From: Sinimarinibacterium arenosum
GTDB taxonomy: Bacteria; Pseudomonadota; Gammaproteobacteria; Nevskiales; Nevskiaceae
Direction of reading: 5' to 3'
Length of the DNA: 64,000 nt
Assembly (NCBI RefSeq): GCF_005047655.1
Contig: NZ_SUKF01000007.1
Coordinates: 124,001-188,000 of the forward strand
Notes under the pieces: generated by a model
The model's input: the letters and a program-made list of their open reading frames with translations, nothing else
The model's database searches: none
What the model was told of the DNA's origin: nothing
Translations under genes and position numbers: made by a program
Part shown: positions 1-64,000 of the stretch, piece after piece
How the letters are laid out: each line of letters opens with the position of its first letter
Numbering within the stretch: the stretch's first letter is position 1

Positions 1-1
1 G

Positions 2-2011
2 GTGCAGAGCAAGCTCGAGGAAATTCGTCAGCGCTTCGAGAGCCAGCACAAATACATCTACCGCATGAAAGAGGATCGTCCGCCGTTCAAGAAGGGCGAG
101 ACGGTCTACGAGGGCTATGTCGACTACGGCAACATGCTGCGCATGCAGACGTTCAACGTCCTGCACGAGCAGGAGGGTGTAGAAGGCAAGCAGCCGTTCG
201 CCGTGTCCGGCAGCGAGCTGAGCGTCGAGTCGGTCGACAACACCTCGTACAACCCGAATATCGAAGTCAACGTCATCGGCTTTGCCCGACTGCTGGGCGA
301 CGTCATCAAGGGTCTGCTCGGCGTCTTCATCTTCTTCGGCGTCGCGTTCCTGATCACCGTGGTGCTGCTGTTCTGGTACACGCGCTCGGTCAAGGTCACG
401 CTGACCGCACTGGTCGTCGCAATGCTGCCGGTGCTGTGGCTGATCGGCGTGCTGCCGATGATCGGTTACGGCATCGATCCGATGTCGATCCTGGTGCCGT
501 TCCTGATCTTCTCGATCGGCGTGTCGCACGCGGTGCAGATGACCAGCGCGTGGCGCATCGAGGTCATGGAAGGCGCGAACTCGGTCCAGGCCGCGCATGC
601 CTCGTTCTGCAAGCTGTTCATCCCCGGTGCCGCCGGCCTGCTGACCGAAGCACTGGGCTTCGGCGTGATCATGCTGATCGACATCCCGATCGTGCATGAA
701 CTCGGCATCACTGCCTCGCTTGGCGTGCTGCTGATGATCATCACCAACAAGATGATCCTGCCGATCATCATGACCTACCTGACGCTCGAAGAGGCCGGGC
801 TGAATCGTGCGCGTGCGCAGCGCACCGGCGATCGGCATCCGATGATCCGCATCATCGGTGCCTGCGCCGAGCCGCGTAACGCCGTCATCGTGTTTGTCGT
901 CGGTCTGATCATGCTCGGGGTGACCACCTGGAAGTCGCGCGATCTGGTCATCGGCGACTCCGGGCAGGGCGTGCCGGAGCTGCGCGAGAACTCGCGCTAC
1001 AACCAGGACAGCCGCATGATTGCCAGCAGCTACGACATCGGCGTCGATGTGCTGACGGTGATCGTCGAGGCCAAGGATTTCCAGGGCGACTCCTGCCTGC
1101 ACTATGACGTGACCAACACCGTCGACCGCTTCGAGTCGTACATGCGCGGCGTTGAAGGCGTGCAGTCGGCCATCAGCGTCGGCAGCGTCGGCAAGCTGGT
1201 GATCTCGGCCTTCAACGAAGGCAATCCGCGCTGGCGTGCGTTGCCGCGCAGCGAAGTCGGCCTGTCCACCGGCTCCAAGGCGTTCGATCCGAAGCTGGGC
1301 CTGAACACCGAAAGCTGCCGCGCGATCCAGGTGCTGATCTTCACCAAGAACCACGAGGGCGAAACCGTTGCCCACATCGTGTCCGAGATCAAACGCTTCA
1401 TCGCCGAAAACCCGGTCGAAGGCGTCAACCTGCGTCTGGCCAGCGGCAACGTCGGCGTGATGGCGGCGACCAACGAAGCCGTCGGCGAAGCCGAAGTGAA
1501 GATGCTGCTGGCGATCTTCGGTTCGCTGATCCTGTTCTGCTACGCCACGTTCCGCTCGTGGGTCGGCGTGATCTGCGTGATGGTGCCGCTGATCATGGTC
1601 ACGGTGTTCTGCAACGCGCTGATGGCGACGTTCGGCATCGGTCTGAAGGTGGCGACGCTGCCGGTGATCGCGCTCGGGGTCGGTGTCGGCGTCGACTACG
1701 GTCTGTACCTGTTCGAGCGCATCCAGCACCACATGGACATCGAAGGCACCGACTTCCGTGAAGCCTTCGAGCGCGCGATGGTCGAACGCGGCAGCGCCGC
1801 GGTGTTCACCGCCATCACGATGTCGGTGGGCGTCGCAACCTGGATGTTCTCGGCGCTGAAGTTCCAGGCCGACATGGGCGTGATGCTGTCGTTCATGTTC
1901 CTGGTCAACATGCTCGCCGCGATCTGCATGCTGCCCGCACTGGGCGCGTGGTTCTACCGGAAGCGGGCGGTTGCAACAGCGGTACGCGCATCGTATCAGC
2001 TCGACGGATAG
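2..2011 (+). CDS. RND/MmpL-like exporter permease, 5' end cut by window
   Basis: Inner-membrane proton-driven exporter of the RND/MMPL superfamily. The visible 669 residues begin in a periplasmic loop, followed by a long hydrophobic segment at about residues 100-127, a block of further membrane helices to about residue 260, a second periplasmic domain, and a final helix block from about residue 500 with a Gly/Val-rich helix (LGVGVGVDYGLYLFE) typical of RND proteins. Family members of this short class usually have around 780-870 residues, so the gene starts before the window and the GTG at position 2 is not a real start. Related exporters often occur with DUF1329 proteins in lipid or aromatic degradation clusters; one DUF1329 gene lies at 46 kb. 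Substrate unknown. Confidence 0.85.
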   Translation: MQSKLEEIRQRFESQHKYIYRMKEDRPPFKKGETVYEGYVDYGNMLRMQTFNVLHEQEGVEGKQPFAVSGSELSVESVDNTSYNPNIEVNVIGFARLLGDVIKGLLGVFIFFGVAFLITVVLLFWYTRSVKVTLTALVVAMLPVLWLIGVLPMIGYGIDPMSILVPFLIFSIGVSHAVQMTSAWRIEVMEGANSVQAAHASFCKLFIPGAAGLLTEALGFGVIMLIDIPIVHELGITASLGVLLMIITNKMILPIIMTYLTLEEAGLNRARAQRTGDRHPMIRIIGACAEPRNAVIVFVVGLIMLGVTTWKSRDLVIGDSGQGVPELRENSRYNQDSRMIASSYDIGVDVLTVIVEAKDFQGDSCLHYDVTNTVDRFESYMRGVEGVQSAISVGSVGKLVISAFNEGNPRWRALPRSEVGLSTGSKAFDPKLGLNTESCRAIQVLIFTKNHEGETVAHIVSEIKRFIAENPVEGVNLRLASGNVGVMAATNEAVGEAEVKMLLAIFGSLILFCYATFRSWVGVICVMVPLIMVTVFCNALMATFGIGLKVATLPVIALGVGVGVDYGLYLFERIQHHMDIEGTDFREAFERAMVERGSAAVFTAITMSVGVATWMFSALKFQADMGVMLSFMFLVNMLAAICMLPALGAWFYRKRAVATAVRASYQLDG

Positions 2012-2063
2012 CCCTCAGCTCTTCGGCATGGGGCGCGCGCTCCGGTGTGCGGGGGGCAATCGG

Positions 2064-2077
2064 TTGATGCAGGTCAA
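2064..2077 (+). promoter_or_regulatory. FNR/DNR-type box upstream of nirS
   Basis: TTGATGCAGGTCAA matches the FNR/ANR/DNR consensus TTGAT-N4-RTCAA. Its centre is 80.5 bp upstream of the nirS ATG. A TAGCGT hexamer at 2100-2105 sits where a -10 element would be if the box occupied a class II (-41.5) position. This suggests induction under low oxygen or nitric oxide. A similar box lies upstream of mtrC at 63259-63272. Confidence 0.7.
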
Positions 2078-2108
2078 TGCTCCGCTTCGGGCGTGACGCT
2101 AGCGTTGA

Positions 2109-6426
<4,318 letters not shown>

Positions 6427-6434
6427 AGCCGCCC

Positions 6435-6453
6435 GCCTGACCTGAGGTCAGGC
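6435..6453. terminator. Inverted repeat after the TonB receptor
   Basis: Nearly perfect palindrome GCCTGACCTGAGGTCAGGC beginning 8 bp after the receptor stop codon. It lacks a following T-run, so it may be a weak or factor-dependent terminator or an mRNA-stabilising hairpin. Confidence 0.35.
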
Positions 6454-6649
6454 GCTGTCTCCAACGGGGTTATGCAGCCCTGCTGCATTTCGCGAAACCC
6501 GTTCACAAACTCACCCGTTTGAGGCAAGCGGCCGTTCTGAGGCTGCGGGTATGGTCGACGCAGATGCCAGTAGAAGCGGCGTTTCGGCGGGGATTGCGAT
6601 TTGCCGGAACTGAGCGTGACGCTGGGTGAACGCGATTGGAGGATGTGCA

Positions 6650-7750
6650 ATGACGGAGTTGGCCCAGGAAAAGCTGGTATCGGTGGATTCCCACGTGCAC
6701 TTCACCGATGAGTGGGTGAAGGAGCGTCTGCGCAAGGAATTGCATGCGGTCTGGGATGACGCCAACAAGCAGGCCGAGGAGTACGCGGCCAAGGTGCTGC
6801 GCGGCGGACAGCCGAACCTGGAGCTGGAAGACTTCGTCGATCCGGAAGCGTCCAAGGACCCCGGCCACTTCAACCCGGAAGGCAAGCTCAAAGCGATGGA
6901 CCTGGACGGCGTCTACGCCGAGGTGATCTTCCCCGAACTCGCCGGCGCCAAGATCGCCAATCCGCATCTGATGGGCGACAACTGGAAGGAAGTGTTCCAG
7001 GGCTACAACAACGCGATGGCGGACTTCGCTGCCTACGATCCGGTGCGTCTGATGACGGCGTACCAGCTGCCCTTGTATGACATCGACTTCGCGATCAAGG
7101 AAGTCGAGCGTCTGGCCCGCGACAAGAAGGCGCGCTGCGTGCAGCTGACGCCGTTTCCGTCCGACCTCGGCCTGCCGGACTTCTACGACAAGCGCTACGC
7201 GCCGCTGTGGTCGCTGATCGAGGAATCGGGCCTGACGATCCTCAATCACCTCGACCTGCACAAGAACCTGTGGGACGTGTTCCGTCGCGACCCGACGCCG
7301 CAGAAGGGCATCTTCACCGGCCTCGCCTGGGCGCCGCTGGCCGAAACCATCTGCATGTGGATCCTCACCGGCACGCTGGAAAAGTATCCGAAGATGAAGG
7401 TGCTGTTCGTCGAGCCGGGCCTGGGCTGGCTGCCGTGGTTCTTCGAGACGCTGCTCGATCCGCGCATGCACCAGCACTACGAGTTCCCCGGCGTGAAGCG
7501 TCCGCCGTCGGAGACCTTCAAGGCTCAGTGCGGGGCCACCTTCATGTACGAGCCTTCGGGCCTGAAGGCCGCGTACAACTACTTCGGCCCGGACTGCCTG
7601 TACTGGTCCACCGACTTCCCGCATCCCGCAACGTGCTGGCCGAACTCGCGTTCGCAGGTGGTCAGCCAGTTCAAGGAAGCCGGCATTCCGGAGGCGGATC
7701 GCGTCAAGATCACCTCCGGCAACGCGCTGAAGACCTTCGGGCTGGGCTGA
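6650..7750 (+). CDS. Amidohydrolase family protein (ACMSD-like TIM barrel)
   Basis: Metal-dependent hydrolase or decarboxylase of the amidohydrolase-2 family, 366 residues. The metal-binding HxH motif is at His15/His17 (SVDSHVHF), and the conserved C-terminal Asp322 lies in STDFPHP. The start is set by GGAGG at 6638-6642, seven bases before the ATG; the upstream in-frame start has no such site. Relatives decarboxylate or hydrolyse carboxylated ring compounds in degradation pathways. It precedes a CoA-transferase gene by about 100 bp on the same strand, fitting a catabolic unit, but the substrate cannot be read from sequence. Confidence 0.85.
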   Translation: MTELAQEKLVSVDSHVHFTDEWVKERLRKELHAVWDDANKQAEEYAAKVLRGGQPNLELEDFVDPEASKDPGHFNPEGKLKAMDLDGVYAEVIFPELAGAKIANPHLMGDNWKEVFQGYNNAMADFAAYDPVRLMTAYQLPLYDIDFAIKEVERLARDKKARCVQLTPFPSDLGLPDFYDKRYAPLWSLIEESGLTILNHLDLHKNLWDVFRRDPTPQKGIFTGLAWAPLAETICMWILTGTLEKYPKMKVLFVEPGLGWLPWFFETLLDPRMHQHYEFPGVKRPPSETFKAQCGATFMYEPSGLKAAYNYFGPDCLYWSTDFPHPATCWPNSRSQVVSQFKEAGIPEADRVKITSGNALKTFGLG

Positions 7751-7770
7751 AGCGGGCGGTCGAAAACACC

Positions 7771-7800
7771 GGCGGTGCCGTCCGAACGGACGGCGCCGCC
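7771..7800 (+). terminator. Strong intercistronic hairpin
   Basis: Arms of 14 bp with one wobble or mismatch (GGCGGTGCCGTCCG and CGGACGGCGCCGCC) around an AA loop, 20 bp after the amidohydrolase stop codon. There is no T-run, so it may attenuate or stabilise rather than terminate transcription into the next gene. Confidence 0.4.
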
Positions 7801-7855
7801 TTCGCGTCTGTGGCGGCAAGATGAATCTGAAACTGAAGAAACCGAAGGTGCGACG

Positions 7856-10411
7856 ATGGCAGGAGTTCTGAAGAATCTGAAAGTGCTGGATCTGAGCTGG
7901 GGTATCGCCGGTCCGATGACCGCGATGCTGCTCGGCGACAACGGCGCTCAGGTCACCAAGATTGAGCCGCCCGGCGGCGACCCGTTCCGCGGTCAGCTCG
8001 GCTACAAGGTCTGGCAGCGCGGCAAGCGCAGCGCCGTTCTCGACCTCAAGAACGCGGACGACAAGAAGGCCTTCCTCGCGCTGGCGAGCCAGGCCGACGT
8101 GCTGGTCGAGTCCTATGCGCCGGGCACGGCCGAGAAACTCGGCATCGACTTCAAGACCCTGTCCGCGCTGAACCCACGCCTGATCTACTGCTCGATCACC
8201 GGCTACGGCCGTGACACCGCCCTGTCCAACCGCCCGGCGTACGACGCGCTGGTACAGGCCCGCACCGGCCTGATGTTCGAACAGCGCGGCTGGGCCGAAG
8301 GCGCGCTCAACCACATGAACGGCCTGCCGGATCCGTTCCCCGATCTCGAAATCCCGTCGGACTGGGTGCAGGGCGCCGACCGCGAAGGTCCGCTGTTCGT
8401 CGCCTCGTACTGGCCCAGCCTCGGTGCGTTCTTCAACGCCAGCCTCGGCATCAGCGCCGCGCTGCGCGCGCGTGAGATCACCGGCAAGGGCCAGTGGGTC
8501 GAGACCTCGCTGCTGCAGGGCGCGATGGCCGGCGCCGCCGGTGTCTGGCAGCGCGCCGAGAAGCCGGACGCACCGGGCTTCGATACCTGGATTCTCAACA
8601 GCCGTTCGCCCAAGGGTCACTTCCAGGCCAAGGACGGCAAGTGGCTGCACAACTGGGTGCCGAACCCGCGCTTCATCCTGCAGGCCGCGCAGGGCGACAC
8701 CCTAAACGCTACGCCGGACCTCACCGTGCAGAACGATCCGGACCGCTTCGGCACCGGGCCGGAAGAAATCCTGGTGATGTCGCACTACCAGCCGATCATG
8801 GCCGAGGCCGTTGCCAAGTTCCCGGTCGCTGACTGGGTCGAGGCCGCCGCCACTGCCGAGATGACGATGCAGCCGGTGCGCAGCATCGAGGAATCGCTGG
8901 CCGATCCCGCGTTCCTCGAAGACGGTTGCGCCACCGAGACGCAGGACCCCGAGCTGGGCACGATCCGCACCGTCGGCAACGCGTTCAACATGAGCCTGAC
9001 GCAGGGCAAGCCCGGCGCGCCGCCGGTGGCGCCCGGTGCCAACACCGATGAAGTGAAGGCAGAAGCCGCGCAGATCATCGCCGAGGCCAAGGCCGCCACC
9101 GCTGCCGCGAAGAAGGGTGATCTCAAGGCCCCGCTCGAAGGCATCACCGTGCTGGATCTGGGTCTGGCCATCGCCGGCCCGTTCGGCACGCAGCTGCTCA
9201 GCGACCTCGGCGCCACCGTCATCAAGATCAACGGTCTGTATGACCTGTTCTGGCACCGCGTGCACATCGCCTACATGGCCAACCGCGGCAAGAAGAGCAT
9301 CACGCTGAATCTGAAAGATCCGCGTGCGATGAAGATCCTGCTCGATCTGGTCAAGCAGGCCGACGTCGTGCAGCACAACATGCGCTACGACGCCGCCGAG
9401 CGCCTGAAGATCGACTACGAGTCGCTCAAGCAGATCAAGCCGGACCTGATCTACTGCCACACCCGCGGCTTCGAACGCGGCAAGCGCGCCAGCCTGCCCG
9501 GCAACGACCAGACCGGCGCCTGCCTGTCCGGCATCCAGTTCGAGGACGGCGGCATGGGTCGCGAAGGCAGCAATGGCGAAGTCGGCCGTCCGCTGTGGAG
9601 CTTCACCAGCTTCGGCGATACCGGCAACGGCTTCCTCTCTGCTGTCGCCATCTGCAACGCGATCTACCATCGCGACCGCACCGGTGAAGGCCAGTTCGTC
9701 GACACCTCCATCATCAACGCCGCGCTGCTCAACACCAGCTACGCCGTTGCCACGCCCAAGGGCGAAGGCTTCGCGCGTCCGCGCATCGGTGGCGATCAGG
9801 TCGGCTACTCCGCCGGTCATCGCATCTACCCGACCAAGGACGGCTGGTTGTGCATCGTCGTCGTGAACCAGAACCATTGGGATGAACTGTTCGCCGTGCT
9901 GCGTGCGCCGCGTCTGACCATCGACGAGCACTTCGCCACGCACGAAGCGCGTGAGGCCAACGACAAGCAGCTGACCGCCTTCATCGCCGGCCGCATGCAG
10001 GCGCACACCGCCGCCGAGTGGTTCGCAGAACTCGACGCCGCCGGCGTGCCGTGTGAAATCGTCGATCCGGAGTTCTCGCGCAAGCTGCACGACAACCCCG
10101 AGTTCCAGCAGCGCAAGTGGGTCGTGTCCTACCCGCACCCGGTCGTCGGCAAGCTGGACCAGATCGGTCTGCTGGTGAGCCTGTCGGATACCCCCGGCGT
10201 GATCCAGGGCCGTCCGCTGCTGGTTGGCGAACACACCAAGGAAATCATGGCGTCGATGGGCTACTCCGAAGACGACATGAAGACGATGGAAGAACAGTTC
10301 GCCATCGGCTTCCCCGGCATGCCGCGCATGCCACCGCGTCCGACCGCCGCCAAGGCCGAAGCGCCGAAGCAGGGCATGGCCGGCATGCTGGCGCAGGAGT
10401 CGAAGAAGTAA
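7856..10411 (+). CDS. Tandem-domain CaiB/BaiF family III CoA-transferase
   Basis: 851-residue fusion of two family III CoA-transferase domains (about 1-410 and 425-815), each opening with the family N-terminal block (KVLDLSWGIAGPMTAMLLGD; VLDLGLAIAGPFGTQLLSDL). Single-domain relatives have about 380-420 residues and act as interlocked dimers, so one chain could form the whole fold. The second domain keeps an Asp at 588 (SFGDTGNG), at the position of the catalytic Asp of formyl-CoA transferase, while the aligned position in the first domain is Ser188 (YWPSLGAF), so only one catalytic site may remain. A Met/Pro/Ala-rich tail follows. The ATG at 7856 is preceded by AAGGTG. Likely activates a carboxylic acid as its CoA ester; substrate unknown. 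Confidence 0.88.
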   Translation: MAGVLKNLKVLDLSWGIAGPMTAMLLGDNGAQVTKIEPPGGDPFRGQLGYKVWQRGKRSAVLDLKNADDKKAFLALASQADVLVESYAPGTAEKLGIDFKTLSALNPRLIYCSITGYGRDTALSNRPAYDALVQARTGLMFEQRGWAEGALNHMNGLPDPFPDLEIPSDWVQGADREGPLFVASYWPSLGAFFNASLGISAALRAREITGKGQWVETSLLQGAMAGAAGVWQRAEKPDAPGFDTWILNSRSPKGHFQAKDGKWLHNWVPNPRFILQAAQGDTLNATPDLTVQNDPDRFGTGPEEILVMSHYQPIMAEAVAKFPVADWVEAAATAEMTMQPVRSIEESLADPAFLEDGCATETQDPELGTIRTVGNAFNMSLTQGKPGAPPVAPGANTDEVKAEAAQIIAEAKAATAAAKKGDLKAPLEGITVLDLGLAIAGPFGTQLLSDLGATVIKINGLYDLFWHRVHIAYMANRGKKSITLNLKDPRAMKILLDLVKQADVVQHNMRYDAAERLKIDYESLKQIKPDLIYCHTRGFERGKRASLPGNDQTGACLSGIQFEDGGMGREGSNGEVGRPLWSFTSFGDTGNGFLSAVAICNAIYHRDRTGEGQFVDTSIINAALLNTSYAVATPKGEGFARPRIGGDQVGYSAGHRIYPTKDGWLCIVVVNQNHWDELFAVLRAPRLTIDEHFATHEAREANDKQLTAFIAGRMQAHTAAEWFAELDAAGVPCEIVDPEFSRKLHDNPEFQQRKWVVSYPHPVVGKLDQIGLLVSLSDTPGVIQGRPLLVGEHTKEIMASMGYSEDDMKTMEEQFAIGFPGMPRMPPRPTAAKAEAPKQGMAGMLAQESKK

Positions 10412-10490
10412 GACCTTGAGCCGCGTAGAGGGCCCCGGCAACGCCGGGGGTTCCTCGCGTCACGATGGGCCGGCTTCTTCATCAGTATTC

Positions 10491-10518
10491 AAAGCCCCGC
10501 AGTCATGCGGGGCTTTTT
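10491..10518 (+). terminator. Rho-independent terminator
   Basis: AAAGCCCCGCA stem, TCA loop, TGCGGGGCTTTTT. A perfect GC-rich stem with T-run ends transcription of the amidohydrolase/CoA-transferase unit and could also work in reverse because of the A-run. Confidence 0.85.
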
Positions 10519-10548
10519 GTGTGCCTGCCCGAATGTCCGTCCCCGACC

Positions 10549-10586
10549 GTCATTCCGGACTACCGCAGGCAGAACCCGGAATCCAG
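10549..10586. repeat. Dispersed repeat, GTCATTCCGG...CCGGAATCCAG type
   Basis: Inverted arms ATTCCGG (10552-10558) and CCGGAAT (10576-10582). The motif resembles the short intergenic GTCATTCC...GGAATCCAG repeats common in proteobacterial genomes. A genome-wide copy count would confirm it. Confidence 0.5.
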
Positions 10587-10690
10587 GCTCAATCGGAGCC
10601 GCTGACCGGTTTCACGGAGCAGAGGTTCTCCAACGCGAGAACATCTGCCTCGAGTTGTTCTCGTATGGAAGTACATCGCCGCACGCTGTC

Positions 10691-10721
10691 ATGGGTGGGC
10701 TGAGCGCCGACGAAACCCATC
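10691..10721. repeat. Dispersed repeat, ATGGGT...ACCCAT type
   Basis: Arms ATGGGT (10691-10696) and ACCCAT (10715-10720) around a GC-rich centre, similar to widespread GATGGGTTTCGC-type intergenic repeats of Gammaproteobacteria. It abuts the 3' end of the GST gene. Confidence 0.45.
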
Positions 10722-10732
10722 GAGCCGTCGGC

Positions 10733-11356
10733 CTATGCCTTCTTCCGTCCAGCGTAGTACGCCGCGATCTGCGGCTGCGCCGCGAGTCGCTCCGCGTGCG
10801 TGACCAGCCGCGGCGCCACCCGGTCCACCAGATCTTTCGGAATGTCGTCGAGCATGCCGGACCGCAGCCAGCGCACCAGCATCCAGACCTTCAGATCGCC
10901 CACCGTCAGGCGTCGGTCGGCGAAGTACTCACCGCCGGCGGCCTCGAGCCGCGCCTGGAATTGCTCCAGGTAGTGCGGGAGCGGTCCTGCGGTCAGCGCT
11001 TCGCGTGCCTTCTTCTTCGCTTCGGCATCGAGGCCTATCGTGCTGCCGATCTGGAAATCCATGTCCTCGACGGCGTCCATGACCTCGTCGCAGAGCAGGG
11101 CCTGCAGGTTGTCTTGCGGATACAGCCCCGCCAGCTTGCCGACGTAGCGGTTGATGCTGTTGGACTGGGCGACGAGGCGACCGTCCACCTCGAGCACCGG
11201 CAATGCGCGGAACGGCATGCCGTCGCGCATCGCCTGCCATTCCTTGAATAAAACGCGCCGATCCTCGAACGGCACTCCGCCGATGTGCAGCGCCAGGCGC
11301 GCGGGCTCGCCGCGGCCGCCGTCAAAATCGAAATACGTGAGCGTCAGTGCGGGCAC
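10733..11356 (-). CDS. Glutathione S-transferase (sigma/alpha-like)
   Basis: Cytosolic GST of 207 residues. The thioredoxin-like N-domain starts LTYFDFDGGRGEPARL, with Tyr8 as the likely glutathione-activating residue, and the QSNSINRYVGKLAGLYP block carries the gamma-glutamyl-binding Ser. The helical C-domain extends to AYYAGRKKA. I chose the GTG at 11356 because AGGGAGA lies just upstream; the longer frame has no family similarity. Divergent from the DUF1905 gene with only about 40 bp between the starts. Conjugation or peroxide-related detoxification is inferred from family. Confidence 0.88.
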   Translation of the reverse strand: MPALTLTYFDFDGGRGEPARLALHIGGVPFEDRRVLFKEWQAMRDGMPFRALPVLEVDGRLVAQSNSINRYVGKLAGLYPQDNLQALLCDEVMDAVEDMDFQIGSTIGLDAEAKKKAREALTAGPLPHYLEQFQARLEAAGGEYFADRRLTVGDLKVWMLVRWLRSGMLDDIPKDLVDRVAPRLVTHAERLAAQPQIAAYYAGRKKA

Positions 11357-11398
11357 GGCGATCTCCCTGTTTGATGCGGTGAGTGTACGCTGAGCGCC

Positions 11399-11761
11399 GT
11401 GAAGAAGAAGCCGGTGACATTCGAAGACCGCTGGTCGCCCCTGCTGCCCGCCGACGACCCGCCGGCTGGCCGCGACTACACGGTCCGAAGCCGGGTCTGG
11501 CGCTACAAGGGTGCCGCTGCCTGGTACTTCGCCAACCTGTCGGGGGAGCAATCCGCCGACATCAAATCGCGTTACGGCGTCACCGCAAAAGGCTGGGGCT
11601 CGATCCGCGTGCGCGTACGCATCGGCAAGACCGAGTGGAGCACCTCGCTATTCCCCGACAAGAAATCCGGGACCTACCTGTTCGCGATCAAGGCCGACGT
11701 ACGCAAGGCCGAGAACCTGTCGGACGGTGACAGCATTACCGCGCGGGTCAGCGTCGTATAA
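11399..11761 (+). CDS. DUF1905 domain protein
   Basis: 120-residue protein made of one DUF1905 beta-barrel domain (YTVRSRVWRYKGAAAWYF...GWGSIRVRVRIG...TSLFP). Function unknown; this domain is often fused to a YdeI domain, as in the separate gene at 17645. Start is a GTG followed by three Lys codons. The reverse strand just downstream carries an ATPase remnant. Confidence 0.8.
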   Translation: MKKKPVTFEDRWSPLLPADDPPAGRDYTVRSRVWRYKGAAAWYFANLSGEQSADIKSRYGVTAKGWGSIRVRVRIGKTEWSTSLFPDKKSGTYLFAIKADVRKAENLSDGDSITARVSVV

Positions 11762-11960
11762 GTCGAGCGCAGGGTGGGGAACTCGTGGTCTGTTCCGAAT
11801 GGCGCTCCCGCCAGCGTGGTCTTGCCGCATTGACGTGGCCCCGGTGAGCACGACCCCGCGGCTGCGCTTCAGGGCTGCAGCGATCTCTTCCAGCAGTGCC
11901 TTGCGGACAATCAATTCCGCGTGACCATCACCATGAAAATCCGCCATCCAATGGAGGTTA
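11762..11960 (-). pseudogene. Remnant of an AAA_14/DUF4143-type ATPase N-terminus
   Basis: On the minus strand, one frame reads LIVRKALLEEIAAALKRSRGVVLTGA and then loses the Walker A motif, while a neighbouring frame continues QCGKTTLAG. Together these match the start of AAA_14 ATPases (ExL...ALKR..VVLTGxRQxGKTTLA), split by a frameshift at the P-loop, with nothing recognisable beyond. A decayed fragment of about 60 residues. Exact limits are uncertain. Confidence 0.5.
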
Positions 11961-12105
11961 TTCATGGTGATATTCAACGAATAGATCGCGGTCTTACTTT
12001 TGGGGCGGTTGAAGACGCTCGTGCATATCGTCCTTCTGAACGGTGTCACCGCAACATCTGCATGCCATTGTCCCGGGCAACTGGAAAAAATGGATGGGGG
12101 AACAA

Positions 12106-13053
12106 ATGGCGGACTGGAGCGAGCAGAACATTCCGGATCAGACCGGCAAGCGGGCGTTGATCACCGGCGCTGCCAGCGGCATCGGCTTCGAGGCCGCACG
12201 TGCGCTGGCGCAGCATGGCGCGACGGTGTTGATCGCGGATCGCAACGAAGCCGCCGGTCACACAGCGGTGGAACGCATCCGCGCCCTGCGCGCGGACGCG
12301 CAGGTGGAGTTCCTGCCGCTGGACCTGAGCAATCTGCAAGGCGTGAAGGACTTCGCCAAGGCTCTGCTGGCGCGTGGCGAGCCACTGGACATCCTGATCA
12401 ACAACGCCGGCATCCAGCCGATCACCGAACGGCGCACCAGTGCGGACGGATTCGAGCTGACCTTCGGCATCGGTCATCTGGGCCACTTCGCGCTGACAGG
12501 CTTACTGTTGCCGCTGCTGCACGCCGCGCCCGCGCCGCGCGTCGTCACCATCTCCAGCATCGTCCACGGTCAGGGCTACTTTGATTGGGACGATCTGCAG
12601 ATGGAACGCGGCTACTCCTCTCAGCGGCCGTACAACCAGACCAAGCTCGCGAACCTGCTGTTCGCACGCGAACTGCAACGTCGCATCGAGCAGGCCGGCA
12701 GCAAGCTCAAGAGCATCGCCGTGCATCCGGGCGTCGCCCGCACCTCCATTGGTGCCAACCGCAAGCAGCTCGGCCCATACCATCTGGTCGATCACCTGAT
12801 CACGATGATCCTCGGTCTGGTCATGCCGCTGCTGGGTCAGCCCGCCGCCGCTGGCGCCTTGCCGACGCTGTACGGTGCAACCTCAGAAGACGCGCAGGGC
12901 GGCGGCTTCTACGGCCCCAGCGGTTTCGGTGAGATGAAGGGTCCGCCGAAGGCGGCGAAGATCAAACCGGCTGGCAACGACATGGACGCGGCGCAACGGT
13001 TATGGGCGGTCTCGGAGCAGCTGACAGGCGTGGTGTATCGGATTTCGCACTGA
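12106..13053 (+). CDS. Short-chain dehydrogenase/reductase
   Basis: NAD(P)-dependent oxidoreductase of 315 residues, retinol-dehydrogenase-like. The Rossmann motif TGAASGIG is at residues 20-27, NNAG follows mid-protein, then the catalytic Ser in TISSIVHG and the YNQTK catalytic Tyr/Lys. A GGGGGA just upstream supports the ATG at 12106 rather than earlier starts. The last 404 bp are duplicated at 13658-14061, and a copy of the 73-bp repeat starts 9 bp after the stop. Substrate unknown. Confidence 0.9.
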   Translation: MADWSEQNIPDQTGKRALITGAASGIGFEAARALAQHGATVLIADRNEAAGHTAVERIRALRADAQVEFLPLDLSNLQGVKDFAKALLARGEPLDILINNAGIQPITERRTSADGFELTFGIGHLGHFALTGLLLPLLHAAPAPRVVTISSIVHGQGYFDWDDLQMERGYSSQRPYNQTKLANLLFARELQRRIEQAGSKLKSIAVHPGVARTSIGANRKQLGPYHLVDHLITMILGLVMPLLGQPAAAGALPTLYGATSEDAQGGGFYGPSGFGEMKGPPKAAKIKPAGNDMDAAQRLWAVSEQLTGVVYRISH

Positions 13054-13062
13054 CCTCAACTT

Positions 13063-13135
13063 GCCCAAACGAGCAGGTAGTTTTTTGATTGCCACTGAGG
13101 CACCCTTTCCGACATCGGCATAAATCTAGTTGGGC
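13063..13135 (+). repeat. 73-bp repeat, copy 1 (attC-like)
   Basis: First of three elements of exactly 73 bp (others at 14134-14206 and 15846-15918). It begins GCCCAAAC and ends CTAGTTGGGC; the final GTTGGGC fits the integron core site GTTRRRY and the first bases are nearly its complement. The interior is AT-rich and contains GAGGCACCC in all copies. Each copy lies just before a small accessory gene. Confidence 0.75.
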
Positions 13136-13165
13136 TTTCAGTCAGCCATCACCGGAAACTGCGAT

Positions 13166-13597
13166 ATGAGCTCGCTCGCGCTCGTTGATACAAGAGTACC
13201 TGTTCGTTTGAAGCTGTCGGCCCTGTGGGCGGCGCTGATGTTTTGTTACATCTACGGCGACTACTTCGGGCTGTATGTTCCCGGCAAGCTCCAAGGAATG
13301 TTGGATGGACACGGTCCAATTGGAGCAGTGAGCCAAAGTAGCTTGGTGGCTACTTCGATCTTGCTGGCGATACCGGGCCTCATGGTGTTCCTGTCTCTCG
13401 TGCTGCCAGCAACGCTCTGCCGCTGGGGCAATGTCGCGTTGGGTGCCTTCTACATTGCGGTCATGCTAATGACGATGCCAGGTGCATGGTCGTTCTACGT
13501 CTTGCTGGGAGTCGTCGAGATTCTCCTAGGGGCTGGAACTATCTGGTATGCCTGGACGTGGCCAAAGCAAGCCGCGAACGGTGCCGGTGAGCACTAA
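13166..13597 (+). CDS. Four-helix membrane protein, DUF6326-like
   Basis: 143-residue integral membrane protein with about four hydrophobic segments (ALWAALMFCYIYGDYF; SLVATSILLAIPGLMVFLSLVL; VALGAFYIAVMLM; FYVLLGVVEILLGAGTIWY). The pattern resembles DUF6326 proteins of unknown function. Start is the first ATG of the hydrophobic frame; the site upstream is weak. It begins 31 bp after a 73-bp attC-like repeat and is followed by a GGGGTC palindrome, so it looks like a cassette-borne gene. Confidence 0.7.
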   Translation: MSSLALVDTRVPVRLKLSALWAALMFCYIYGDYFGLYVPGKLQGMLDGHGPIGAVSQSSLVATSILLAIPGLMVFLSLVLPATLCRWGNVALGAFYIAVMLMTMPGAWSFYVLLGVVEILLGAGTIWYAWTWPKQAANGAGEH

Positions 13598-13630
13598 CCA
13601 GCTTACAGGGACTCCTCCCACACGAAAGAA

Positions 13631-13651
13631 AAATGGGGTCAGACCCCATTT
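13631..13651. repeat. GGGGTC/GACCCC palindrome, copy 1
   Basis: Perfect inverted repeat of 10-bp arms, AAATGGGGTC and GACCCCATTT, around a single A. Flanked by 6-bp direct repeats CACGAA (13621-13626 and 13656-13661). The duplicated SDR fragment begins immediately to its right. Confidence 0.85.
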
Positions 13652-13657
13652 CTTCCA

Positions 13658-14061
13658 CGAACCTGCTGTTCGCACGCGAACTGCAACGCCGCATCGAGCA
13701 GGTCGGCAGCAAGCTCCAGAGCATCGCCGTGCATCCCGGCGTCGCCCGCACCTCCATTGGTGCCAACCGCAAGCAGCTCGGCCAATACCATCTCGGCGAT
13801 CACCTGATCACGATGATCCTCGGTCTGGTCATGCCGCTGCTGGGCCAGCCCGCTGCGGCGGGTGCCTTGCCCACTATGTATGGCGCAACCTCGGAAGACG
13901 CGCAGGGCGGCGGCTTCTACGGCCCGAGCGGTTTCGGTGAAATGAAAGGGCCGCCGAGGGCGGCCCGGATCAAGCCGGCCGGCAACGACATCGACGCGGC
14001 GCAGCGGCTGTGGACAATTTCGGAGAAGCTGACCGGAGTGCAGTATCGGATTTCAGCCTGA
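13658..14061 (+). pseudogene. Duplicated 3' fragment of the SDR gene
   Basis: Colinear copy, without gaps, of 12650-13053, offset by 1008 bp with scattered substitutions. It encodes the last 134 residues of the SDR but lacks the Rossmann motif and the catalytic Ser/Tyr/Lys, so it cannot be an active enzyme. The only in-frame start runs in from the adjacent palindrome. It ends at the same stop as the parent, and a copy of the 73-bp repeat follows about 70 bp later. Confidence 0.9.
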
Positions 14062-14133
14062 CCCAAGGGTTGTTTGGCATCTCATTCGGGAACATTCATC
14101 CAGCATAAATCGGACTTCCGCTGCTAAGACCCT

Positions 14134-14206
14134 GTCCAAACGGGCAGGTAGTTTTTTTATCACCGCCGAGGCACCCTCCCTGACATTGGTATAAATCTAG
14201 TTAGCC
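14134..14206 (+). repeat. 73-bp repeat, copy 2 (attC-like)
   Basis: Begins GTCCAAAC and ends CTAGTTAGCC. The next recognisable attC (14680-14778) opens with GGCTAAC, the exact complement of this GTTAGCC, as expected for the two ends of one integron cassette. This is the best argument that the 73-bp elements are recombination sites. Confidence 0.75.
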
Positions 14207-14214
14207 ATCAGGAA

Positions 14215-14685
14215 ATGATCGTGCCCTCCGAATGCGTGCTTTCCCTAGGAGCATCTGATGTCATTGCGGTCTTGGCCGCACTAGTGGCCGGGCTATCCGC
14301 TTTATATGCAAGGTGGGCTGCCGAGGAGGCAAAGCGCGCCAATGAGCTAGCGCTATTGGCTCGCAGAAAAGCTATCTACGATGCATTCTATGAGTTGAAA
14401 ATGCATATGGAGCAGCGAGGGTTTCGTCCAGACATGGAGCAAGTATCCAAGTTTTATTACCCATCAAGAGATGCTGCCTTCTATGTCAAAGAGTCCTTGT
14501 CTAGTGAAATAGCAAAGTACTATGAGCTTTGTTTCAAAGTCGCTGATCTGGCAAGGCTCGGAAACGGCCTTTACCCAAACGAAAGCGAAGAAGTAAAAGA
14601 CGCTTTTAAACAGGCGCGAGAGATCTCAGAAGAAATAGACAGTGCCTTGAAAGCAGTGGTCAAAAAATATGCCGCAAATGGCTAA
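14215..14685 (+). CDS. Cassette-encoded membrane-anchored hypothetical protein
   Basis: Not recognised. 156 residues: one N-terminal membrane helix (about 12-30) followed by a mainly helical, charged cytoplasmic region. Visibly more AT-rich in codon use than the flanking metabolic genes, as expected for integron cassettes. An AGGA at 14210-14213 is too close to the ATG at 14215 but well spaced for an in-frame GTG at 14221, which may be the true start. The stop codon lies inside the first arm of the attC. Confidence 0.7.
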   Translation: MIVPSECVLSLGASDVIAVLAALVAGLSALYARWAAEEAKRANELALLARRKAIYDAFYELKMHMEQRGFRPDMEQVSKFYYPSRDAAFYVKESLSSEIAKYYELCFKVADLARLGNGLYPNESEEVKDAFKQAREISEEIDSALKAVVKKYAANG

Positions 14686-14778
14686 CAATTCCGTCGAGAG
14701 GGACCGCCCACAAGCTGCGCTTGTGGGTTCCCTTCGCGGCTTCGCCACTACGGCGGCCCCTCACGTCAAACGTTGGGC
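14680..14778 (+). repeat. Integron attC recombination site
   Basis: 99-bp site with GGCTAAC (R'') followed by AATTC at the left end and GTCAAAC then GTTGGGC (R') at the right end, the arrangement of typical attC sites. The centre folds into CCCACAAG...CTTGTGGG and neighbouring stems. The R'' box complements the TTAGCC that starts the preceding cassette. No integrase gene is in the window, so this may be an orphan cassette cluster. Confidence 0.8.
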
Positions 14779-14835
14779 GTCATAAGCGCAATCTGAACGA
14801 CACCACAAGCAGAATCGGGAGCAAATGGGGGAATT

Positions 14836-15801
14836 ATGAAAAAGCAAATGGTAGTACTCGCACTCTGCATGACAGCCCTGCTCGGTGCGTGTACTCGGTC
14901 ACTCAGCCCGGAAGAGCAGGCGCGAGTTGAAGCATTGAGGACTGAACTTGAGGCAACCAAGAGGGAGGTTGCTGGCGCTGAAGCGCAGAACGCCCAGTAC
15001 AGCGGTGGCCTCGTCAAGGCCCTGCTCTCCGTGCGTCTAGAACTTCTAAAAACAAACGAAGCTCTCATTGAACAACGTATTCACGCCATCGAATCCGGCG
15101 CAAAAGTAACTATCGAGACGGTTGCCACTAATCCTGATGTGGCGCGCGCGAATCAGTTGCAAGACGATATTGCAAAACAAGAGGCGAAAGTCACGGAGGC
15201 CGATGCGAAGGCAAGCCTTTATTCAGGAGGCCTGGTCGGTGCGATGGCGGTAATGGGGGCCGCCACGGAGCGGAACACTCTGGCGATGCTCAGGCAACAA
15301 TATCTGGTAGCAAAATACGGACTCGCATACCCCAAACAAGGGGCTGTTCTGTCGGTCGCCTCGCCTCCGAGCGTCGCGGCGGATGAGACTGCCGGCGGAG
15401 TCGACGCCACCGCGACCTCCGAGGACGCGGATCGGCAAGTTCGCGAGCAAATTCTGGAGGCCGCCCTTCTGCGGAAACAGTATGCAAAGCAGGACTATCA
15501 AGACTATGTGTTTTTCGACATAACCTTCAACGCGAAGGGCCTAGACAAGCCGGCTAGAGCGATTAAAGGCGTGCTTACATTTATGGACTTATTCAATGAG
15601 CCAAAATTCGCGCTCAAATGGACAATCGACAAGCCGATTTCTCCAGGAGCGAGCTACACAGAGAGGGGATCCGGCTTTGAATACAATCAGTTCAAGGACG
15701 ACCACCAGTGGGTGCGGAACACGGAAAAGGACAACATGAAAATAAAGTTTCGTGTCGACAGCATCCTGTACCAAGACGGAACGACACGCACATTCGATTA
15801 A
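14836..15801 (+). CDS. Cassette-encoded lipoprotein with internal repeat
   Basis: Not recognised. 321-residue lipoprotein: signal peptide with lipobox ending LLGAC (Cys19), then two coiled-coil-like repeats, each containing YSGGLV (residues 55-60 and 129-134) after a charged helix, then a beta-rich C-terminal domain (about 215-321). GGGGGA precedes the ATG. It begins 63 bp after the attC crossover, so it is the next gene in a cassette array. Role unknown; the coiled coil suggests an envelope scaffold or oligomer. Confidence 0.75.
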   Translation: MKKQMVVLALCMTALLGACTRSLSPEEQARVEALRTELEATKREVAGAEAQNAQYSGGLVKALLSVRLELLKTNEALIEQRIHAIESGAKVTIETVATNPDVARANQLQDDIAKQEAKVTEADAKASLYSGGLVGAMAVMGAATERNTLAMLRQQYLVAKYGLAYPKQGAVLSVASPPSVAADETAGGVDATATSEDADRQVREQILEAALLRKQYAKQDYQDYVFFDITFNAKGLDKPARAIKGVLTFMDLFNEPKFALKWTIDKPISPGASYTERGSGFEYNQFKDDHQWVRNTEKDNMKIKFRVDSILYQDGTTRTFD

Positions 15802-15822
15802 TTGCCGTGCAATCCGAGGGAG

Positions 15823-15843
15823 AAAAGGGGTCAGACCCCTTTT
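15823..15843. repeat. GGGGTC/GACCCC palindrome, copy 2
   Basis: Perfect arms AAAAGGGGTC and GACCCCTTTT around A. Flanked by 8-bp direct repeats CCGTGCAA (15805-15812 and 15844-15851), the second of which runs into the 73-bp repeat copy 3. The layout resembles an insertion with target duplication. Confidence 0.85.
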
Positions 15844-15845
15844 CC

Positions 15846-15918
15846 GTGCAAACGGGCAGGTAGTTCTTTTATCACCGCTGAGGCACCCTCCCCGAAATCG
15901 GTATAAATCTAGTTATGC
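15846..15918 (+). repeat. 73-bp repeat, copy 3 (attC-like)
   Basis: Begins GTGCAAAC and ends CTAGTTATGC; the interior is closely similar to copies 1 and 2. The secreted-protein gene starts 44 bp downstream. The first bases are shared with the direct repeat flanking the adjacent palindrome, so its left end may have been altered by that insertion. Confidence 0.75.
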
Positions 15919-15961
15919 GGCCACGAGCCGCAAATCGCCGGCAACCCATACGGAGAACATC

Positions 15962-16555
15962 ATGCAGATTCTCAGAACAGTCCTCGTCGCAGCTGTCGTC
16001 GTCCTGGGTTTCTCCCCACTTCCGGCACCTGCTCAGGACGCCAAGGCGGAGGACATTGAGGCAGCACGCTCCGAGATGCTTAAGAGATGGGGTGTTGACG
16101 GCCTCATCAAAGCGAGTGACGTCGAAGGCACGGCGACGGCGCTTCTTGCCCGTCCATTGGGGGAGCAGCCTGAAGACCAACTACGCGAGCTTGCGAAGCG
16201 AGCAAACGCGGCCGCCAACTTCGTGGGCTTCATCCTCGAAGAGTACGAGAGCTACTACCGCGAGAACTACCGATACGACTTCGTGAAAGAAAAGATCGCC
16301 CCGTTCCATGATGCGTACGCGACACTCTCCAATCGCCTCAAGTCGTATCGCAATCAGGCCTACTTCAATTTGGGCAAGAAGGCCGCCGATCGAGGCGACG
16401 AGATGACCGCCTTCTTCATGTTTCGCGACGCGTATCGCCTTAGCGGTTTCACCGAAGATGAAGGCGATCACAAGGGCATGAGGTACCAAGCTGAAATCGA
16501 GATGAAGAAACTCCTCGGTTTGGAAAGCATGGGCACGTTCACGTACTGGAAATGA
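15962..16555 (+). CDS. Secreted hypothetical protein
   Basis: Not recognised. 197 residues with a cleavable signal peptide (about 1-24, ending PAPAQ) and a helical mature part rich in Tyr and charged residues (EEYESYYRENYRYDFVKEKI). GGAG is placed about 8 bases before the ATG. Follows 73-bp repeat copy 3 and precedes palindrome copy 3, so it is probably another captured gene. Likely periplasmic. Confidence 0.72.
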   Translation: MQILRTVLVAAVVVLGFSPLPAPAQDAKAEDIEAARSEMLKRWGVDGLIKASDVEGTATALLARPLGEQPEDQLRELAKRANAAANFVGFILEEYESYYRENYRYDFVKEKIAPFHDAYATLSNRLKSYRNQAYFNLGKKAADRGDEMTAFFMFRDAYRLSGFTEDEGDHKGMRYQAEIEMKKLLGLESMGTFTYWK

Positions 16556-16584
16556 GGGGACTTCTCCGACGCCGGGCGCAGCGA

Positions 16585-16605
16585 AAAAGGGGTCAGACCC
16601 CATTT
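16585..16605. repeat. GGGGTC/GACCCC palindrome, copy 3
   Basis: Arms AAAAGGGGTC and GACCCCATTT with one mismatch around A, 29 bp after the secreted-protein stop codon. No clear flanking direct repeat. Confidence 0.8.
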
Positions 16606-16676
16606 TCCTCCCTGCGTGGAAATTTTTTGGCCGGCGTAGTCAAGGGCTTTGAGGTTGACAGGGGAAGGGGAAGCGT

Positions 16677-16979
16677 ATGGATGTCATTTCAATTGTGTCA
16701 CTGGTTCTGCTGTTTGCATCATGGGTATTCGTGATGATGGGCTGTGCGTCGGCCGCTTGGGGGAAGGGCTTCAATCAGGCGCAGTGGCTCGCTGCGGGCT
16801 TTCTGCTGGGGCCAATCGCATTGCTGGTGCTTATTGCGATGCCGCCCAACGCGGAGGTGCAGCGCGAACGTAAACTGGCTGCCGGCGTTGCCAAGGAATG
16901 CCCCACTTGCCTAGAGTTGGTGCGTCCGGCTGCGCGGCAGTGTCCGCACTGTGGATCTGATCTACCCCAAGCGCACTAG
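16677..16979 (+). CDS. Small membrane protein with C-terminal zinc ribbon
   Basis: 100 residues: two hydrophobic segments (about 4-22 and 36-55), then a zinc-ribbon-like CPTC-(12)-CPHC motif near the C-terminus. The architecture recalls small membrane proteins with an added zinc ribbon, of unknown role. GGGGAAGGGGAAG precedes the ATG. In the accessory region between palindromes. Confidence 0.7.
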   Translation: MDVISIVSLVLLFASWVFVMMGCASAAWGKGFNQAQWLAAGFLLGPIALLVLIAMPPNAEVQRERKLAAGVAKECPTCLELVRPAARQCPHCGSDLPQAH

Positions 16980-17073
16980 CTACTGCAGCTATTGAAATTC
17001 CGAGTTGGTCGCGAGTTAGGGCGAATTTGCGCAGCGTGATTCGCCAGCAAGACAATAGGGGACAGACCAGAAG

Positions 17074-17094
17074 AAATGGGGTCAGACCGCATTT
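17074..17094. repeat. GGGGTC/GACCCC palindrome, copy 4
   Basis: Arms AAATGGGGTC and GACCGCATTT (one mismatch) around A. A more degenerate unit, GGGGACAGACC, lies about 20 bp to its left. Confidence 0.7.
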
Positions 17095-17151
17095 ATACGA
17101 CTTCTCACTGTTGGAAAGACTGCGGACCCAATCTGATTGCGGTGGGATGCA

Positions 17152-17613
17152 GTGAAGCTCAAGAATCTTCTGATCAAACACTCGGTCCAGTCGGTACTCG
17201 CGGTGTCCGCATGGATGGCCCGTCAGGAGCGCCTGAATGCGATGACCGAAGCGTTCATGAACGCCTTGGCTCGCGCAACGATCCGGTCCAAGCGCATTCG
17301 TGAAGTCGACACACTTGAAGCGCTGGGCACGCAGTGGCAGCGCGGGTTTCCGTCCGCCAAGCAGGTGCCGATCACGGCCGTTACTGCGGATACGGTGTTT
17401 GCCGAGATTCATACGCCGTGTCCGCTGCGCGGCACGGGGGATGTCGGCGCGTGTTACCGGATGATGCAGTTTGATCGCGAGGTGGTGAAGAAAGCAGGCG
17501 GGCAGTTTGTGGTGCTGTCGTCTCAGGCCACGCCCGGCAACAACATTTGCCGAGTCGCGATGCGCAGACAGGGCGCTGATGTGAGCGATCTGATCACTGC
17601 GCATCAGCAATAG
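17152..17613 (+). CDS. Conserved-looking hypothetical protein
   Basis: Not recognised. 153 residues from a GTG preceded by GGTGGGA; the longer frame would use a TTG without a site. The centre has a distinctive Cys-containing block (TPCPLRGTGDVGACYRMMQF) and a later NNICRVAMR segment, giving three Cys residues that could bind metal or form a catalytic site. It resembles small globular enzymes acting on sulfur heterocycles (ATC-hydrolase-like) only weakly. Followed closely by the DUF1905-YdeI gene on the same strand. Confidence 0.6.
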   Translation: MKLKNLLIKHSVQSVLAVSAWMARQERLNAMTEAFMNALARATIRSKRIREVDTLEALGTQWQRGFPSAKQVPITAVTADTVFAEIHTPCPLRGTGDVGACYRMMQFDREVVKKAGGQFVVLSSQATPGNNICRVAMRRQGADVSDLITAHQQ

Positions 17614-17644
17614 AATCGTCAGAGGCTTTCGGAACGGCATCGCA

Positions 17645-18196
17645 ATGACGACGGCGGAAAGCAAATCTCGATTCAAGGCCAAGCTGCTGCGGCCACGACA
17701 GCCGGACGCAGCGGCGGACTGGGCTTTCGTTCTGCTGCCCAAGGCGGTGAGCGAGACGCTGCCGCGACGCGGGCGGACCAGCATCGACGCCCGAATGAAT
17801 GGTCACCGCTTCATCGCCACGCTGGAGCCGGATGGACAGTTGAGCCATTGGCTGCGGGTCAGCCGCGAGCTTCAGGATGTAGCGGGCGCAACGGCGGGAG
17901 ACGTCGTCACGCTGGAGATCGCCCCGGTCGACTCCGAGCCGGAGCCGGAGCTTCCGTCCGATTTCGAACAGGCGCTGGCCGCCGCGCCCGAGGCGCGCAG
18001 CGTCTGGGACGACACCACGACGATCGCGCGCGTGGACTGGATTCATTGGATCACCTCCGCCAAACAGGCCAAGACCCGGGCCAAGCGCATTCGGGATGCC
18101 TGCGACATGCTGGCTTCGGGGAAAAAGCGGGTGTGCTGTTTCGATCCGTCCGGCTTCTACAGCAAGGCGCTGCGCGCGCCGGAGGCGGCAGACTGA
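17645..18196 (+). CDS. DUF1905-YdeI/OmpD-associated family protein
   Basis: 183 residues with a DUF1905 beta-barrel (about 8-100: KAKLLRPRQP...GDVVTLEIAP) followed by a YdeI-type helical domain (WIHWITSAKQAKTRAKRIRDACDML). YdeI-family proteins have been linked to stress and bacteriocin tolerance, but the mechanism is unknown. Pieces of its 3' half recur, internally deleted, at 19804-19866. Ends convergent to the MerR gene. Confidence 0.8.
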   Translation: MTTAESKSRFKAKLLRPRQPDAAADWAFVLLPKAVSETLPRRGRTSIDARMNGHRFIATLEPDGQLSHWLRVSRELQDVAGATAGDVVTLEIAPVDSEPEPELPSDFEQALAAAPEARSVWDDTTTIARVDWIHWITSAKQAKTRAKRIRDACDMLASGKKRVCCFDPSGFYSKALRAPEAAD

Positions 18197-18338
18197 TCTT
18201 GTTGCGAGGTCGCCTGGGGGCCATACACGGCGGCAGGTGATAGGCAGTTCACTGCCCGGTGCCGCTGATGCAATGAGGCTTGCGGCCTCAAGCCGTGGAT
18301 CGATCGAGTTCCAAACGCCCTGGCGAGATGGGCACTGC

Positions 18339-18803
18339 TCAGCCTGACTTCCTGCGAGCACGCGAGGGTGTAGCGGTCAGCGTGCCGGATGTGTCCCCAC
18401 GCGCGCCCAGCCGTCCTGTCGCTGCGGCGCGCATCAGGCGTTGGAACGTGGGGCATTCACTGTGATTCGGCGCCGGGCATGCCGCGGCGTGGCGCAGGCC
18501 GTTGCGCATGGCGACCAGGCGACGGATGGTCTGATCCAGTTCGTCGGCGCGGGATGCGAGCATGTTCCGGTCGATCTGCGGGCGGCCGTCGGTCGCGAAC
18601 ATCAGGCCGATCTCGTCCAGCGCGAATCCTGCTGCGCGACCTAGGGCGATGAGCGAAAGCCGGTCCAGCACGCTCTCTGGATACTGGCGGCGTAAACCGT
18701 GCCGACCGTGCGATGCGATCAGCCCTTTGTCTTCGTAGAACCGCAAGGTCGATGCGGGCACGCCGGACTGCTTGGCGACCTCGGCGATATCCAGATCACG
18801 CAT
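18339..18803 (-). CDS. MerR family transcriptional regulator
   Basis: 154 residues: N-terminal MerR winged helix (DLDIAEVAKQSGVPASTLRFYEDKGLI), a coiled dimerisation helix, and a C-terminal segment with two Cys (ACPAPNHSECPTF) that could sense metal or redox state. The ATG at 18803 abuts a MerR-type dyad at 18811-18830 in the short intergenic space shared with the divergent DUF2938 gene, so it probably controls itself and that gene pair. Confidence 0.88.
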   Translation of the reverse strand: MRDLDIAEVAKQSGVPASTLRFYEDKGLIASHGRHGLRRQYPESVLDRLSLIALGRAAGFALDEIGLMFATDGRPQIDRNMLASRADELDQTIRRLVAMRNGLRHAAACPAPNHSECPTFQRLMRAAATGRLGARGDTSGTLTATPSRARRKSG

Positions 18804-18810
18804 GGGCTTG

Positions 18811-18830
18811 ACCTCAAGTTGACTTGAAGT
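18811..18830. promoter_or_regulatory. MerR-type operator
   Basis: Near-perfect dyad: ACCTCAAGT and ACTTGAAGT separated by TG (one mismatch between arms). It matches the CCTCAAGTTAACTTGAGG-like operators of SoxR/MerR regulators and lies between the divergent MerR and DUF2938 genes. Confidence 0.75.
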
Positions 18831-18878
18831 CGCAGAGTGCCGCTCCCGTTGCCAAACGGCAACTTCTGGAGCTGTGCG

Positions 18879-19379
18879 ATGGATGCGCTGCAACTTTCCG
18901 CGACCGCCGTGTTGGTCGGCGTGCTCGCGACGGCCGTAATGGATGTGGGGTCGGTGCTGCTGAAACAACTGGTTGGCGTGCCGATGCCGAACTACGTAAT
19001 GGTGGGGCGTTGGGTCGGCCACATGCCGGCTGGCCGGTTTCGCCATCGGGCGATCGCCGCGGCTGCGCCGGTGCGTGGCGAACGCTGGATCGGTTGGGCC
19101 GTTCACTACACGACGGGTGTGGTTTTCGCGGCGCTGCTGCTGCTGATCTGGGGTGACGCTTGGATTGCCAATCCCACATTCGCGCCCGCGTTGATTGTTG
19201 GGCTGGGGTCGGTTGCGGCTCCTTTTCTGTTGATGCAGCCGGCAATGGGCGCGGGCATCGCGGCCCGAAAAACACCTGATCCCGTCACCGCGCGTCGACG
19301 CAGCCTGATCAATCACAGCCTGTTCGGCCTCGGCCTGTACGTCTCTGGCTGGGCGGTACACCTGCTGTATGCGGCCTGA
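18879..19379 (+). CDS. DUF2938 family membrane protein
   Basis: 166-residue inner-membrane protein with about four hydrophobic helices (LSATAVLVGVLATAVMD; AVHYTTGVVFAALLLLIWG; ALIVGLGSVAAPFLLMQPA; LFGLGLYVSGWAVHLL), matching DUF2938, of unknown function. GGAG lies seven bases before the ATG. Divergent from the MerR gene and followed by a DUF2798 gene, forming a likely MerR-controlled pair. Confidence 0.8.
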   Translation: MDALQLSATAVLVGVLATAVMDVGSVLLKQLVGVPMPNYVMVGRWVGHMPAGRFRHRAIAAAAPVRGERWIGWAVHYTTGVVFAALLLLIWGDAWIANPTFAPALIVGLGSVAAPFLLMQPAMGAGIAARKTPDPVTARRRSLINHSLFGLGLYVSGWAVHLLYAA

Positions 19380-19447
19380 GACGTGAACCGCTTTCCCCTA
19401 CGTGTCTTCAACCCGATGTGTTTTTCCAACCCCTGTGAGGTGCTGTC

Positions 19448-19672
19448 ATGCGTATCCCCCAACGGTATTCCCCGATCGTCTTCGGCGCGGTGCTGTCCGC
19501 GATCATGGTGTGCATCGTCTCGGCTTTCGTTCTGGCGATCAGTCAGGGCATCGGGCCGAACTTCCTGCGGCATTGGCTGCGAAGCTGCGCAACGACATGG
19601 CCGGTGGCATTTCCGACCGTGACCCTGATCGCGCCATGGGTGCGTCGTTTCGTCGCGCGAGTGACGGTGTGA
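19448..19672 (+). CDS. DUF2798 family small membrane protein
   Basis: 74 residues with two membrane helices (YSPIVFGAVLSAIMVCIVSAF and WPVAFPTVTLIAPW), the pattern of DUF2798. About 70 bp after the DUF2938 stop on the same strand; GAGGTG upstream of the ATG. Function unknown; probably part of the same MerR-regulated response. Confidence 0.75.
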   Translation: MRIPQRYSPIVFGAVLSAIMVCIVSAFVLAISQGIGPNFLRHWLRSCATTWPVAFPTVTLIAPWVRRFVARVTV

Positions 19673-19776
19673 CGAGGTTGCTTTAGAGATGCGTCGAAGT
19701 GCGGCCTGCTGGCGGCATCACTCCGGCAGGCCGCAGGCTCTCAGCCAGTGTGTCGAGCGACCAGTCCTGATCCGAG

Positions 19777-19798
19777 AAAAAGGGGGCAGAACCGTTTT
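19777..19798. repeat. Degenerate GGGGTC palindrome, copy 5
   Basis: AAAAAGGGGGCAGAACCGTTTT keeps the layout of the other four copies with several changes. Flanked by 5-bp direct repeats CCGAG (19772-19776 and 19805-19809). Sits between an AraC-gene fragment and a YdeI-gene fragment. Confidence 0.55.
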
Positions 19799-19803
19799 CC
19801 TTT

Positions 19804-19866
19804 CCCGAGGCGCGCAGCGTGTGGGACGACACCACCAAGCTGCGCGCGCCGGAGGCGGCAAACTGA
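19804..19866 (+). pseudogene. Internally deleted remnant of the DUF1905-YdeI gene
   Basis: The first half matches 17987-18018 (encoding PEARSVWDDTT) and the second half matches about 18167-18196 (encoding LRAPEAAD and stop), with the intervening 150 bp missing. The junction reads DDTTKLRAPEAAN then stop. Confidence 0.8.
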
Positions 19867-20095
19867 TTCGCCTGCTGGGTTCGTGCGCTTGTCAGCATGG
19901 CTTTCGCCCGGTTTGCGTGGCGGCATTCACCGCCGCTGCGAGCGCGAGGCCGTCGCGTTCAACGGTGATATCGTTGGCGGCGCAGTCTTTCCGCTGCCGC
20001 CCGTTGCTCGGTGCGTCACGTTGATAGGGACTGCGTTCTCCAACCCTGCGGTCGGCTTTTTCTGAAACGCATGACGGCATGTCGAGCTCAGCACT

Positions 20096-20638
20096 ATGAA
20101 AACCTTTGTGGCACTTCTGCGGGGCATCAACGTCGGCGGCCGAAATATGCTGCCGATGAGCGAGCTGTCGGAGATCCTTCACGACCTTGGATGTCGTGAC
20201 GTCAAGACCTACATCCAGAGCGGCAATGCCGTCTTCCGGTGTGACAAGGCGTCAGGCCGGATCGCGGCGGATATCGCTGCCGCTATCGGGAAACGTCGGG
20301 GGTTCGAGCCGCACGTGCTGGTGTTGGACAAATCCCGGTTTGCCGATGCGATCAAACTGAATCCCTTTGGGCCGCAAGCACCCGACGCAAAAGCGCTCCA
20401 TCTCGGATTTCTCGATGCGGTGCCTGCGACACCCGACCTTAAGGGTCTTGAGGCGCTCAAGGCGTCAACGGAGCAGTTTTCGCTGGTGGGGCAGGTGTTC
20501 TACCTGCTGGCCCCTGAGGGTGTCGGGCGCAGCAAACTGGCCGCACGGAGCGAAAAGTTGTTGGGATGTCCCATGACGGACCGCAACTGGAAAACGGTCA
20601 CCACGCTTATGTCGATGCTTGAGGCGCTGCCCGAATAG
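20096..20638 (+). CDS. DUF1697 family protein
   Basis: 180-residue cytosolic protein matching DUF1697 from its first residues (FVALLRGINVGGRN, then YIQSGNAVF and the C-terminal TDRNWKTVTTL block). Biochemical function of the family is unknown. Start is the only ATG before the conserved N-terminus. Convergent with the AraC gene about 90 bp downstream. Confidence 0.9.
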   Translation: MKTFVALLRGINVGGRNMLPMSELSEILHDLGCRDVKTYIQSGNAVFRCDKASGRIAADIAAAIGKRRGFEPHVLVLDKSRFADAIKLNPFGPQAPDAKALHLGFLDAVPATPDLKGLEALKASTEQFSLVGQVFYLLAPEGVGRSKLAARSEKLLGCPMTDRNWKTVTTLMSMLEALPE

Positions 20639-20724
20639 CGCGCGTCCGTTCGCGCGCTCCGACGCCTGCCGCGTGGCTCGAACTGAGCGCTGCTTTGCGC
20701 CTCGATGCGGTTGGGTGGCACCAC

Positions 20725-21561
20725 TCACGCTGTCGGACCGCATTCCTTCAGCCACTGCTTCGGTGAACTTCCGACGATCTGTTTGAACGCACGCAGGAAG
20801 CCGGCCTGACTTCCGTAGCCTACCCGTTCACCCACCAGCTTGAGCGGTGTGCCTCGGCGCAGCAGCGCCTGCGCGGTGGTGATGCGCCAGCGCGCGAGGT
20901 AGTCGCCCGGCGTCTGCCCGACTTCACGACGGAACACTTCGGCGAAGTGGCTGCGGGACATTGCCGCGTGCTGCGCGAGCGTGTCGAGCGACCAGTCCTG
21001 ATCGGGATGCGTGTGTATGGCGTTGAGCGCCTTGCTCAGCTGCGGATGTGCGAGCGCGCGCAGGAAGCCGATGTCATTGGTGCCGCGGGCGACGGTGGTG
21101 CGCAGCAGCTGGATCAGCACCAGCTCGAACAACCGGTTCAGCACTTCACTGCGCGCGGGGCGCTGGGCGAAGGCTTCGCCGAACAGCAGATCGAGCAGCG
21201 CGCGGGCGTCGTCGAGTTCATCGAGGCGGCACTGGAAGTGTTCCGGCAAGGCCAGCGCGATCGGATTGAACGCCTGGTGATCGAAGGCGACGGAGGCGCA
21301 GGCGAGGTCGGCGCCGCTGTCCGGATCGGTCTCGATCCAGTGCGTGAGCGGGCGTGAGTAGAACAGCAGCGTCGGCTGCGACAGCGTTTCCACCAGGCCG
21401 TGCTTGTCGCGCAGACGCAGGCTGCCGGCGTTGAGCAGGTGCAGGAAGCCGGTGTTGCTGGCCTCGTCGAATTTTGCCTGGCCGCACAGCGTGCCGGTGT
21501 AGAACACGCGGGCGCGGGCACTGAAGTGGGTGAGCAGCGGGGACAGGGGGTCGTCGGTCAT
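20725..21561 (-). CDS. AraC family transcriptional regulator
   Basis: 278 residues: N-terminal cupin-type ligand domain (about 10-170) and C-terminal double HTH (SLDTLAQHAAMSRSHFAEVFRREVG and LVGERVGYGSQAGFLRAFKQ). The ATG at 21561 follows the conserved start of cupin-6 AraC proteins; the longer frame is read-through. Divergent from the AhpD-like gene with about 105 bp between, so probably its regulator. A 23-bp piece of this gene recurs at 19750-19772. Confidence 0.9.
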   Translation of the reverse strand: MTDDPLSPLLTHFSARARVFYTGTLCGQAKFDEASNTGFLHLLNAGSLRLRDKHGLVETLSQPTLLFYSRPLTHWIETDPDSGADLACASVAFDHQAFNPIALALPEHFQCRLDELDDARALLDLLFGEAFAQRPARSEVLNRLFELVLIQLLRTTVARGTNDIGFLRALAHPQLSKALNAIHTHPDQDWSLDTLAQHAAMSRSHFAEVFRREVGQTPGDYLARWRITTAQALLRRGTPLKLVGERVGYGSQAGFLRAFKQIVGSSPKQWLKECGPTA

Positions 21562-21666
21562 TTCGGACGATCCGCAAGCAAATGCGGATGAATGTTGAAC
21601 TGGAGTCCGATAGTAGGGCCTAGCATCACTTCCGCCAACCCACACTCCCAACCCCGGAGGTTTCAG

Positions 21667-22212
21667 ATGACCTACATCACCCCCCTCGATCCTCAGGCCG
21701 CCGACGCGACCACCGCCGCCACGCTGAACGCGGTGAAAGCCGCCATCGGCATGGTGCCGAATCTGTACGCCACGCTGGCTAAGGCGCCGGCCGCGCTCAA
21801 TGGTCTGCTGCAGATCAATCAGGCGATCGGCGGCGGCGCTCTGACCGCGAAGGAACGCGAGATCGTCGCGCTCGCTACGTCGCAGGCCAACGGCTGCGGC
21901 TACTGCCTCAGCGCGCACACGCTGCTCGGCAAGAACGCGGGCCTGTCACTTGCACAGACCTACACCGCGCGAGCGGGCCGTGGATCGACGCCGCGCGAAG
22001 CGGCCATCGCGGCCTGTGCGAAGGCGGTGGTCGATGCGCGCGGTCATGTGCCGGTCGACGTGCTCGATGGCTTCAAGGCGGACGGCCTCAGCGAAGCCGA
22101 TCTGCTGGAGATCATTGTCAACGTCGCCGCGACCACGCTGACCAACTACGTCAACAACGTTGCACGCACGCAGATCGACTTTCCCACCGTGGACGTGGCG
22201 CTTGCCGCCTGA
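21667..22212 (+). CDS. Carboxymuconolactone decarboxylase/AhpD-like peroxidase
   Basis: 181-residue all-helical protein with the AhpD-type redox site: Glu in KEREIV, then Cys77-x-x-Cys80 and His84 (GCGYCLSAH). Such proteins reduce peroxides or act as thiol-disulfide oxidoreductases. GGAGG is seven bases before the ATG. Transcribed divergently from the AraC regulator and followed after 37 bp by the YHS-domain gene, suggesting a small stress operon. Confidence 0.88.
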   Translation: MTYITPLDPQAADATTAATLNAVKAAIGMVPNLYATLAKAPAALNGLLQINQAIGGGALTAKEREIVALATSQANGCGYCLSAHTLLGKNAGLSLAQTYTARAGRGSTPREAAIAACAKAVVDARGHVPVDVLDGFKADGLSEADLLEIIVNVAATTLTNYVNNVARTQIDFPTVDVALAA

Positions 22213-22249
22213 TTCACCAACCACTTTCCCGATTTTCTGGAGAACTCCC

Positions 22250-22738
22250 ATGCGTCATCACAACATTCTGGCTTCGATCGTTCTGGCGGCTTCGGCCATC
22301 GCTGCGCCGCTGTCGGTGCAGGCAGCGGATGAACACAATGTATCGCTCGGCTATTCGGCGGCCGGTGCTCCGCTGGCGGTCCACGGCTACGACCCGGTGT
22401 CCTACTTCACCGACGGCAAGCCCATGCGCGGCAGCGACGAGTTAACGGTAGTACACGATGGTGCGGCGTATCGCTTCGCCAGCGCCGAGCACCGTGATCT
22501 GTTCAAGGCCAACCCGGCGCGCTACGCCCCGCAGTTCGGCGGCTACTGCGCCTACGGGGTTTCGGTCGGCAAGAAGTTCGACGGCGATCCGATGCTGTGG
22601 ACGATCCGCGACGAGCGTCTTTACCTGAACCTGAATCCCGAGATTGTTGCCGCGTTCAACAAGGACGTGCCCGGCAACATCAAGAAGGCCGAAGGCAAGT
22701 GGCAGAAGATCGAGCACAGCGCCGTCAAGGATCTTTGA
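22250..22738 (+). CDS. Secreted YHS-domain protein
   Basis: 162 residues: signal peptide (about 1-25) and a YHS-like domain (VHGYDPVSYFTDGKP...HRDLFKANPARYAPQFGGYCAYGVSVGKK). The family is often found beside redox or metal genes; function unproved. CTGGAG upstream of the ATG supports this start. A decayed copy of its C-terminal part lies at 28022-28112. Operon with the AhpD-like gene, ended by the terminator at 22795. Confidence 0.85.
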   Translation: MRHHNILASIVLAASAIAAPLSVQAADEHNVSLGYSAAGAPLAVHGYDPVSYFTDGKPMRGSDELTVVHDGAAYRFASAEHRDLFKANPARYAPQFGGYCAYGVSVGKKFDGDPMLWTIRDERLYLNLNPEIVAAFNKDVPGNIKKAEGKWQKIEHSAVKDL

Positions 22739-22794
22739 GTCACGATTCAAGCGGCAGCAGTCGAGCGGTGACGGCGCGCAGGCCGTGACCGGAA

Positions 22795-22821
22795 AGCCCC
22801 TCTGAGTCAGAGGGGCTTTTT
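22795..22821 (+). terminator. Rho-independent terminator
   Basis: AGCCCCTCTGA and its complement TCAGAGGGGCT separated by G, followed by TTTT. Ends the AhpD-YHS operon and lies just before the 3' end of the convergent HxlR gene. Confidence 0.88.
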
Positions 22822-22853
22822 GCTGTGTATAGCGGGGTAACTGCCGACGTGCT

Positions 22854-23561
22854 TCAGGCCGCGATGGGATTCGTTAGCAGCGACGCGGCGCCGGCGCGGG
22901 CGATCGAGCTGCCGACAAACCACCGGGAGAAGACACGGGTGAGGGCTTCCGAGCCCAGGACCCGCAGTGCGCCGGAGTCCAGCGCGGATTGCAGGCTGGT
23001 ATGGCACACCCAGACTTCGGTCAGCACCCGCAGCGGAGACTGGACCAGGATGTCCACCTCGTGGCCGGGATCTTCCAGGCACAGGTCCACCGCGCCGTCG
23101 TCGCAGACCAGCCACCACTGGCGCATGCCTTCGGGTGCGTCATGGAGTTCGACCGTCACCACGATGCGGCCTTCCGGCATGCAGCTGCCGTCGACGCCAC
23201 GGCGGATGTCCCACATCAACAGTCCGGCGTCGAGATCGCCGTCCTGCAGTCGCGATCCGACCCAGCGGTGACCCCAGATGCCCAGCGCTTCGATCAGCGG
23301 CGCCAGCTCCAGACCGGATTGCGTCAGTGCGTAGGCCTGCTGTCCGCCCCGTTCGGGATGCTTGGTGACGACGCCGTATTCGACCAGCTGACGCAGACGG
23401 CGCGCGAGCAGCGTCGGCGACATGCGAGGCAGGCCTCGGCGCAGCTCGTTGAAATGGCGACCGCCGGCGACCAGTTCGCGGATGACGATCAGCGTCCAGC
23501 GTTCGCACAGGAGTTCGGTCGCCTTGGCGACCGGGCAGAACTGACTGTATCCATGATTCAT
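22854..23561 (-). CDS. HxlR family regulator with SCP2-like C-terminal domain
   Basis: 235 residues. N-terminal HxlR winged helix (FCPVAKATELLCERWTLIVIRELVAGGRHFNELRRGLPRMSP) with the usual Cys, followed by a C-terminal domain of SCP2 sterol-carrier type (about 130-225), longer than plain HxlR proteins of about 110-130. The ATG at 23561 begins the conserved MNHGYSQFCPVA block. Divergent from the cupin gene with about 150 bp between, its probable target. The lipid-binding-like domain may sense a hydrophobic ligand. Confidence 0.85.
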   Translation of the reverse strand: MNHGYSQFCPVAKATELLCERWTLIVIRELVAGGRHFNELRRGLPRMSPTLLARRLRQLVEYGVVTKHPERGGQQAYALTQSGLELAPLIEALGIWGHRWVGSRLQDGDLDAGLLMWDIRRGVDGSCMPEGRIVVTVELHDAPEGMRQWWLVCDDGAVDLCLEDPGHEVDILVQSPLRVLTEVWVCHTSLQSALDSGALRVLGSEALTRVFSRWFVGSSIARAGAASLLTNPIAA

Positions 23562-23592
23562 CTTGCGGTATCCCGTAGTGGGTGGGTGAATC

Positions 23593-23606
23593 AATGAGTG
23601 GTCATT
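23593..23606. promoter_or_regulatory. Candidate operator between HxlR and cupin genes
   Basis: AATGA-GTGG-TCATT, perfect 5-bp arms, 32 bp upstream of the HxlR start in the divergent intergenic region. Placement suits HxlR autoregulation, but the arms are short. Confidence 0.4.
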
Positions 23607-23711
23607 CAGCGATACAGATTATGGACTAGCTATCAGGCAGGCATCCTGCGACCGTGGTCCGCGCAACGGCGCTGAAGCGGCGCGCGTTGGAAAACAATCA
23701 CACGAGGAGAG

Positions 23712-24104
23712 ATGACCATGCGGATTGCACGCGATGACATTCCCGCCAAGATCAACATTCCCGGCGCGGTTGCACGGCAGAAGGTCGATTTTGGCGACGC
23801 GACCGGGCTAAGCACCATGGGCGGCGAGTACTTCTCGCTCGCAGCCGGTACCGATATCGCGCCGCTGCTGAAGGGCCTGCACGACGACGCCTGCCATGCG
23901 CCGCACTGGGGCTACATGATCAGCGGCGAACTGGTGGTGACCTACACCAACGGCACGGTCGACACCTGCCATGCGAAAGACCTGTTCTACTGGCCGCCCG
24001 GGCACAGCGTGCGCGTGGTGCAGGACGCCGAAGTGATTCTGTTCAGCCCGCAGCACGAACACACCGCAGTCATGGATCACATGCTGAAGGCATTGGCAGG
24101 CTGA
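23712..24104 (+). CDS. Cupin-domain protein
   Basis: Single-domain cupin of 130 residues (metal-site motifs around HAPHWGYMISGELVVTYTNG and YWPPGHSVRV). Role unknown; small cupins may bind ligands or be dioxygenase-like. GAGGAG upstream is better spaced for the second in-frame ATG at 23718 (MRIARDDIP) than for 23712, so the protein may be two residues shorter. Divergent from the HxlR regulator. Confidence 0.8.
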   Translation: MTMRIARDDIPAKINIPGAVARQKVDFGDATGLSTMGGEYFSLAAGTDIAPLLKGLHDDACHAPHWGYMISGELVVTYTNGTVDTCHAKDLFYWPPGHSVRVVQDAEVILFSPQHEHTAVMDHMLKALAG

Positions 24105-24260
24105 TCCGGACTAAGCCATTGCGGGCCTGGAAATGAAGCGCCCGGCGAATCTGCTGCCTGCCGCTGGTGAGATGGCGGCTATTGCGGCTGGCAGCGGCGC
24201 GCGCTTCGAGCGATGCGTGCGTTTATTGCAGAAGGCGCAGCTTCTATCGGCCTGCTGCGC

Positions 24261-24992
24261 TCAGGGGAAGGCGGCACCAACAACTCCCGGCAGCTTCCCT
24301 TCCCCGGGTTCCTCATGGGTGACGCCGTCGCGGATGTGATAGATGCGCTTGAAGGTCGGAATGATCTTCTCGTCGTGTGTGACGACGATGATGGCCGTCT
24401 CGTACTTCCGCGCCATCTCATTGAGGATCTGGACGACGGCCATGGCCCGCTGGGAATCCAGCGGCGCGGTCGGCTCATCGGCCAGGATGACCGGGGGGTG
24501 GTTGACCAGGCCGCGCGCGATCGCGACGCGTTGCTGCTCTCCACCGGAGAGTTGCGCGGGCATGGCCTGCTTGCGGTGCTGAACGTCGAGCGCGGTCAGC
24601 AGTTCAACCGCGCGTTCGCGCGCTGCCGCGTTCGGCACTCCGGCAAGCATGGGCAACAGCGCCACGTTATCGGTGACATCGAGAAACGGGATCAGATAGG
24701 GTGCCTGGAATACGAAGCCGATCTTGTCGCGACGCAGGGCGCGCAGATCGCGTACTTTCCAGCCGTCGTCGTAGATCACCTCGTCGCCGAGGGTCATGCG
24801 CCCGCCGGTGGGGTCGATCACGGCGCCCAGGCATTTGAGCAGCGTGCTCTTGCCCGAGCCTGATGGCCCGATCAGACCCACGACCTCGCCGGGGGCGACG
24901 TACATGTCCACGCCCTTGAGGGCGTCGACGGCGGTGTCGCCGGAGCCATAGCGTTTCCTCAAGCCTTCGATACGGATGCCATTGCCTGCCAT
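24261..24992 (-). CDS. ABC transporter ATP-binding protein (MacB/LolD-like)
   Basis: 243-residue ATPase with Walker [10 protein letters not shown] (42-50), signature LSGGEQQR, Walker [13 protein letters not shown] and switch His in VVTHDEK. Belongs to the LolD/MacB/DevA group that works with FtsX-type permeases on envelope substrates. Last gene of a four-gene minus-strand operon (TetR, MFP, permease, ATPase), one base after the permease stop, so the complex is a tripartite envelope exporter. Substrate unknown. Confidence 0.93.
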
Positions 24993-24993
24993 G

Positions 24994-26199
24994 TCAGCCT
25001 CCGATCGCCTCGGCCGGGTCGACCTTGAGCGCCACGCGGATCGCGATGACGCTGGCCAGTGCGCAGATCACCAGCACGGCGAAGAATCCGGCCACCGAGT
25101 CCTGCGGCATCAGCAACACATATTTGGGAAAGAACGGGGCGGCAAAGGTTGCGGTGATCTTGCCGACCGCGAATCCGATGACGCCCAGCGCGAGCGCCTG
25201 CTGCATGATCATCGCCGCGATGGTGCGATTGCGCGTGCCGATGAGCTTGAGCACTGCAATCTCGCGGATCTTGTCCATGGTCAGTGTGTAGATGATGAAG
25301 GCGACGATGGCGGCACTGACGACCGCCAGAATGACCAGGAACATGCCGATCTGTTTCGACGAGGTGGCAATCAGCTTGCCGACGAGGATCGCCTCCATCT
25401 GCGCCCGTGTGTGAACGGTCAGGCGCTTCCAGCGCCGGATGGAATCGGCCACATCCTGTGCGACGGCCCCGGGCGCGAGGCGGACGAGCACCGCATTGAC
25501 CGACGTGCTGCTGGCTTGCGACGCATTGACTGCGTCGAGCACTTCGGATGCGCCGGGTCGATTGAATGCAGGATTGCCTTCAGTGCGGCGCCGGTTCTGC
25601 CAGATGGCATCGTTGTCCTTGAGGAACTGGGCCTCCTGAGCGTCCTTGAGCGGGATGAACACCATTGGATCGCCGCTGGAGGACACCATTCGGCGGGTCA
25701 GGCCGACCACCGTGTAGTGGCTGCGGCGAATGGTCAGCACATCGCCCAAGCTGAATCCGGTGGAAACGTCGGCTACCGCTTCGTAGTGCCCCCGTGTGAT
25801 TTGCCGCCCGGCGACCAGGTAAGGCGGCCACCCGGGAGCGCCCCAGGATTCTCCCGGCACGATGCCGACCACCATCGCGCGAACGTCGCGGTCGGCGCTG
25901 CGGACCTGCATCGTCAGGTAGGTGACATTTGCCGCCTGCGCCACACCCGGCATGGCGAGAAGGACGCGGTACACGTCATCGGCGACGCTTGAAGATTCTG
26001 CGTACGGCCCCAGCGTGTCCTGCTGGACGACCCAGAGGTCGGCACCACTGTTATCGAGCAGCGCTTTGCCATCGTCAACCATGCCCCGGTAGACCCCGGC
26101 CATGACCAGCGTCACGCCGATGAGCAGGCCGAGGCCGACGCCGGTGAAGACGAACTTCCCCCAGCTTTGGAGAATGTCCCGACCGGCGAGGCTGATCAT
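24994..26199 (-). CDS. ABC transporter permease, FtsX/DevC type
   Basis: 401 residues. N-terminal helix (about 14-35), a large periplasmic MacB-PCD-like domain (about 45-265), then three C-terminal helices (IGMFLVILAVVSAAIVAFIIY; ALGVIGFAVGKITATFAAPFF; FAVLVICALASVIAIRVAL), the FtsX/DevC layout. Overlaps the MFP gene by four bases (26196-26199) and directly precedes the ATPase gene. Confidence 0.9.
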   Translation of the reverse strand: MISLAGRDILQSWGKFVFTGVGLGLLIGVTLVMAGVYRGMVDDGKALLDNSGADLWVVQQDTLGPYAESSSVADDVYRVLLAMPGVAQAANVTYLTMQVRSADRDVRAMVVGIVPGESWGAPGWPPYLVAGRQITRGHYEAVADVSTGFSLGDVLTIRRSHYTVVGLTRRMVSSSGDPMVFIPLKDAQEAQFLKDNDAIWQNRRRTEGNPAFNRPGASEVLDAVNASQASSTSVNAVLVRLAPGAVAQDVADSIRRWKRLTVHTRAQMEAILVGKLIATSSKQIGMFLVILAVVSAAIVAFIIYTLTMDKIREIAVLKLIGTRNRTIAAMIMQQALALGVIGFAVGKITATFAAPFFPKYVLLMPQDSVAGFFAVLVICALASVIAIRVALKVDPAEAIGG

Positions 26200-27347
26200 T
26201 CCGGTACGCCTGGAATGTGCCCGACCACGCGAATCCGGCTGGAGGAATGGAGCGTTTTTTCGCTGTATTGCACAATCCGGTCGCCCGGCGTCAGCCCCTC
26301 CAGCACCTGTACATGGCCATCAAGGTCGGCGCGTCCCAATTTGATGTCAACGAAGCGGGGCGCGCCATCCACGATCTGCCAGACGCCGATCTTGTTGCCC
26401 TGCCGCTGGATGGCGGCGTTGGGAATGACCGGCATGGCGGGCAGTGCCGGCAGATCGATGGTGACTTCCGCCAGCTCGCCGAGCGGTGGTGGCTGCGCGG
26501 GCACCTGATCGAAGATTACCTTGGCCAGCGTTTCCTCCGTCACGGCATCCGCCTTGGGCTCGACTCGCAGGACGCGGCCAGCAAATGCCTCGCCGACGCG
26601 CGAACGCAGCTGGATGCTCGCGGCTAGATCCTTGGCCAGTCCTGATGCGCTGATCTGGTCAAATCGAACATTGACCCAGATGCTGGGCGTGTCAATCAGT
26701 TCGACGACCGCCTGACCCGCAACGACGGTGGTGCCGGGATCTGCATCGCGCGAGGTGACGATACCGTCGGCCGGAGCGACGAGCTGCAGATTGCCTCGCT
26801 GTGCGCGCAGCGCATCGAGATCGGACTGGGTGCGTGTCAGATCCTCCCGCGCAGCGAGCAGCACGGCGTCTGCAATCGCCAGCTCCTGCCGCTTGGTGAC
26901 CACGGTTTCCTCGCTGATCATCTGCGCCGCAGACATCAGTTCGTAGCGTCGAGCCTGGCTTGTGGCATAGGTCTGCCGGGCGGCGGCTTCCCGCACTACC
27001 GCGTCGGCACGCTTGACCGCCGCCTGCTGTGCGCGCAGCCGGTCATCGAGATCCACTGGATCCATCTCGCCGAGTAGCTGGCCAGCATGCACCCGGTCGC
27101 CCACCTGGACATCCAGCCGCTCGACGCGGCCGGCGAAAGTGGGGCCAATCTTGTAGGTGTAGCGCGCTTCGATCGTGCCGATGCCGAACAGCGCGGGACG
27201 CAGTGCCTGCGACTCCACTTCGATTTCGGTCACGGCGACCGGGGCCAACGGACCCGAGCGCACGGCGACATAGCCCAACAGCGCCAGCAGCATCGCCATG
27301 AACGCGAAGAGCGTCAGGGTGCGCCGCTGCATGACTGGCATCTTCAT
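26196..27347 (-). CDS. HlyD-family periplasmic adaptor (MFP)
   Basis: 383 residues: N-terminal membrane anchor (about 11-29), biotinyl-lipoyl-like halves flanking a coiled-coil hairpin (about 85-190), and a C-terminal beta-barrel domain (VRFDQISASGLAKDL..., RVLRVEPKADAVTEETL). It links the inner-membrane ABC pair to an outer-membrane channel encoded elsewhere. Four-base overlaps on both sides (TetR and permease genes) show translational coupling. Confidence 0.92.
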   Translation of the reverse strand: MKMPVMQRRTLTLFAFMAMLLALLGYVAVRSGPLAPVAVTEIEVESQALRPALFGIGTIEARYTYKIGPTFAGRVERLDVQVGDRVHAGQLLGEMDPVDLDDRLRAQQAAVKRADAVVREAAARQTYATSQARRYELMSAAQMISEETVVTKRQELAIADAVLLAAREDLTRTQSDLDALRAQRGNLQLVAPADGIVTSRDADPGTTVVAGQAVVELIDTPSIWVNVRFDQISASGLAKDLAASIQLRSRVGEAFAGRVLRVEPKADAVTEETLAKVIFDQVPAQPPPLGELAEVTIDLPALPAMPVIPNAAIQRQGNKIGVWQIVDGAPRFVDIKLGRADLDGHVQVLEGLTPGDRIVQYSEKTLHSSSRIRVVGHIPGVPE

Positions 27348-27952
27348 GGTCTGCTCCCGATTGCGCGCCGGTACAGCACAAAAACGCCCGGCGCCTCATT
27401 GCGGATTCGCCGGACATCGCCGGCCAGCATCGATTGCATGACCAGCCCCTGGATCGTGCCGACAAACAACGTGGCCGCTGCTGCTGTGTCGATCGACGAC
27501 GATAGCTCGCCCGATGCTTTTCCTGCATCGATCAAATGCTGCAGGCGCTCGCCATAGCGTCGGATGAGCAATTGCGCCATGCGCTTGGGCGCGCTCATCT
27601 TGGCCCGCTGCAGTTCGCCGAACATCACGCGAGGGACGCCAGGATGTTCGGCCACGAAATCCACATGCGTCATGAAGATCGCCTCAAGCGCAAGCAAAGG
27701 CGAGCTCGCCGCGGCCGCGGCCTGGTCCACGCGTGCGAGCAGACGCTCGGCCACCCAGCCCATGACGGCTTCGAGAATCGCTTCCTTGGTCGGGAAGTGC
27801 TTGAACAGCGCGCCCTGGGTGACGCCCATCTGCTGCGCAATTGCGGTTGTCGTGATCTCGCTGGGGTTGTGCTGCGCCGCCAGTTGCACCACGGCCCTGA
27901 CCGTCGCGGCCCGGCGCTCGTCGGCTGACAGGTGCTTGCTATGAACGGGCAT
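27344..27952 (-). CDS. TetR/AcrR family transcriptional regulator
   Basis: 202 residues with an N-terminal TetR HTH (EITTTAIAQQMGVTQGALFKHFPTKEAILEAVMGWV) and a helical ligand domain. First gene of the efflux operon, so probably a self-regulating repressor released by an export substrate. A weak dyad lies upstream at 27969-27982. Confidence 0.92.
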   Translation of the reverse strand: MPVHSKHLSADERRAATVRAVVQLAAQHNPSEITTTAIAQQMGVTQGALFKHFPTKEAILEAVMGWVAERLLARVDQAAAAASSPLLALEAIFMTHVDFVAEHPGVPRVMFGELQRAKMSAPKRMAQLLIRRYGERLQHLIDAGKASGELSSSIDTAAAATLFVGTIQGLVMQSMLAGDVRRIRNEAPGVFVLYRRAIGSRP

Positions 27953-27968
27953 GGTTCCACCAGAAGAA

Positions 27969-27982
27969 AGTGATTGATTACT
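27969..27982. promoter_or_regulatory. Weak candidate TetR operator
   Basis: AGTGATTGATTACT is an imperfect dyad (10 of 14 positions symmetric) 17 bp before the TetR start in an AT-rich promoter region. Placement is right for autorepression; sequence support is weak. Confidence 0.3.
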
Positions 27983-28021
27983 ATCTTATGGAAAAATTCC
28001 GGGATGTCAATCTGGAGCGCT

Positions 28022-28112
28022 GAGTCTTCAGGTCGATGGCGATTCGCTGGTGTGGACGACCCGCGATAATTGTCCCGACCTGAATTTGAATCCGGACATT
28101 GTCGCGCCGGAT
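28022..28112 (+). pseudogene. Decayed fragment of a YHS-domain gene
   Basis: About 80 bp aligns with 22576-22655 of the YHS gene: it encodes a FDGDSLVWTTRDN-like segment followed by DLNLNPDIVA, matching FDGDPMLWTIRDE and LNLNPEIVA of the intact protein. No start, no full domain. Probably the last trace of a second YHS gene between the TetR and metY genes. Confidence 0.65.
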
Positions 28113-28238
28113 TCCTGTCCATCGCGGGCGACCAGAGACCCCCGGTGTTCGCGCGTTCGACGACGGAACTTTCACTGACAGGCAGCGGCTGCGGCTGCGG
28201 CTAAACTCGCCGTCCCACCCACAAACCCCAGAGCGAAA

Positions 28239-29525
28239 ATGACAGACAAGAACTGGCGCTTTGAAACCACCGCCGTGCATGCCGGCTACAGCCCGGATCC
28301 GGTGACCCGCGCGGTCGCGGTGCCGATCTATCAGACCGTGGCGTATGCCTTCGACAACACGCAGCATGGCGCGGACCTGTTCGATCTGAAGGTGTCGGGC
28401 AACATCTACTCGCGCATCATGAATCCGACCAATGACGTGCTTGAACAGCGCGTCGCCGCGCTTGAAGGCGGCATCGGCGCGCTGGCGCTGGCGTCGGGGC
28501 AGGCCGCGGTGACCTACGCGATCCAGACCATCACCGGTGCGGGCGACAACATTGTTTCGTCCAGCACTTTGTACGGTGGCACCTACAACCTGTTCGCACA
28601 CACCTTGCCGCAGTACGGTATCGAGGTTCGTTTTGCCGATCCGCGCGAGCCGGGTTCGTTCGAGAAGCTGATCGACGACCGCACCAAGGCGGTGTTCGCC
28701 GAGTCCATCGGCAATCCGCTGGGCAACATCACCGACATCGCCGCGATTGCCAAGGTCGCGCATGCCGTCGGTGTGCCGGTGATCATTGACAACACCGTCG
28801 CGACGCCGTACCTGCTGCGTCCGTTCGAGCACGGTGCGGACATCGTGATCCACTCGTTGACCAAGTACATGGGCGGACACGGCACCAGCCTGGGCGGTGT
28901 CATCGTCGACTCCGGCAAGTTCCCCTGGGCTGAGCACAAGGCACGCTTCCCGCGTCTGAACACGCCGGACCCGAGCTATCACGGTGTGGTCTATACCGAG
29001 GCGCTGGGCGCGGCGGCGTACATCGGCCGGGCGCGCGTGGTGCCGTTGCGCAACATGGGCGCGGCGCTGTCGCCGTTCAATGCGTTCCAGATCCTGCAGG
29101 GCATCGAGACGTTGGCACTGCGCATGGACCGCATCTGCGACAACACGCTGAAGATCGCGCAGCGTCTGCAGCAGCATCCTAAAGTGTTGTGGGTGAACTA
29201 TGCGGGTCTCGAAAACCATGAGCAGAACGCGCTCGCCAAGCAGTACATGGGCGGACGTGCCTCGGGCATTCTGACGTTCGGGCTGCAGGGCGGTCGCGAA
29301 GCCGGTGCGCGCTTCCAGGATGCGTTGCAGCTGTTCACGCGTCTGGTGAACATCGGCGACGCCAAGTCGCTGGCGACGCATCCGGCGTCGACCACGCATC
29401 GCCAGCTGTCGCCGGAAGAACTGGCCAAGGCCGGCGTGTCGGAAGACACGGTGCGTCTGTCGATCGGTATCGAGCACATCGACGATCTGATCGCCGATCT
29501 GGATCAGGCGCTGGCAGCCGCCTGA
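28239..29525 (+). CDS. metY: O-acetylhomoserine sulfhydrylase
   Basis: Cytosolic PLP enzyme of 428 residues converting O-acetylhomoserine and sulfide to homocysteine in methionine synthesis. Typical family blocks: SRIMNPTNDVLEQRVAALEGG, the PLP Lys209 in HSLTKYMGGHG, and the C-terminal SLATHPASTTH plus RLSIGIEHIDDL. Length is normal for MetY. Stands alone between the TetR operon and the lipoprotein pair. Confidence 0.95.
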   Translation: MTDKNWRFETTAVHAGYSPDPVTRAVAVPIYQTVAYAFDNTQHGADLFDLKVSGNIYSRIMNPTNDVLEQRVAALEGGIGALALASGQAAVTYAIQTITGAGDNIVSSSTLYGGTYNLFAHTLPQYGIEVRFADPREPGSFEKLIDDRTKAVFAESIGNPLGNITDIAAIAKVAHAVGVPVIIDNTVATPYLLRPFEHGADIVIHSLTKYMGGHGTSLGGVIVDSGKFPWAEHKARFPRLNTPDPSYHGVVYTEALGAAAYIGRARVVPLRNMGAALSPFNAFQILQGIETLALRMDRICDNTLKIAQRLQQHPKVLWVNYAGLENHEQNALAKQYMGGRASGILTFGLQGGREAGARFQDALQLFTRLVNIGDAKSLATHPASTTHRQLSPEELAKAGVSEDTVRLSIGIEHIDDLIADLDQALAAA

Positions 29526-29545
29526 TTGCCCGTTGCTGAGGTACG

Positions 29546-29576
29546 CACAGCCGGCTCCGCGACGGGGCCGGCTGTG
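29546..29576 (+). terminator. Stem-loop after metY
   Basis: Perfect 10-bp arms CACAGCCGGC and GCCGGCTGTG with an 11-base loop, 20 bp after the metY stop. Only TTG follows, so it is a poor intrinsic terminator by itself. Confidence 0.5.
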
Positions 29577-29761
29577 TTGCGATGGCCCCTCAAAAACCGG
29601 ACACACGCGCCGGTGTTCGCGGCGGAAAAACCGGTCAGCTTCGGTTCAGTCTGCGGCAAGTTCCGCGGCGTAAGCTGCGCCGTTGCATTGACGGCGGTTG
29701 GCGTGGTGCCGCGCCGCCGCCGCTGCTCTAGACTGATCAAGGTCGTTTCGAGGAATTCGTT

Positions 29762-30541
29762 GTGCATCGTCTGATGGTTCTGGCGGCGGTTTTCTGTGCG
29801 GGTTGCGCCAGCTATGCCGCGCCGGGCGGGCCCGCGCCCATGGCGGCGCTGGTTGCGGTCGAGAATGCCGATGGGGCGCCGCTGCCGCCGACCGTGAACC
29901 GTCCGGTCAGCGTGAATCTGGTGCGGGTGCAGGCGGCGGACTATGCCGCGCTGTCGGCGGATCGGGTGGCGACCGGCGCTTTCAGCGTGGTGATGCCGAC
30001 CGAGCGTGCGGCGCGGCCCTTGAAGACGGTGGCGCGCTGGCCGCTGGTGGAGAAGGTCGAGACCTTGCGTCCGGCGTTGCTGCCGGAGCGCCTGAATACG
30101 CTGGACGATCTGCGGCTGGCCGCGGCGAAGAATCTGGCGGATCTGCTGATCGTCTATACGGTTGATACGCGCTTTGAACTCGACGGGCGTGCGGTGGAGC
30201 CGCTGGCGGACCTGCCGACTGGCAAGGCGCCGGACGGCAATGCCGCCATCACGTCCGCGGCATCGGTGGTGCTGATCGATGTGCGCACCGGTTTTCGATA
30301 CGGCAGCACGCAGGCGAGTGCGCGCACTGACGATCTGTCCGGGGCGTGGCTGACCGGCACTTCACTCGACCGGAAACGTCTGGACACCGAGCAGCTGGCG
30401 ATCGATGCGCTGCTGTCGGACGCGGAGAAAATCTGGCGCGGTGTGGTGGCTTACGACGTGTCCGGCGGCGCTGCCCCGGACCTCGGCGACGACACGCCTG
30501 CCGCCGTGGATGCTCTGGATTCCGCTCGGGGTGGCGCATGA
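29762..30541 (+). CDS. Lipoprotein of unknown function
   Basis: Not recognised. 259 residues with a lipoprotein signal (lipobox FCAGC) starting at a GTG. The mature part is Ala/Asp-rich with a segment LADLLIVYTVDTRFELDG followed by SVVLIDVRTGFRYGSTQASA, suggesting a beta-rich fold. The stop overlaps the start of the next gene (ATGA at 30538-30541), so the two proteins probably work together at the envelope. Confidence 0.72.
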   Translation: MHRLMVLAAVFCAGCASYAAPGGPAPMAALVAVENADGAPLPPTVNRPVSVNLVRVQAADYAALSADRVATGAFSVVMPTERAARPLKTVARWPLVEKVETLRPALLPERLNTLDDLRLAAAKNLADLLIVYTVDTRFELDGRAVEPLADLPTGKAPDGNAAITSAASVVLIDVRTGFRYGSTQASARTDDLSGAWLTGTSLDRKRLDTEQLAIDALLSDAEKIWRGVVAYDVSGGAAPDLGDDTPAAVDALDSARGGA

Positions 30542-33099
30542 ACCTTCGACGCTGCCTGTTGCTGATTGCATTGCTGCTGAGCACAAACGCGCGTGCCGGC
30601 GGACCGGCGCCGTTCGATCTGACGGGCCCCGTGCTCGACATGGTAGTCACGCGCGGCACGATGATTCTGCCGGCGTCGGAGGTGCCGCACCTGGCCGTGG
30701 GCGACCGCATCTGGATCAAGCCGGAATTTCCGGAGACGCAGTCGGCGCACTATCTGATGGTCGCGGTGTTTCTCAGTGGTCCGACCAATCCGCCTCCGGA
30801 GAACTGGTTCTTTGCGTGCAAGACCTGGAAAGGCCCTTGCGCCAGCGAGGGTCTTACGGTCACGGTGCCGAAGGGCGCGCAGCAGGCGCTGGTGTTTCTG
30901 GCGCCTGAAACCAGCGGTGACTTCAAAGGCATCATGAACGCGGTACGCGGCAAGCCGGGCGCGTTCGTGCGGGCGACGCAGGATCTGAATCAGGCACAGC
31001 TCGATCGCTCGCGTCTGGAACGGTATCTGGCGGCGGTGCACCACTTCGAGCGCGGTGATCCCGCAGCGCTGAAGCAGGCGGCACCGCTGCTGGCGCGCAG
31101 TCTGGCGATCAAGGTGGACGAGCGCTGTCTGGACCGGATTCCGCAGTTGCAGGCGGCGTGCCTGACCGAGAACCAGGACGCGTTGATTCTCAACGACGGC
31201 CACAGCATGTCGATCGCGCAGACGCTGACGTCAGGCCCGGTGGCGGACCTGGTGATGGCGGCCAGTGCGACGCCGGAGCTGGGTTACGGCGTCTACAGCC
31301 CGTATATCGCTTCGGTGCTGGACATCGTGCGCATCTTCGATTCGTTTGGCACGGCGCTGTACCAGTACATTCCGGCGCTGACCTCGTTCCGCGACGACAA
31401 GCTGGCGTTGACGCTGAACACGCCGCCGTCGTTCCGTGATCCGAAATCGGTGCTGGTGGTGGGGCTGCCGGCGATCGAAGCACCGCATCCGCCGCCGCTG
31501 CGTGCGGTCAATCCGGCGGACATCTACTGCGCCAATCGCGACGAGCTGGTATTGCCGGTGGAAGGCGCGCCGCTGGCGTTTTCAACCCGCTACGCCCACG
31601 ACCTGACGCTGAACCTGAGTGGTGACAACGGCAAGACCGTGCGCCTGCCGGCACTGGCCGACGCCACCCGCGGCGGCTACGTGGTGCGCACGACCGGGCT
31701 GAAGTCGGCGGGTCTGGGCGACACCCTGACCGGCGTGCTGCAGGGCTACTGGGGTTTCGATCTGTATCAGGGCCCGCGCTTCCAGCTCAAGAACGCGCGG
31801 GCGACGAACTGGGCGCTGGGCGACGACGACACCGACGCGCTGGTGGTCGGACGCCCCGACACGATTCATCTGCGAGCGGACAGCGTCAGCTGCGTGGACG
31901 AGATCATGCTGCGCGACGCCACCGGCAAGGAATTGAAGGTGGACTGGAAGGTGTCGCGGCCGGGCGAGGTCGAGGTGACCCTGCCGTTGCAGCATGCCGA
32001 GCCCGGTGCGATGACGGTGCTGGTCGGACAGTCCGGGGTCAGCGAGCCGCATTCGATTCCGATCCGTGTGTTTGCCAGCGCATCGCATCTCGATGGCTTT
32101 GCGATTCACGCGGGCGATAGCGAGGGCCAGCTCCGCGGCAGCCGGCTCGATCAGGTGGCGAGCCTCAGCGTCGGCGATATCCAGTTTGTCCCCGGAACAC
32201 TGGCGACGCAGGGTCCCGGCGATGTACTGACGATGGTCGCGCAGAACGCTGATGCGGTTGCGAGTCTGGTGGCGGGCAGCACGCTGACAGCGCGGGCGCA
32301 GTTGAGCGACGGGCGCAGCATGGACGTGGCCGTCACCGTGGAGCCGCCGCGTCCGAGCGTGACTCTGATCGGTCGCAGCATCATCCGGCCACAGAACCAG
32401 GATGGGGGTGCCAGCACGATCAAGCTCGGCGACGCGGATCAGCTGCCGCAGAACGCGCGCCTGGTGTTCTCGATCCGCGCTCAGGCGCCGGCCCTGTATC
32501 AGCGCGCTGAAGTGATCGACATTGCCGCGAGTGACGAGGCGTTCTCGACCACCTTGAGCATCGCCAACGGCGGCGTGCGTCTGGAAAACAAGAGTGTGGC
32601 ACTGGTGACGCTGGAGCCGGCCAAGGCCTTCGGTTTTTCGGCGTTCGGCCCGTTGAAGTTTCGCGCGCGGATCGGGGACGTTGCCGGAGACTGGCAACCG
32701 CTGGCGACGCTGGTGCGCTTGCCGCAACTCAATGCGCTGGAGTGTCCGCAGGACACCGAGCGTGCCTGCAAGCTTTCCGGCAGCGATCTGTTCCTGATCG
32801 ACGCCGTGTCCGGCAATGCCGGCTTCGATCCCGCGGTGCGGGTTTCGGACGGCTTCCCCGGTGCCAGTCTGCCGGTGCCGCATCCGCAGGCCGGTACGTT
32901 CTACATCCGCTTGCGCGACGATCCTGATGTGATCAATCCGGTGAGCATGAGCGTGCAGGTCCTGCCGCCGGCGCCGGATGAAATCCCCGCGGTGCCGGCG
33001 TCATCCGGCGACGCCGCGCAGAACGCGGTACAGGCTCCGATGTCCTCGGTGCCGGCTGCGCCTGCTACGTCGGCACCGGACGCTGCGACCACCCCTTAG
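30538..33099 (+). CDS. Large secreted protein of unknown function
   Basis: Not recognised. 853 residues with signal peptide (about 1-20, ending TNARA), several Cys residues (for example CKTWKGPC), a long beta-rich region that looks like several Ig-type or beta-sandwich modules (about 380-790), and an Ala/Pro/Ser-rich tail of about 45 residues. The ATG overlaps the upstream lipoprotein stop; the longer frame to 30346 is read-through. With the lipoprotein it forms a two-gene envelope unit. Confidence 0.72.
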   Translation: MNLRRCLLLIALLLSTNARAGGPAPFDLTGPVLDMVVTRGTMILPASEVPHLAVGDRIWIKPEFPETQSAHYLMVAVFLSGPTNPPPENWFFACKTWKGPCASEGLTVTVPKGAQQALVFLAPETSGDFKGIMNAVRGKPGAFVRATQDLNQAQLDRSRLERYLAAVHHFERGDPAALKQAAPLLARSLAIKVDERCLDRIPQLQAACLTENQDALILNDGHSMSIAQTLTSGPVADLVMAASATPELGYGVYSPYIASVLDIVRIFDSFGTALYQYIPALTSFRDDKLALTLNTPPSFRDPKSVLVVGLPAIEAPHPPPLRAVNPADIYCANRDELVLPVEGAPLAFSTRYAHDLTLNLSGDNGKTVRLPALADATRGGYVVRTTGLKSAGLGDTLTGVLQGYWGFDLYQGPRFQLKNARATNWALGDDDTDALVVGRPDTIHLRADSVSCVDEIMLRDATGKELKVDWKVSRPGEVEVTLPLQHAEPGAMTVLVGQSGVSEPHSIPIRVFASASHLDGFAIHAGDSEGQLRGSRLDQVASLSVGDIQFVPGTLATQGPGDVLTMVAQNADAVASLVAGSTLTARAQLSDGRSMDVAVTVEPPRPSVTLIGRSIIRPQNQDGGASTIKLGDADQLPQNARLVFSIRAQAPALYQRAEVIDIAASDEAFSTTLSIANGGVRLENKSVALVTLEPAKAFGFSAFGPLKFRARIGDVAGDWQPLATLVRLPQLNALECPQDTERACKLSGSDLFLIDAVSGNAGFDPAVRVSDGFPGASLPVPHPQAGTFYIRLRDDPDVINPVSMSVQVLPPAPDEIPAVPASSGDAAQNAVQAPMSSVPAAPATSAPDAATTP

Positions 33100-33260
33100 T
33101 TCGCATTCGCGCGTCGGTTCGCGTCTGGTCTCCGAGGATGGCCTGAACGGCAGGCGCGGCGCACGTTTTCGCCTGCAGATTCAATTTTCCGTCTTGCGGT
33201 GTGGGCCTGTGTCCCGAACAATTGTCTCCAGCCGGAAGATATCCGGCGTGGAGGAAGGAC

Positions 33261-35528
33261 ATGAAAACAAAAATGGCCGCAGCCCTGGTGGCTGCGTCAG
33301 TGGCTATTGGATTGAGTGCGTGCGGGAGTTCTGCGCCTTCGCATTCGGGCACTCCGGGAGGCGGCAGCAACGGCGGCGCAGTGCAGCTCAAGGTGCTGTC
33401 CAATCGTTCTGACCTGATCAGTGGCGACGACGCGCTGGCCGAGGTGGTTCTCCCCGCTGGCGCCAATGCCTCTGCGGTGAGCGTCAAGCTCAACGGGCAG
33501 GATGTGACGTCGAGTTTTGCCATGAGCGCCGATGGCCGTTTTCTCGGCCTGGTCACCGGCATGGTGATTGGCAGCAATCAGCTCACCGCTTCGTTGTCCG
33601 GCGGGACTGATAGCAGCGCGACGATCATCAACCATCCGAACGGCGGGCCGATTTTCTCAGGGCCGCAGGTCCAGCCCTGGGTCTGCCAGGACGGCGCGGT
33701 TGATGCGCAGTGCAATCAGCCGGCCGAGTACACCTATCTGTACAAGTCGACCAATCCGCTGATGATTGGCCTGCAGCCTTACGATCCGGCGTCGCCGCCG
33801 TCCGATGTGGCGACGACGACAACCGACGATGGCCAGACCCTGCCTTTCATCGTGCGGCAGGAGCGCGGCTACCAGGCACGCGACGAGTACAAGATCCTGA
33901 CCCTGTTTCAACCGGATCAGAGCTGGAATGCCGTGGCCCCGCAGCCGCAGTGGAATCACAAGCTGCTGATCACCCATGGCGGCAGCTGCGGCGTCGATCA
34001 TTCGGTGGGTGGTGCGCCGCTGGACGATTACTCAGGCACGATCCCGGCGAACCCGCTGCTGGAGCAGAGCTACATCGTCGCGCTGGGCCGCGGCTTTGCG
34101 GTGATGTCGACCGCGCTGGACAACCTCGGGCACAACTGCAATCTGGTCACGGCGGCCGAGTCGCTGATGATGGCAAAGGAACGCCTGATCGAGCAGTACG
34201 GCACGCTGCGCTACACGATCGGCACCGGCTGCTCCGGCGGATCGATCACGCAGCAGCATGTGGCGAATGCCTACCCCGGCATTTACCAGGGCCTGCTGAC
34301 AATGTGTGCGTATCCGGATGCGCTCACGACCGGTGCGCAGTTCGCCGATCTGCACATGATGCGTCTGTACTTCGAAGATCCGTCACGGTGGGCGCCGGGC
34401 GTGATCTGGACCGAGCAGCAGTACGCCGATGTCGAGGGCCATATCTCGCATGCCAATGCGGTCGCTGCGGATGAAGGATTCTTCAAGGGTGCGACCGATC
34501 CGACCAATGCCTGCTCGGGTGTCAGTGATGCGGAGCGCTACGATCCGGTCACCAATCCCGGCGGCGTGCGCTGCGGCATCCTGGACTACCTGATCAATGT
34601 GCTCGGCCCGCGTCCGCCGGAAGTCTGGGGTCCGCAGGAGCAGACCGTGGGGCATGGCTTTGGCGGCTTCTTCGCCGACAACACCGGCATCCAGTACGGG
34701 CTCAATGCGTTGCGTGCAGCCAAGATCACTCCTGCGCAGTTCGTCGATCTGAACGTGAAGATCGGGGGTCTCGATATCGACTTCCAGCCGACGGTAGAGC
34801 GGCTGATTGCCGACGAGCCGGCGCTGACCAATGCCTATCGCAGCGGCGGCGTGAATCGCACCGACAACCTGGATCGCGTTGCGATCATCAACTTCACCGG
34901 TCCGGATCCGGGCATCGCACACGATGTCGTTCACGCCTGGTGGACGCGCTGGCGGCTGGATCGTCAGCACGGCAACCACGACAACCACGTGATGTGGGGT
35001 GGGCCGACGCCGCTGATCGGTGACGTGAACTATGTCTACGACGGCCTGACCGCGATGGACCACTGGTTGTCGGCCGTGGAGGCAGACACCAGCTCGACGC
35101 CGCTGCCGCAGAAGATCGTCGCCAACAAGCCGGCCGATGTGCATGACCAGTGCAGCAACGGTGCCGGTGTGAAGCTGCTGGATGAGGTGTGTCCGGAACT
35201 GATCCAGTTCCGCTTCGAGACGCCGCGCGTCGTCGCCGGCGACGTCAAGGAAGCCGACACGATGAAGTGCGTGCTCAAGCCGCTGAACCGTGACGACGAC
35301 TACGGCCTGATTCCGTTCACCGATGCCGAGTGGGCGCAGCTGCAGGCGGTGTTTGCAGGCGGTGTCTGCGACTACACCCAGCCCGCCGTTGATACGCAGG
35401 CGGCGATTCCGTGGCAGACCTATCAGGATGCCTCGGGCACGGTGATCTACGGGGGCACGCCGCTACCTGCGGTGCCGCAGAATTCCGGCGCAGGCTGGGT
35501 CAGTCCGGCGTTCCTCAGCGGCGGCTGA
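33261..35528 (+). CDS. DUF6351 lipoprotein, alpha/beta-hydrolase-like
   Basis: 755-residue lipoprotein (lipobox LSAC) with a Gly/Ser-rich linker, a short beta domain, and a hydrolase-like core: HGGSCG oxyanion region and nucleophile elbow GTGCSGGS with Ser325. Family DUF6351 is uncharacterised; relatives of this fold act on esters or polyesters. GGAGGAAGGAC immediately precedes the ATG, deciding the start over the longer frame. Followed by a strong terminator at 35548. Confidence 0.85.
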   Translation: MKTKMAAALVAASVAIGLSACGSSAPSHSGTPGGGSNGGAVQLKVLSNRSDLISGDDALAEVVLPAGANASAVSVKLNGQDVTSSFAMSADGRFLGLVTGMVIGSNQLTASLSGGTDSSATIINHPNGGPIFSGPQVQPWVCQDGAVDAQCNQPAEYTYLYKSTNPLMIGLQPYDPASPPSDVATTTTDDGQTLPFIVRQERGYQARDEYKILTLFQPDQSWNAVAPQPQWNHKLLITHGGSCGVDHSVGGAPLDDYSGTIPANPLLEQSYIVALGRGFAVMSTALDNLGHNCNLVTAAESLMMAKERLIEQYGTLRYTIGTGCSGGSITQQHVANAYPGIYQGLLTMCAYPDALTTGAQFADLHMMRLYFEDPSRWAPGVIWTEQQYADVEGHISHANAVAADEGFFKGATDPTNACSGVSDAERYDPVTNPGGVRCGILDYLINVLGPRPPEVWGPQEQTVGHGFGGFFADNTGIQYGLNALRAAKITPAQFVDLNVKIGGLDIDFQPTVERLIADEPALTNAYRSGGVNRTDNLDRVAIINFTGPDPGIAHDVVHAWWTRWRLDRQHGNHDNHVMWGGPTPLIGDVNYVYDGLTAMDHWLSAVEADTSSTPLPQKIVANKPADVHDQCSNGAGVKLLDEVCPELIQFRFETPRVVAGDVKEADTMKCVLKPLNRDDDYGLIPFTDAEWAQLQAVFAGGVCDYTQPAVDTQAAIPWQTYQDASGTVIYGGTPLPAVPQNSGAGWVSPAFLSGG

Positions 35529-35547
35529 TCCCGCTTTGATGGTTCCG

Positions 35548-35581
35548 ACCGGCGGCACGCCCAGCGTGCCGCCGGTTTTTA
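35548..35581. terminator. Rho-independent terminator, possibly bidirectional
   Basis: 13-bp arms ACCGGCGGCACGC and GCGTGCCGCCGGT with loop CCA, then a T-run. Lies between the convergent DUF6351 gene and the small membrane-protein gene. Confidence 0.88.
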
Positions 35582-35593
35582 TTTGGGCTCGCG

Positions 35594-36001
35594 TCAGACC
35601 GCAGCGGTTGCCGGCGCCGCGCTGCGCGTCATTGCCATGCGGATGACCCAGGCGCCGAGCACGATATCGATCCCGGCGCAGAACGCCGGCCACCAGCTGG
35701 GCACGCCGCTGTTGGTGATGATGTGCGGGTGGACCCAGTCGAACACGCCGTGCAGCACGATGCCGATGCCGACCCACAGCAGGCGCGTATAGGCCCCGAT
35801 CACGGCGACTGCGGTGAACAGGGAGGCTGCGATGATCTCTGCGACGATGCCTTCGCCGGCCATGAAGGCGAAGAACACGTAATAGGCCGCGATGAAGATC
35901 AGCACGGTCGGGTAATAGCTGCGGTCGCGGTCAAATGCGATGAGCCGCGCCGCCAGTGCCATGCTCACGCCTGAAACGATTCCGATGATCAACGGCAGCA
36001 T
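35594..36001 (-). CDS. Small multi-pass membrane protein
   Basis: Not assigned to a family. 135 residues with about four or five hydrophobic segments (LPLIIGIVSGVSMALAARLI; YYPTVLIFIAAYYVFFAFMAG; IVAEIIAASLFTAVAVIGAYT; LLWVGIGIVLHGVFDWVH; AFCAGIDIVLGAWVI). The ATG at 36001 is the first start next to the hydrophobic N-terminus. About 50 bp downstream of the VIT1-like gene on the same strand, so possibly co-transcribed. Confidence 0.75.
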   Translation of the reverse strand: MLPLIIGIVSGVSMALAARLIAFDRDRSYYPTVLIFIAAYYVFFAFMAGEGIVAEIIAASLFTAVAVIGAYTRLLWVGIGIVLHGVFDWVHPHIITNSGVPSWWPAFCAGIDIVLGAWVIRMAMTRSAAPATAAV

Positions 36002-36050
36002 GTGCGTTCCTCCGGCGTGGTGCGGCGTGGTGCGGCGTGGTTGGGTTGCG

Positions 36051-36740
36051 TCAGGCGGCGACGCCGAAGAGTGCGCCGACCCCTGCGGTGAGCGCCATCG
36101 CCAGCGCACCCCAGAACGTCACGCGGGATGCCGCCGATGCCACCGGCGCGCCACCGGCACGCGCGCCCAGTGCGCCCAGCAGTGCCAGGAACAGCAGCGA
36201 GCTGCTCGATACCGTCCACATCAGCAAAGCGCTCGGGATCACCGCCGTCACCAGCAGCGGCAGCGCGGCGCCGACGGCAAACGTACCGGCCGAAGCCAGC
36301 GCTGCCTGGACCGGGCGGGCGGTCAGAATCTCGGAGATGCCCAGTTCGTCGCGTGCGTGTGCGCCGAGCGCATCGTGCTGCATCAGCTGGGTGGCGACCT
36401 GCGACGCGAGTGCGGCATCGAGCCCGCGCGCCATGTAGATCTCGGTCAGCTCCTCGTGTTCGTGCACCGGATTGGCTTCCAGCTCCCTGCGCTCGCGATC
36501 CAGGTCGGCACGTTCGGTATCCGCCTGCGAGCTGACGGAGACGTATTCGCCTGCGGCCATCGACATCGCGCCGGCGACGAGTCCGGCGACGCCGGCCACG
36601 AGAACGCCCTGCGTGCTCGCGCCGGACGCGGCGACGCCCAGCACCAGGCTGGCGGTTGAAACGATGCCATCGTTGGCACCGAGAACAGCGGCGCGCAGCC
36701 AGCCGATCCGGTGCGTCTTGTGACGCTCGATATGTCGCAT
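36051..36740 (-). CDS. VIT1/CCC1-family iron/manganese transporter
   Basis: 229-residue membrane protein with the VIT1/CCC1 pattern: N-terminal LRAAVLGANDGIVSTASLVLGVA, a second helix pair with MSMAAGEYVSVSSQADTE, a cytoplasmic metal-binding helical region rich in Glu (ERRELEANPVHEHEELTEIYMARG), then three C-terminal helices. Family members move Fe2+ or Mn2+ out of the cytosol. Start at 36740 matches the usual N-terminus. Confidence 0.9.
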   Translation of the reverse strand: MRHIERHKTHRIGWLRAAVLGANDGIVSTASLVLGVAASGASTQGVLVAGVAGLVAGAMSMAAGEYVSVSSQADTERADLDRERRELEANPVHEHEELTEIYMARGLDAALASQVATQLMQHDALGAHARDELGISEILTARPVQAALASAGTFAVGAALPLLVTAVIPSALLMWTVSSSSLLFLALLGALGARAGGAPVASAASRVTFWGALAMALTAGVGALFGVAA

Positions 36741-36980
36741 GGGGGAGTGCCTTCGGATTTGCCGCATATGGTACCGCTTGAGGCATGGCCTCAAGGCGAG
36801 GCCGGCAAATCCAAAGCGTGCGACCGGCGAAAGGCGCATAGTGGTTGCGAACGTGTACCGGACTCTGCACGTTGTCGTCACAGCCGCCCTCGTATTCGTG
36901 GCAGCGCACCGGCACTGGACACTCTCGTCGGGGCGCTTTGCAGCACTTTCGTTGTAGCCCGCCGGGCTAGAGGCCACACC

Positions 36981-37277
36981 ATGTCGACACCAGAATCCCA
37001 AACCAGCGCGTCGCGTGCGCCGGTTGAGCGTCCGCGCACGCAGAACCAGATCCGCGCCAGCATGCTGACCGATCGCGCGGCCGGCAAAGCGCATTGGAAG
37101 ACGCTGATCGCCGACGCCAAGCTGACCTGGCCGCAGATATCGACCGAAGAGCTGGCTACTGTTCATGGCGAGCGCAATCGGCTGGCCGGCATTGTGCAAC
37201 TGCGCTGTCATCTCAGCCGCGAAGCGACCGATATCCAGGTGCGCGCGTTTCTCGACAAGCACGCTATCAAGGCGTGA
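36981..37277 (+). CDS. CsbD-like small stress protein
   Basis: 98 residues. After an unstructured N-terminus comes a CsbD-like block: WKTLIADAKLTWPQISTEEL, then GERNRLAGIVQLRCHLSREA and QVRAFLDKH, following the W..L-K..W..L-L..-G.R..L.G..Q-R spacing of CsbD general stress proteins. Diverges from the VIT1-like gene with 240 bp between. Role inferred from family only. Confidence 0.65.
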   Translation: MSTPESQTSASRAPVERPRTQNQIRASMLTDRAAGKAHWKTLIADAKLTWPQISTEELATVHGERNRLAGIVQLRCHLSREATDIQVRAFLDKHAIKA

Positions 37278-37590
37278 TGTGATTGCGGATTACGCCGTCG
37301 ATGCGACGCAGGGCGTCGCGTCAACGGCGCAGGTCTGCCCGCAGGGTGGGCATAGGCTCTGATCGACTGCTCGCTGCGGATATGTGCTTCCAAATTGCGG
37401 TTGGAGCACGCCCGCATGAATAGCGTGCTGTGCGCCGGGATATCGACCGTGGCCGTCCGCTGCGGCGCTGTCGCGGTCGGGATTAGCCGGCTTCCACGGA
37501 ATGCAGCGCGCTGCGCGCGCCTGATACGGATCAACGCCCCGCGCGCACAAATCCGGCACGATCGCGGTTCATCGTGCAGGGGCCGGACCG
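37278..37590. other. Intergenic stretch, nothing recognised
   Basis: About 310 bp between the CsbD-like and APH-AAA genes. Open frames here are short and without family similarity; no clear terminator, repeat or operator was seen. It presumably carries the promoter of the downstream gene. Confidence 0.5.
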
Positions 37591-39234
37591 ATGCCGCACC
37601 GACGGGAGAAAGCCAGGACTGTAGACGGCGCGGGTCATTCTGCATGGCCGGCAGCGCTGCTGAATGCGGCAGCGTACGCGCATCCGGTCGGCGAGGTGCA
37701 GTTGATCGAGACGCATATTTCCTGGGTGTTGCTGACCGGCGAGTGGGTCTACAAGATCAAGAAGCCGCTGGATCTCGGCTTTCTGAATTATTCGACGCTG
37801 GGCCTGCGCCGGCGCGCCTGCGAGGACGAATTGCGGCTGAACGCACGCTTTGCGCCGCAGCTGTATCACGCGGTGGTACCGATCACCGGCACGCCGCAGC
37901 AGCCATGCGTCAATGGCAGCGGCGAGGCTTTCGAGTACGCCGTGCAGATGCGCCAGTTCGACTCGGCGCAGCAGCTCGATCGCCAGCTTGAGGCTGGCAC
38001 GCTGACGCTCAAGGACATGGACGTGCTCGGCGATGCGGTGGCGGCGATGCACCAGCAGGCACCGCCGGCGGATGCTGAGCTGCCTTACGGCTGGCCGGAG
38101 CAGGTGCAGGCGCCGATGCGTGACAACTTCGCGGTGCTGCGCGGCGTCGACGGTGATGCCGATCTGCAGGCCGACCTTGGCATGCTGGAGCAATGGAGCG
38201 AGGCGCAGTTCACCGCGCTGACGCCGTTGCTGCAGCAGCGACGCGAACAGGGCTGGGTGCGTGAGGTCCACGGCGACCTGCATCTGGCCAACCTGGCGCG
38301 GCTGCAAGAAGCCATCGTGCCATTCGACTGCATCGAGTTCAGCCCGGCGCTGCGCTGGAACGACGTCATCAGCGATCTGGCGTTCCTGACGATGGACCTG
38401 GGATTCCGCGGACGGACCGATCTGGCCTATCGCGTACTGAATCGTTATCTGGAGGCTACGGGCGACTACGCCGGCCTGCGCCTGCTGCGCTACTACGAGG
38501 TCTATCGCGCGTTGGTGCGGGCCAAGGTCGCCGCGCTGCGCAGCGCACAGCATGACGGGCCGCAGCGGCTGACGGACCGGGCGCAATGTGTGGCCTACGT
38601 GCATCTGGCCAAGGCGCTGGCGCAGTCGAAGGCCGCCGGGTGGGTCCTGATGCACGGCCTGTCCGGCAGCGGCAAGAGCTGGTTGAGCACGCGGCTGATG
38701 TCGATGCTGCCGGCTGTGCGCGTGCGCTCGGACGTCGAACGCAAGCGGTTGCACGGTCTGGCCGCCGCCGTGCGCACGGATTCCGCCATTGGGGGAGGAA
38801 TCTACGATCCGGCGAGTTCGGTGCAGACCTACGCGAGGCTGATGCAGCTGGCACGATGGATCGTCGAGGCCGGCGAAATCGCGATCATCGATGCGGCGTT
38901 CCTGCGGGCGGCAGACCGCGCAGCGTTCTTCGACGCTGCCGCGACGCAAGCGCTGCCGTGTGTGCTGGTGACGCGACCCGCACCGGTGGAGGTACTGCGC
39001 GCACGGGTCGCCGCCCGCGTGGCGCGCGGTACCGGGGCATCGGAAGCAGATCTGGCCGTGCTTGAGCGCCAGTTGCTACAGGCCGAACCGCTGTCTGCGA
39101 TGGAACACGCTGCTGCCGTCCACGTGCCGGCCGAACGCGGTGACGACGCGCTCGAACCACTGCGCCTGGAACTGATCCGGCACATAAGCTCCAACACCGA
39201 TGCTTCGGTGTGTGGCCGCAGCCCCGTCGAGTGA
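37591..39234 (+). CDS. APH-like kinase fused to AAA (zeta/AAA_33) kinase domain
   Basis: 547 residues. The N-terminal half is an aminoglycoside-phosphotransferase-like domain with the catalytic motif HGDLHLAN starting at His227; the C-terminal half has a P-loop GLSGSGKS (356-363) and resembles AAA_33 nucleotide kinases. This two-domain arrangement is a known conserved family of unknown substrate. The patatin-like lipoprotein starts 9 bp after the stop, so the two are co-transcribed. Confidence 0.88.
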   Translation: MPHRREKARTVDGAGHSAWPAALLNAAAYAHPVGEVQLIETHISWVLLTGEWVYKIKKPLDLGFLNYSTLGLRRRACEDELRLNARFAPQLYHAVVPITGTPQQPCVNGSGEAFEYAVQMRQFDSAQQLDRQLEAGTLTLKDMDVLGDAVAAMHQQAPPADAELPYGWPEQVQAPMRDNFAVLRGVDGDADLQADLGMLEQWSEAQFTALTPLLQQRREQGWVREVHGDLHLANLARLQEAIVPFDCIEFSPALRWNDVISDLAFLTMDLGFRGRTDLAYRVLNRYLEATGDYAGLRLLRYYEVYRALVRAKVAALRSAQHDGPQRLTDRAQCVAYVHLAKALAQSKAAGWVLMHGLSGSGKSWLSTRLMSMLPAVRVRSDVERKRLHGLAAAVRTDSAIGGGIYDPASSVQTYARLMQLARWIVEAGEIAIIDAAFLRAADRAAFFDAAATQALPCVLVTRPAPVEVLRARVAARVARGTGASEADLAVLERQLLQAEPLSAMEHAAAVHVPAERGDDALEPLRLELIRHISSNTDASVCGRSPVE

Positions 39235-39242
39235 GGCTTCGG

Positions 39243-40586
39243 ATGCAGCGACTGCAGTTCGGATTGATCCTGTGCGTCGCGCTGCTCGGCGGCTGTGCGA
39301 GCTATGGAACGATCAGCAATCAGCCGCTGGAGACGGAGACGGAGACGGCGCCGGGGTCGGCTCCGTACGCGCTCGGCGGCATCGAGGATACGCAGCGATC
39401 CGGCGACGTCACGCTGATCCTGGCGTTTTCCGGCGGCGGTGCGCGTGCCTCGGCGCTGGCGTACGGCGTGCTGCAGGAACTGCGCGACACGCAGGTTGTC
39501 GTCGAGGGTCAGTCCCGACGCCTGCTGGACGAGGTCGATCTGATTACCGCGGTATCCGGAGGCAGCTTCACCGCAGCCTATTTTGGCTTGTTCGGCGACC
39601 GCATCTTCAAGAACTTCGAGCATGACTTCCTGCGCCGCGACGTTGCCGGCGAGCTGACCTATGCGCTGTTCAATCCGGCATTCTGGTTTTCGCGCCGCGG
39701 GCGCGGCGAGCTCGCGGTGGAGCTTGCTGAATCCGCCGTGTTCAAGGGCGCCACCTTTGCCGACATGCAGCGACGCGGCGGACCGACGATCGTCATCAAC
39801 GCCACGGATCTGGGCGGCGGCGTGCGCTTCTCGTTCATGCAGGAGTATTTCGACCTGCTGTGTTCGGACCTGTCGAGCTTTCCGGTGGCGCGTGCGGTCA
39901 CCGCGTCCTCCGCAGTGCCGGTGCTGCTGACGCCGGTGGCAGTGGAAAACTACGACGGCTGTCATGCTGAAGCCTTTGACTGGCTCGAACGGATGCAGCA
40001 GCGCGTCGCCGACTCGCCGGATCTGCTGCAGGTCGTCGAGGGCCTGCGCAGCTACGCCGACAAGCAGCACCGGCACTACATCCACTTGGTCGACGGTGGC
40101 GTCAGCGACAACCTGGGGTTGCGCGCGATCTATGAATACATCGAAGTCGGTGGGGGTCCGCAGGCGATGTTGCAGCGCATGGGCCGGCAGCCGGCGACGC
40201 ATTTTGCGATCGTCTCGGTCAACGCCTCGACAGTGCCGTCGGCGACGATGGAGGACAGCCCCAAGGCGCCGACTTTGGAGCAGACCATCAACGCCGTCAC
40301 CGATGTGCAGATCCACCGCTACAACGCGTCCACGCTGGAGCAGATGCGTGACGCCATGCAGCGGTGGTCGGCGCAGCTGTCGACGCCGGAACGCCCGATC
40401 GAGCCGTACTTCGTCCAGGTCGACTTCGCCGGCATTGCCGAAGCCAAACGCCGCGGATTCTTCAATCAGATCCCGACCAGCTTCTCGCTGGAGCGCGAGC
40501 AGGTCGACGCCTTGATTGCCGCCGGCCGCGAGCTGCTGCGCGGCAACGCCGAATTCCAGCGCTTCGTGTCCGGCTTGGGCGAATGA
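39243..40586 (+). CDS. Patatin-like phospholipase lipoprotein
   Basis: 447-residue lipoprotein (lipobox LLGGC) with a patatin/cPLA2-like domain: oxyanion loop SGGGARA (from Ser63), nucleophile Ser105 in AVSGGSF, and catalytic Asp in LVDGGVSDNLG. Expected to hydrolyse phospholipid or lipid esters at the envelope. The ATG at 39243 starts the signal peptide; the frame upstream is read-through. Tightly follows the APH-AAA gene. Confidence 0.9.
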   Translation: MQRLQFGLILCVALLGGCASYGTISNQPLETETETAPGSAPYALGGIEDTQRSGDVTLILAFSGGGARASALAYGVLQELRDTQVVVEGQSRRLLDEVDLITAVSGGSFTAAYFGLFGDRIFKNFEHDFLRRDVAGELTYALFNPAFWFSRRGRGELAVELAESAVFKGATFADMQRRGGPTIVINATDLGGGVRFSFMQEYFDLLCSDLSSFPVARAVTASSAVPVLLTPVAVENYDGCHAEAFDWLERMQQRVADSPDLLQVVEGLRSYADKQHRHYIHLVDGGVSDNLGLRAIYEYIEVGGGPQAMLQRMGRQPATHFAIVSVNASTVPSATMEDSPKAPTLEQTINAVTDVQIHRYNASTLEQMRDAMQRWSAQLSTPERPIEPYFVQVDFAGIAEAKRRGFFNQIPTSFSLEREQVDALIAAGRELLRGNAEFQRFVSGLGE

Positions 40587-40605
40587 AGTGCCGCACTGCG
40601 CCGCC

Positions 40606-41118
40606 TTACTCGGCAGATGCCGAGGGTGCCGGCGCCGGCTCGCGCGTCCAGGTGCTGGTCTCACCGAAGGCACGCAGCCCGCGGTAGCCGAGCAGTTCGG
40701 CGTGGTCTCCGTCGACCAGACGCAGTTCGCAGATGCCGGTCAGACCCTGGGTCCAGCCCGGACGCAGATCGACGACGCGGCCGTCGACCCAGGCGTCGCC
40801 GTCCTTGCGCAGATCGCGGACGAACTCCATGCCTTGCATCGGCTGTCCCTTCAGGGGCTCGGAGCAGCGTTCGCAGACCGGGTGCAGCACACTGCCGTCC
40901 GCTGCCTCGGTGCGCACGATGCGGCCGAACAGGTGCCCATCACGGACGAACAGTTCGACGATCGAGCTGCGACCACTGTCGTCGCCAGCGGGGGCGCGCC
41001 AATAGCCCACCAGCGGGTCGCTGCTGCCTGCCGGTTCGGCGGCAGCGGCGGTACACGCGGTCAGGACCAGGAGGCCGGCCAACAGTGCGTGCCGGACAGT
41101 GCGGTGCATCATCATCAT
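40606..41118 (-). CDS. DUF2147 secreted protein
   Basis: 170 residues with signal peptide (a possible LTAC lipobox) and the DUF2147 domain (GYWRAPAGDD...IVELFVRDGHLFGRIVR...ERCSEPLKGQPMQGMEFVRDL). Function unknown; a periplasmic beta-fold. Four consecutive Met codons make the exact start uncertain. Convergent with the patatin gene and downstream of the SDR/P450 operon by 130 bp. Confidence 0.85.
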   Translation of the reverse strand: MMMMHRTVRHALLAGLLVLTACTAAAAEPAGSSDPLVGYWRAPAGDDSGRSSIVELFVRDGHLFGRIVRTEAADGSVLHPVCERCSEPLKGQPMQGMEFVRDLRKDGDAWVDGRVVDLRPGWTQGLTGICELRLVDGDHAELLGYRGLRAFGETSTWTREPAPAPSASAE

Positions 41119-41248
41119 TCGTCGCGTTCAATCGGATGGGGATCAGCCCCAGGATCGTCATTGTGTCCGAACGCCCGCTGACCGGCGACCACGTGATTTC
41201 CGCGGGGGTTGTCATCATTCGCCGCCGCGAACGGCGGGGATCGGCCCG

Positions 41249-42154
41249 TCACCCGAACGGCCAGCGCAGACCGGTCAGGGCTTCGGTGCGCTGCCACAGC
41301 TCAGCGGCGATCTGCGGATCGCTGGCGACCGGGCTTGGCTTGACCACTCCGGGTCTGCCGAAGGCTTCGAGCGGCCCGGTGGGGCCGATAAAGGCTCCGC
41401 GCGGTATCGACTGCGAGGTGGCGGCCATCACCACCGAGCCGGCGCCGTTTTCCGGAGACTGCCCGACATAACGCAGGCCGCGCAGAAAGAACGACGACAG
41501 CCGTTGCCAGGCGTTGTCCTGGTCCGACAGCTTGCGGTTGTGCGACAGCTGCGTGCGACAGACACCGGGGTGTGCCGCATAGCTGCCGATCTTCGAACCA
41601 CTGGCACCGAGCTTGCGCTGCAGTTCCAGCGCGAACAGCAGGCAGCTGAGCTTGGCTTGCTGATAAGCCAGGATCGGCATGTAGTGCTTTTCGAACGTCA
41701 TGTCATCGAAGTTGCTCTTGGCCTGCCGCTGGACCATCGACGAGATGCTGATCACGCGCGCGGCCTCGGCCTTGTCCAGCAGCGGCCACAGCGCATGGGT
41801 CAGACGAAAGTGGCCCAGATGTGCGATGGCGAAGGTCAGTTCGTGGCCTTCCTTCGACAGCGTGCGGATCGACGGCGGGTAGATACCGGCGTTGTTGACC
41901 AGCACATCGATCGGGTCGCCTGCGACGATGAGGCGCTGCGCCAGTGCGACGATGCTGTCCGGGTCGGCCAGATCCACCGTCTCGAAGCGGCAGCGCTGGC
42001 CGTTACCGGCCATCGCCTTGAGTTGGCTGAGCGCACTGGCGCCGGTGTTCTGATTGATATCGACGAGCGTGACATCAAAACCCAGACGGACAAAGCGCGT
42101 CGCGCAACCGAAGCCGAGACCGCTGGCTCCACCGGTAATGAGGGCATGTTTCAT
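41249..42154 (-). CDS. Short-chain dehydrogenase/reductase
   Basis: 301-residue SDR: TGGASGLG near the N-terminus, NNAG, catalytic Ser in ISISSMVQ and the YQQAK Tyr/Lys pair. Start at 42154 gives the normal Rossmann N-terminus (MKHALITGG). Lies 73 bp after the P450 gene on the same strand, so it probably oxidises the alcohol produced by that hydroxylase. Same subfamily style as the SDR at 12 kb. Confidence 0.9.
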   Translation of the reverse strand: MKHALITGGASGLGFGCATRFVRLGFDVTLVDINQNTGASALSQLKAMAGNGQRCRFETVDLADPDSIVALAQRLIVAGDPIDVLVNNAGIYPPSIRTLSKEGHELTFAIAHLGHFRLTHALWPLLDKAEAARVISISSMVQRQAKSNFDDMTFEKHYMPILAYQQAKLSCLLFALELQRKLGASGSKIGSYAAHPGVCRTQLSHNRKLSDQDNAWQRLSSFFLRGLRYVGQSPENGAGSVVMAATSQSIPRGAFIGPTGPLEAFGRPGVVKPSPVASDPQIAAELWQRTEALTGLRWPFG

Positions 42155-42227
42155 GGACGAAGTGCTCGTGAAGGGTTTGGCCGGATCCTGCGCACGTGCC
42201 CTCATGCGGCTTGCGCTTCAAGGGTAA

Positions 42228-43598
42228 TCAGTGGCGGTAGCCCTTGACGCGGACCTTGAAATTCATCGCCGGGCCCGGAGTCGGCGCGGTCTTGGTCTTG
42301 AGCACGTAGTGCGGCGACTCCAGCTCGAAATCGAGCTTGTAGAACACCTCGGCCATCGTCATCGCCAGCAGTACTTCGGCCAGACTCTTGCCGAGGCAGG
42401 TGTGGTGGCCACGGCCGTACGGCGAGTACGAGCCGATCTGCATGTGCTCGGCGCGTTCCTTGGAGTAGCGGTCGACGTCGAAGGTGTCCGGATTCGGATA
42501 GAACTCTTCGAGGAAGTGCGGCACGCTGGTGCCGAGATAGATCATCTCGCCTTCCTTGATCTGATAGCCCTGGAACACGAAATCCTTCGCGGCCGTGCGG
42601 ATCTGCGCGACAGCGATCGGATACAGCCGCATCGTTTCCATGATCGCGCCGTTGAGCACCGGCAGATCCTTCATGAAGGTTTCTTCGTTGACCGGTCCCT
42701 TGGCGAACAGCGCGTCGACCTCTTCGTGCACGCGCTTGAGCACGTCCGGGTGTTTCAGCACGGTATAGACGATGGCCGCCGTGGTGTTTGCGACGGTGTC
42801 GAGACCGGCGACGTAAGGGCTGGTCATCAGCATCACCAGATCGCTGTCCGGGATCAGCGCCGGATCGTTCTGATGCGCCTCCATCACGTCGTCGATCAGG
42901 GTCTTGAATTCGTCCGGCGTATCGCCCGGTCGTGCATGGTAGTCGGCGACCATCTGGCGACCGAGTTCGAACATGCGCTTCTTCGCGCGCTTGTACTCGG
43001 GCAGATGCATCAGGAACTTCGGCCGCTGGCGCGTGACCAGCACGTTGAGGATGTACAGGATCGTGGTGCGGATGTCCTTGACGTACGCACGCGGCACCGA
43101 GCCGGTCAGCACGCTGCCGAGCTGATCGACAACCAGATACTGCATCGCCTGCACCACGCCGACTTCGTTACCCGGCAGCCAGTCGCGCAGCAGGCTCTCT
43201 TCGGTGATCTTGAGGATTTCGTTGTAGCGTCCTTTGATCGAATCCTTTGAAAAGCCGCGCTTCATGACGGTGCGCAGTTGCTTGTGCAGATCGCCGTCTT
43301 CGGCGGTCAGCATCTTGGATGCGCCGAATTCCTGCATCAGCGGTTCCCAGGCCTCCTTTGAACGCAGTGACTCTTTGCCTTCGCGCGTGCCCATGAACGT
43401 CGCCGCCTCGGCGCCGGCGATCACAGTCAGCGTGTTGCCGAACACGCGCACGCGGAACGCCGGGCCGTAGTCGTGATAGCAGCGCACGAAGAAGCGTGCC
43501 GGGTTCTTGGCCATTTCCAGCGTGCTGCCGATCAGCGGCAGGCCCTTGACCATCGGGGGGCGAGGGGCAGGTTGGCTCAGTGTGTCGCTTGCGCTCAT
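42228..43598 (-). CDS. Cytochrome P450
   Basis: 456-residue soluble P450 with I-helix AGLDTVANT, ETMR (ExxR), PERF-region equivalent and heme loop YSPYGRGHHTCLGK with Cys401; Tyr replaces the usual first Phe. The sequence style recalls sterol- or fatty-acid-type P450s rather than CYP101-like camphor enzymes. Belongs to a minus-strand operon with cytochrome c, FAD oxidoreductase and rubredoxin upstream and an SDR downstream. Hydroxylates an unknown hydrophobic substrate. Confidence 0.93.
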   Translation of the reverse strand: MSASDTLSQPAPRPPMVKGLPLIGSTLEMAKNPARFFVRCYHDYGPAFRVRVFGNTLTVIAGAEAATFMGTREGKESLRSKEAWEPLMQEFGASKMLTAEDGDLHKQLRTVMKRGFSKDSIKGRYNEILKITEESLLRDWLPGNEVGVVQAMQYLVVDQLGSVLTGSVPRAYVKDIRTTILYILNVLVTRQRPKFLMHLPEYKRAKKRMFELGRQMVADYHARPGDTPDEFKTLIDDVMEAHQNDPALIPDSDLVMLMTSPYVAGLDTVANTTAAIVYTVLKHPDVLKRVHEEVDALFAKGPVNEETFMKDLPVLNGAIMETMRLYPIAVAQIRTAAKDFVFQGYQIKEGEMIYLGTSVPHFLEEFYPNPDTFDVDRYSKERAEHMQIGSYSPYGRGHHTCLGKSLAEVLLAMTMAEVFYKLDFELESPHYVLKTKTAPTPGPAMNFKVRVKGYRH

Positions 43599-43628
43599 GG
43601 TGTTGACCTCGTGACGCTTTGTGTCGTG

Positions 43629-44039
43629 TTAATCGTGGAATTGCTGCAGGTATTCGATGACGTCGGCGCGCTGCTGCGCGTCGAGGGGGAACACAATCAT
43701 CGTGCTGTTGGGCAGGAAGGTATCCATGTGCCCGAGCCAGAAATCCAGCAGCTCCGGTGTCCATACGAATCCGGCCTGCTTCATTTCGTCTGAATAATGT
43801 TCGTAGCCTTCGGCGCTGCCGGCCTTGCGCCCGAACACGGCCCACAGGCTCGGGCCGTTGTGATGGCCGAAGCCTTTTTCGGGGTAGTGGCAGGTGCGGC
43901 ATTGGCCGAACAGAATCTGTCCGCGCGCGGCGTCGCCCTGCGGCATCGGGTCGGTGGCCGGCGCTTCGGCAAAGGCGGTGGCGCTGCTGGCGGCGAGCAG
44001 CACGGCAGAGAACAGTGCGCGCAGGGTCGTGATCTTCAT
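43629..44039 (-). CDS. Monoheme cytochrome c
   Basis: 136 residues: signal peptide (about 1-24), one CRTCH heme site and a distal Met in a class I cytochrome fold (GQILFGQCRTCHYPEKGFGHHNGPSLWAVFGRKAGS). Periplasmic electron carrier. Its ATG overlaps the FAD oxidoreductase stop by four bases, so it is probably the electron acceptor of that periplasmic flavoprotein. Confidence 0.9.
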   Translation of the reverse strand: MKITTLRALFSAVLLAASSATAFAEAPATDPMPQGDAARGQILFGQCRTCHYPEKGFGHHNGPSLWAVFGRKAGSAEGYEHYSDEMKQAGFVWTPELLDFWLGHMDTFLPNSTMIVFPLDAQQRADVIEYLQQFHD

Positions 44040-45589
44040 GCCTTGCGTCCCGCGGCATGCCGCCCGGCGCGTCGACCGAAGTACGTGCAGTCGCCGATCG
44101 AAATGCCGCTGCCCATGTACGGGGCGACCGGCAGCCCCGCCGACGTGCGGCCCGCTGCATACAGCCCCGGAATCACCTCGCCCCAGGCGTCAACCACCTG
44201 TGCGTCGAGCGTGGTCTGCAGACCGCCGAAGGTGTGCACCGGAGTGAAGGCCTGGTCGGTGCTCAGATCGTAAGCGGTGAACGGCGCCTGCTTGATCGGT
44301 GCCAGATAGTCCTTGGCCTTGTGCAGCAGCGGATCATTGCCCTTGGCCGCGTGGCGGTTGTAGTAGTCGACCGACTGCACCAGTGCGCCTTCGGGCATGC
44401 CAAGCTGGGTTTCGATCCCGGCGATCGTCGGCGCCTGTGCGGCGATCGGCAGCCGGAAATCTTTCCAGGCATAGGCCTGGGTCTGATCGACGATCATCCA
44501 GGCCTTGCCGTCCTGCTTGTAGGCGATCTCGTGGCCGACCAGGCCGTAGTAGCCGTCCTCGGGCACGAAACGCTGGCCGCGCTGATTCACGGCGATGCCC
44601 TTCAGGATGCTTTCCGGCGGGTACATCGGCGTAATCACAAAGCCATGGTGCATGCGCAGTACCGCACCGCCGACGCCCATGCCCATGCGGATGCCGATGC
44701 CGAGGTCGCCGGCACGGCCCCACGGTGTCTGGCAGCGCGCCAGCTCCGGTGCGTACAGCTTGACCATCTCGGGGTTGTGAATGAAACCACCGGCGGCCAG
44801 CACGACGCCGCGGCGTGCGCGTATGAATGCTGTTTTGCCGCCGACAACCACCTGGGCACCAGCAACGCTGCCATCCGACTCCACCACCAGGCGCTCGCCG
44901 GTCGCGCGGACCTCAAGCCGTGCCCCGAGGCGCTCGGCTGACGCCAGCAGCGCCCGCATCAGTTCGCGTCCGCCGGTCAGATGTTGCGACGGCGGCACAT
45001 GCCCGCGCGGCGCCGGCTTCGCGAGGTTGCGATAGGGCCAGGTCTTTTCGCTGCCGCTGTAGTACAGCGAGCCGTCCGGAATCGAGATTTCCTTTTCCGG
45101 CGAAAACTTCTGTGCGTATTCGACGCCGTTGGCGATCAGCCAGTCGAAATGCTCCAGGCTGCTCTCGCAATACAGGCGGATCTTGTCTTCCGACGCATAG
45201 GGCGCGCTGGCCGCGAGCATGTAGGTGGTCATCGCCTCGACGGTGTCGTCGAAGCCCAGCGCTTTCTGCAGCGGGGTGCCGCCACCGAGGTAGCAGACGC
45301 CGCCGGAGATGCTGGATGAACCGCCCGGGATGTGTTCGCGTTCCAGCATCAGCGCCTCGGCGCCAGCACGACGCGCATCGATCGCGGCCGAGGTGCCGGC
45401 GGCACCCGAGCCGATGATCAGCACGTCGGTTTCGCGATCCCAGTGGCGAACGCTGCTCCGCGATACCGGCGCCGCGGCCGTGGCGCCGCTGGCGGCAAGG
45501 CCGGCGCCCGCCAGCGCGAGCTGCTTCAGCAGGCCGCGCCGCTGTTCGCTGGCCGGCGCGTTGTTATCGGAATCCAAGGTCTCCCCCAA
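44036..45589 (-). CDS. Tat-exported FAD-dependent oxidoreductase (ketosteroid-dehydrogenase/fumarate-reductase-like)
   Basis: 517 residues with a twin-arginine-type leader (Arg17-Arg18, then LALAGAGLAASGATAAA), FAD motif GSGAAG (60-65), and the C-terminal FAD motif GLYAAGRTSAG plus GSGISIGDCTYFGRRA. Related proteins dehydrogenate ketosteroids or other ring compounds. Overlap with the cytochrome c gene suggests electron transfer into the periplasmic chain. Substrate not readable. Confidence 0.9.
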   Translation of the reverse strand: MGETLDSDNNAPASEQRRGLLKQLALAGAGLAASGATAAAPVSRSSVRHWDRETDVLIIGSGAAGTSAAIDARRAGAEALMLEREHIPGGSSSISGGVCYLGGGTPLQKALGFDDTVEAMTTYMLAASAPYASEDKIRLYCESSLEHFDWLIANGVEYAQKFSPEKEISIPDGSLYYSGSEKTWPYRNLAKPAPRGHVPPSQHLTGGRELMRALLASAERLGARLEVRATGERLVVESDGSVAGAQVVVGGKTAFIRARRGVVLAAGGFIHNPEMVKLYAPELARCQTPWGRAGDLGIGIRMGMGVGGAVLRMHHGFVITPMYPPESILKGIAVNQRGQRFVPEDGYYGLVGHEIAYKQDGKAWMIVDQTQAYAWKDFRLPIAAQAPTIAGIETQLGMPEGALVQSVDYYNRHAAKGNDPLLHKAKDYLAPIKQAPFTAYDLSTDQAFTPVHTFGGLQTTLDAQVVDAWGEVIPGLYAAGRTSAGLPVAPYMGSGISIGDCTYFGRRAGRHAAGRKA

Positions 45590-45610
45590 GCTGGTGTTGC
45601 GGCGACAGCC

Positions 45611-45772
45611 CTACTCGATCAGCTCGTAAGCATCCTTGCCGGCGCTGCACTCGGGGCAGATCCAGCTGTCAGGCAGATCTTCAAAGCGTGTGCCCGGTGC
45701 AATGTCGTTTTCCGGATCGCCCAGGGCCTCGTCATAGACGTGGCCGCAAATGGTGCATTCGTATCTGGCCAT
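45611..45772 (-). CDS. Rubredoxin
   Basis: 53-residue iron protein with the two rubredoxin knuckles CTICGHVYD and CPECSAGKD around the conserved [15 protein letters not shown] block. Donates single electrons to oxygenases or oxidoreductases. Its stop is 21 bp before the FAD oxidoreductase start on the same strand. The first gene of the P450 operon, so it may be an electron carrier for that system. Confidence 0.92.
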
Positions 45773-46124
45773 GGCTTCTCCCGCTTTCTAGTGGCACCGC
45801 GATGGTAGGGCGATCGCTGCGTGCGGACCTACTGTCTTTGCGGTAGATGCGGGTAGCCGCGTCCGCGGACGCTCAAATTTGAAGGCGGCCGCGTGCCGGG
45901 CAACGGCAGTGTCCGTGCGGGCGTCGTGACCGGTTTGGCGAGGCCAGCTGAACGGCGAAATACCTGTTTTGAGGTAGGTGGGCCCTCACGCGGGATGCAA
46001 GGATGCCGGCATCACAGAACCGGCGACCTGCGCGGCCAGCGCGGGCTGACCGACTCGGGCGGCATCCCCCGGCATCGGGGATCTCGCGCGGGGTCAGGTC
46101 GCCGACATAACGAGGAGCGCGCAA
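45773..46124. other. Divergent promoter region, no gene
   Basis: About 350 bp between the rubredoxin operon (leftward) and DUF1329 gene (rightward). No open frame with family similarity, repeat or clear operator was seen. It should hold both promoters. Confidence 0.5.
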
Positions 46125-47498
46125 ATGCATTTGATCCCGGGAATGCGACAGGGACTGTTGGCGATCATCCTTGCGGCTCCTGCAGTGGCGCAGTCCAGCG
46201 TTCCCGAGGAACAGGTTGCACGCCTGGATGGCCCTGAGCTGACCTGCATGGGGGCTGAGCGCGCCGGCGGCCCCGACGGTGTCGCAGCCTATACCGGCAA
46301 GTGGGCGGGGACCTGGCCTGGGCAGACCCGGGCGCAGGGTTACGAGCCGGGACCGTACGCCGCCGAAAAGCCGCTGTTCAAGATTACCCGTGACAACATG
46401 GCGCAATACGACGCCATGCTGAGTGACGGGACCAAGGCCTTGCTCGAAGCCTATCCCCAGACCTTCTGGATGAATGTCTATCCCAGTCATCGCGACTTTC
46501 GCCCGCCGCAGTGGGCCTGCGACGCGGCCCGGCACAACGCGGCCCATGCCGAATTGAAGGACGATGGCCTGAGCGTCACCGGGGTTGGCGGTGGGCCGGC
46601 GTTTCCGATGCCGCAGTCCGGTGCCGAAGCGATGCGTTCGGTGCAGACGACGTTCCGCTCCTGGACCGAAAAAGCCGAGCTCGACATCGCCGTGGTCTAC
46701 TCCGGCGGAGAAATCGCCTGGGGCCGCAACAAACTGATGACGATGAGCCCGATGAACGCGCCTGGGGACAAGCGGCCATCGCTCACCGAGAAGATCAGCG
46801 CCTACTTCCTGTACAGCACTCTGCTGCCGGAGCGCGATCGCGGTCTGGTTTCCGTCGGCTTCCAGCTGTCCAGCTTCAAGGACGGATCGACCCAGGCCTG
46901 GCAATACCAGCCCGGCACGCGGCGCGTGCGCCAGGCGCCTGAAGTTGGCTTCGACTATCCGGTGCCGCCGGCGGGGCTGCACACCTCCGACGAGGACAGC
47001 GGCTTCAACGGCTCGCCCGAACGCTACACCTGGACGCTGATCGGCAAGAAGACGCTGGTGGTCCCGTACAACAACTTCGGGATCAACGATCCGGCGCTGC
47101 GCTACAAGGACCTCATCAAGCCGGACAGCATCAATCCGGAGCATGTGCGGTATGAGGCGCATCGCGTCTGGGTGGTCGAGGGGGATCTCAAGCCCGGCAT
47201 GCGCCACGTCTACAGCAAACGTCGCGTCTACATCGACGAAGACACCTGGCTGATCGTGTCCGCTGATGAATACGACAATCGCGGCCAGCTCTGGCGCGTG
47301 CCGATGATCCTGTATTTCTACTCACAGGCATCCGGTGCGTTTCATCGCGGTGTTCAGGTCTTTCACGACCTCACCGCGCATGCCTACGAAGCCAACAACC
47401 TGCTCAACGAGCGTGACGAGGACGACTGGTGGCGCATCAACACGCCGATGTCGCCGACGATGTTCACGCCCGACGCGGCGGCGCGCGCCGGGCGCTGA
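46125..47498 (+). CDS. DUF1329 family protein
   Basis: 457-residue protein with a short N-terminal signal-like segment and the DUF1329 beta-fold throughout (blocks such as RRVRQAPEVGFDYP, YNNFGINDPAL, YEAHRVWVVEGDLKPGMRHVYSKR, YIDEDTWLIVSADEYDNRGQLWRV). The family resembles LolA/outer-membrane lipid carriers and usually accompanies RND exporters and DUF1302 proteins in degradation clusters. GAGGAG before the ATG fits the start. Convergent with the TonB receptor. Confidence 0.92.
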   Translation: MHLIPGMRQGLLAIILAAPAVAQSSVPEEQVARLDGPELTCMGAERAGGPDGVAAYTGKWAGTWPGQTRAQGYEPGPYAAEKPLFKITRDNMAQYDAMLSDGTKALLEAYPQTFWMNVYPSHRDFRPPQWACDAARHNAAHAELKDDGLSVTGVGGGPAFPMPQSGAEAMRSVQTTFRSWTEKAELDIAVVYSGGEIAWGRNKLMTMSPMNAPGDKRPSLTEKISAYFLYSTLLPERDRGLVSVGFQLSSFKDGSTQAWQYQPGTRRVRQAPEVGFDYPVPPAGLHTSDEDSGFNGSPERYTWTLIGKKTLVVPYNNFGINDPALRYKDLIKPDSINPEHVRYEAHRVWVVEGDLKPGMRHVYSKRRVYIDEDTWLIVSADEYDNRGQLWRVPMILYFYSQASGAFHRGVQVFHDLTAHAYEANNLLNERDEDDWWRINTPMSPTMFTPDAAARAGR

Positions 47499-47519
47499 AT
47501 CCGTCGACGACGCGACCGC

Positions 47520-49634
47520 TCAGCCGCCGAACTGTATGGATACGCCGGCGTAGACATTGCGTTCGGGAGCCGGCTCAAAGAAACGGCCGTTGCCGTCGTT
47601 GACGATGACCGAGCCCACATAGTGCTCGTCGAACAGGTTGTAGAGCCGCACGAACACTTCGGTGTGCGCACGCGAACCCTGCCAGCGGTAGGCGCCGCCG
47701 AGATGGACGACTACGTAGTCCGACGCGGCATCGCTGTTGCGATCGTCTACCGGCACCTCATCCGAATAGCGGGCCTCGACGCTGGCTGACCAGCCCGGAC
47801 GCGCACGCCGCCATGCCAGCTCGGAGTACACGCTGCTGCGCGCGACGCCTGGGATGCGGTTGCCGTCGTCGACGGTGACGGTCTCGCCGCCGGCCGGATA
47901 GCTGTAGCTGTCGACGAAGCGCGCGTCGAGCCAGTCGGCCGCGAGCTGCAGCTGCAGCTGTGCCGGCAGCGGCAGGCTGAGGCCGAACTCGGCGCCGCGC
48001 CGGCGGGTGGCGCCGGCATTCTGGAAACTGGCGCGGCCGTCGATGGTGCCGGCGGGCACGATCTCGTCTTCGCCGTCGATCTGGAACAGCGCCAAGGTCA
48101 ACAGTCCGCGCGCGGCGACGGCCTGCTTCCAGCCGAGTTCGACACTGCGGCTGTGCGCAGCGTCGAGTTCCAGATTCAGGCCGCTCTCGCCGTCGCTGCG
48201 GTAGGACAGCTCGTTGAACGTCGGCGTTTCGAAGCCCGCGCCGGCGCTCAGATACAGCAGGCGATCGTCGGCGGGGGCGAAGGCCAGGCTCAGCGCCGGC
48301 ACCGTCGCGGTGTAGTCGGTGCTGCCGCTGTCGTCGGGATTGCCGTCGGTGATGTAGTGATCGTCGGATTCGAAATTGACCTGACTGTGGCGGACCGCGC
48401 CGCTCAGGCTCCAGCGCGGTGCGAACGGATATTCCGCGATCAGGTACTGATCGAAGTTGTCGATGCGGTTGTTCTCGTCGCGCCGCAACGCGCCCTGCAC
48501 GCCGAGGGTATCGCCGATGAAGTTCTCGTAGCCGCGGCGGTGCTCGTCGGTGCTCTGATATTGCAGGCCGGCACGCAGCGACCAGTGCGCAAACCGGTGA
48601 CTGACGCGCGCCTCGCTGCCGTAGCCGCCGCGCTGAAGGTCGATGACGCCACCGGCCCGTGCCGGCGCGGCCTGCACGGACTTGGGAATCGACAGGAACT
48701 GCACGATCGCGCGATCGGTGACGTAGCCGATCAGGTCCAGATCAGTGTCGCCGCCCCAGCGCTGGGTGTATCCGACGCCGCTGCGCCAGTCGTCGATGCG
48801 CTTGCGGGTGTTGTAGGTGTCGGCGGCCGCGGTGGCCTGCTGCGGGTTCTGCTCGAACTGTTCACGGGTCAGGCCGAGCGGGTCCTGCGCGAAGGCATCC
48901 CACAGGCCACTGGCGAGCACGCGCAGTTCACGCCGATCATCAATGGCATACCGTGCATTCAGCGCGGCCTGATTGCGGTGCGAGGCGCTGTGATCGCGAT
49001 AGCCGTTGCTGTCGTAGCGCGCGAAGTCGAGGCGATAGCCCAGCGCGTCGTCAAAGGCGCGGCCGCCGGCGCCCAACGCGGCGCGCCAGGTGTCATAGCT
49101 GCCGGCCCCGAACGCGGCATCGAGTTCGGTGTCCCGCGGTGGCTCTGCGGCGTAGGCCGCGATCACGCCGCCGGCCGCGTTGCCGTACTGGTACGCCATC
49201 GGACCACGCAGCACCTCGATGCGGTCCAGGCTGTTGATCAGCAGATTCGAGGTCTGGCCCTGACCATCCGATGCGGTCAGCGGAATGCCGTCGGCGCGGA
49301 TCTGGATGCCGCGCACGCCGAAGCTGGCGCGGGCTCCATAGCCACGGCTCTGCACCTGCAGGTCCTGCGCATCGTTCTGGCGATCGCGTACGTCGATGCC
49401 GGGAATGCGCGCCAGCGTTTCGGCCAGGTCGATCTGCGGCTGCGCGCTATGCAGCGTGTCCGCGTCGATCACGCCGACCGCGGCTGGTGTCTGCAGTTCG
49501 CTGCGTGGGCTCGGCGACGCCAGCACTTCGACCGGCGGCAGCACGACGGGATTCTCTGTCGACTGAGGTGCGGAGGGTTCGGCCCAGGCCAGGCTGGAGC
49601 AGAGCGTTGCGGTGACGAACAGGCAGAGGCGCAT
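47520..49634 (-). CDS. TonB-dependent outer-membrane receptor
   Basis: 704 residues: signal peptide (about 1-18), TonB-box-like VVLPPVEVLA, plug domain with the RIEVLRGPMAYQYGN block, and barrel ending in IQFGG. FecA/iron-complex or general metal-chelate class; no FRAP/NPDL heme motifs seen. Stop is 21 bp from the convergent DUF1329 stop. The substrate may be a siderophore, metal complex or hydrophobic compound. Confidence 0.9.
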   Translation of the reverse strand: MRLCLFVTATLCSSLAWAEPSAPQSTENPVVLPPVEVLASPSPRSELQTPAAVGVIDADTLHSAQPQIDLAETLARIPGIDVRDRQNDAQDLQVQSRGYGARASFGVRGIQIRADGIPLTASDGQGQTSNLLINSLDRIEVLRGPMAYQYGNAAGGVIAAYAAEPPRDTELDAAFGAGSYDTWRAALGAGGRAFDDALGYRLDFARYDSNGYRDHSASHRNQAALNARYAIDDRRELRVLASGLWDAFAQDPLGLTREQFEQNPQQATAAADTYNTRKRIDDWRSGVGYTQRWGGDTDLDLIGYVTDRAIVQFLSIPKSVQAAPARAGGVIDLQRGGYGSEARVSHRFAHWSLRAGLQYQSTDEHRRGYENFIGDTLGVQGALRRDENNRIDNFDQYLIAEYPFAPRWSLSGAVRHSQVNFESDDHYITDGNPDDSGSTDYTATVPALSLAFAPADDRLLYLSAGAGFETPTFNELSYRSDGESGLNLELDAAHSRSVELGWKQAVAARGLLTLALFQIDGEDEIVPAGTIDGRASFQNAGATRRRGAEFGLSLPLPAQLQLQLAADWLDARFVDSYSYPAGGETVTVDDGNRIPGVARSSVYSELAWRRARPGWSASVEARYSDEVPVDDRNSDAASDYVVVHLGGAYRWQGSRAHTEVFVRLYNLFDEHYVGSVIVNDGNGRFFEPAPERNVYAGVSIQFGG

Positions 49635-49756
49635 CGTGGAACGTGAGCAATTCGGGTGGGCGCGCAGTATGCAGCATCGCTACGCACTGCCGCAGGTCGT
49701 CTCCGGCTCAGGCTCCCGCGCGCCGTCCGGCTGAACGGCGCGAGCCGCCGGGGTGT

Positions 49757-49996
49757 CTACGCGCCAGCGAACCAGCCTTCGACCTTGTCGCGCGACGGCA
49801 TGCCGCCGGCATGAACGACGGTGCCGTCGATGACCACGCCCGGTGTCGACATCACGCCGTGGCGGGCGATCGCCTGGATGTCCTCGACCTTCTCCAGTTC
49901 GATCGCCTCGCCGTGCGCGGTCGCCACCTCCTGAATCAGTTGAATCGTGTTGCGGCAGTTGGCACAGCCGCGGCCGAGTACCTTGATCTGTTTCAT
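49757..49996 (-). CDS. Small thioredoxin-fold CxxC protein
   Basis: 79-residue protein with CANC near the N-terminus (GRGCANCRNT), cis-Pro region STPGVVIDG and C-terminal helix, matching small glutaredoxin-like thiol proteins that accompany SO_0444-type permeases. The ATG at 49996 is spaced 8 bases from GGAG; the longer GTG start abuts the site. Located 33 bp downstream of the permease gene, likely operonic, with a possible role in metal(loid) reduction. Confidence 0.88.
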   Translation of the reverse strand: MKQIKVLGRGCANCRNTIQLIQEVATAHGEAIELEKVEDIQAIARHGVMSTPGVVIDGTVVHAGGMPSRDKVEGWFAGA

Positions 49997-50029
49997 GCGA
50001 GACACTCCCGAAAGACGTTGGACCGCGTG

Positions 50030-51067
50030 CTACAGCACGGCGTTGAAAACGTAGCCAACGACGAGGATGCCGCTGGCGACGACGGCGATGAAGGTCGCGA
50101 TCAGGCGCGGCTTCAGCACCTTGCGCAGGATCACCATCTCCGGCAAGGACAGTGCGATCACGCTCATCATGAACGCCAGCGCGGTGCCGAGCGCCGCGCC
50201 CTTGGCGAGCAGGGCCTGCACGATCGGAATCACGCCGGCGGCATTGGTGTACATCGGGATGCCCATCAGCACCGCCAGCGGCACCGACCACCAGCGATCC
50301 GCGCCCATGATCGAGGCCATGAAGTCCTGCGGCACGTAGCCATGAATCGCGGCGCCGATGGCAATGCCGGCGACGATGTAAGGCCACACGCGTCCGACCA
50401 CATCACGCACGTTGTTGATGCCGGCCTCGATGCGATCCTGCAGATGCACGGTGCCGTCGTCCGACAGCACCTGTGCCGGCGGCAGTTCGCGCACCCAGTC
50501 CTCGAGATAGGCTTCAAGGCGCAGGCGGCCGATGATCCAGCCGGCGACGATGGCGATCGTCAGGCCCAGGCTCAGATACAGCAGCGCGATCTTCCAGCCG
50601 AACAGTGCCAGCAGCAGCGTCAGTGCGACCTCGTTGACCATCGGTGCGGCGATCAGGAACGAGAAGGTCACGCCCAGCGGCACGCCGGCCTGGACGAAAC
50701 CGATGAACAGCGGCACCGCCGAGCAGGAACAAAACGGCGTGACCACGCCGAGACTGGCCGCCATCACATTGGCTACACCGGCGGCGCGTCCGGCCAGCAG
50801 CGCCCGTGTGCGTTCCGGTGTGAAGTAGCTGTTGACCATGCCCATCACGAAGACGATGCCGGTCAGCAGCAGCAGCACCTTGGGCGTGTCGTAGAAAAAG
50901 AACTGCAAGGCGCTGCCCAGATGGCTGTCGCGCGCCACCGGCAGCAGTGCCACCAGCGCTTCGGACGCCGGAATCAAGGTCCGGTACAGCGCCAGCCACA
51001 GCGCGGCACCGAGAATCAGCAGAAGCTGCGGGTGTTCGCGGGTCCAGCGGTGGGCGAGTGCGGTCAT
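50030..51067 (-). CDS. SO_0444/ArsP-like permease
   Basis: 345-residue membrane protein with eight or so helices and the family signature TPFCSCSAVPLF plus MGIPMYTNAAGVIP. Related permeases export organoarsenicals or other metal(loid)s, but specificity varies. Start at 51067 begins the MTALAHRW segment; longer starts lack support. Transcribed with the CxxC protein and close to the ars operon, so arsenic-related export is a reasonable inference. Confidence 0.87.
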   Translation of the reverse strand: MTALAHRWTREHPQLLLILGAALWLALYRTLIPASEALVALLPVARDSHLGSALQFFFYDTPKVLLLLTGIVFVMGMVNSYFTPERTRALLAGRAAGVANVMAASLGVVTPFCSCSAVPLFIGFVQAGVPLGVTFSFLIAAPMVNEVALTLLLALFGWKIALLYLSLGLTIAIVAGWIIGRLRLEAYLEDWVRELPPAQVLSDDGTVHLQDRIEAGINNVRDVVGRVWPYIVAGIAIGAAIHGYVPQDFMASIMGADRWWSVPLAVLMGIPMYTNAAGVIPIVQALLAKGAALGTALAFMMSVIALSLPEMVILRKVLKPRLIATFIAVVASGILVVGYVFNAVL

Positions 51068-51295
51068 GGGTGAGATCAAGGTGCGAACCTCAACGCTAAA
51101 TGTTCGCCGCCGCGGCTCCAATGATCTGCATCAAGGGCATGAACCCGCCTGGCGGTGGGCCTGATCGTCCGGGATTCATGCCCGATCGTTTGCATTCATC
51201 GTTTTGCGCTTGTACTGCGGTCGCGGCTTGGCAAGGATGAATGCCCGTGTATCCGGAGCCGATGATGCCGTTCACCAGGGTTGTCCGACGTTCCC

Positions 51296-51880
51296 ATGCC
51301 TGAGGCGCTGGCGCCGCTGCTGGCCGAGGTGCGGCGCTGTCGCCTGTGCGAGCCGGCGCTGCCGCTGGGCGCGCGCCCGGTGCTGCAGCTCGACCGCCGT
51401 GCGCGCATCCTGATTGCGGGACAGGCGCCGGGCCGCAAGGTGCATGAAAGCGGCGTGCCGTTCGACGACGTCAGCGGGGAGCGTTTGCGCCGCTGGCTCG
51501 GCGTCGGGCGCGAGCAGTTCTACGATCCGGCGTGCTTCGCGATTCTGCCGATGGGCTTCTGCTATCCCGGCACCGGTGCCGGCGGCGACCTGCCGCCACG
51601 TGTCGAGTGCGCGCAGACGTGGCGCTTGCGACTGCTGCGTCAGCTGCCGGCGCTGGAGCTCACTTTGGTCATTGGCCAGTACGCGCTGGACTGGCATCTG
51701 CCGGACGCCGGACACGCGACGCTGACCGATGCGGTGGCGGCGTGGCCACGGTACTTTCCGGCGCTGCTGCCGATGCCACATCCGAGTCCGCGCAATCAGC
51801 GCTGGCTCAAGCGCAATCCCTGGTTCGAGATCGAGGTGCTGCCGCTGTTGCAGGCGCGCGTGCAGGCGCTGCTGGCCTGA
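51296..51880 (+). CDS. Uracil-DNA glycosylase family protein
   Basis: 194 residues with UDG superfamily motifs: GQAPGRKVHESGVPFDDVSG (family 4/5-type motif 1), LVIGQYA strand, and MPHPSPRNQRWLKRNPWF motif 2. Cys pairs CRLC and two later Cys could hold the Fe-S cluster seen in family 4. Base-excision repair of uracil or related lesions is inferred. Convergent with the ArsC-VOC gene with 4 bp between stops. Confidence 0.85.
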   Translation: MPEALAPLLAEVRRCRLCEPALPLGARPVLQLDRRARILIAGQAPGRKVHESGVPFDDVSGERLRRWLGVGREQFYDPACFAILPMGFCYPGTGAGGDLPPRVECAQTWRLRLLRQLPALELTLVIGQYALDWHLPDAGHATLTDAVAAWPRYFPALLPMPHPSPRNQRWLKRNPWFEIEVLPLLQARVQALLA

Positions 51881-51884
51881 GCGT

Positions 51885-52736
51885 TCAGGCGTTCAGGAAC
51901 ACCGGCTGCTCGTCCGCGGGCTTTCCGGCCAGCTGCTCCGGCGTCAGGCGCGCGTAGATCTCGACCAGATTGCCGTCCGGATCGCTCAGCCACAGCTCGT
52001 GCAGCGGCGTGCCCTTCCAGGTCGTGCGCGGCGGCTTCTCGATGGCGGCTCCGAAGGCCTGTGCGCGGCGTGCGGCATCGACCACCGCGTCACGGCTGCC
52101 GACATCGATGCCCAGGTGATACAGCGTGTCGTGATGCAGGGTCTTGCCGTCGGCGACGACGACGACGAAGTTTAGCTTCAGGTCCGGACGGATGAACGTG
52201 GCGTAGCGATGCGTCCATTCCTTCGGCCAGCTGTTCAGCAGCCAGGCATAGAAGCGCACCGCGCGCGGCAGGTCGGAGACGCGCACGCTGGCGTGAAACT
52301 CCTGCGCGTCCGGGCCCGGCGGCGTGTCGAGCAGCGCAGCGAGCACGCGGATGCGTTCGCGGATCTGGTCGCGTGCGGTGCGGAACGCCGCGAGCGCCGC
52401 GTCGACGTCGACGCTGGCATCCACGGCCGCCGGATCGGCGATCGGCCAGTGCAGGCGCCGCACCGGGCCGGGCAATACCGGGCAGACCTCGTCGGCGCAC
52501 AGCGTGATGACCCAGTCGAAGGCGCCGGCATCGAAGTCGGCGACCGACTTCGACTGATGCCGCGCGATGTCGATGCCGATGTCCTGCATCACGCGGATCG
52601 CCAGCGGGTTGACCCGCGTCGGTTGCGAGCCGGCGCTGGCGACTTCGGCCCGATCGCCCAGGATGTCGCGCGCCAGGCCTTCGGCCATCTGGCTGCGGGC
52701 GGAGTTGGCGACGCACAGGAACAGGATCTTGCTCAT
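51885..52736 (-). CDS. ArsC-type arsenate reductase fused to a glyoxalase/VOC domain
   Basis: 283-residue fusion. N-terminal LMW-phosphatase/ArsC domain (about 1-140) with catalytic Cys8 and CX5R loop (CVANSAR); C-terminal VOC/glyoxalase domain (about 145-270) with likely metal ligands His in EFHASV, His in LYHLGI and Glu in LVEIYA, similar to CadI/ArsI. The Cys pair of ArsI is absent, so carbon-arsenic cleavage as in ArsI is doubtful. Last gene of the ars operon. Confidence 0.88.
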
Positions 52737-52740
52737 GGGT

Positions 52741-53478
52741 TCAGCGGGTGTGCACGGTGGTGGCGGATTGGGCCGCGGCTTCGCGGCGTTCCGAGTATCG
52801 GTCGGTCAGTTGCGCGACATGCGGGCGCGTCAGCACGGTGAAGCGCACCAGCTCTTCCATCACGTCGACGATGCGGTCGTAGTAGCTGGACGGCTTCATG
52901 CGGCCGTCGGCGTCGAATTCCTGATAGGCCTTGGCGACACTGGACTGGTTGGGGATCGTGAACATGCGCATCCAGCGTCCGAGCAGGCGCAGCGTGTTCA
53001 CCGCATTGAATGACTGCGAGCCGCCGGAGACCTGCATCACCGCCAAGGTGCGCCCCTGGGTCGGTCGGACCGAGCCCATGCTCAGCGGCAGATGGTCGAT
53101 CTGCGCCTTCATCAGGCCGGTGATCTGGCCGTGGCGCTCGGGACTGCACCAGACCTGGCCCTCGGACCACAGCGACAGCTCGCGCAGCTCGCGCACGGCC
53201 GGATGATCGTCGCCGGCGACCTGATCCGGCAACGGCAGGTCGGCGGGATCGAAGATGCGCGGCTCGGCGCCGAAGTGGCGCAGAAGGCGCGCCGCTTCCT
53301 CGACCGCGAAGCGCGAATAGGAGCGCTCGCGCAGCGAGCCGTACAGCAGCAGGATGCGCGGCGGATGCGTGAGGCCGCCGTGATCGAGACCGAGTGCGGG
53401 GCGGGCGATGACCTGCTTCAGGTCCAGGGCCGGCAGCGTGTCGGGATCCGGCAGGGGCCGCAGACGTGTGATGCTCAT
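52741..53478 (-). CDS. arsH: ArsH NADPH-dependent FMN reductase
   Basis: 245 residues with the flavodoxin-like FMN motif [13 protein letters not shown] and the ArsH blocks [23 protein letters not shown] and [15 protein letters not shown]. Oxidises trivalent organoarsenicals or reduces quinones/metals. The ATG at 53478 overlaps the ACR3 stop by four bases. Normal length for ArsH. Confidence 0.93.
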
Positions 53479-54506
53479 GCGCGCAGTCCGCGTTCGTACC
53501 AGGGCTTGCTGGCATTGACGATCTTCACGACCGACAGCATCACCGGAACTTCGATCAGCACGCCGACCACGGTGGCCAGCGCAGCGCCGGAATTGAAACC
53601 GAACAGGCTGATCGCGGCGGCGACGGCGAGCTCGAAGAAGTTGCTCGCGCCGATCAGTGCCGACGGACCGGCGACACAGTGGGCTTCGCCGGTGGCGCGG
53701 TTCAGCAGATAGGCCAGACCGGAATTGAAATAGACCTGGATCAGGATCGGCACCGCGAGCAGGCCGATCACCATCGGCTGCTGCAGGATCTGCTGACCCT
53801 GGAAGCCGAACAGCAGGACCAGCGTCGCCAGCAGTGCGATCAGTGATGTGGGTTGCAGGACTTGCAGCACGCGAGTGATCGCCGCATCGCCGCCGCGGCG
53901 CAGCAGACTGCGGCGCAGCAGCTGTGCGGCGATCACCGGCACCACGATGTAGAGCACGACCGACAGCAGCAGCGTGCCCCAGGGCACGGTGATCGCGGAC
54001 AGGCCCAGCAGCAGTCCGACGATCGGGGCGAACGCGAACACCATGATGGTGTCGTTGAGCGCGACCTGGCTCAGCGTGAAATGCGGCTCGCCCTTGGTCA
54101 GATTGCTCCAGACGAACACCATCGCCGTGCACGGTGCGGCCGCCAGCAGGATCAGGCCGGCGATGTAGGACTGGATCTGTTCCGGCGGCAGCCACGGCCG
54201 GAACAGATGGCCGATGAACAGCCAGCCCAGCGCCGCCATCGAGAACGGCTTTACCGCCCAGTTGATGAACAGCGTCACGCCGATGCCGCGCCAGTGCTCG
54301 CGCACCCGGCTCAGCGCGGCGAAATCGATCTTGATCAGCATCGGGATGATCATCAGCCAGATCAGCGCGGCGACGGGCAGATTCACTTTCGCGATTTCGG
54401 CCGCACCGATGGTCTGGAACACGCCGGGCAGCCAGTGCCCCAGCGCGATACCGACGACGATGCACAGGCCGACCCACACGGTCAGATAACGTTCGAAGAT
54501 GGACAT
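53475..54506 (-). CDS. acr3: ACR3-family arsenite efflux permease
   Basis: 343-residue inner-membrane exporter with about ten helices and the ACR3 Cys in [10 protein letters not shown], plus [14 protein letters not shown] and [17 protein letters not shown] signatures. Exports arsenite. Between arsC (58 bp upstream) and arsH (4-bp overlap). Confidence 0.95.
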
Positions 54507-54564
54507 GCGGATCAGGGATTCAGAACGGGGGTGTCACGGAGGCGGCAGGCCGCGGGGTATGGGT

Positions 54565-55062
54565 TCACTGCTTGCCGATGTCGGAAACCTGCTGTTGCAG
54601 CGCGAGGCGATCGAGCTTGTCCATCGGCAGGCTGGCGAACAGCTCGATGCGACGGCGCAGCACCATCAGCGCGTCGGAAAACGCCTTGCGCTGCGCCTCC
54701 TCGCTGCCCTCGACCGCCGCGGGATCGGGCACGCCCCAGTGCGCGGTCATCGGCTGGCCAGGCCAGAACGGACACTGCTCGCCAGCGGCCTGATCGCAGA
54801 CGGTGAAGACGAAGTCCATCACCGGTGCGTCGGGCGTCGCGAACTCGTCCCAGCTCTTGCTGCGCAGGCCTTCGGTCGAGAGGCGGCTGCGTGATAGCAG
54901 CTCGAGCGCGAGCGGATGCACCTCGCCCTTGGGATGGCTGCCGGCGCTGAATGCCCGGAACTTGCCGGCGCTGATCGCCAGATGGTTCATCAGGGCTTCG
55001 GCCAGGATCGAGCGCGCCGAATTGCCGGTGCACAGGAACAGCACGTTGTAAGGGTGTTGCAT
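54565..55062 (-). CDS. arsC: Arsenate reductase, LMW-phosphatase type
   Basis: 165 residues. Catalytic loop LFLCTGNSARS with Cys11 and Arg17, and further Cys in VCDQAAGEQCPFWPG. Converts arsenate to arsenite for export by ACR3. Directly downstream of arsR (1 bp between). The operon thus has two ArsC-type domains, this one and the fused one. Confidence 0.93.
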   Translation of the reverse strand: MQHPYNVLFLCTGNSARSILAEALMNHLAISAGKFRAFSAGSHPKGEVHPLALELLSRSRLSTEGLRSKSWDEFATPDAPVMDFVFTVCDQAAGEQCPFWPGQPMTAHWGVPDPAAVEGSEEAQRKAFSDALMVLRRRIELFASLPMDKLDRLALQQQVSDIGKQ

Positions 55063-55063
55063 G

Positions 55064-55396
55064 TCAGCACTCCGTGGATGCTGCAGGCGATGCGCAGTCG
55101 ACTTCGCACTCGCCGCCGTCGCAGCAGTTTTCGGTGAGATAGCCGAGCAGGGCGTTCATCGCCTTGAAGTCCGGCGCGTAGTAGATGAAGCGGCCCTGCT
55201 GGCGCGCCTTCAGCAGGCCAGCGGTGCTCAGTTCTTTCAGGTGAAACGACAGTGTTGCCGGCGCCAGCTTGAGCCGGGCCTGGATGTCACCGGCGCACAG
55301 GCCGTCGGGGCCGGTCTGGACCAGCAGCCGGAACACCGCCAGCCGTGTTTCCTGCGCCAGTGCGGCGAGTCGCATGACTGCTGTTTGAGATTTCAT
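55064..55396 (-). CDS. arsR: ArsR/SmtB family repressor
   Basis: 110-residue winged-helix repressor (LKLAPATLSFHLKELSTAGLLKARQQGRFIYY). C-terminal Cys cluster NCCDGGECEVDC is a plausible As(III) site and differs from the N-terminal CVC type. First gene of the ars operon; the palindrome at 55395-55418 overlaps its start codon, so it probably represses itself and the operon. The ATG at 55396 replaces a longer frame through the operator. Confidence 0.93.
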   Translation of the reverse strand: MKSQTAVMRLAALAQETRLAVFRLLVQTGPDGLCAGDIQARLKLAPATLSFHLKELSTAGLLKARQQGRFIYYAPDFKAMNALLGYLTENCCDGGECEVDCASPAASTEC

Positions 55397-55418
55397 ATTT
55401 CCAAAATAATGGAAATAT
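55395..55418. promoter_or_regulatory. ArsR operator
   Basis: Perfect inverted arms ATATTTCC (55395-55402) and GGAAATAT (55411-55418) with an 8-bp AT-rich spacer, AT-rich unlike its surroundings. It overlaps the first two bases of the arsR start codon, so binding would block both transcription and the ribosome start. Confidence 0.75.
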
Positions 55419-55469
55419 ATTGCAGCCACAAGTCAGCGCTTAAAGTTCGGGACTCTCGGTCACGCAGGT

Positions 55470-56444
55470 CTACGGAATCAGGATGGTCGAACCGGTGGTC
55501 CTGCGCGCTTCCAGGTCACGATGCGCCTGGGCAACGTCGCTCAGCGCGTAGCGCTGGCGCACGTCGATGCGGACCTGGCCGCTGCCGACGACCTCGAACA
55601 GCTCCGCGGCCATCGCTTCGAGATCGGCGCGCAGCTCGATGTAGTGCATCAGCGACGGCCGCGTGATGTACAGCGAACCGCGGCGCGTCAGCTCGGTCAG
55701 TGCGAACGGCGGCACCGGGCCCGAGGCGTTGCCAAAGGACACCATCAGGCCGAAGCGCGCGAGGCTGTCCAGCGAGCTTTCAAAGGTGTCCTTGCCGACG
55801 CCGTCGTAGACCACGGGCACGCCACGACCCTCGGTCAGCTCGCGCACGCGCGCGGCGACGTTCTCGTGCCGATAGTTGATGACGTGATCACAGCCGTGTG
55901 CTTTCGCCAGCGCGGCCTTGTCCTCCGACCCCACCGTGCCGATGACCGTCGCGCCCAGCGCCTTGGCCCACTGGCAGACGATCAGGCCGACGCCGCCGGC
56001 AGCGGCGTGAAACAGCAGTGTGTCCCCGGGCTGCACGCGGTAGGTGCGGCGCAGCAGATACTGCGCAGTCAGGCCCTGCAGCATCATGGCTGCAGCGGTG
56101 TCGAAGGTGATGCGGCGCGGCAGCCGGACCACGGTCGAAGCCGGCAAGTTGCGCGCGGTGGCATAGGCGCCCAGCGGTCCCCAGCCGTAGGCGACGCGGT
56201 CGCCAACCTGCAGGTCGGTCACGCCCGCACCGACCGCTTCGATGGTACCGGCGGCTTCGAGCCCGAGGCGGCCAGGCAGCGGCTGCGGATACAGGCCGCT
56301 GCGGTAATAGACGTCGATGAAGTTGAGCCCGCAGGCTGCGTGTCTGACCTGGACCTCACCAGGGCCGGGTGCGCCCAGTTCAAGCGCGACGAATTCGATC
56401 ACCTCCGGGCCGCCGGTCTCATTAATGCGAGCAACGCGTTCCAT
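55470..56444 (-). CDS. Zinc-independent NADPH:quinone reductase
   Basis: 324-residue QOR-type MDR protein with the GLNFIDVYYRSGLYP N-domain signature and NADPH motif AAAGGVGL. Reduces quinones or other electrophiles. ATG at 56444 preferred to a GTG one codon earlier. About 100 bp downstream of the NapC gene on the same strand. Confidence 0.92.
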   Translation of the reverse strand: MERVARINETGGPEVIEFVALELGAPGPGEVQVRHAACGLNFIDVYYRSGLYPQPLPGRLGLEAAGTIEAVGAGVTDLQVGDRVAYGWGPLGAYATARNLPASTVVRLPRRITFDTAAAMMLQGLTAQYLLRRTYRVQPGDTLLFHAAAGGVGLIVCQWAKALGATVIGTVGSEDKAALAKAHGCDHVINYRHENVAARVRELTEGRGVPVVYDGVGKDTFESSLDSLARFGLMVSFGNASGPVPPFALTELTRRGSLYITRPSLMHYIELRADLEAMAAELFEVVGSGQVRIDVRQRYALSDVAQAHRDLEARRTTGSTILIP

Positions 56445-56547
56445 CACAACAATCCCTTGGCGACATCACGCCATGCATGTACACCTACGGAGCATAGCGG
56501 CTGGCGTCGGTGTCGTTTGAGCGAGTCTGGATCAACTGAACGGGGCG

Positions 56548-57180
56548 TCAGTCGGAATCAGGCACCGTCGAGTCGAGCGCAACATCCGGCAGGTGATGGG
56601 CGATGCCCTTGTGACAGTCGATGCAGGTCTTGCCCTGCTCGCGCCAGACTTCCAACGCATGTTTCTTGCGCGCACTCTTGTCCTGTGCGGCAAGATCCAT
56701 GTGCTCCTGCGAGTGGCAGCTGCGGCACTCGCGCGAGTCGTTCTGCTTCATCTCATCCCAGACGTCCTGCGCCATCCGCGCGCGATGGGCTTCAAACTTT
56801 TCAGCGGTGTCGAGCTCTCCGAGGATGTGCTGGGGCACTTCAACGAGTGTTGCCCGAATCTTGCGCACGATTTTTGGACCCCAAGGATGCGGCTCGTGGC
56901 AGTCCGCGCAGGTTGCGCGTACGCCGGTGCGATTATTGTAGTGACTGGTCTCCTGGTATTCGGCATAGACGTTGTCCTTCATCTCGTGACAGGACAGACA
57001 CATGCCCTCATTGCTGCTCAATTCCACTGCGCTGACGAAGCCGATAACGCTGACCATGCCCGCAGCAAATGCGATGAAAGCCCCGAGGGGGATGCCCAGC
57101 ATCCAGCGCCTGCGCGGTGCCCGCCACAGACGAGCCCAGCGGCCGGCTGTGGCGCGATCAGGTTTGGGCGCATCGCTCAC
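56548..57180 (-). CDS. NapC/NirT-family tetraheme quinol dehydrogenase
   Basis: 210 residues: one N-terminal membrane helix (about 27-50) and four CxxCH heme sites (CLSCHE, CADCH, CRSCH, CIDCHKG). Takes electrons from the quinol pool to periplasmic partners, the role of CymA/NapC. Its start overlaps the diheme cytochrome stop by four bases, at the end of the mtrCAB operon, so it likely feeds that conduit. Confidence 0.93.
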   Translation of the reverse strand: MSDAPKPDRATAGRWARLWRAPRRRWMLGIPLGAFIAFAAGMVSVIGFVSAVELSSNEGMCLSCHEMKDNVYAEYQETSHYNNRTGVRATCADCHEPHPWGPKIVRKIRATLVEVPQHILGELDTAEKFEAHRARMAQDVWDEMKQNDSRECRSCHSQEHMDLAAQDKSARKKHALEVWREQGKTCIDCHKGIAHHLPDVALDSTVPDSD

Positions 57181-57800
57181 TGGAAGCTGCCATAGAACTG
57201 CAGCAGCGCGTTGCGATCGTCTGCACTCAATTCATCGATCTTGGGTTTCATCTTCTTGGGCGGTGTCCGCGTGCCCTCTGCGTATTCCTTGAGGCTTGCC
57301 TCCAGGTACGGCATCCACTGGCCGGCGAGAATGCCTGAGTCGTCGTCCTTCGAGCTGCCACCATCGGCGTGGCATTTCTCGCAGTGCAGCTCATGCACTT
57401 TCTTGCCGATCGCGACCTGTGCCGGGTCCACCGTCTGCTTGGCGCGGACAAATGGCAGCGCGGAAAAATGTGCGGCGACCTCGGTCAGCTCAGCGCCCGA
57501 CATGGACTTGGCGATCTTGCACATGTCGGTCGCCGGGCGGCTGGTATCCCCGCAGCGGTACTTGGATTCCGCGCACGGTCGTTCGCCGTCGCGATACTCC
57601 TCCATTGTCGAAACTAGATAGTCGTTCGAAAGCCCGGCAATGATTGGAACGTCGGATTCGGTGCTGGCGCCGTCCTTGCCGTGGCAGTCGGCACAGCTGT
57701 CGATCAAAGGTGATGCTGCGGTTGCTGCGGCCGAAGTCATCAGCGCCGCGAAGGCCAGTGTCCGAAGTGTCGGTGCGGTGAGAACAAGTTTCGATGGCAT
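57177..57800 (-). CDS. Diheme cytochrome c (c4-like)
   Basis: 207 residues with signal peptide (about 1-30) and two heme sites (CADCH and CEKCH) in two class I-type domains. Soluble periplasmic carrier. ATG at 57800 has a GAGG eight bases upstream; the other in-frame ATG at 57809 is too close. Placed between mtrB and the NapC gene, it probably shuttles electrons from NapC to the MtrA end of the conduit. Confidence 0.9.
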   Translation of the reverse strand: MPSKLVLTAPTLRTLAFAALMTSAAATAASPLIDSCADCHGKDGASTESDVPIIAGLSNDYLVSTMEEYRDGERPCAESKYRCGDTSRPATDMCKIAKSMSGAELTEVAAHFSALPFVRAKQTVDPAQVAIGKKVHELHCEKCHADGGSSKDDDSGILAGQWMPYLEASLKEYAEGTRTPPKKMKPKIDELSADDRNALLQFYGSFQ

Positions 57801-57894
57801 GGCGCACATCCTCGTTTTATGCGGCTGGACCGAGATCAGGCCACGCCGCGTGCTGTGTTCAGAGCTGGTGGACAGGTCTGTCGGTCACGGAAAA

Positions 57895-60030
57895 CTATCT
57901 GAATTCATAGCGGGTCGAAATGCCGATCAGATTGGCGGTGTAGCTCGGTGACGAAGCGTCGAGCGAGAGCAAATTGTGAACCGCATCAGCGGAGACGCCG
58001 TCGAGCGCCCAATCGGCCTGGTGGTAAAGCGCGTAGCGGTACTCAACACGGATGCCCAGCTGCGGCGTGGCCTGAAACAGCGCATACATCCGTGCTTCGT
58101 GCCGGCGCGTGCGCAGGTCGGGGAACGGTGTGTTGGCGGAGCCCGTCAGAAGGCGGGTGTCACCCCGGCTTGAAGTGTATTCGTAGGACGCACCGGCGTC
58201 GTAACGACCCCAGAGTTTGCGGCGCTCCGCGCGCAGGCCGGCGACGGTCGCAGCGTCGCGGTTGTCTGCGCGCCAGTCGGCGAAGTCCGCTGCGCTTTGA
58301 TTACCGTCCTGCAGGGTCTCCAGCGCGTCCCGGGACCAGAACCCGGTGACGCCGAACAGCTCTGATGGATGTAGTGACAGATCGACGCCGTATCCTTGCG
58401 CGCGTCGACGCTGCAATCCCACGGTGGTGTCCGGGTAGTGGTCGCGACCCAGGCTGCCGTTCACATCAACACTGATCCAATCCAGCGGCGTAGTGCTGAT
58501 GTTCAGCGTCGCTGCGTCGCGCACGCGGTCGGCCAGATGGGCTTGCTGCAGCTGTTGTTCGCTCACAGCGTCAGTGGCCGTGATCCGATAGGTCGAGCCC
58601 GTGCGGCTGGCGTGCACGTAGCCGATGTTCGTACTCAGCCGTTGTGCCGGCTGAACGCGCATGCGAGTCCATAGTTTCCACTCATCAGTCCGGTGGCGTG
58701 CCTGGAAGCTGCGGGTCTTGCGCTCCTGATCCCATCCGGCCGAAAGGCGGGCCCAGCGCTGGAGCCGATAATCGCTGCCGAGCTTCAGTGTCCGGCGAGT
58801 AAAGTCGTAGGGCTGGTTGGCGCGCTCATCGGCAGCAAAGACATCCGTGATGATCTGCGTGTATGCAGATTGCGGAGTTCGATTGTCGCGGTCGTCGAGC
58901 GCGGCTTCGGCGTTGAAGCGCAGACCCGCCCACGGGCCAGCGCTGGCGCGCAGGCGACCGGACAGCGTGTCGATCTGGCCGTCGAGCGCGGTACGCGGCA
59001 ATGGCGTCATCAGGCTTGGCGTCGCTGATGCGGGAACGAAGCGTGCGTTCTGCAGCATGCGCCCAACCGCAACGTGCGTCGAGAGCCGAACTCGTGCCTC
59101 CGGCTGATAGCCCGCGGTTACGCTGAGCTGATGAAACTGATTGTCCGGCGCCAACGCCAGACGCCCGGAAACGCCGTCATCGACCAACGGATCGTAGGGG
59201 TTCTGCCAGGTCAGAGCGGTGTTGTCATTGCGGTAGAACGATCCGTAGTACGCGGCGCCGGCTTGCCAGTTTGTGCCGGTCACGCCGGCCGACAGGTCGA
59301 CCTGATCGGTCTGGTCACTGGTTGGTTGCGGTAGCAGACTGGCAAGTGTGATGAAGCTGCCGCCGACGGGCTTGATGCCATCGCGCTCATCGTGACGCAC
59401 GCTCAACTGGGTGGTCCAGTGCGCGGACGGGATCAGATTGAATGCAGCGAGGAAGCGCTTGCGGTCCTGCGCCAGTGTGAGTGGCTGCAGACTGCTGGCG
59501 AGATCCGGCATTTGCTGTGTCGATGTCGCGCTGGTCCACGTCACGGGAAGCGAAAGTGTGTCGCTGCCGACGCCCAGAAACGGAGTGCTGGCGGTGTCGT
59601 TGATGCGCCTCGGTACCGAGTCATAACTCAGGCGGATGCCGAACAGGCCCTGCTGACCGCCGCGCAGTTCGACTGCGCGCGCATCCAGCCCAAGGTCACG
59701 TGCTTCAAGATCCCAGTAGCCAGTGCCATCGGCTTCGCGCCAGCCGATGCTGGCGCCCCCCAGCAGAAACAGACCCTGATCGCTGAGACCGGTGTAATCG
59801 CCGAAGTGGTAGGCGTCATCGAACAGGTAGCCCAGACCAAGGTCAAGCTGCCCGGAGAATCCCTGCTCGAACGGGCACTGCTTGCAGGGCGGGACGAGTG
59901 GAGTCGCTTCCTCTGGGGTATCCGCCGCCGCCGTTCCTGCGAATAGCGTTGCGGAGGCGGTGATGACGCGCAGAACCGTCCGCGCAGTGCGGATGCATCG
60001 CAAGCTGAACGTGTCGGGATGGCGGATCAT
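57895..60030 (-). CDS. mtrB: MtrB/PioB-family outer-membrane beta-barrel
   Basis: 711 residues with signal peptide (about 1-36), an N-terminal CKQC motif as in MtrB, and a long beta-barrel ending STRYEFR. It forms the porin sheath around MtrA across the outer membrane. The ATG at 60030 begins the signal peptide; the longer frame runs over the mtrA end. Follows mtrA after 5 bp. Confidence 0.92.
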   Translation of the reverse strand: MIRHPDTFSLRCIRTARTVLRVITASATLFAGTAAADTPEEATPLVPPCKQCPFEQGFSGQLDLGLGYLFDDAYHFGDYTGLSDQGLFLLGGASIGWREADGTGYWDLEARDLGLDARAVELRGGQQGLFGIRLSYDSVPRRINDTASTPFLGVGSDTLSLPVTWTSATSTQQMPDLASSLQPLTLAQDRKRFLAAFNLIPSAHWTTQLSVRHDERDGIKPVGGSFITLASLLPQPTSDQTDQVDLSAGVTGTNWQAGAAYYGSFYRNDNTALTWQNPYDPLVDDGVSGRLALAPDNQFHQLSVTAGYQPEARVRLSTHVAVGRMLQNARFVPASATPSLMTPLPRTALDGQIDTLSGRLRASAGPWAGLRFNAEAALDDRDNRTPQSAYTQIITDVFAADERANQPYDFTRRTLKLGSDYRLQRWARLSAGWDQERKTRSFQARHRTDEWKLWTRMRVQPAQRLSTNIGYVHASRTGSTYRITATDAVSEQQLQQAHLADRVRDAATLNISTTPLDWISVDVNGSLGRDHYPDTTVGLQRRRAQGYGVDLSLHPSELFGVTGFWSRDALETLQDGNQSAADFADWRADNRDAATVAGLRAERRKLWGRYDAGASYEYTSSRGDTRLLTGSANTPFPDLRTRRHEARMYALFQATPQLGIRVEYRYALYHQADWALDGVSADAVHNLLSLDASSPSYTANLIGISTRYEFR

Positions 60031-60035
60031 GGCGG

Positions 60036-61013
60036 TCACCGGGTGAGCGTTGCTCCGGAGGGATGGTTTGTTCCATGGACCTGCGAATGGCAGTTCCCGC
60101 AACTCTGGCCCAACAGAAATGCGGACGCCGTGGTGCCCGCGAGTCCGCGGCCGGTGTACGCCACACTGGGATGGCCCTCAGCCGCATGACAGCTCTGACA
60201 CAACCACGGTGGGCGCTGCACCAGCAGTGCAGCCTGGTTTGAGCCGTGCGGCGCATGGCACAGGCCGCAGTCCTCCGATGCCGGCGCGTGCTCCCACAGG
60301 AAGGGCCCGCGCTTTTCGGCGTGGCAGCGATAGCAGGTCTGATTGACGGTCGGGCTTGCGAGCAATGCTTCGCCCGGCGCGCCATGCACTGCGTGGCAGT
60401 CGGAACATGCCAGCTTGCCCTGGTTTACCGGATGCGCTGAGGGGCGCATCAATTCCGCCCGTTCCTTGCGGTGGCAGGAATAGCAGACTTCAGGCTGCGA
60501 CGCGGTGGTCATGACCGGGTCCCGCGGCGCGTGGACCTGGTGACAGGCCGCGCAGGGAACATCGGCCCGATCGTGCGCGCTTCCCGGCCACTGCGTGCGA
60601 TGCCCGCCCTGGTGGCATGCCATGCAGGTAGCGTTCTGCTCGGCGACAGGGGTGTCCTTGCCGATGCCAAAATTGCGGATCGGCGGAACCGGGTCCTTGT
60701 TGCCACCACGCGCATGCGTGTCGCCGGCGCCATGGCAGGCTTCACACTGGTGACCGGCAAACGGCGTGCGTGAATCGGCGGCACGCGCGTGCGCGGTTTT
60801 GAAGATCGACAGCACCGGCACCGCGGTGTCCTCGTCATGGCACTTCAGGCAGGTATCAGCGCCTTTGGCCGTGAAGGCAGGAGCCGAAGCGGCCTCGGCC
60901 GGTGCCTCCGCAGTTTGGGATTCTGTTTCTGCGTGCGCCGGACCTGCCAGCAGCACTGCGGCCGCAGCCATCAACGCCGCTACGATCCAGTGCCTCAATT
61001 GAGGACGGCTCAT
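60036..61013 (-). CDS. mtrA: MtrA/DmsE-family decaheme cytochrome c
   Basis: 325 residues with signal peptide (about 1-28) and exactly ten CxxCH heme sites, the MtrA/DmsE count. Carries electrons from the periplasm through the MtrB barrel. Its start overlaps the mtrC stop by four bases. Confidence 0.95.
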   Translation of the reverse strand: MSRPQLRHWIVAALMAAAAVLLAGPAHAETESQTAEAPAEAASAPAFTAKGADTCLKCHDEDTAVPVLSIFKTAHARAADSRTPFAGHQCEACHGAGDTHARGGNKDPVPPIRNFGIGKDTPVAEQNATCMACHQGGHRTQWPGSAHDRADVPCAACHQVHAPRDPVMTTASQPEVCYSCHRKERAELMRPSAHPVNQGKLACSDCHAVHGAPGEALLASPTVNQTCYRCHAEKRGPFLWEHAPASEDCGLCHAPHGSNQAALLVQRPPWLCQSCHAAEGHPSVAYTGRGLAGTTASAFLLGQSCGNCHSQVHGTNHPSGATLTR

Positions 61014-63184
61014 TGTGTAACGTGGTGAACGGCGGCGACGTCCGCAATCCTGCCGGCAGCGTGGCAGACCTCGCAGGTCTCGGTGATGCTGCCGTTGTCC
61101 ACCATCGACTGCGGGGTGCCGAACGAAGCGCCATTCTGTTCCATATGGGCCTGAGCGGTTTCACCGTCATGACACGACGAACACGCCGCTGCGGTCGCGG
61201 TGATATTGGTATCGTCATTCGGGTCGGCCACACTGCCGCCGCTGTCCGCCGTCGTCGCCAGGACTGTGGACGCCAGCGGGGGCATGTAGCTGCTGCCGCT
61301 GTGGCAGGTGGTGCAGTTACTGACGATGCCAGGGAACTCGACCTCGCCGAAATCATTGGCGTTGTTGCCGAAGCCATAGATGACCACGCCCTTCTCGCGG
61401 AATCCGGCGCCATGGATCGCATGGATCATGACCTTCATGTCCACCGTTTCCTCCCGCTTGCCATCAAGGGCAAGCGATGCCGACGAGGGTCGGCGGCCAA
61501 TGTCGGTGTTATTCGCGTTGTGGCACATCACGCACAGTTGCGGCTCATCAGTACGTGACCCGCCGTGAATCGTCAGCTGGTCGTGGCATTGATCGCATTT
61601 GGCAATATCAACCACCTGACGCCGAGCGACTGCCTTGGTGTCCGTGATTGGGGCAAAGCTGACGACGCTCTTGATCGGTACCCGGTCGCTGTAGACACCA
61701 TCGCCGTCCACATCGGCTGCCGCGCGTCCGTACAGTCCGATCGCGGCACTGCCGGTGGCGGTCTTGGGAATCGCGCTGGTTGAGGTCACTGTAAAGGTCC
61801 CGCTGCCGCTCGCAGTGGCCAGTGTCTTGGCATTGAGTGATATTGCCGACGCAGGAGTCGTCGAACTGCCGTTGCCGGTGTTGTGATAGTCGCTTGTATC
61901 CCAGCCGAAAAGCAGCGACAGCGACGCGCTTGACGAGGTCCATTCCGGGTCGTTCAGCAGATCGTAGGGGGCGTCACTGTGGGTCGGATCAGTGACCGAC
62001 AGCTTTACAATCGGGAACTGGCCCGGTGCGGTCTTGCTGACCGAAAGGATGTTGAGTTGATAGCGCTGTGAGGCTTCGCGAAGCGGATTGCGATGCGATT
62101 CGGTCACGCTGCCGGCAAGACCGCCCTCGCTGTGACAGACGCTGCATTCTCCGTTGGCAGCAACGACGCTATCCTCGCCGTGGCCTTCGCCGGTTTCGAA
62201 GTTGACGTTATCGTGGCAAGCGCCACAGGCTTCGCGCGTCGGCTGCGTGCTCCACCGGCTGGCCTGCGGCGTGCCGGAATCTGCAGCATCGTGGCACTTG
62301 CTGCAGTTGCGGATGTCTTGCGGGTAAGCGACGGTCGAATAGTCGTGCTTTGAATCCCGGAAACCCCAGATCGCGTATTCACCGCCAGCTTCCACGCTGG
62401 GTAGATTTTCGCCGCGATGAATCTTGTGGACCATCACCTTGAAGTCGATCGTGTTGCCGCTATTGGCATCGTGCGATCCTGGGTTATGACAGGTAACGCA
62501 GTACTGGGTATCGAGGCGACCGCCCCCGTGCAGCGCGAGCTTGCCGTGGCATTCGTTGCACGAAGCGGTCTGCACGATGTCGTTGTTGAGAATGTCGCTG
62601 GTCGCGCCATCGGACGGCCGCCAGGTGTACGTTGCATTAGCCGCTGGCAGCGTCGTGCTGCTGACTTGCAGACCGATCCGATGCGTCAATGCCGGTTCGT
62701 AAGCAACCGCAAGCGGCGCCGCGATCGCAGTGACATCGCTGCCAAAGGTATAGGTGTAGGTGCCATTGCCATGATCCACCAGCGAGCCGCCGCTGTCGGT
62801 GGTCGCCTGAATCTGATCCTGTGTTCCGGGTCCCACACTGCCAGCAACTTCGATCCGGTTGATGTAGCTCTGCCAGGCATCCGAGTTGCCGTCTGTCCCG
62901 GGGATCAATTTGGCCAGCGTCATGCGAGCGCCGTCGAGGCGCACGACCGGAACGTCACGTTCATTGACCACACTGAACTCGACCACCGGCTTGCTGGCGA
63001 TGCTGACGCCGGTAATCGTCACTTTTAGCGCGGTTGCCTCGGTGGTGACTCCGGGGCCTGGAGGGCCGGCCGTACCCGGTGCGCCATCGTTGCCGCCGTC
63101 GCAGGCAGCGAGGCTACCCAATAACCCCAGCGCGACGACAACGGAGAAGACTGCCCGTGCGATAACTCGCCAGATCGAACTCAT
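61010..63184 (-). CDS. mtrC: OmcA/MtrC-family decaheme surface lipoprotein
   Basis: 724 residues: lipoprotein signal (LAAC), a Gly/Pro-rich linker (GAPGTAGPPGPG), and ten CxxCH sites in two clusters of five separated by beta domains, the OmcA/MtrC layout. Terminal reductase on the cell surface for metals, humics, flavins or electrodes. GGAGGAGATAAGGACC precedes the ATG. First gene of the operon, with an FNR-type box upstream. Confidence 0.94.
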   Translation of the reverse strand: MSSIWRVIARAVFSVVVALGLLGSLAACDGGNDGAPGTAGPPGPGVTTEATALKVTITGVSIASKPVVEFSVVNERDVPVVRLDGARMTLAKLIPGTDGNSDAWQSYINRIEVAGSVGPGTQDQIQATTDSGGSLVDHGNGTYTYTFGSDVTAIAAPLAVAYEPALTHRIGLQVSSTTLPAANATYTWRPSDGATSDILNNDIVQTASCNECHGKLALHGGGRLDTQYCVTCHNPGSHDANSGNTIDFKVMVHKIHRGENLPSVEAGGEYAIWGFRDSKHDYSTVAYPQDIRNCSKCHDAADSGTPQASRWSTQPTREACGACHDNVNFETGEGHGEDSVVAANGECSVCHSEGGLAGSVTESHRNPLREASQRYQLNILSVSKTAPGQFPIVKLSVTDPTHSDAPYDLLNDPEWTSSSASLSLLFGWDTSDYHNTGNGSSTTPASAISLNAKTLATASGSGTFTVTSTSAIPKTATGSAAIGLYGRAAADVDGDGVYSDRVPIKSVVSFAPITDTKAVARRQVVDIAKCDQCHDQLTIHGGSRTDEPQLCVMCHNANNTDIGRRPSSASLALDGKREETVDMKVMIHAIHGAGFREKGVVIYGFGNNANDFGEVEFPGIVSNCTTCHSGSSYMPPLASTVLATTADSGGSVADPNDDTNITATAAACSSCHDGETAQAHMEQNGASFGTPQSMVDNGSITETCEVCHAAGRIADVAAVHHVTQ

Positions 63185-63489
63185 GGTCCTTATCTCCTCC
63201 AGCAGTACAGCCTGGTTTTTTTATGAGACTGACACTACCACGAAGTGGGCGCCGAGGATTGATCTGAATCAGCTCAAGCGAATCCGGATGGAGTTGTATC
63301 GGAGGGTGTCGACCGTATTTCGCGGTCATGAATTCGCGGCTTCAGGTGCCCTGTTCCTGGCCGTTGCAGTGCTCAAGGATGCCCAGGTTCGCCTGAATGG
63401 AAAGAGGCAGGCGCAGCGCGCTACCTGCCCCGACGGATTTGGCCTCGGTGAGGGATGTGCGTTCAAGACGCGGGAAGTTCGCTCTTGAG
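63185..63489. other. Promoter region of the mtr operon
   Basis: About 300 bp between the acylase-gene stop and the mtrC start, both on the minus strand. It carries the FNR-type box at 63259-63272 and a TAGTGT hexamer (minus strand, 63232-63237) as possible -10. Nothing else is recognised. Confidence 0.65.
63259..63272 (-). promoter_or_regulatory. FNR-type box upstream of mtrC
   Basis: Reads TTGATCTGAATCAG on the plus strand, matching TTGAT-N4-ATCAA at nine of ten positions. Its centre is about 81 bp before the mtrC start, nearly the same distance as the nirS box, and a TAGTGT hexamer lies at a class II -10 position. Suggests oxygen-limited expression of the conduit. Confidence 0.65.
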
Positions 63490-64000
63490 CTATTCAGAAA
63501 GGCTGAGCGTCGACGTCACGTTCGGCGCGATCTCCGATTCGCAGTAGCGCGCCGGCACCCAGCCGCTGTTCGAGTACAGATGGGTCTGGTCAGCGAAATG
63601 CGGCGAGTCGGGATTGGCGCTTTGCGAGTAGGTCAGGATCGTGCGCGCATCCGGGCAGTCATCGCCGTCGAAGCTCACGACCTCGATGAAGCTCGAGCCA
63701 TGCACAATGTCCGGATAGCCGGTGCCGGCGACCCACGGCGCGGTGATCGCGTTGAACACGCCAAGCAGGCCGGGGCCGCCATGGATCGGGATCGCCTCGT
63801 CGCCACGCGCCTCGGTCTGCGCCACGCGCATCGTCGCATCCAGCGGCAGATTCGCGGCCTGCAGATCGGCGATCACGCTGCCGAGTGCATATTCGACGTG
63901 CGGGTTCGCAGTGTTCAATCCGGCCGGCGTATGCACCGGATCGTTGACGTCGAACGGCACGGTCCAGACATCCACGAACGCGGCATACCCTGCCGAGCTG
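63490..64000 (-). CDS. Penicillin-acylase-family protein, C-terminal end
   Basis: The visible 169 residues are the end of an Ntn-hydrolase acylase beta chain, with the family blocks IHGGPGLLGVFNAI, HGSSFIEVVSF and ILTYSQSANPDSPHFADQT. The frame stays open to the window edge, so the catalytic Ser and start lie outside. Family members hydrolyse amides such as acyl-homoserine lactones, aculeacin or penicillins. Confidence 0.85.
   Translation of the reverse strand, partial: SSAGYAAFVDVWTVPFDVNDPVHTPAGLNTANPHVEYALGSVIADLQAANLPLDATMRVAQTEARGDEAIPIHGGPGLLGVFNAITAPWVAGTGYPDIVHGSSFIEVVSFDGDDCPDARTILTYSQSANPDSPHFADQTHLYSNSGWVPARYCESEIAPNVTSTLSLSE

Follow-up and report, generated by a model that had tools for sequence, protein, structure and literature searches.

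Sinimarinibacterium arenosum carries, in a 64,000-nucleotide stretch of DNA (the window, meaning the whole stretch that was analyzed), five genes that by their sequences are a complete set for electron transfer between the inner membrane and the cell exterior, of a kind already described in scattered Gammaproteobacteria. The reading that we favor, with moderate confidence, is a complete MtrCAB conduit with its own PdsA-like shuttle and its own NapC-type quinol dehydrogenase, which was sporadically acquired, is probably under low-oxygen control by an FNR/Anr-type regulator, is fed by ubiquinol, and runs outward. Electrons would pass from ubiquinol to the NapC-type tetraheme protein, from there to the PdsA-like diheme protein, on to MtrA inside the MtrB barrel, and through surface MtrC to an extracellular acceptor; induced by anoxia, the conduit would join the ubiquinone pool to the cell surface. 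We infer that an MtrCAB complex forms, that the partners act in this order, and that ubiquinone is used.

Gene layout and the MtrCAB components

The cluster comprises the following features:

mtrC, 61010-63184, minus strand: 724 aa, 10 CxxCH; decaheme cytochrome of the OmcA/MtrC family, candidate surface lipoprotein
mtrA, 60036-61013, minus strand: 325 aa, 10 CxxCH; decaheme periplasmic cytochrome
mtrB, 57895-60030, minus strand: 711 aa from the ATG at 60030, CxxC (CKQC), 0 CxxCH; outer-membrane beta-barrel sheath
pdsA-like gene, 57177-57809, minus strand: 210 aa, 2 CxxCH; diheme periplasmic cytochrome
NapC/NirT-type gene, 56548-57180, minus strand: 210 aa, 4 CxxCH; tetraheme membrane protein, presumed quinol dehydrogenase
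FNR/Anr-type box CTGATTCAGATCAA, 63259-63272, minus strand: one mismatch, about 75 bp upstream of mtrC

The preliminary description had placed five co-directional minus-strand genes at 56548-63184, and the open reading frames agree with it on coordinates, on the 4-bp overlaps (mtrC/mtrA and diheme/NapC), and on the 5-bp gap between mtrA and mtrB; the gap between mtrB and the diheme gene is 85 bp. Its heme motif counts (10, 10, 2, and 4 for MtrC, MtrA, the diheme, and the NapC-type protein) and the MtrB CxxC were all reproduced, and 2,000 shuffles of the residues of each of the five proteins never gave more than 2 CxxCH. The ORF finder also offers a longer mtrB frame, starting from a TTG at 60102. 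Since the cluster (contig positions 180548-187184) and ubiA (209839) lie on one 346-kb contig, a stray contaminating contig is unlikely.

MtrC has ten hemes and the family and fold of OmcA/MtrC, and mtrC, mtrA, and mtrB are adjacent genes. The protein scored 578.5 bits against TIGR03507 (cut-off, 209.3), matched the Pfam MtrC/MtrF domains as well, and by phmmer matched MtrF (3pmq) and OmcA (4lmh). The best Foldseek matches of its AlphaFold model (pLDDT 80) were OmcA, MtrC, UndA, and MtrF, and full-length matches gave TM scores by query length of 0.56-0.64. Across 26 aligned rows, the ten heme motifs are invariant or almost so, and Cys28, which sits in a candidate lipobox (LAAC) spotted by eye, is near-invariant. 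MtrA has ten hemes and belongs to the MtrA/DmsE family (289 bits against TIGR03508; cut-off, 192.2), with a match of 307.5 bits to chain A of 6r2q. The MtrB barrel of the known MtrCAB complex has 26 strands. The window's MtrB is likewise predicted to be a 26-strand barrel with an N-terminal CxxC: we counted by eye 26 strands of at least 9 residues in its predicted fold, which aligned with 6r2q_B, also matched by sequence, at TM 0.85/0.93. MtrB scored 447 bits against TIGR03509 when the longer frame was scanned (cut-off, 240) and matched PF11854, and its CxxC lies at residues 49-52, with C49 and C52 invariant in 23/23 aligned rows. Family models, solved structures, the two predicted folds, and trees are concordant on the MtrC-MtrA-MtrB identity first proposed.

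The feeder, the shuttle, and the quinone pool

A NapC-type membrane feeder and a diheme shuttle had also been proposed within the cluster, and both are there: the former scored 211 bits against PF03264 (gathering cut-off, 24.1) and has 4 CxxCH, which places it in the NapC/NirT family, and the latter has 2. The best-scoring family for the NapC-type protein is TIGR02161, yet its 229 bits are under that cut-off (310.6), and the diheme protein scored 161.4 bits against NF049874 PdsA, under the curated cut-off of 330. Since these NCBIfam scores (PdsA, NapC_NirT) are under cut-off, we treat both proteins as relatives and not as certified orthologues; the PdsA-like protein is a homologue with the same neighbor genes. 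Among proteins of solved structure, it is closest in sequence to the cytochrome subunit of flavocytochrome c sulfide dehydrogenase, and the NapC-type protein, in which an N-terminal anchor was seen by eye, matched 0 solved structures by sequence. The CcmF/NrfE family was present in 13/13 genomes or records checked, host included.

Methionine heme ligands are a mark of higher-potential hemes. Met96 and Met187 of the PdsA-like protein, found in 38/43 and 42/43 aligned rows, could be heme ligands, and heme I of the NapC-type protein is CLSCHEM (CxxCHxM), with Met67 in 30/32 aligned rows (28/32 by first motif). The Met of CXXCHXM at heme I is reported to be absent from Shewanella CymA (PMC13390432), and by this mark the window's protein, which has it, is not a CymA proper.

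The textbook Mtr pathway runs on menaquinone, for which we used only MenD and MqnA/D as markers, with only UbiA for ubiquinone. No menaquinone marker was over cut-off in the host genome, and the surveys that included it gave MenD in 0/14 and MqnA/D in 0/13 genomes or records. All 14 records had MenD-like matches under the cut-off (best, 88 bits; cut-off, 244), which we read as other thiamine-diphosphate enzymes; the Photobacterium entry among them is a plasmid record, uninformative on its chromosome. Among 55 genomes with a related MtrA (54 distinct, since G417 and the genome of L026 are apparently one), MenD was over cut-off in 5, MqnA/D in 0, and UbiA in 52, with absences carrying less weight in the 49 named-locus genomes, whose completeness is not given and some of which are small (to 1.3 Mb). 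The 55 consist of 6 G-numbered genomes and those of 49 of 80 named loci (the best 80 of 356), which were picked mainly for mtrC, pdsA, or cymA on the locus, with the other 31 excluded. The host and most of the checked relatives with such a conduit seem, from these markers, to have ubiquinone genes and not menaquinone genes. Marinobacter orientalis W62 (L048) and M. azerbaijanicus TBZ242 (L042) have all five genes and no menaquinone marker over cut-off.

Since no such marker was over cut-off in the host, a Shewanella-like picture of Fe(III) reduction is uncertain here. Since ubiquinol has less reducing power than menaquinol, we infer that the acceptors have a high potential (Mn(IV), Fe(III) in chelates, humics, or a poised electrode). 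Shewanella CymA is reportedly menaquinone-specific, in the words of a 2012 title by McMillan. In E. coli, NapC is believed to use menaquinol, and NapGH/NapH ubiquinol (PMC6195509, PMC11108179). For these two reasons, ubiquinol use by a NapC-type protein is not self-evident.

A broader proposal is possible but tentative, namely that the Mtr pathway has a widespread form run on ubiquinone, with a heme-I-Met NapC-type protein replacing CymA and passing electrons to a PdsA-like diheme cytochrome, often under FNR-type control. If true, ubiquinone-run Mtr would serve only high-potential acceptors, or work near equilibrium both ways, in a niche unlike that of Shewanella. If a menaquinone-free conduit works, equating mtrCAB with iron reduction by analogy with Shewanella may misassign the acceptor or the direction; mtrCAB of sediment Woeseiaceae has been read as iron reduction (PMC12175321). 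On the same condition, ubiquinone-only hosts could take up the cluster as a portable module that brings its own feeder and shuttle. For lineages other than Shewanella, Vibrio, and Aeromonas, the named strains allow a direct test of the quinone behind MtrCAB.

Control and direction of electron flow

Transcription of the mtr cluster probably starts from a promoter that an FNR/Anr-type regulator activates when oxygen is low. An FNR-type box stands upstream of mtrC at 11/35 loci versus 38/1263 background windows (binomial P of 4e-9 assuming independent loci, which the loci are not), and 24/35 loci had none within one mismatch. Between 56300 and 63600, we found 0 sigma-70 promoters (1.3 expected from shuffles) and 6 terminator-like matches (5.3 expected). 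While omcA and mtrC of S. oneidensis are CRP-dependent (PMC4417206), the window's mtrC has an FNR-type box.

We consider outward flow the more likely direction. Inward flow appears unlikely, though several features are consistent with it. In that case MtrCAB would take electrons from Fe(II) or Mn(II) outside the cell or from a cathode, and the PdsA-like and NapC-type proteins would pass them to ubiquinone, to oxidases in the periplasm, or to the cytochrome cd1 nitrite reductase. Sideroxydans ES-1, whose MtoAB-ImoA system includes a NapC/NirT tetraheme protein with a CXXCHXM heme I, is reported to be without menaquinone genes, and ImoA is proposed to run inward and reduce the quinone pool (PMC13390432). 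Our host likewise had no menaquinone marker over cut-off, and its NapC-type protein shares with ImoA the heme I Met reported missing from CymA. The PdsA-like proteins keep their two Met as possible heme ligands, and the window also holds a NirS-like gene with its own FNR-type box. On the other hand, the FNR-type sites fit anaerobic use, and PdsA and CymA are, according to Baker et al., functionally characterized members of the MtrCAB pathway (PMC8805035). The two systems also differ in content: ES-1 has MtrAB homologues and no MtrC (PMC8805035), whereas the window has both MtrC and a PdsA-like protein.

Relatives, distribution, and acquisition

The conduit was initially described as unexpected, and this part of the description is less supported than the conduit itself, since mtrCAB/pdsA/cymA clusters with a sporadic distribution in Gammaproteobacteria have been published (Baker et al. 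2022, PMC8805035) and our MtrA-alignment scan turned up 356 encoding stretches (we retained the best 80). That description also lacked three points: the host's failure to show a menaquinone marker over cut-off, the FNR-type site ahead of mtrC, and the patchiness of the cluster in genus and family. Baker's Groups 2 and 3 have the same five components and sporadic distribution as the window's cluster; pdsA is restricted there to Group 2 and most Gammaproteobacteria of Group 3, and Group 3 has no experimentally validated EET case (PMC8805035). Group 3 lists Marinobacter and Thioalkalivibrio, present in the window's MtrCAB clade and wider MtrA group, respectively, but Group 7 lists Ectothiorhodospiraceae, also in the window's clade (PMC8805035), so any group number for the window is provisional in trees built from the sequences collected here. 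Baker et al. regard menaquinone genes as something that a recipient must already have (PMC8805035); in the window's host, no menaquinone marker was over cut-off.

Shewanella MtrCAB, which works with CymA, FccA, and CctA, has the same MtrA, MtrB, and MtrC families and the same MtrB and MtrC folds, whereas the window's cluster itself encodes the shuttle and the quinol dehydrogenase, in a host with no menaquinone marker over cut-off. Among Vibrionaceae, the plasmid of Photobacterium sp. DA100 (L009) has the same five genes by similarity (21-42% identity), but with pdsA-cymA divergent, a first heme motif (CYGCHVG) without Met, and an MtrA that pairs with S. baltica and not with the window. The plasmid collection gave one MtrA match, from Photobacterium.

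Gene order was compared in 83 records (the 80 named loci, best 80 of 356, plus G014, the Photobacterium plasmid, and the window). In 27, mtrC, mtrA, and pdsA lie on one stretch (26 with a stricter pdsA threshold), and in 21 of the 27, pdsA is divergent and upstream of mtrC; without L049, whose pdsA is doubtful (66 bits, 4 hemes), the counts are 26 and 21. Only the window and L063 among the 27 have all five genes in the window's order, with pdsA-napC after mtrB on the same strand. In the MtrA tree, the window falls in a 64-row group in which 48 rows have MtrC, the MtrC-minus labels including truncated contigs and a single PDB chain. The MtrCAB tree places it in a 15-row clade (SH-aLRT 100) with Marinobacter and Ectothiorhodospiraceae, its exact place there differing between the first tree and the 15-row AU analysis.

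The cluster is carried by 1/11 genus genomes and 3/37 family genomes, not counting 4 more with MtrC-like matches under cut-off; 36 genomes with such matches in another survey were likewise not counted. The window's cluster was probably acquired separately from the family's other two, as suggested by an AU test (p 0.007; 15 rows, simpler model), which was devised after viewing the first tree and took the taxonomic family as the tested group. No compositional sign of transfer was seen, and the cluster's GC3 (0.72-0.74) is within the spread of 47 other window genes (0.787, sd 0.078).

That the cluster is recently acquired or decaying and goes unused is very unlikely: its patchiness within the genus and flanks not common to the 8 relatives read would agree with this, but the five frames are intact, 26/26 CxxCH and the CxxC are present, spacing is tight, an FNR-type site is present, and GC3 is unremarkable for the window. 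A DmsEF-type extracellular reductase, with MtrA and MtrB serving a surface molybdoenzyme, is rejected as highly improbable, in line with the preliminary description: the NCBI name of TIGR03508 ("DmsE family decaheme c-type cytochrome") speaks for it, but a full mtrC is present, 0 molybdoenzymes were found among the five cluster genes and two flanking genes scanned, and the MtrA tree sets MtrA apart from L183, the sole MtrA-like sequence with a molybdopterin-enzyme neighbor and a weak, single long-branch reference.

Recent insertion was also considered through the search for an empty site, and no clean one could be demonstrated, as the flanks differ in the 8 genus relatives read. Around the neighboring quinone reductase gene, which has counterparts of 62-69% identity in 8/10 other genus genomes, the other own genes tested gave 0 matches in 19-20 kb of the genus relatives (tblastn, >40% identity, 50% coverage). 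For the 169 aa of the acylase that lie in the window, no match in the ten other genus genomes exceeded 37% identity.

Anatomy of the mtrCAB cluster

The MtrCAB cluster of five minus-strand genes at 56548-63184 is real and complete, and its genes are tightly spaced. Their positions and overlaps, as given in a preliminary description, were recovered when the ORFs were re-derived. There are ten CxxCH motifs in MtrC, ten in MtrA, none in MtrB (which carries a CxxC), two in the diheme protein and four in the NapC-type protein; these counts are not due to chance, since none of 2000 residue shuffles per protein gave more than two such motifs. The ORF finder gave mtrB a longer frame from a TTG at 60102; the start is likely the ATG at 60030, which leaves a 5-bp gap to mtrA, and 85 bp separate mtrB from the diheme gene.

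MtrC, MtrA and MtrB pass their curated NCBIfam cut-offs (578.5 bits against 209.3, 289 against 192.2 and 447 against 240, respectively). Among solved sequences, MtrA and MtrB matched chains A and B of 6r2q (307.5 and 292.1 bits), an entry titled 'Structure of the Mtr complex' whose chain A bears an unrelated molecule name in the sequence file, while MtrC matched MtrF, OmcA and MtrC. AlphaFold models of MtrC and MtrB, with alignments of the window and its relatives as input, reached pLDDT values of 80.1 and 79.6 and pTM values of 0.72 and 0.73. The MtrB model matched 6r2q_B (TM 0.85/0.93) and has, by our own count, 26 strands of at least nine residues; the MtrC model matched OmcA, MtrC, UndA and MtrF with moderate TM scores (0.56-0.64 by query length where the match is full-length). 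The CxxC of MtrB is invariant in 23 aligned rows, and all ten heme motifs of MtrC are invariant or nearly so in 26.

By sequence, the diheme protein is related to PdsA, scoring 161.4 bits against a model cut-off of 330 that it does not reach. Among solved sequences it comes closest to the cytochrome subunit of flavocytochrome c sulfide dehydrogenase. The tetraheme protein belongs to the NapC/NirT family by Pfam and scores under the TIGR02161 cut-off. It begins its heme motifs with CLSCHEM, in contrast to CYGCHVG in the homologue from Photobacterium; the heme I Met occurs in 30 of 32 aligned NapC-type proteins (28 if each protein's first motif is simply read), and Lys at 107 in 29 of 32. A 2026 study places this Met in NrfH, some NapC and ImoA of Sideroxydans ES-1 and reports it absent in CymA (PMC13390432), so the earlier label "NapC-type" fits better than CymA.

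Upstream of mtrC, 305 bp away on the same strand, lies a penicillin amidase/PvdQ-like acylase gene (L012:6490-8937 in locus coordinates, minus strand), whose portion inside the window has matches of at most 37% identity in the ten other genomes of the genus. Directly downstream of the cluster is an arsenic-resistance block, with a quinone reductase gene (55470-56447) in between:

51885-55429, minus strand, arsenic-resistance block
53475-54506, minus strand, ACR3 efflux pump, over its cut-off
within 51885-55429, minus strand, phosphatase-type and ArsR-like ORFs, assigned by inspection alone

Two further features lie elsewhere in the window:

47520-49634, minus strand, PqqU-like TonB-dependent receptor, 646.8 bits, below the cut-off of 1200
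43629-45589, minus strand, overlapping gene pair, one for a monoheme cytochrome c, the other for a protein that binds FAD and more weakly resembles flavocytochrome c and ketosteroid dehydrogenases

Relatives and descent

The cluster belongs to an already known kind: Baker et al. (PMC8805035) report mtrCAB from 148 species, with pdsA and cymA among its passenger genes and pdsA present throughout Group 2 and in most of the Gammaproteobacteria that make up part of Group 3. An MtrA-alignment scan gave 356 encoding stretches, the best 80 of which, all named, were analysed for gene order together with genome G014, a Photobacterium plasmid and the window. mtrC, mtrA and pdsA occur together in 27 of these 83 records (26 with a stricter pdsA threshold); under either threshold, 21 of them have pdsA in divergent orientation on the upstream side of mtrC. 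The order mtrC-mtrA-mtrB-pdsA-napC on one strand is seen only in the window and one other locus, L063, among records of which many are short or incomplete at their ends, so that gene absences there carry little weight. The preliminary description had called the cluster unexpected, which is only partly justified: the kind is published, and what is less expected is that three features come together, namely the lack of a detectable menaquinone pathway, a feeder of NapC type that keeps the heme I Met and, for some members of the group, FNR-type sites.

Of the 61 relatives covered by the search, three have an MtrC over the cut-off: 1 of 11 genomes of the genus, 3 of 37 when the whole family is taken, genus included, and none of the 24 remaining in the order. 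In a sample of the class, 10 of 369 genomes had MtrC and 25 an MtrA-like protein over cut-off. An MtrA phylogeny built on 102 rows places the window apart from an S. baltica/Photobacterium pair, in a group of 64 rows (support 85), 48 of which carry MtrC. A DmsEF-type reading is not supported by the gene content or by this tree, which sets the window apart from locus L183, the sole sequence with a molybdoenzyme neighbour and, as a single long branch, a weak reference. In that locus, a molybdopterin oxidoreductase (L183:11424-14510) lies near an mtrA-mtrB pair in a DmsEF-like arrangement.

A concatenated MtrCAB tree of 40 rows puts the window in a 15-row clade (SH-aLRT 100) with loci of Marinobacter, Ectothiorhodospiraceae, Thiohalomonas and Woeseiaceae, its exact branch position shifting between this tree and a 15-row analysis. 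Since the clade mixes a Group 3 genus (Marinobacter) with a Group 7 family (Ectothiorhodospiraceae), as assigned in PMC8805035, the window cluster takes no firm group number. A single clade for the family's three carriers was rejected (p-AU 0.007, 15 rows), which suggests that they acquired the cluster separately.

Near mtrAB(-pdsA-cymA) clusters, three loci encode proteins that combine PKD domains with multiple cytochrome c domains of class I and have 4-7 CxxCH (L172:10409-12103, L179:3190-5412 and L189:3354-5435), while the stretches read there show nothing that matches MtrC; these proteins may be an alternative surface partner of MtrAB. Three tandem MtrC-like genes stand upstream of mtrA in loci L058, L059 and L072, from two Betaproteobacteria MAGs and isolate MnB_17.

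Quinones, FNR-type sites and direction of electron flow

The make-up of the cluster speaks for an electron path that links the quinone pool with the cell surface and would run via the NapC-type protein, the PdsA-like protein, MtrA, MtrB and MtrC. MenD stayed below its cut-off of 244 bits (best match 88, with weaker matches in all) in 14 records, namely 11 genomes of the genus, the two other carriers in the family and, as an entry that carries no information on this point, the plasmid from Photobacterium. In the 13 genomes, no MqnA/D family member was found and all have the CcmF/NrfE family; the window's own genome is 99% complete. Among 55 genomes with a related MtrA, MenD passed in five (G298 and the genomes of loci L016, L021, L081 and L084) and UbiA in 52, while MqnA/D gave a single weak match and passed nowhere. 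MenD accompanies one of the 11 named loci showing all five genes, or one of 13 once the window and G014 are counted as well.

According to Baker et al., a transferred cluster needs menaquinone genes in order to work (PMC8805035); ES-1 is described as lacking them (PMC13390432). With potentials of +90 mV for ubiquinol and -75 mV for menaquinol, ubiquinol is the weaker reductant (PMC6195509). In a limited search of open-licence papers, the point of a menaquinone-less host came up only for ES-1, a system without MtrC (PMC13390432), which does not prove that it is missing from print elsewhere. The apparent lack of menaquinone points either to high-potential acceptors or to inward flow as proposed for ES-1; we consider the inward direction rather unlikely here, and the FNR-type sites argue for anoxic use.

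Four pattern matches lie in the window, where 0.69 would be expected, and a single one of 100 shuffles reached that number; we take TTGAT-N4-ATCAA to be the FNR/Anr consensus.

63259-63272, FNR/Anr-type box, one mismatch to the consensus, some 75 bp upstream of mtrC
2064-2077, FNR/Anr-type box upstream of the NirS-like gene, with almost equal spacing
57 bp upstream of the gene at 37591, FNR/Anr-type match
start of gene 50030-51121, FNR/Anr-type match

A box lies within -350 to +100 of mtrC in 11 of the 35 loci with enough upstream sequence, including both other family carriers (L010 and L047), against 38 of 1263 equal-size windows from the same loci (binomial P 4e-9 assuming independence, which these related loci lack); the other 24 have none in that interval. 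In S. oneidensis, omcA and mtrC are reported to depend on CRP (PMC4417206), whereas mtrC of the window has an FNR-type box. Such sites speak for use under anoxia and thus for outward flow, the direction towards which, from the sequence, we lean.

With up to two mismatches, the pattern occurs 30 times in the whole window against 10.6 expected in shuffles. The NirS-like gene is followed by a TonB-dependent receptor, not an obvious nir gene:

2151-4238, plus strand, NirS-like (cytochrome d1) protein, two CxxCH, N-terminal cytochrome c domains
4225-6426, TonB-dependent receptor of the heme/transferrin type, just below its cut-offs
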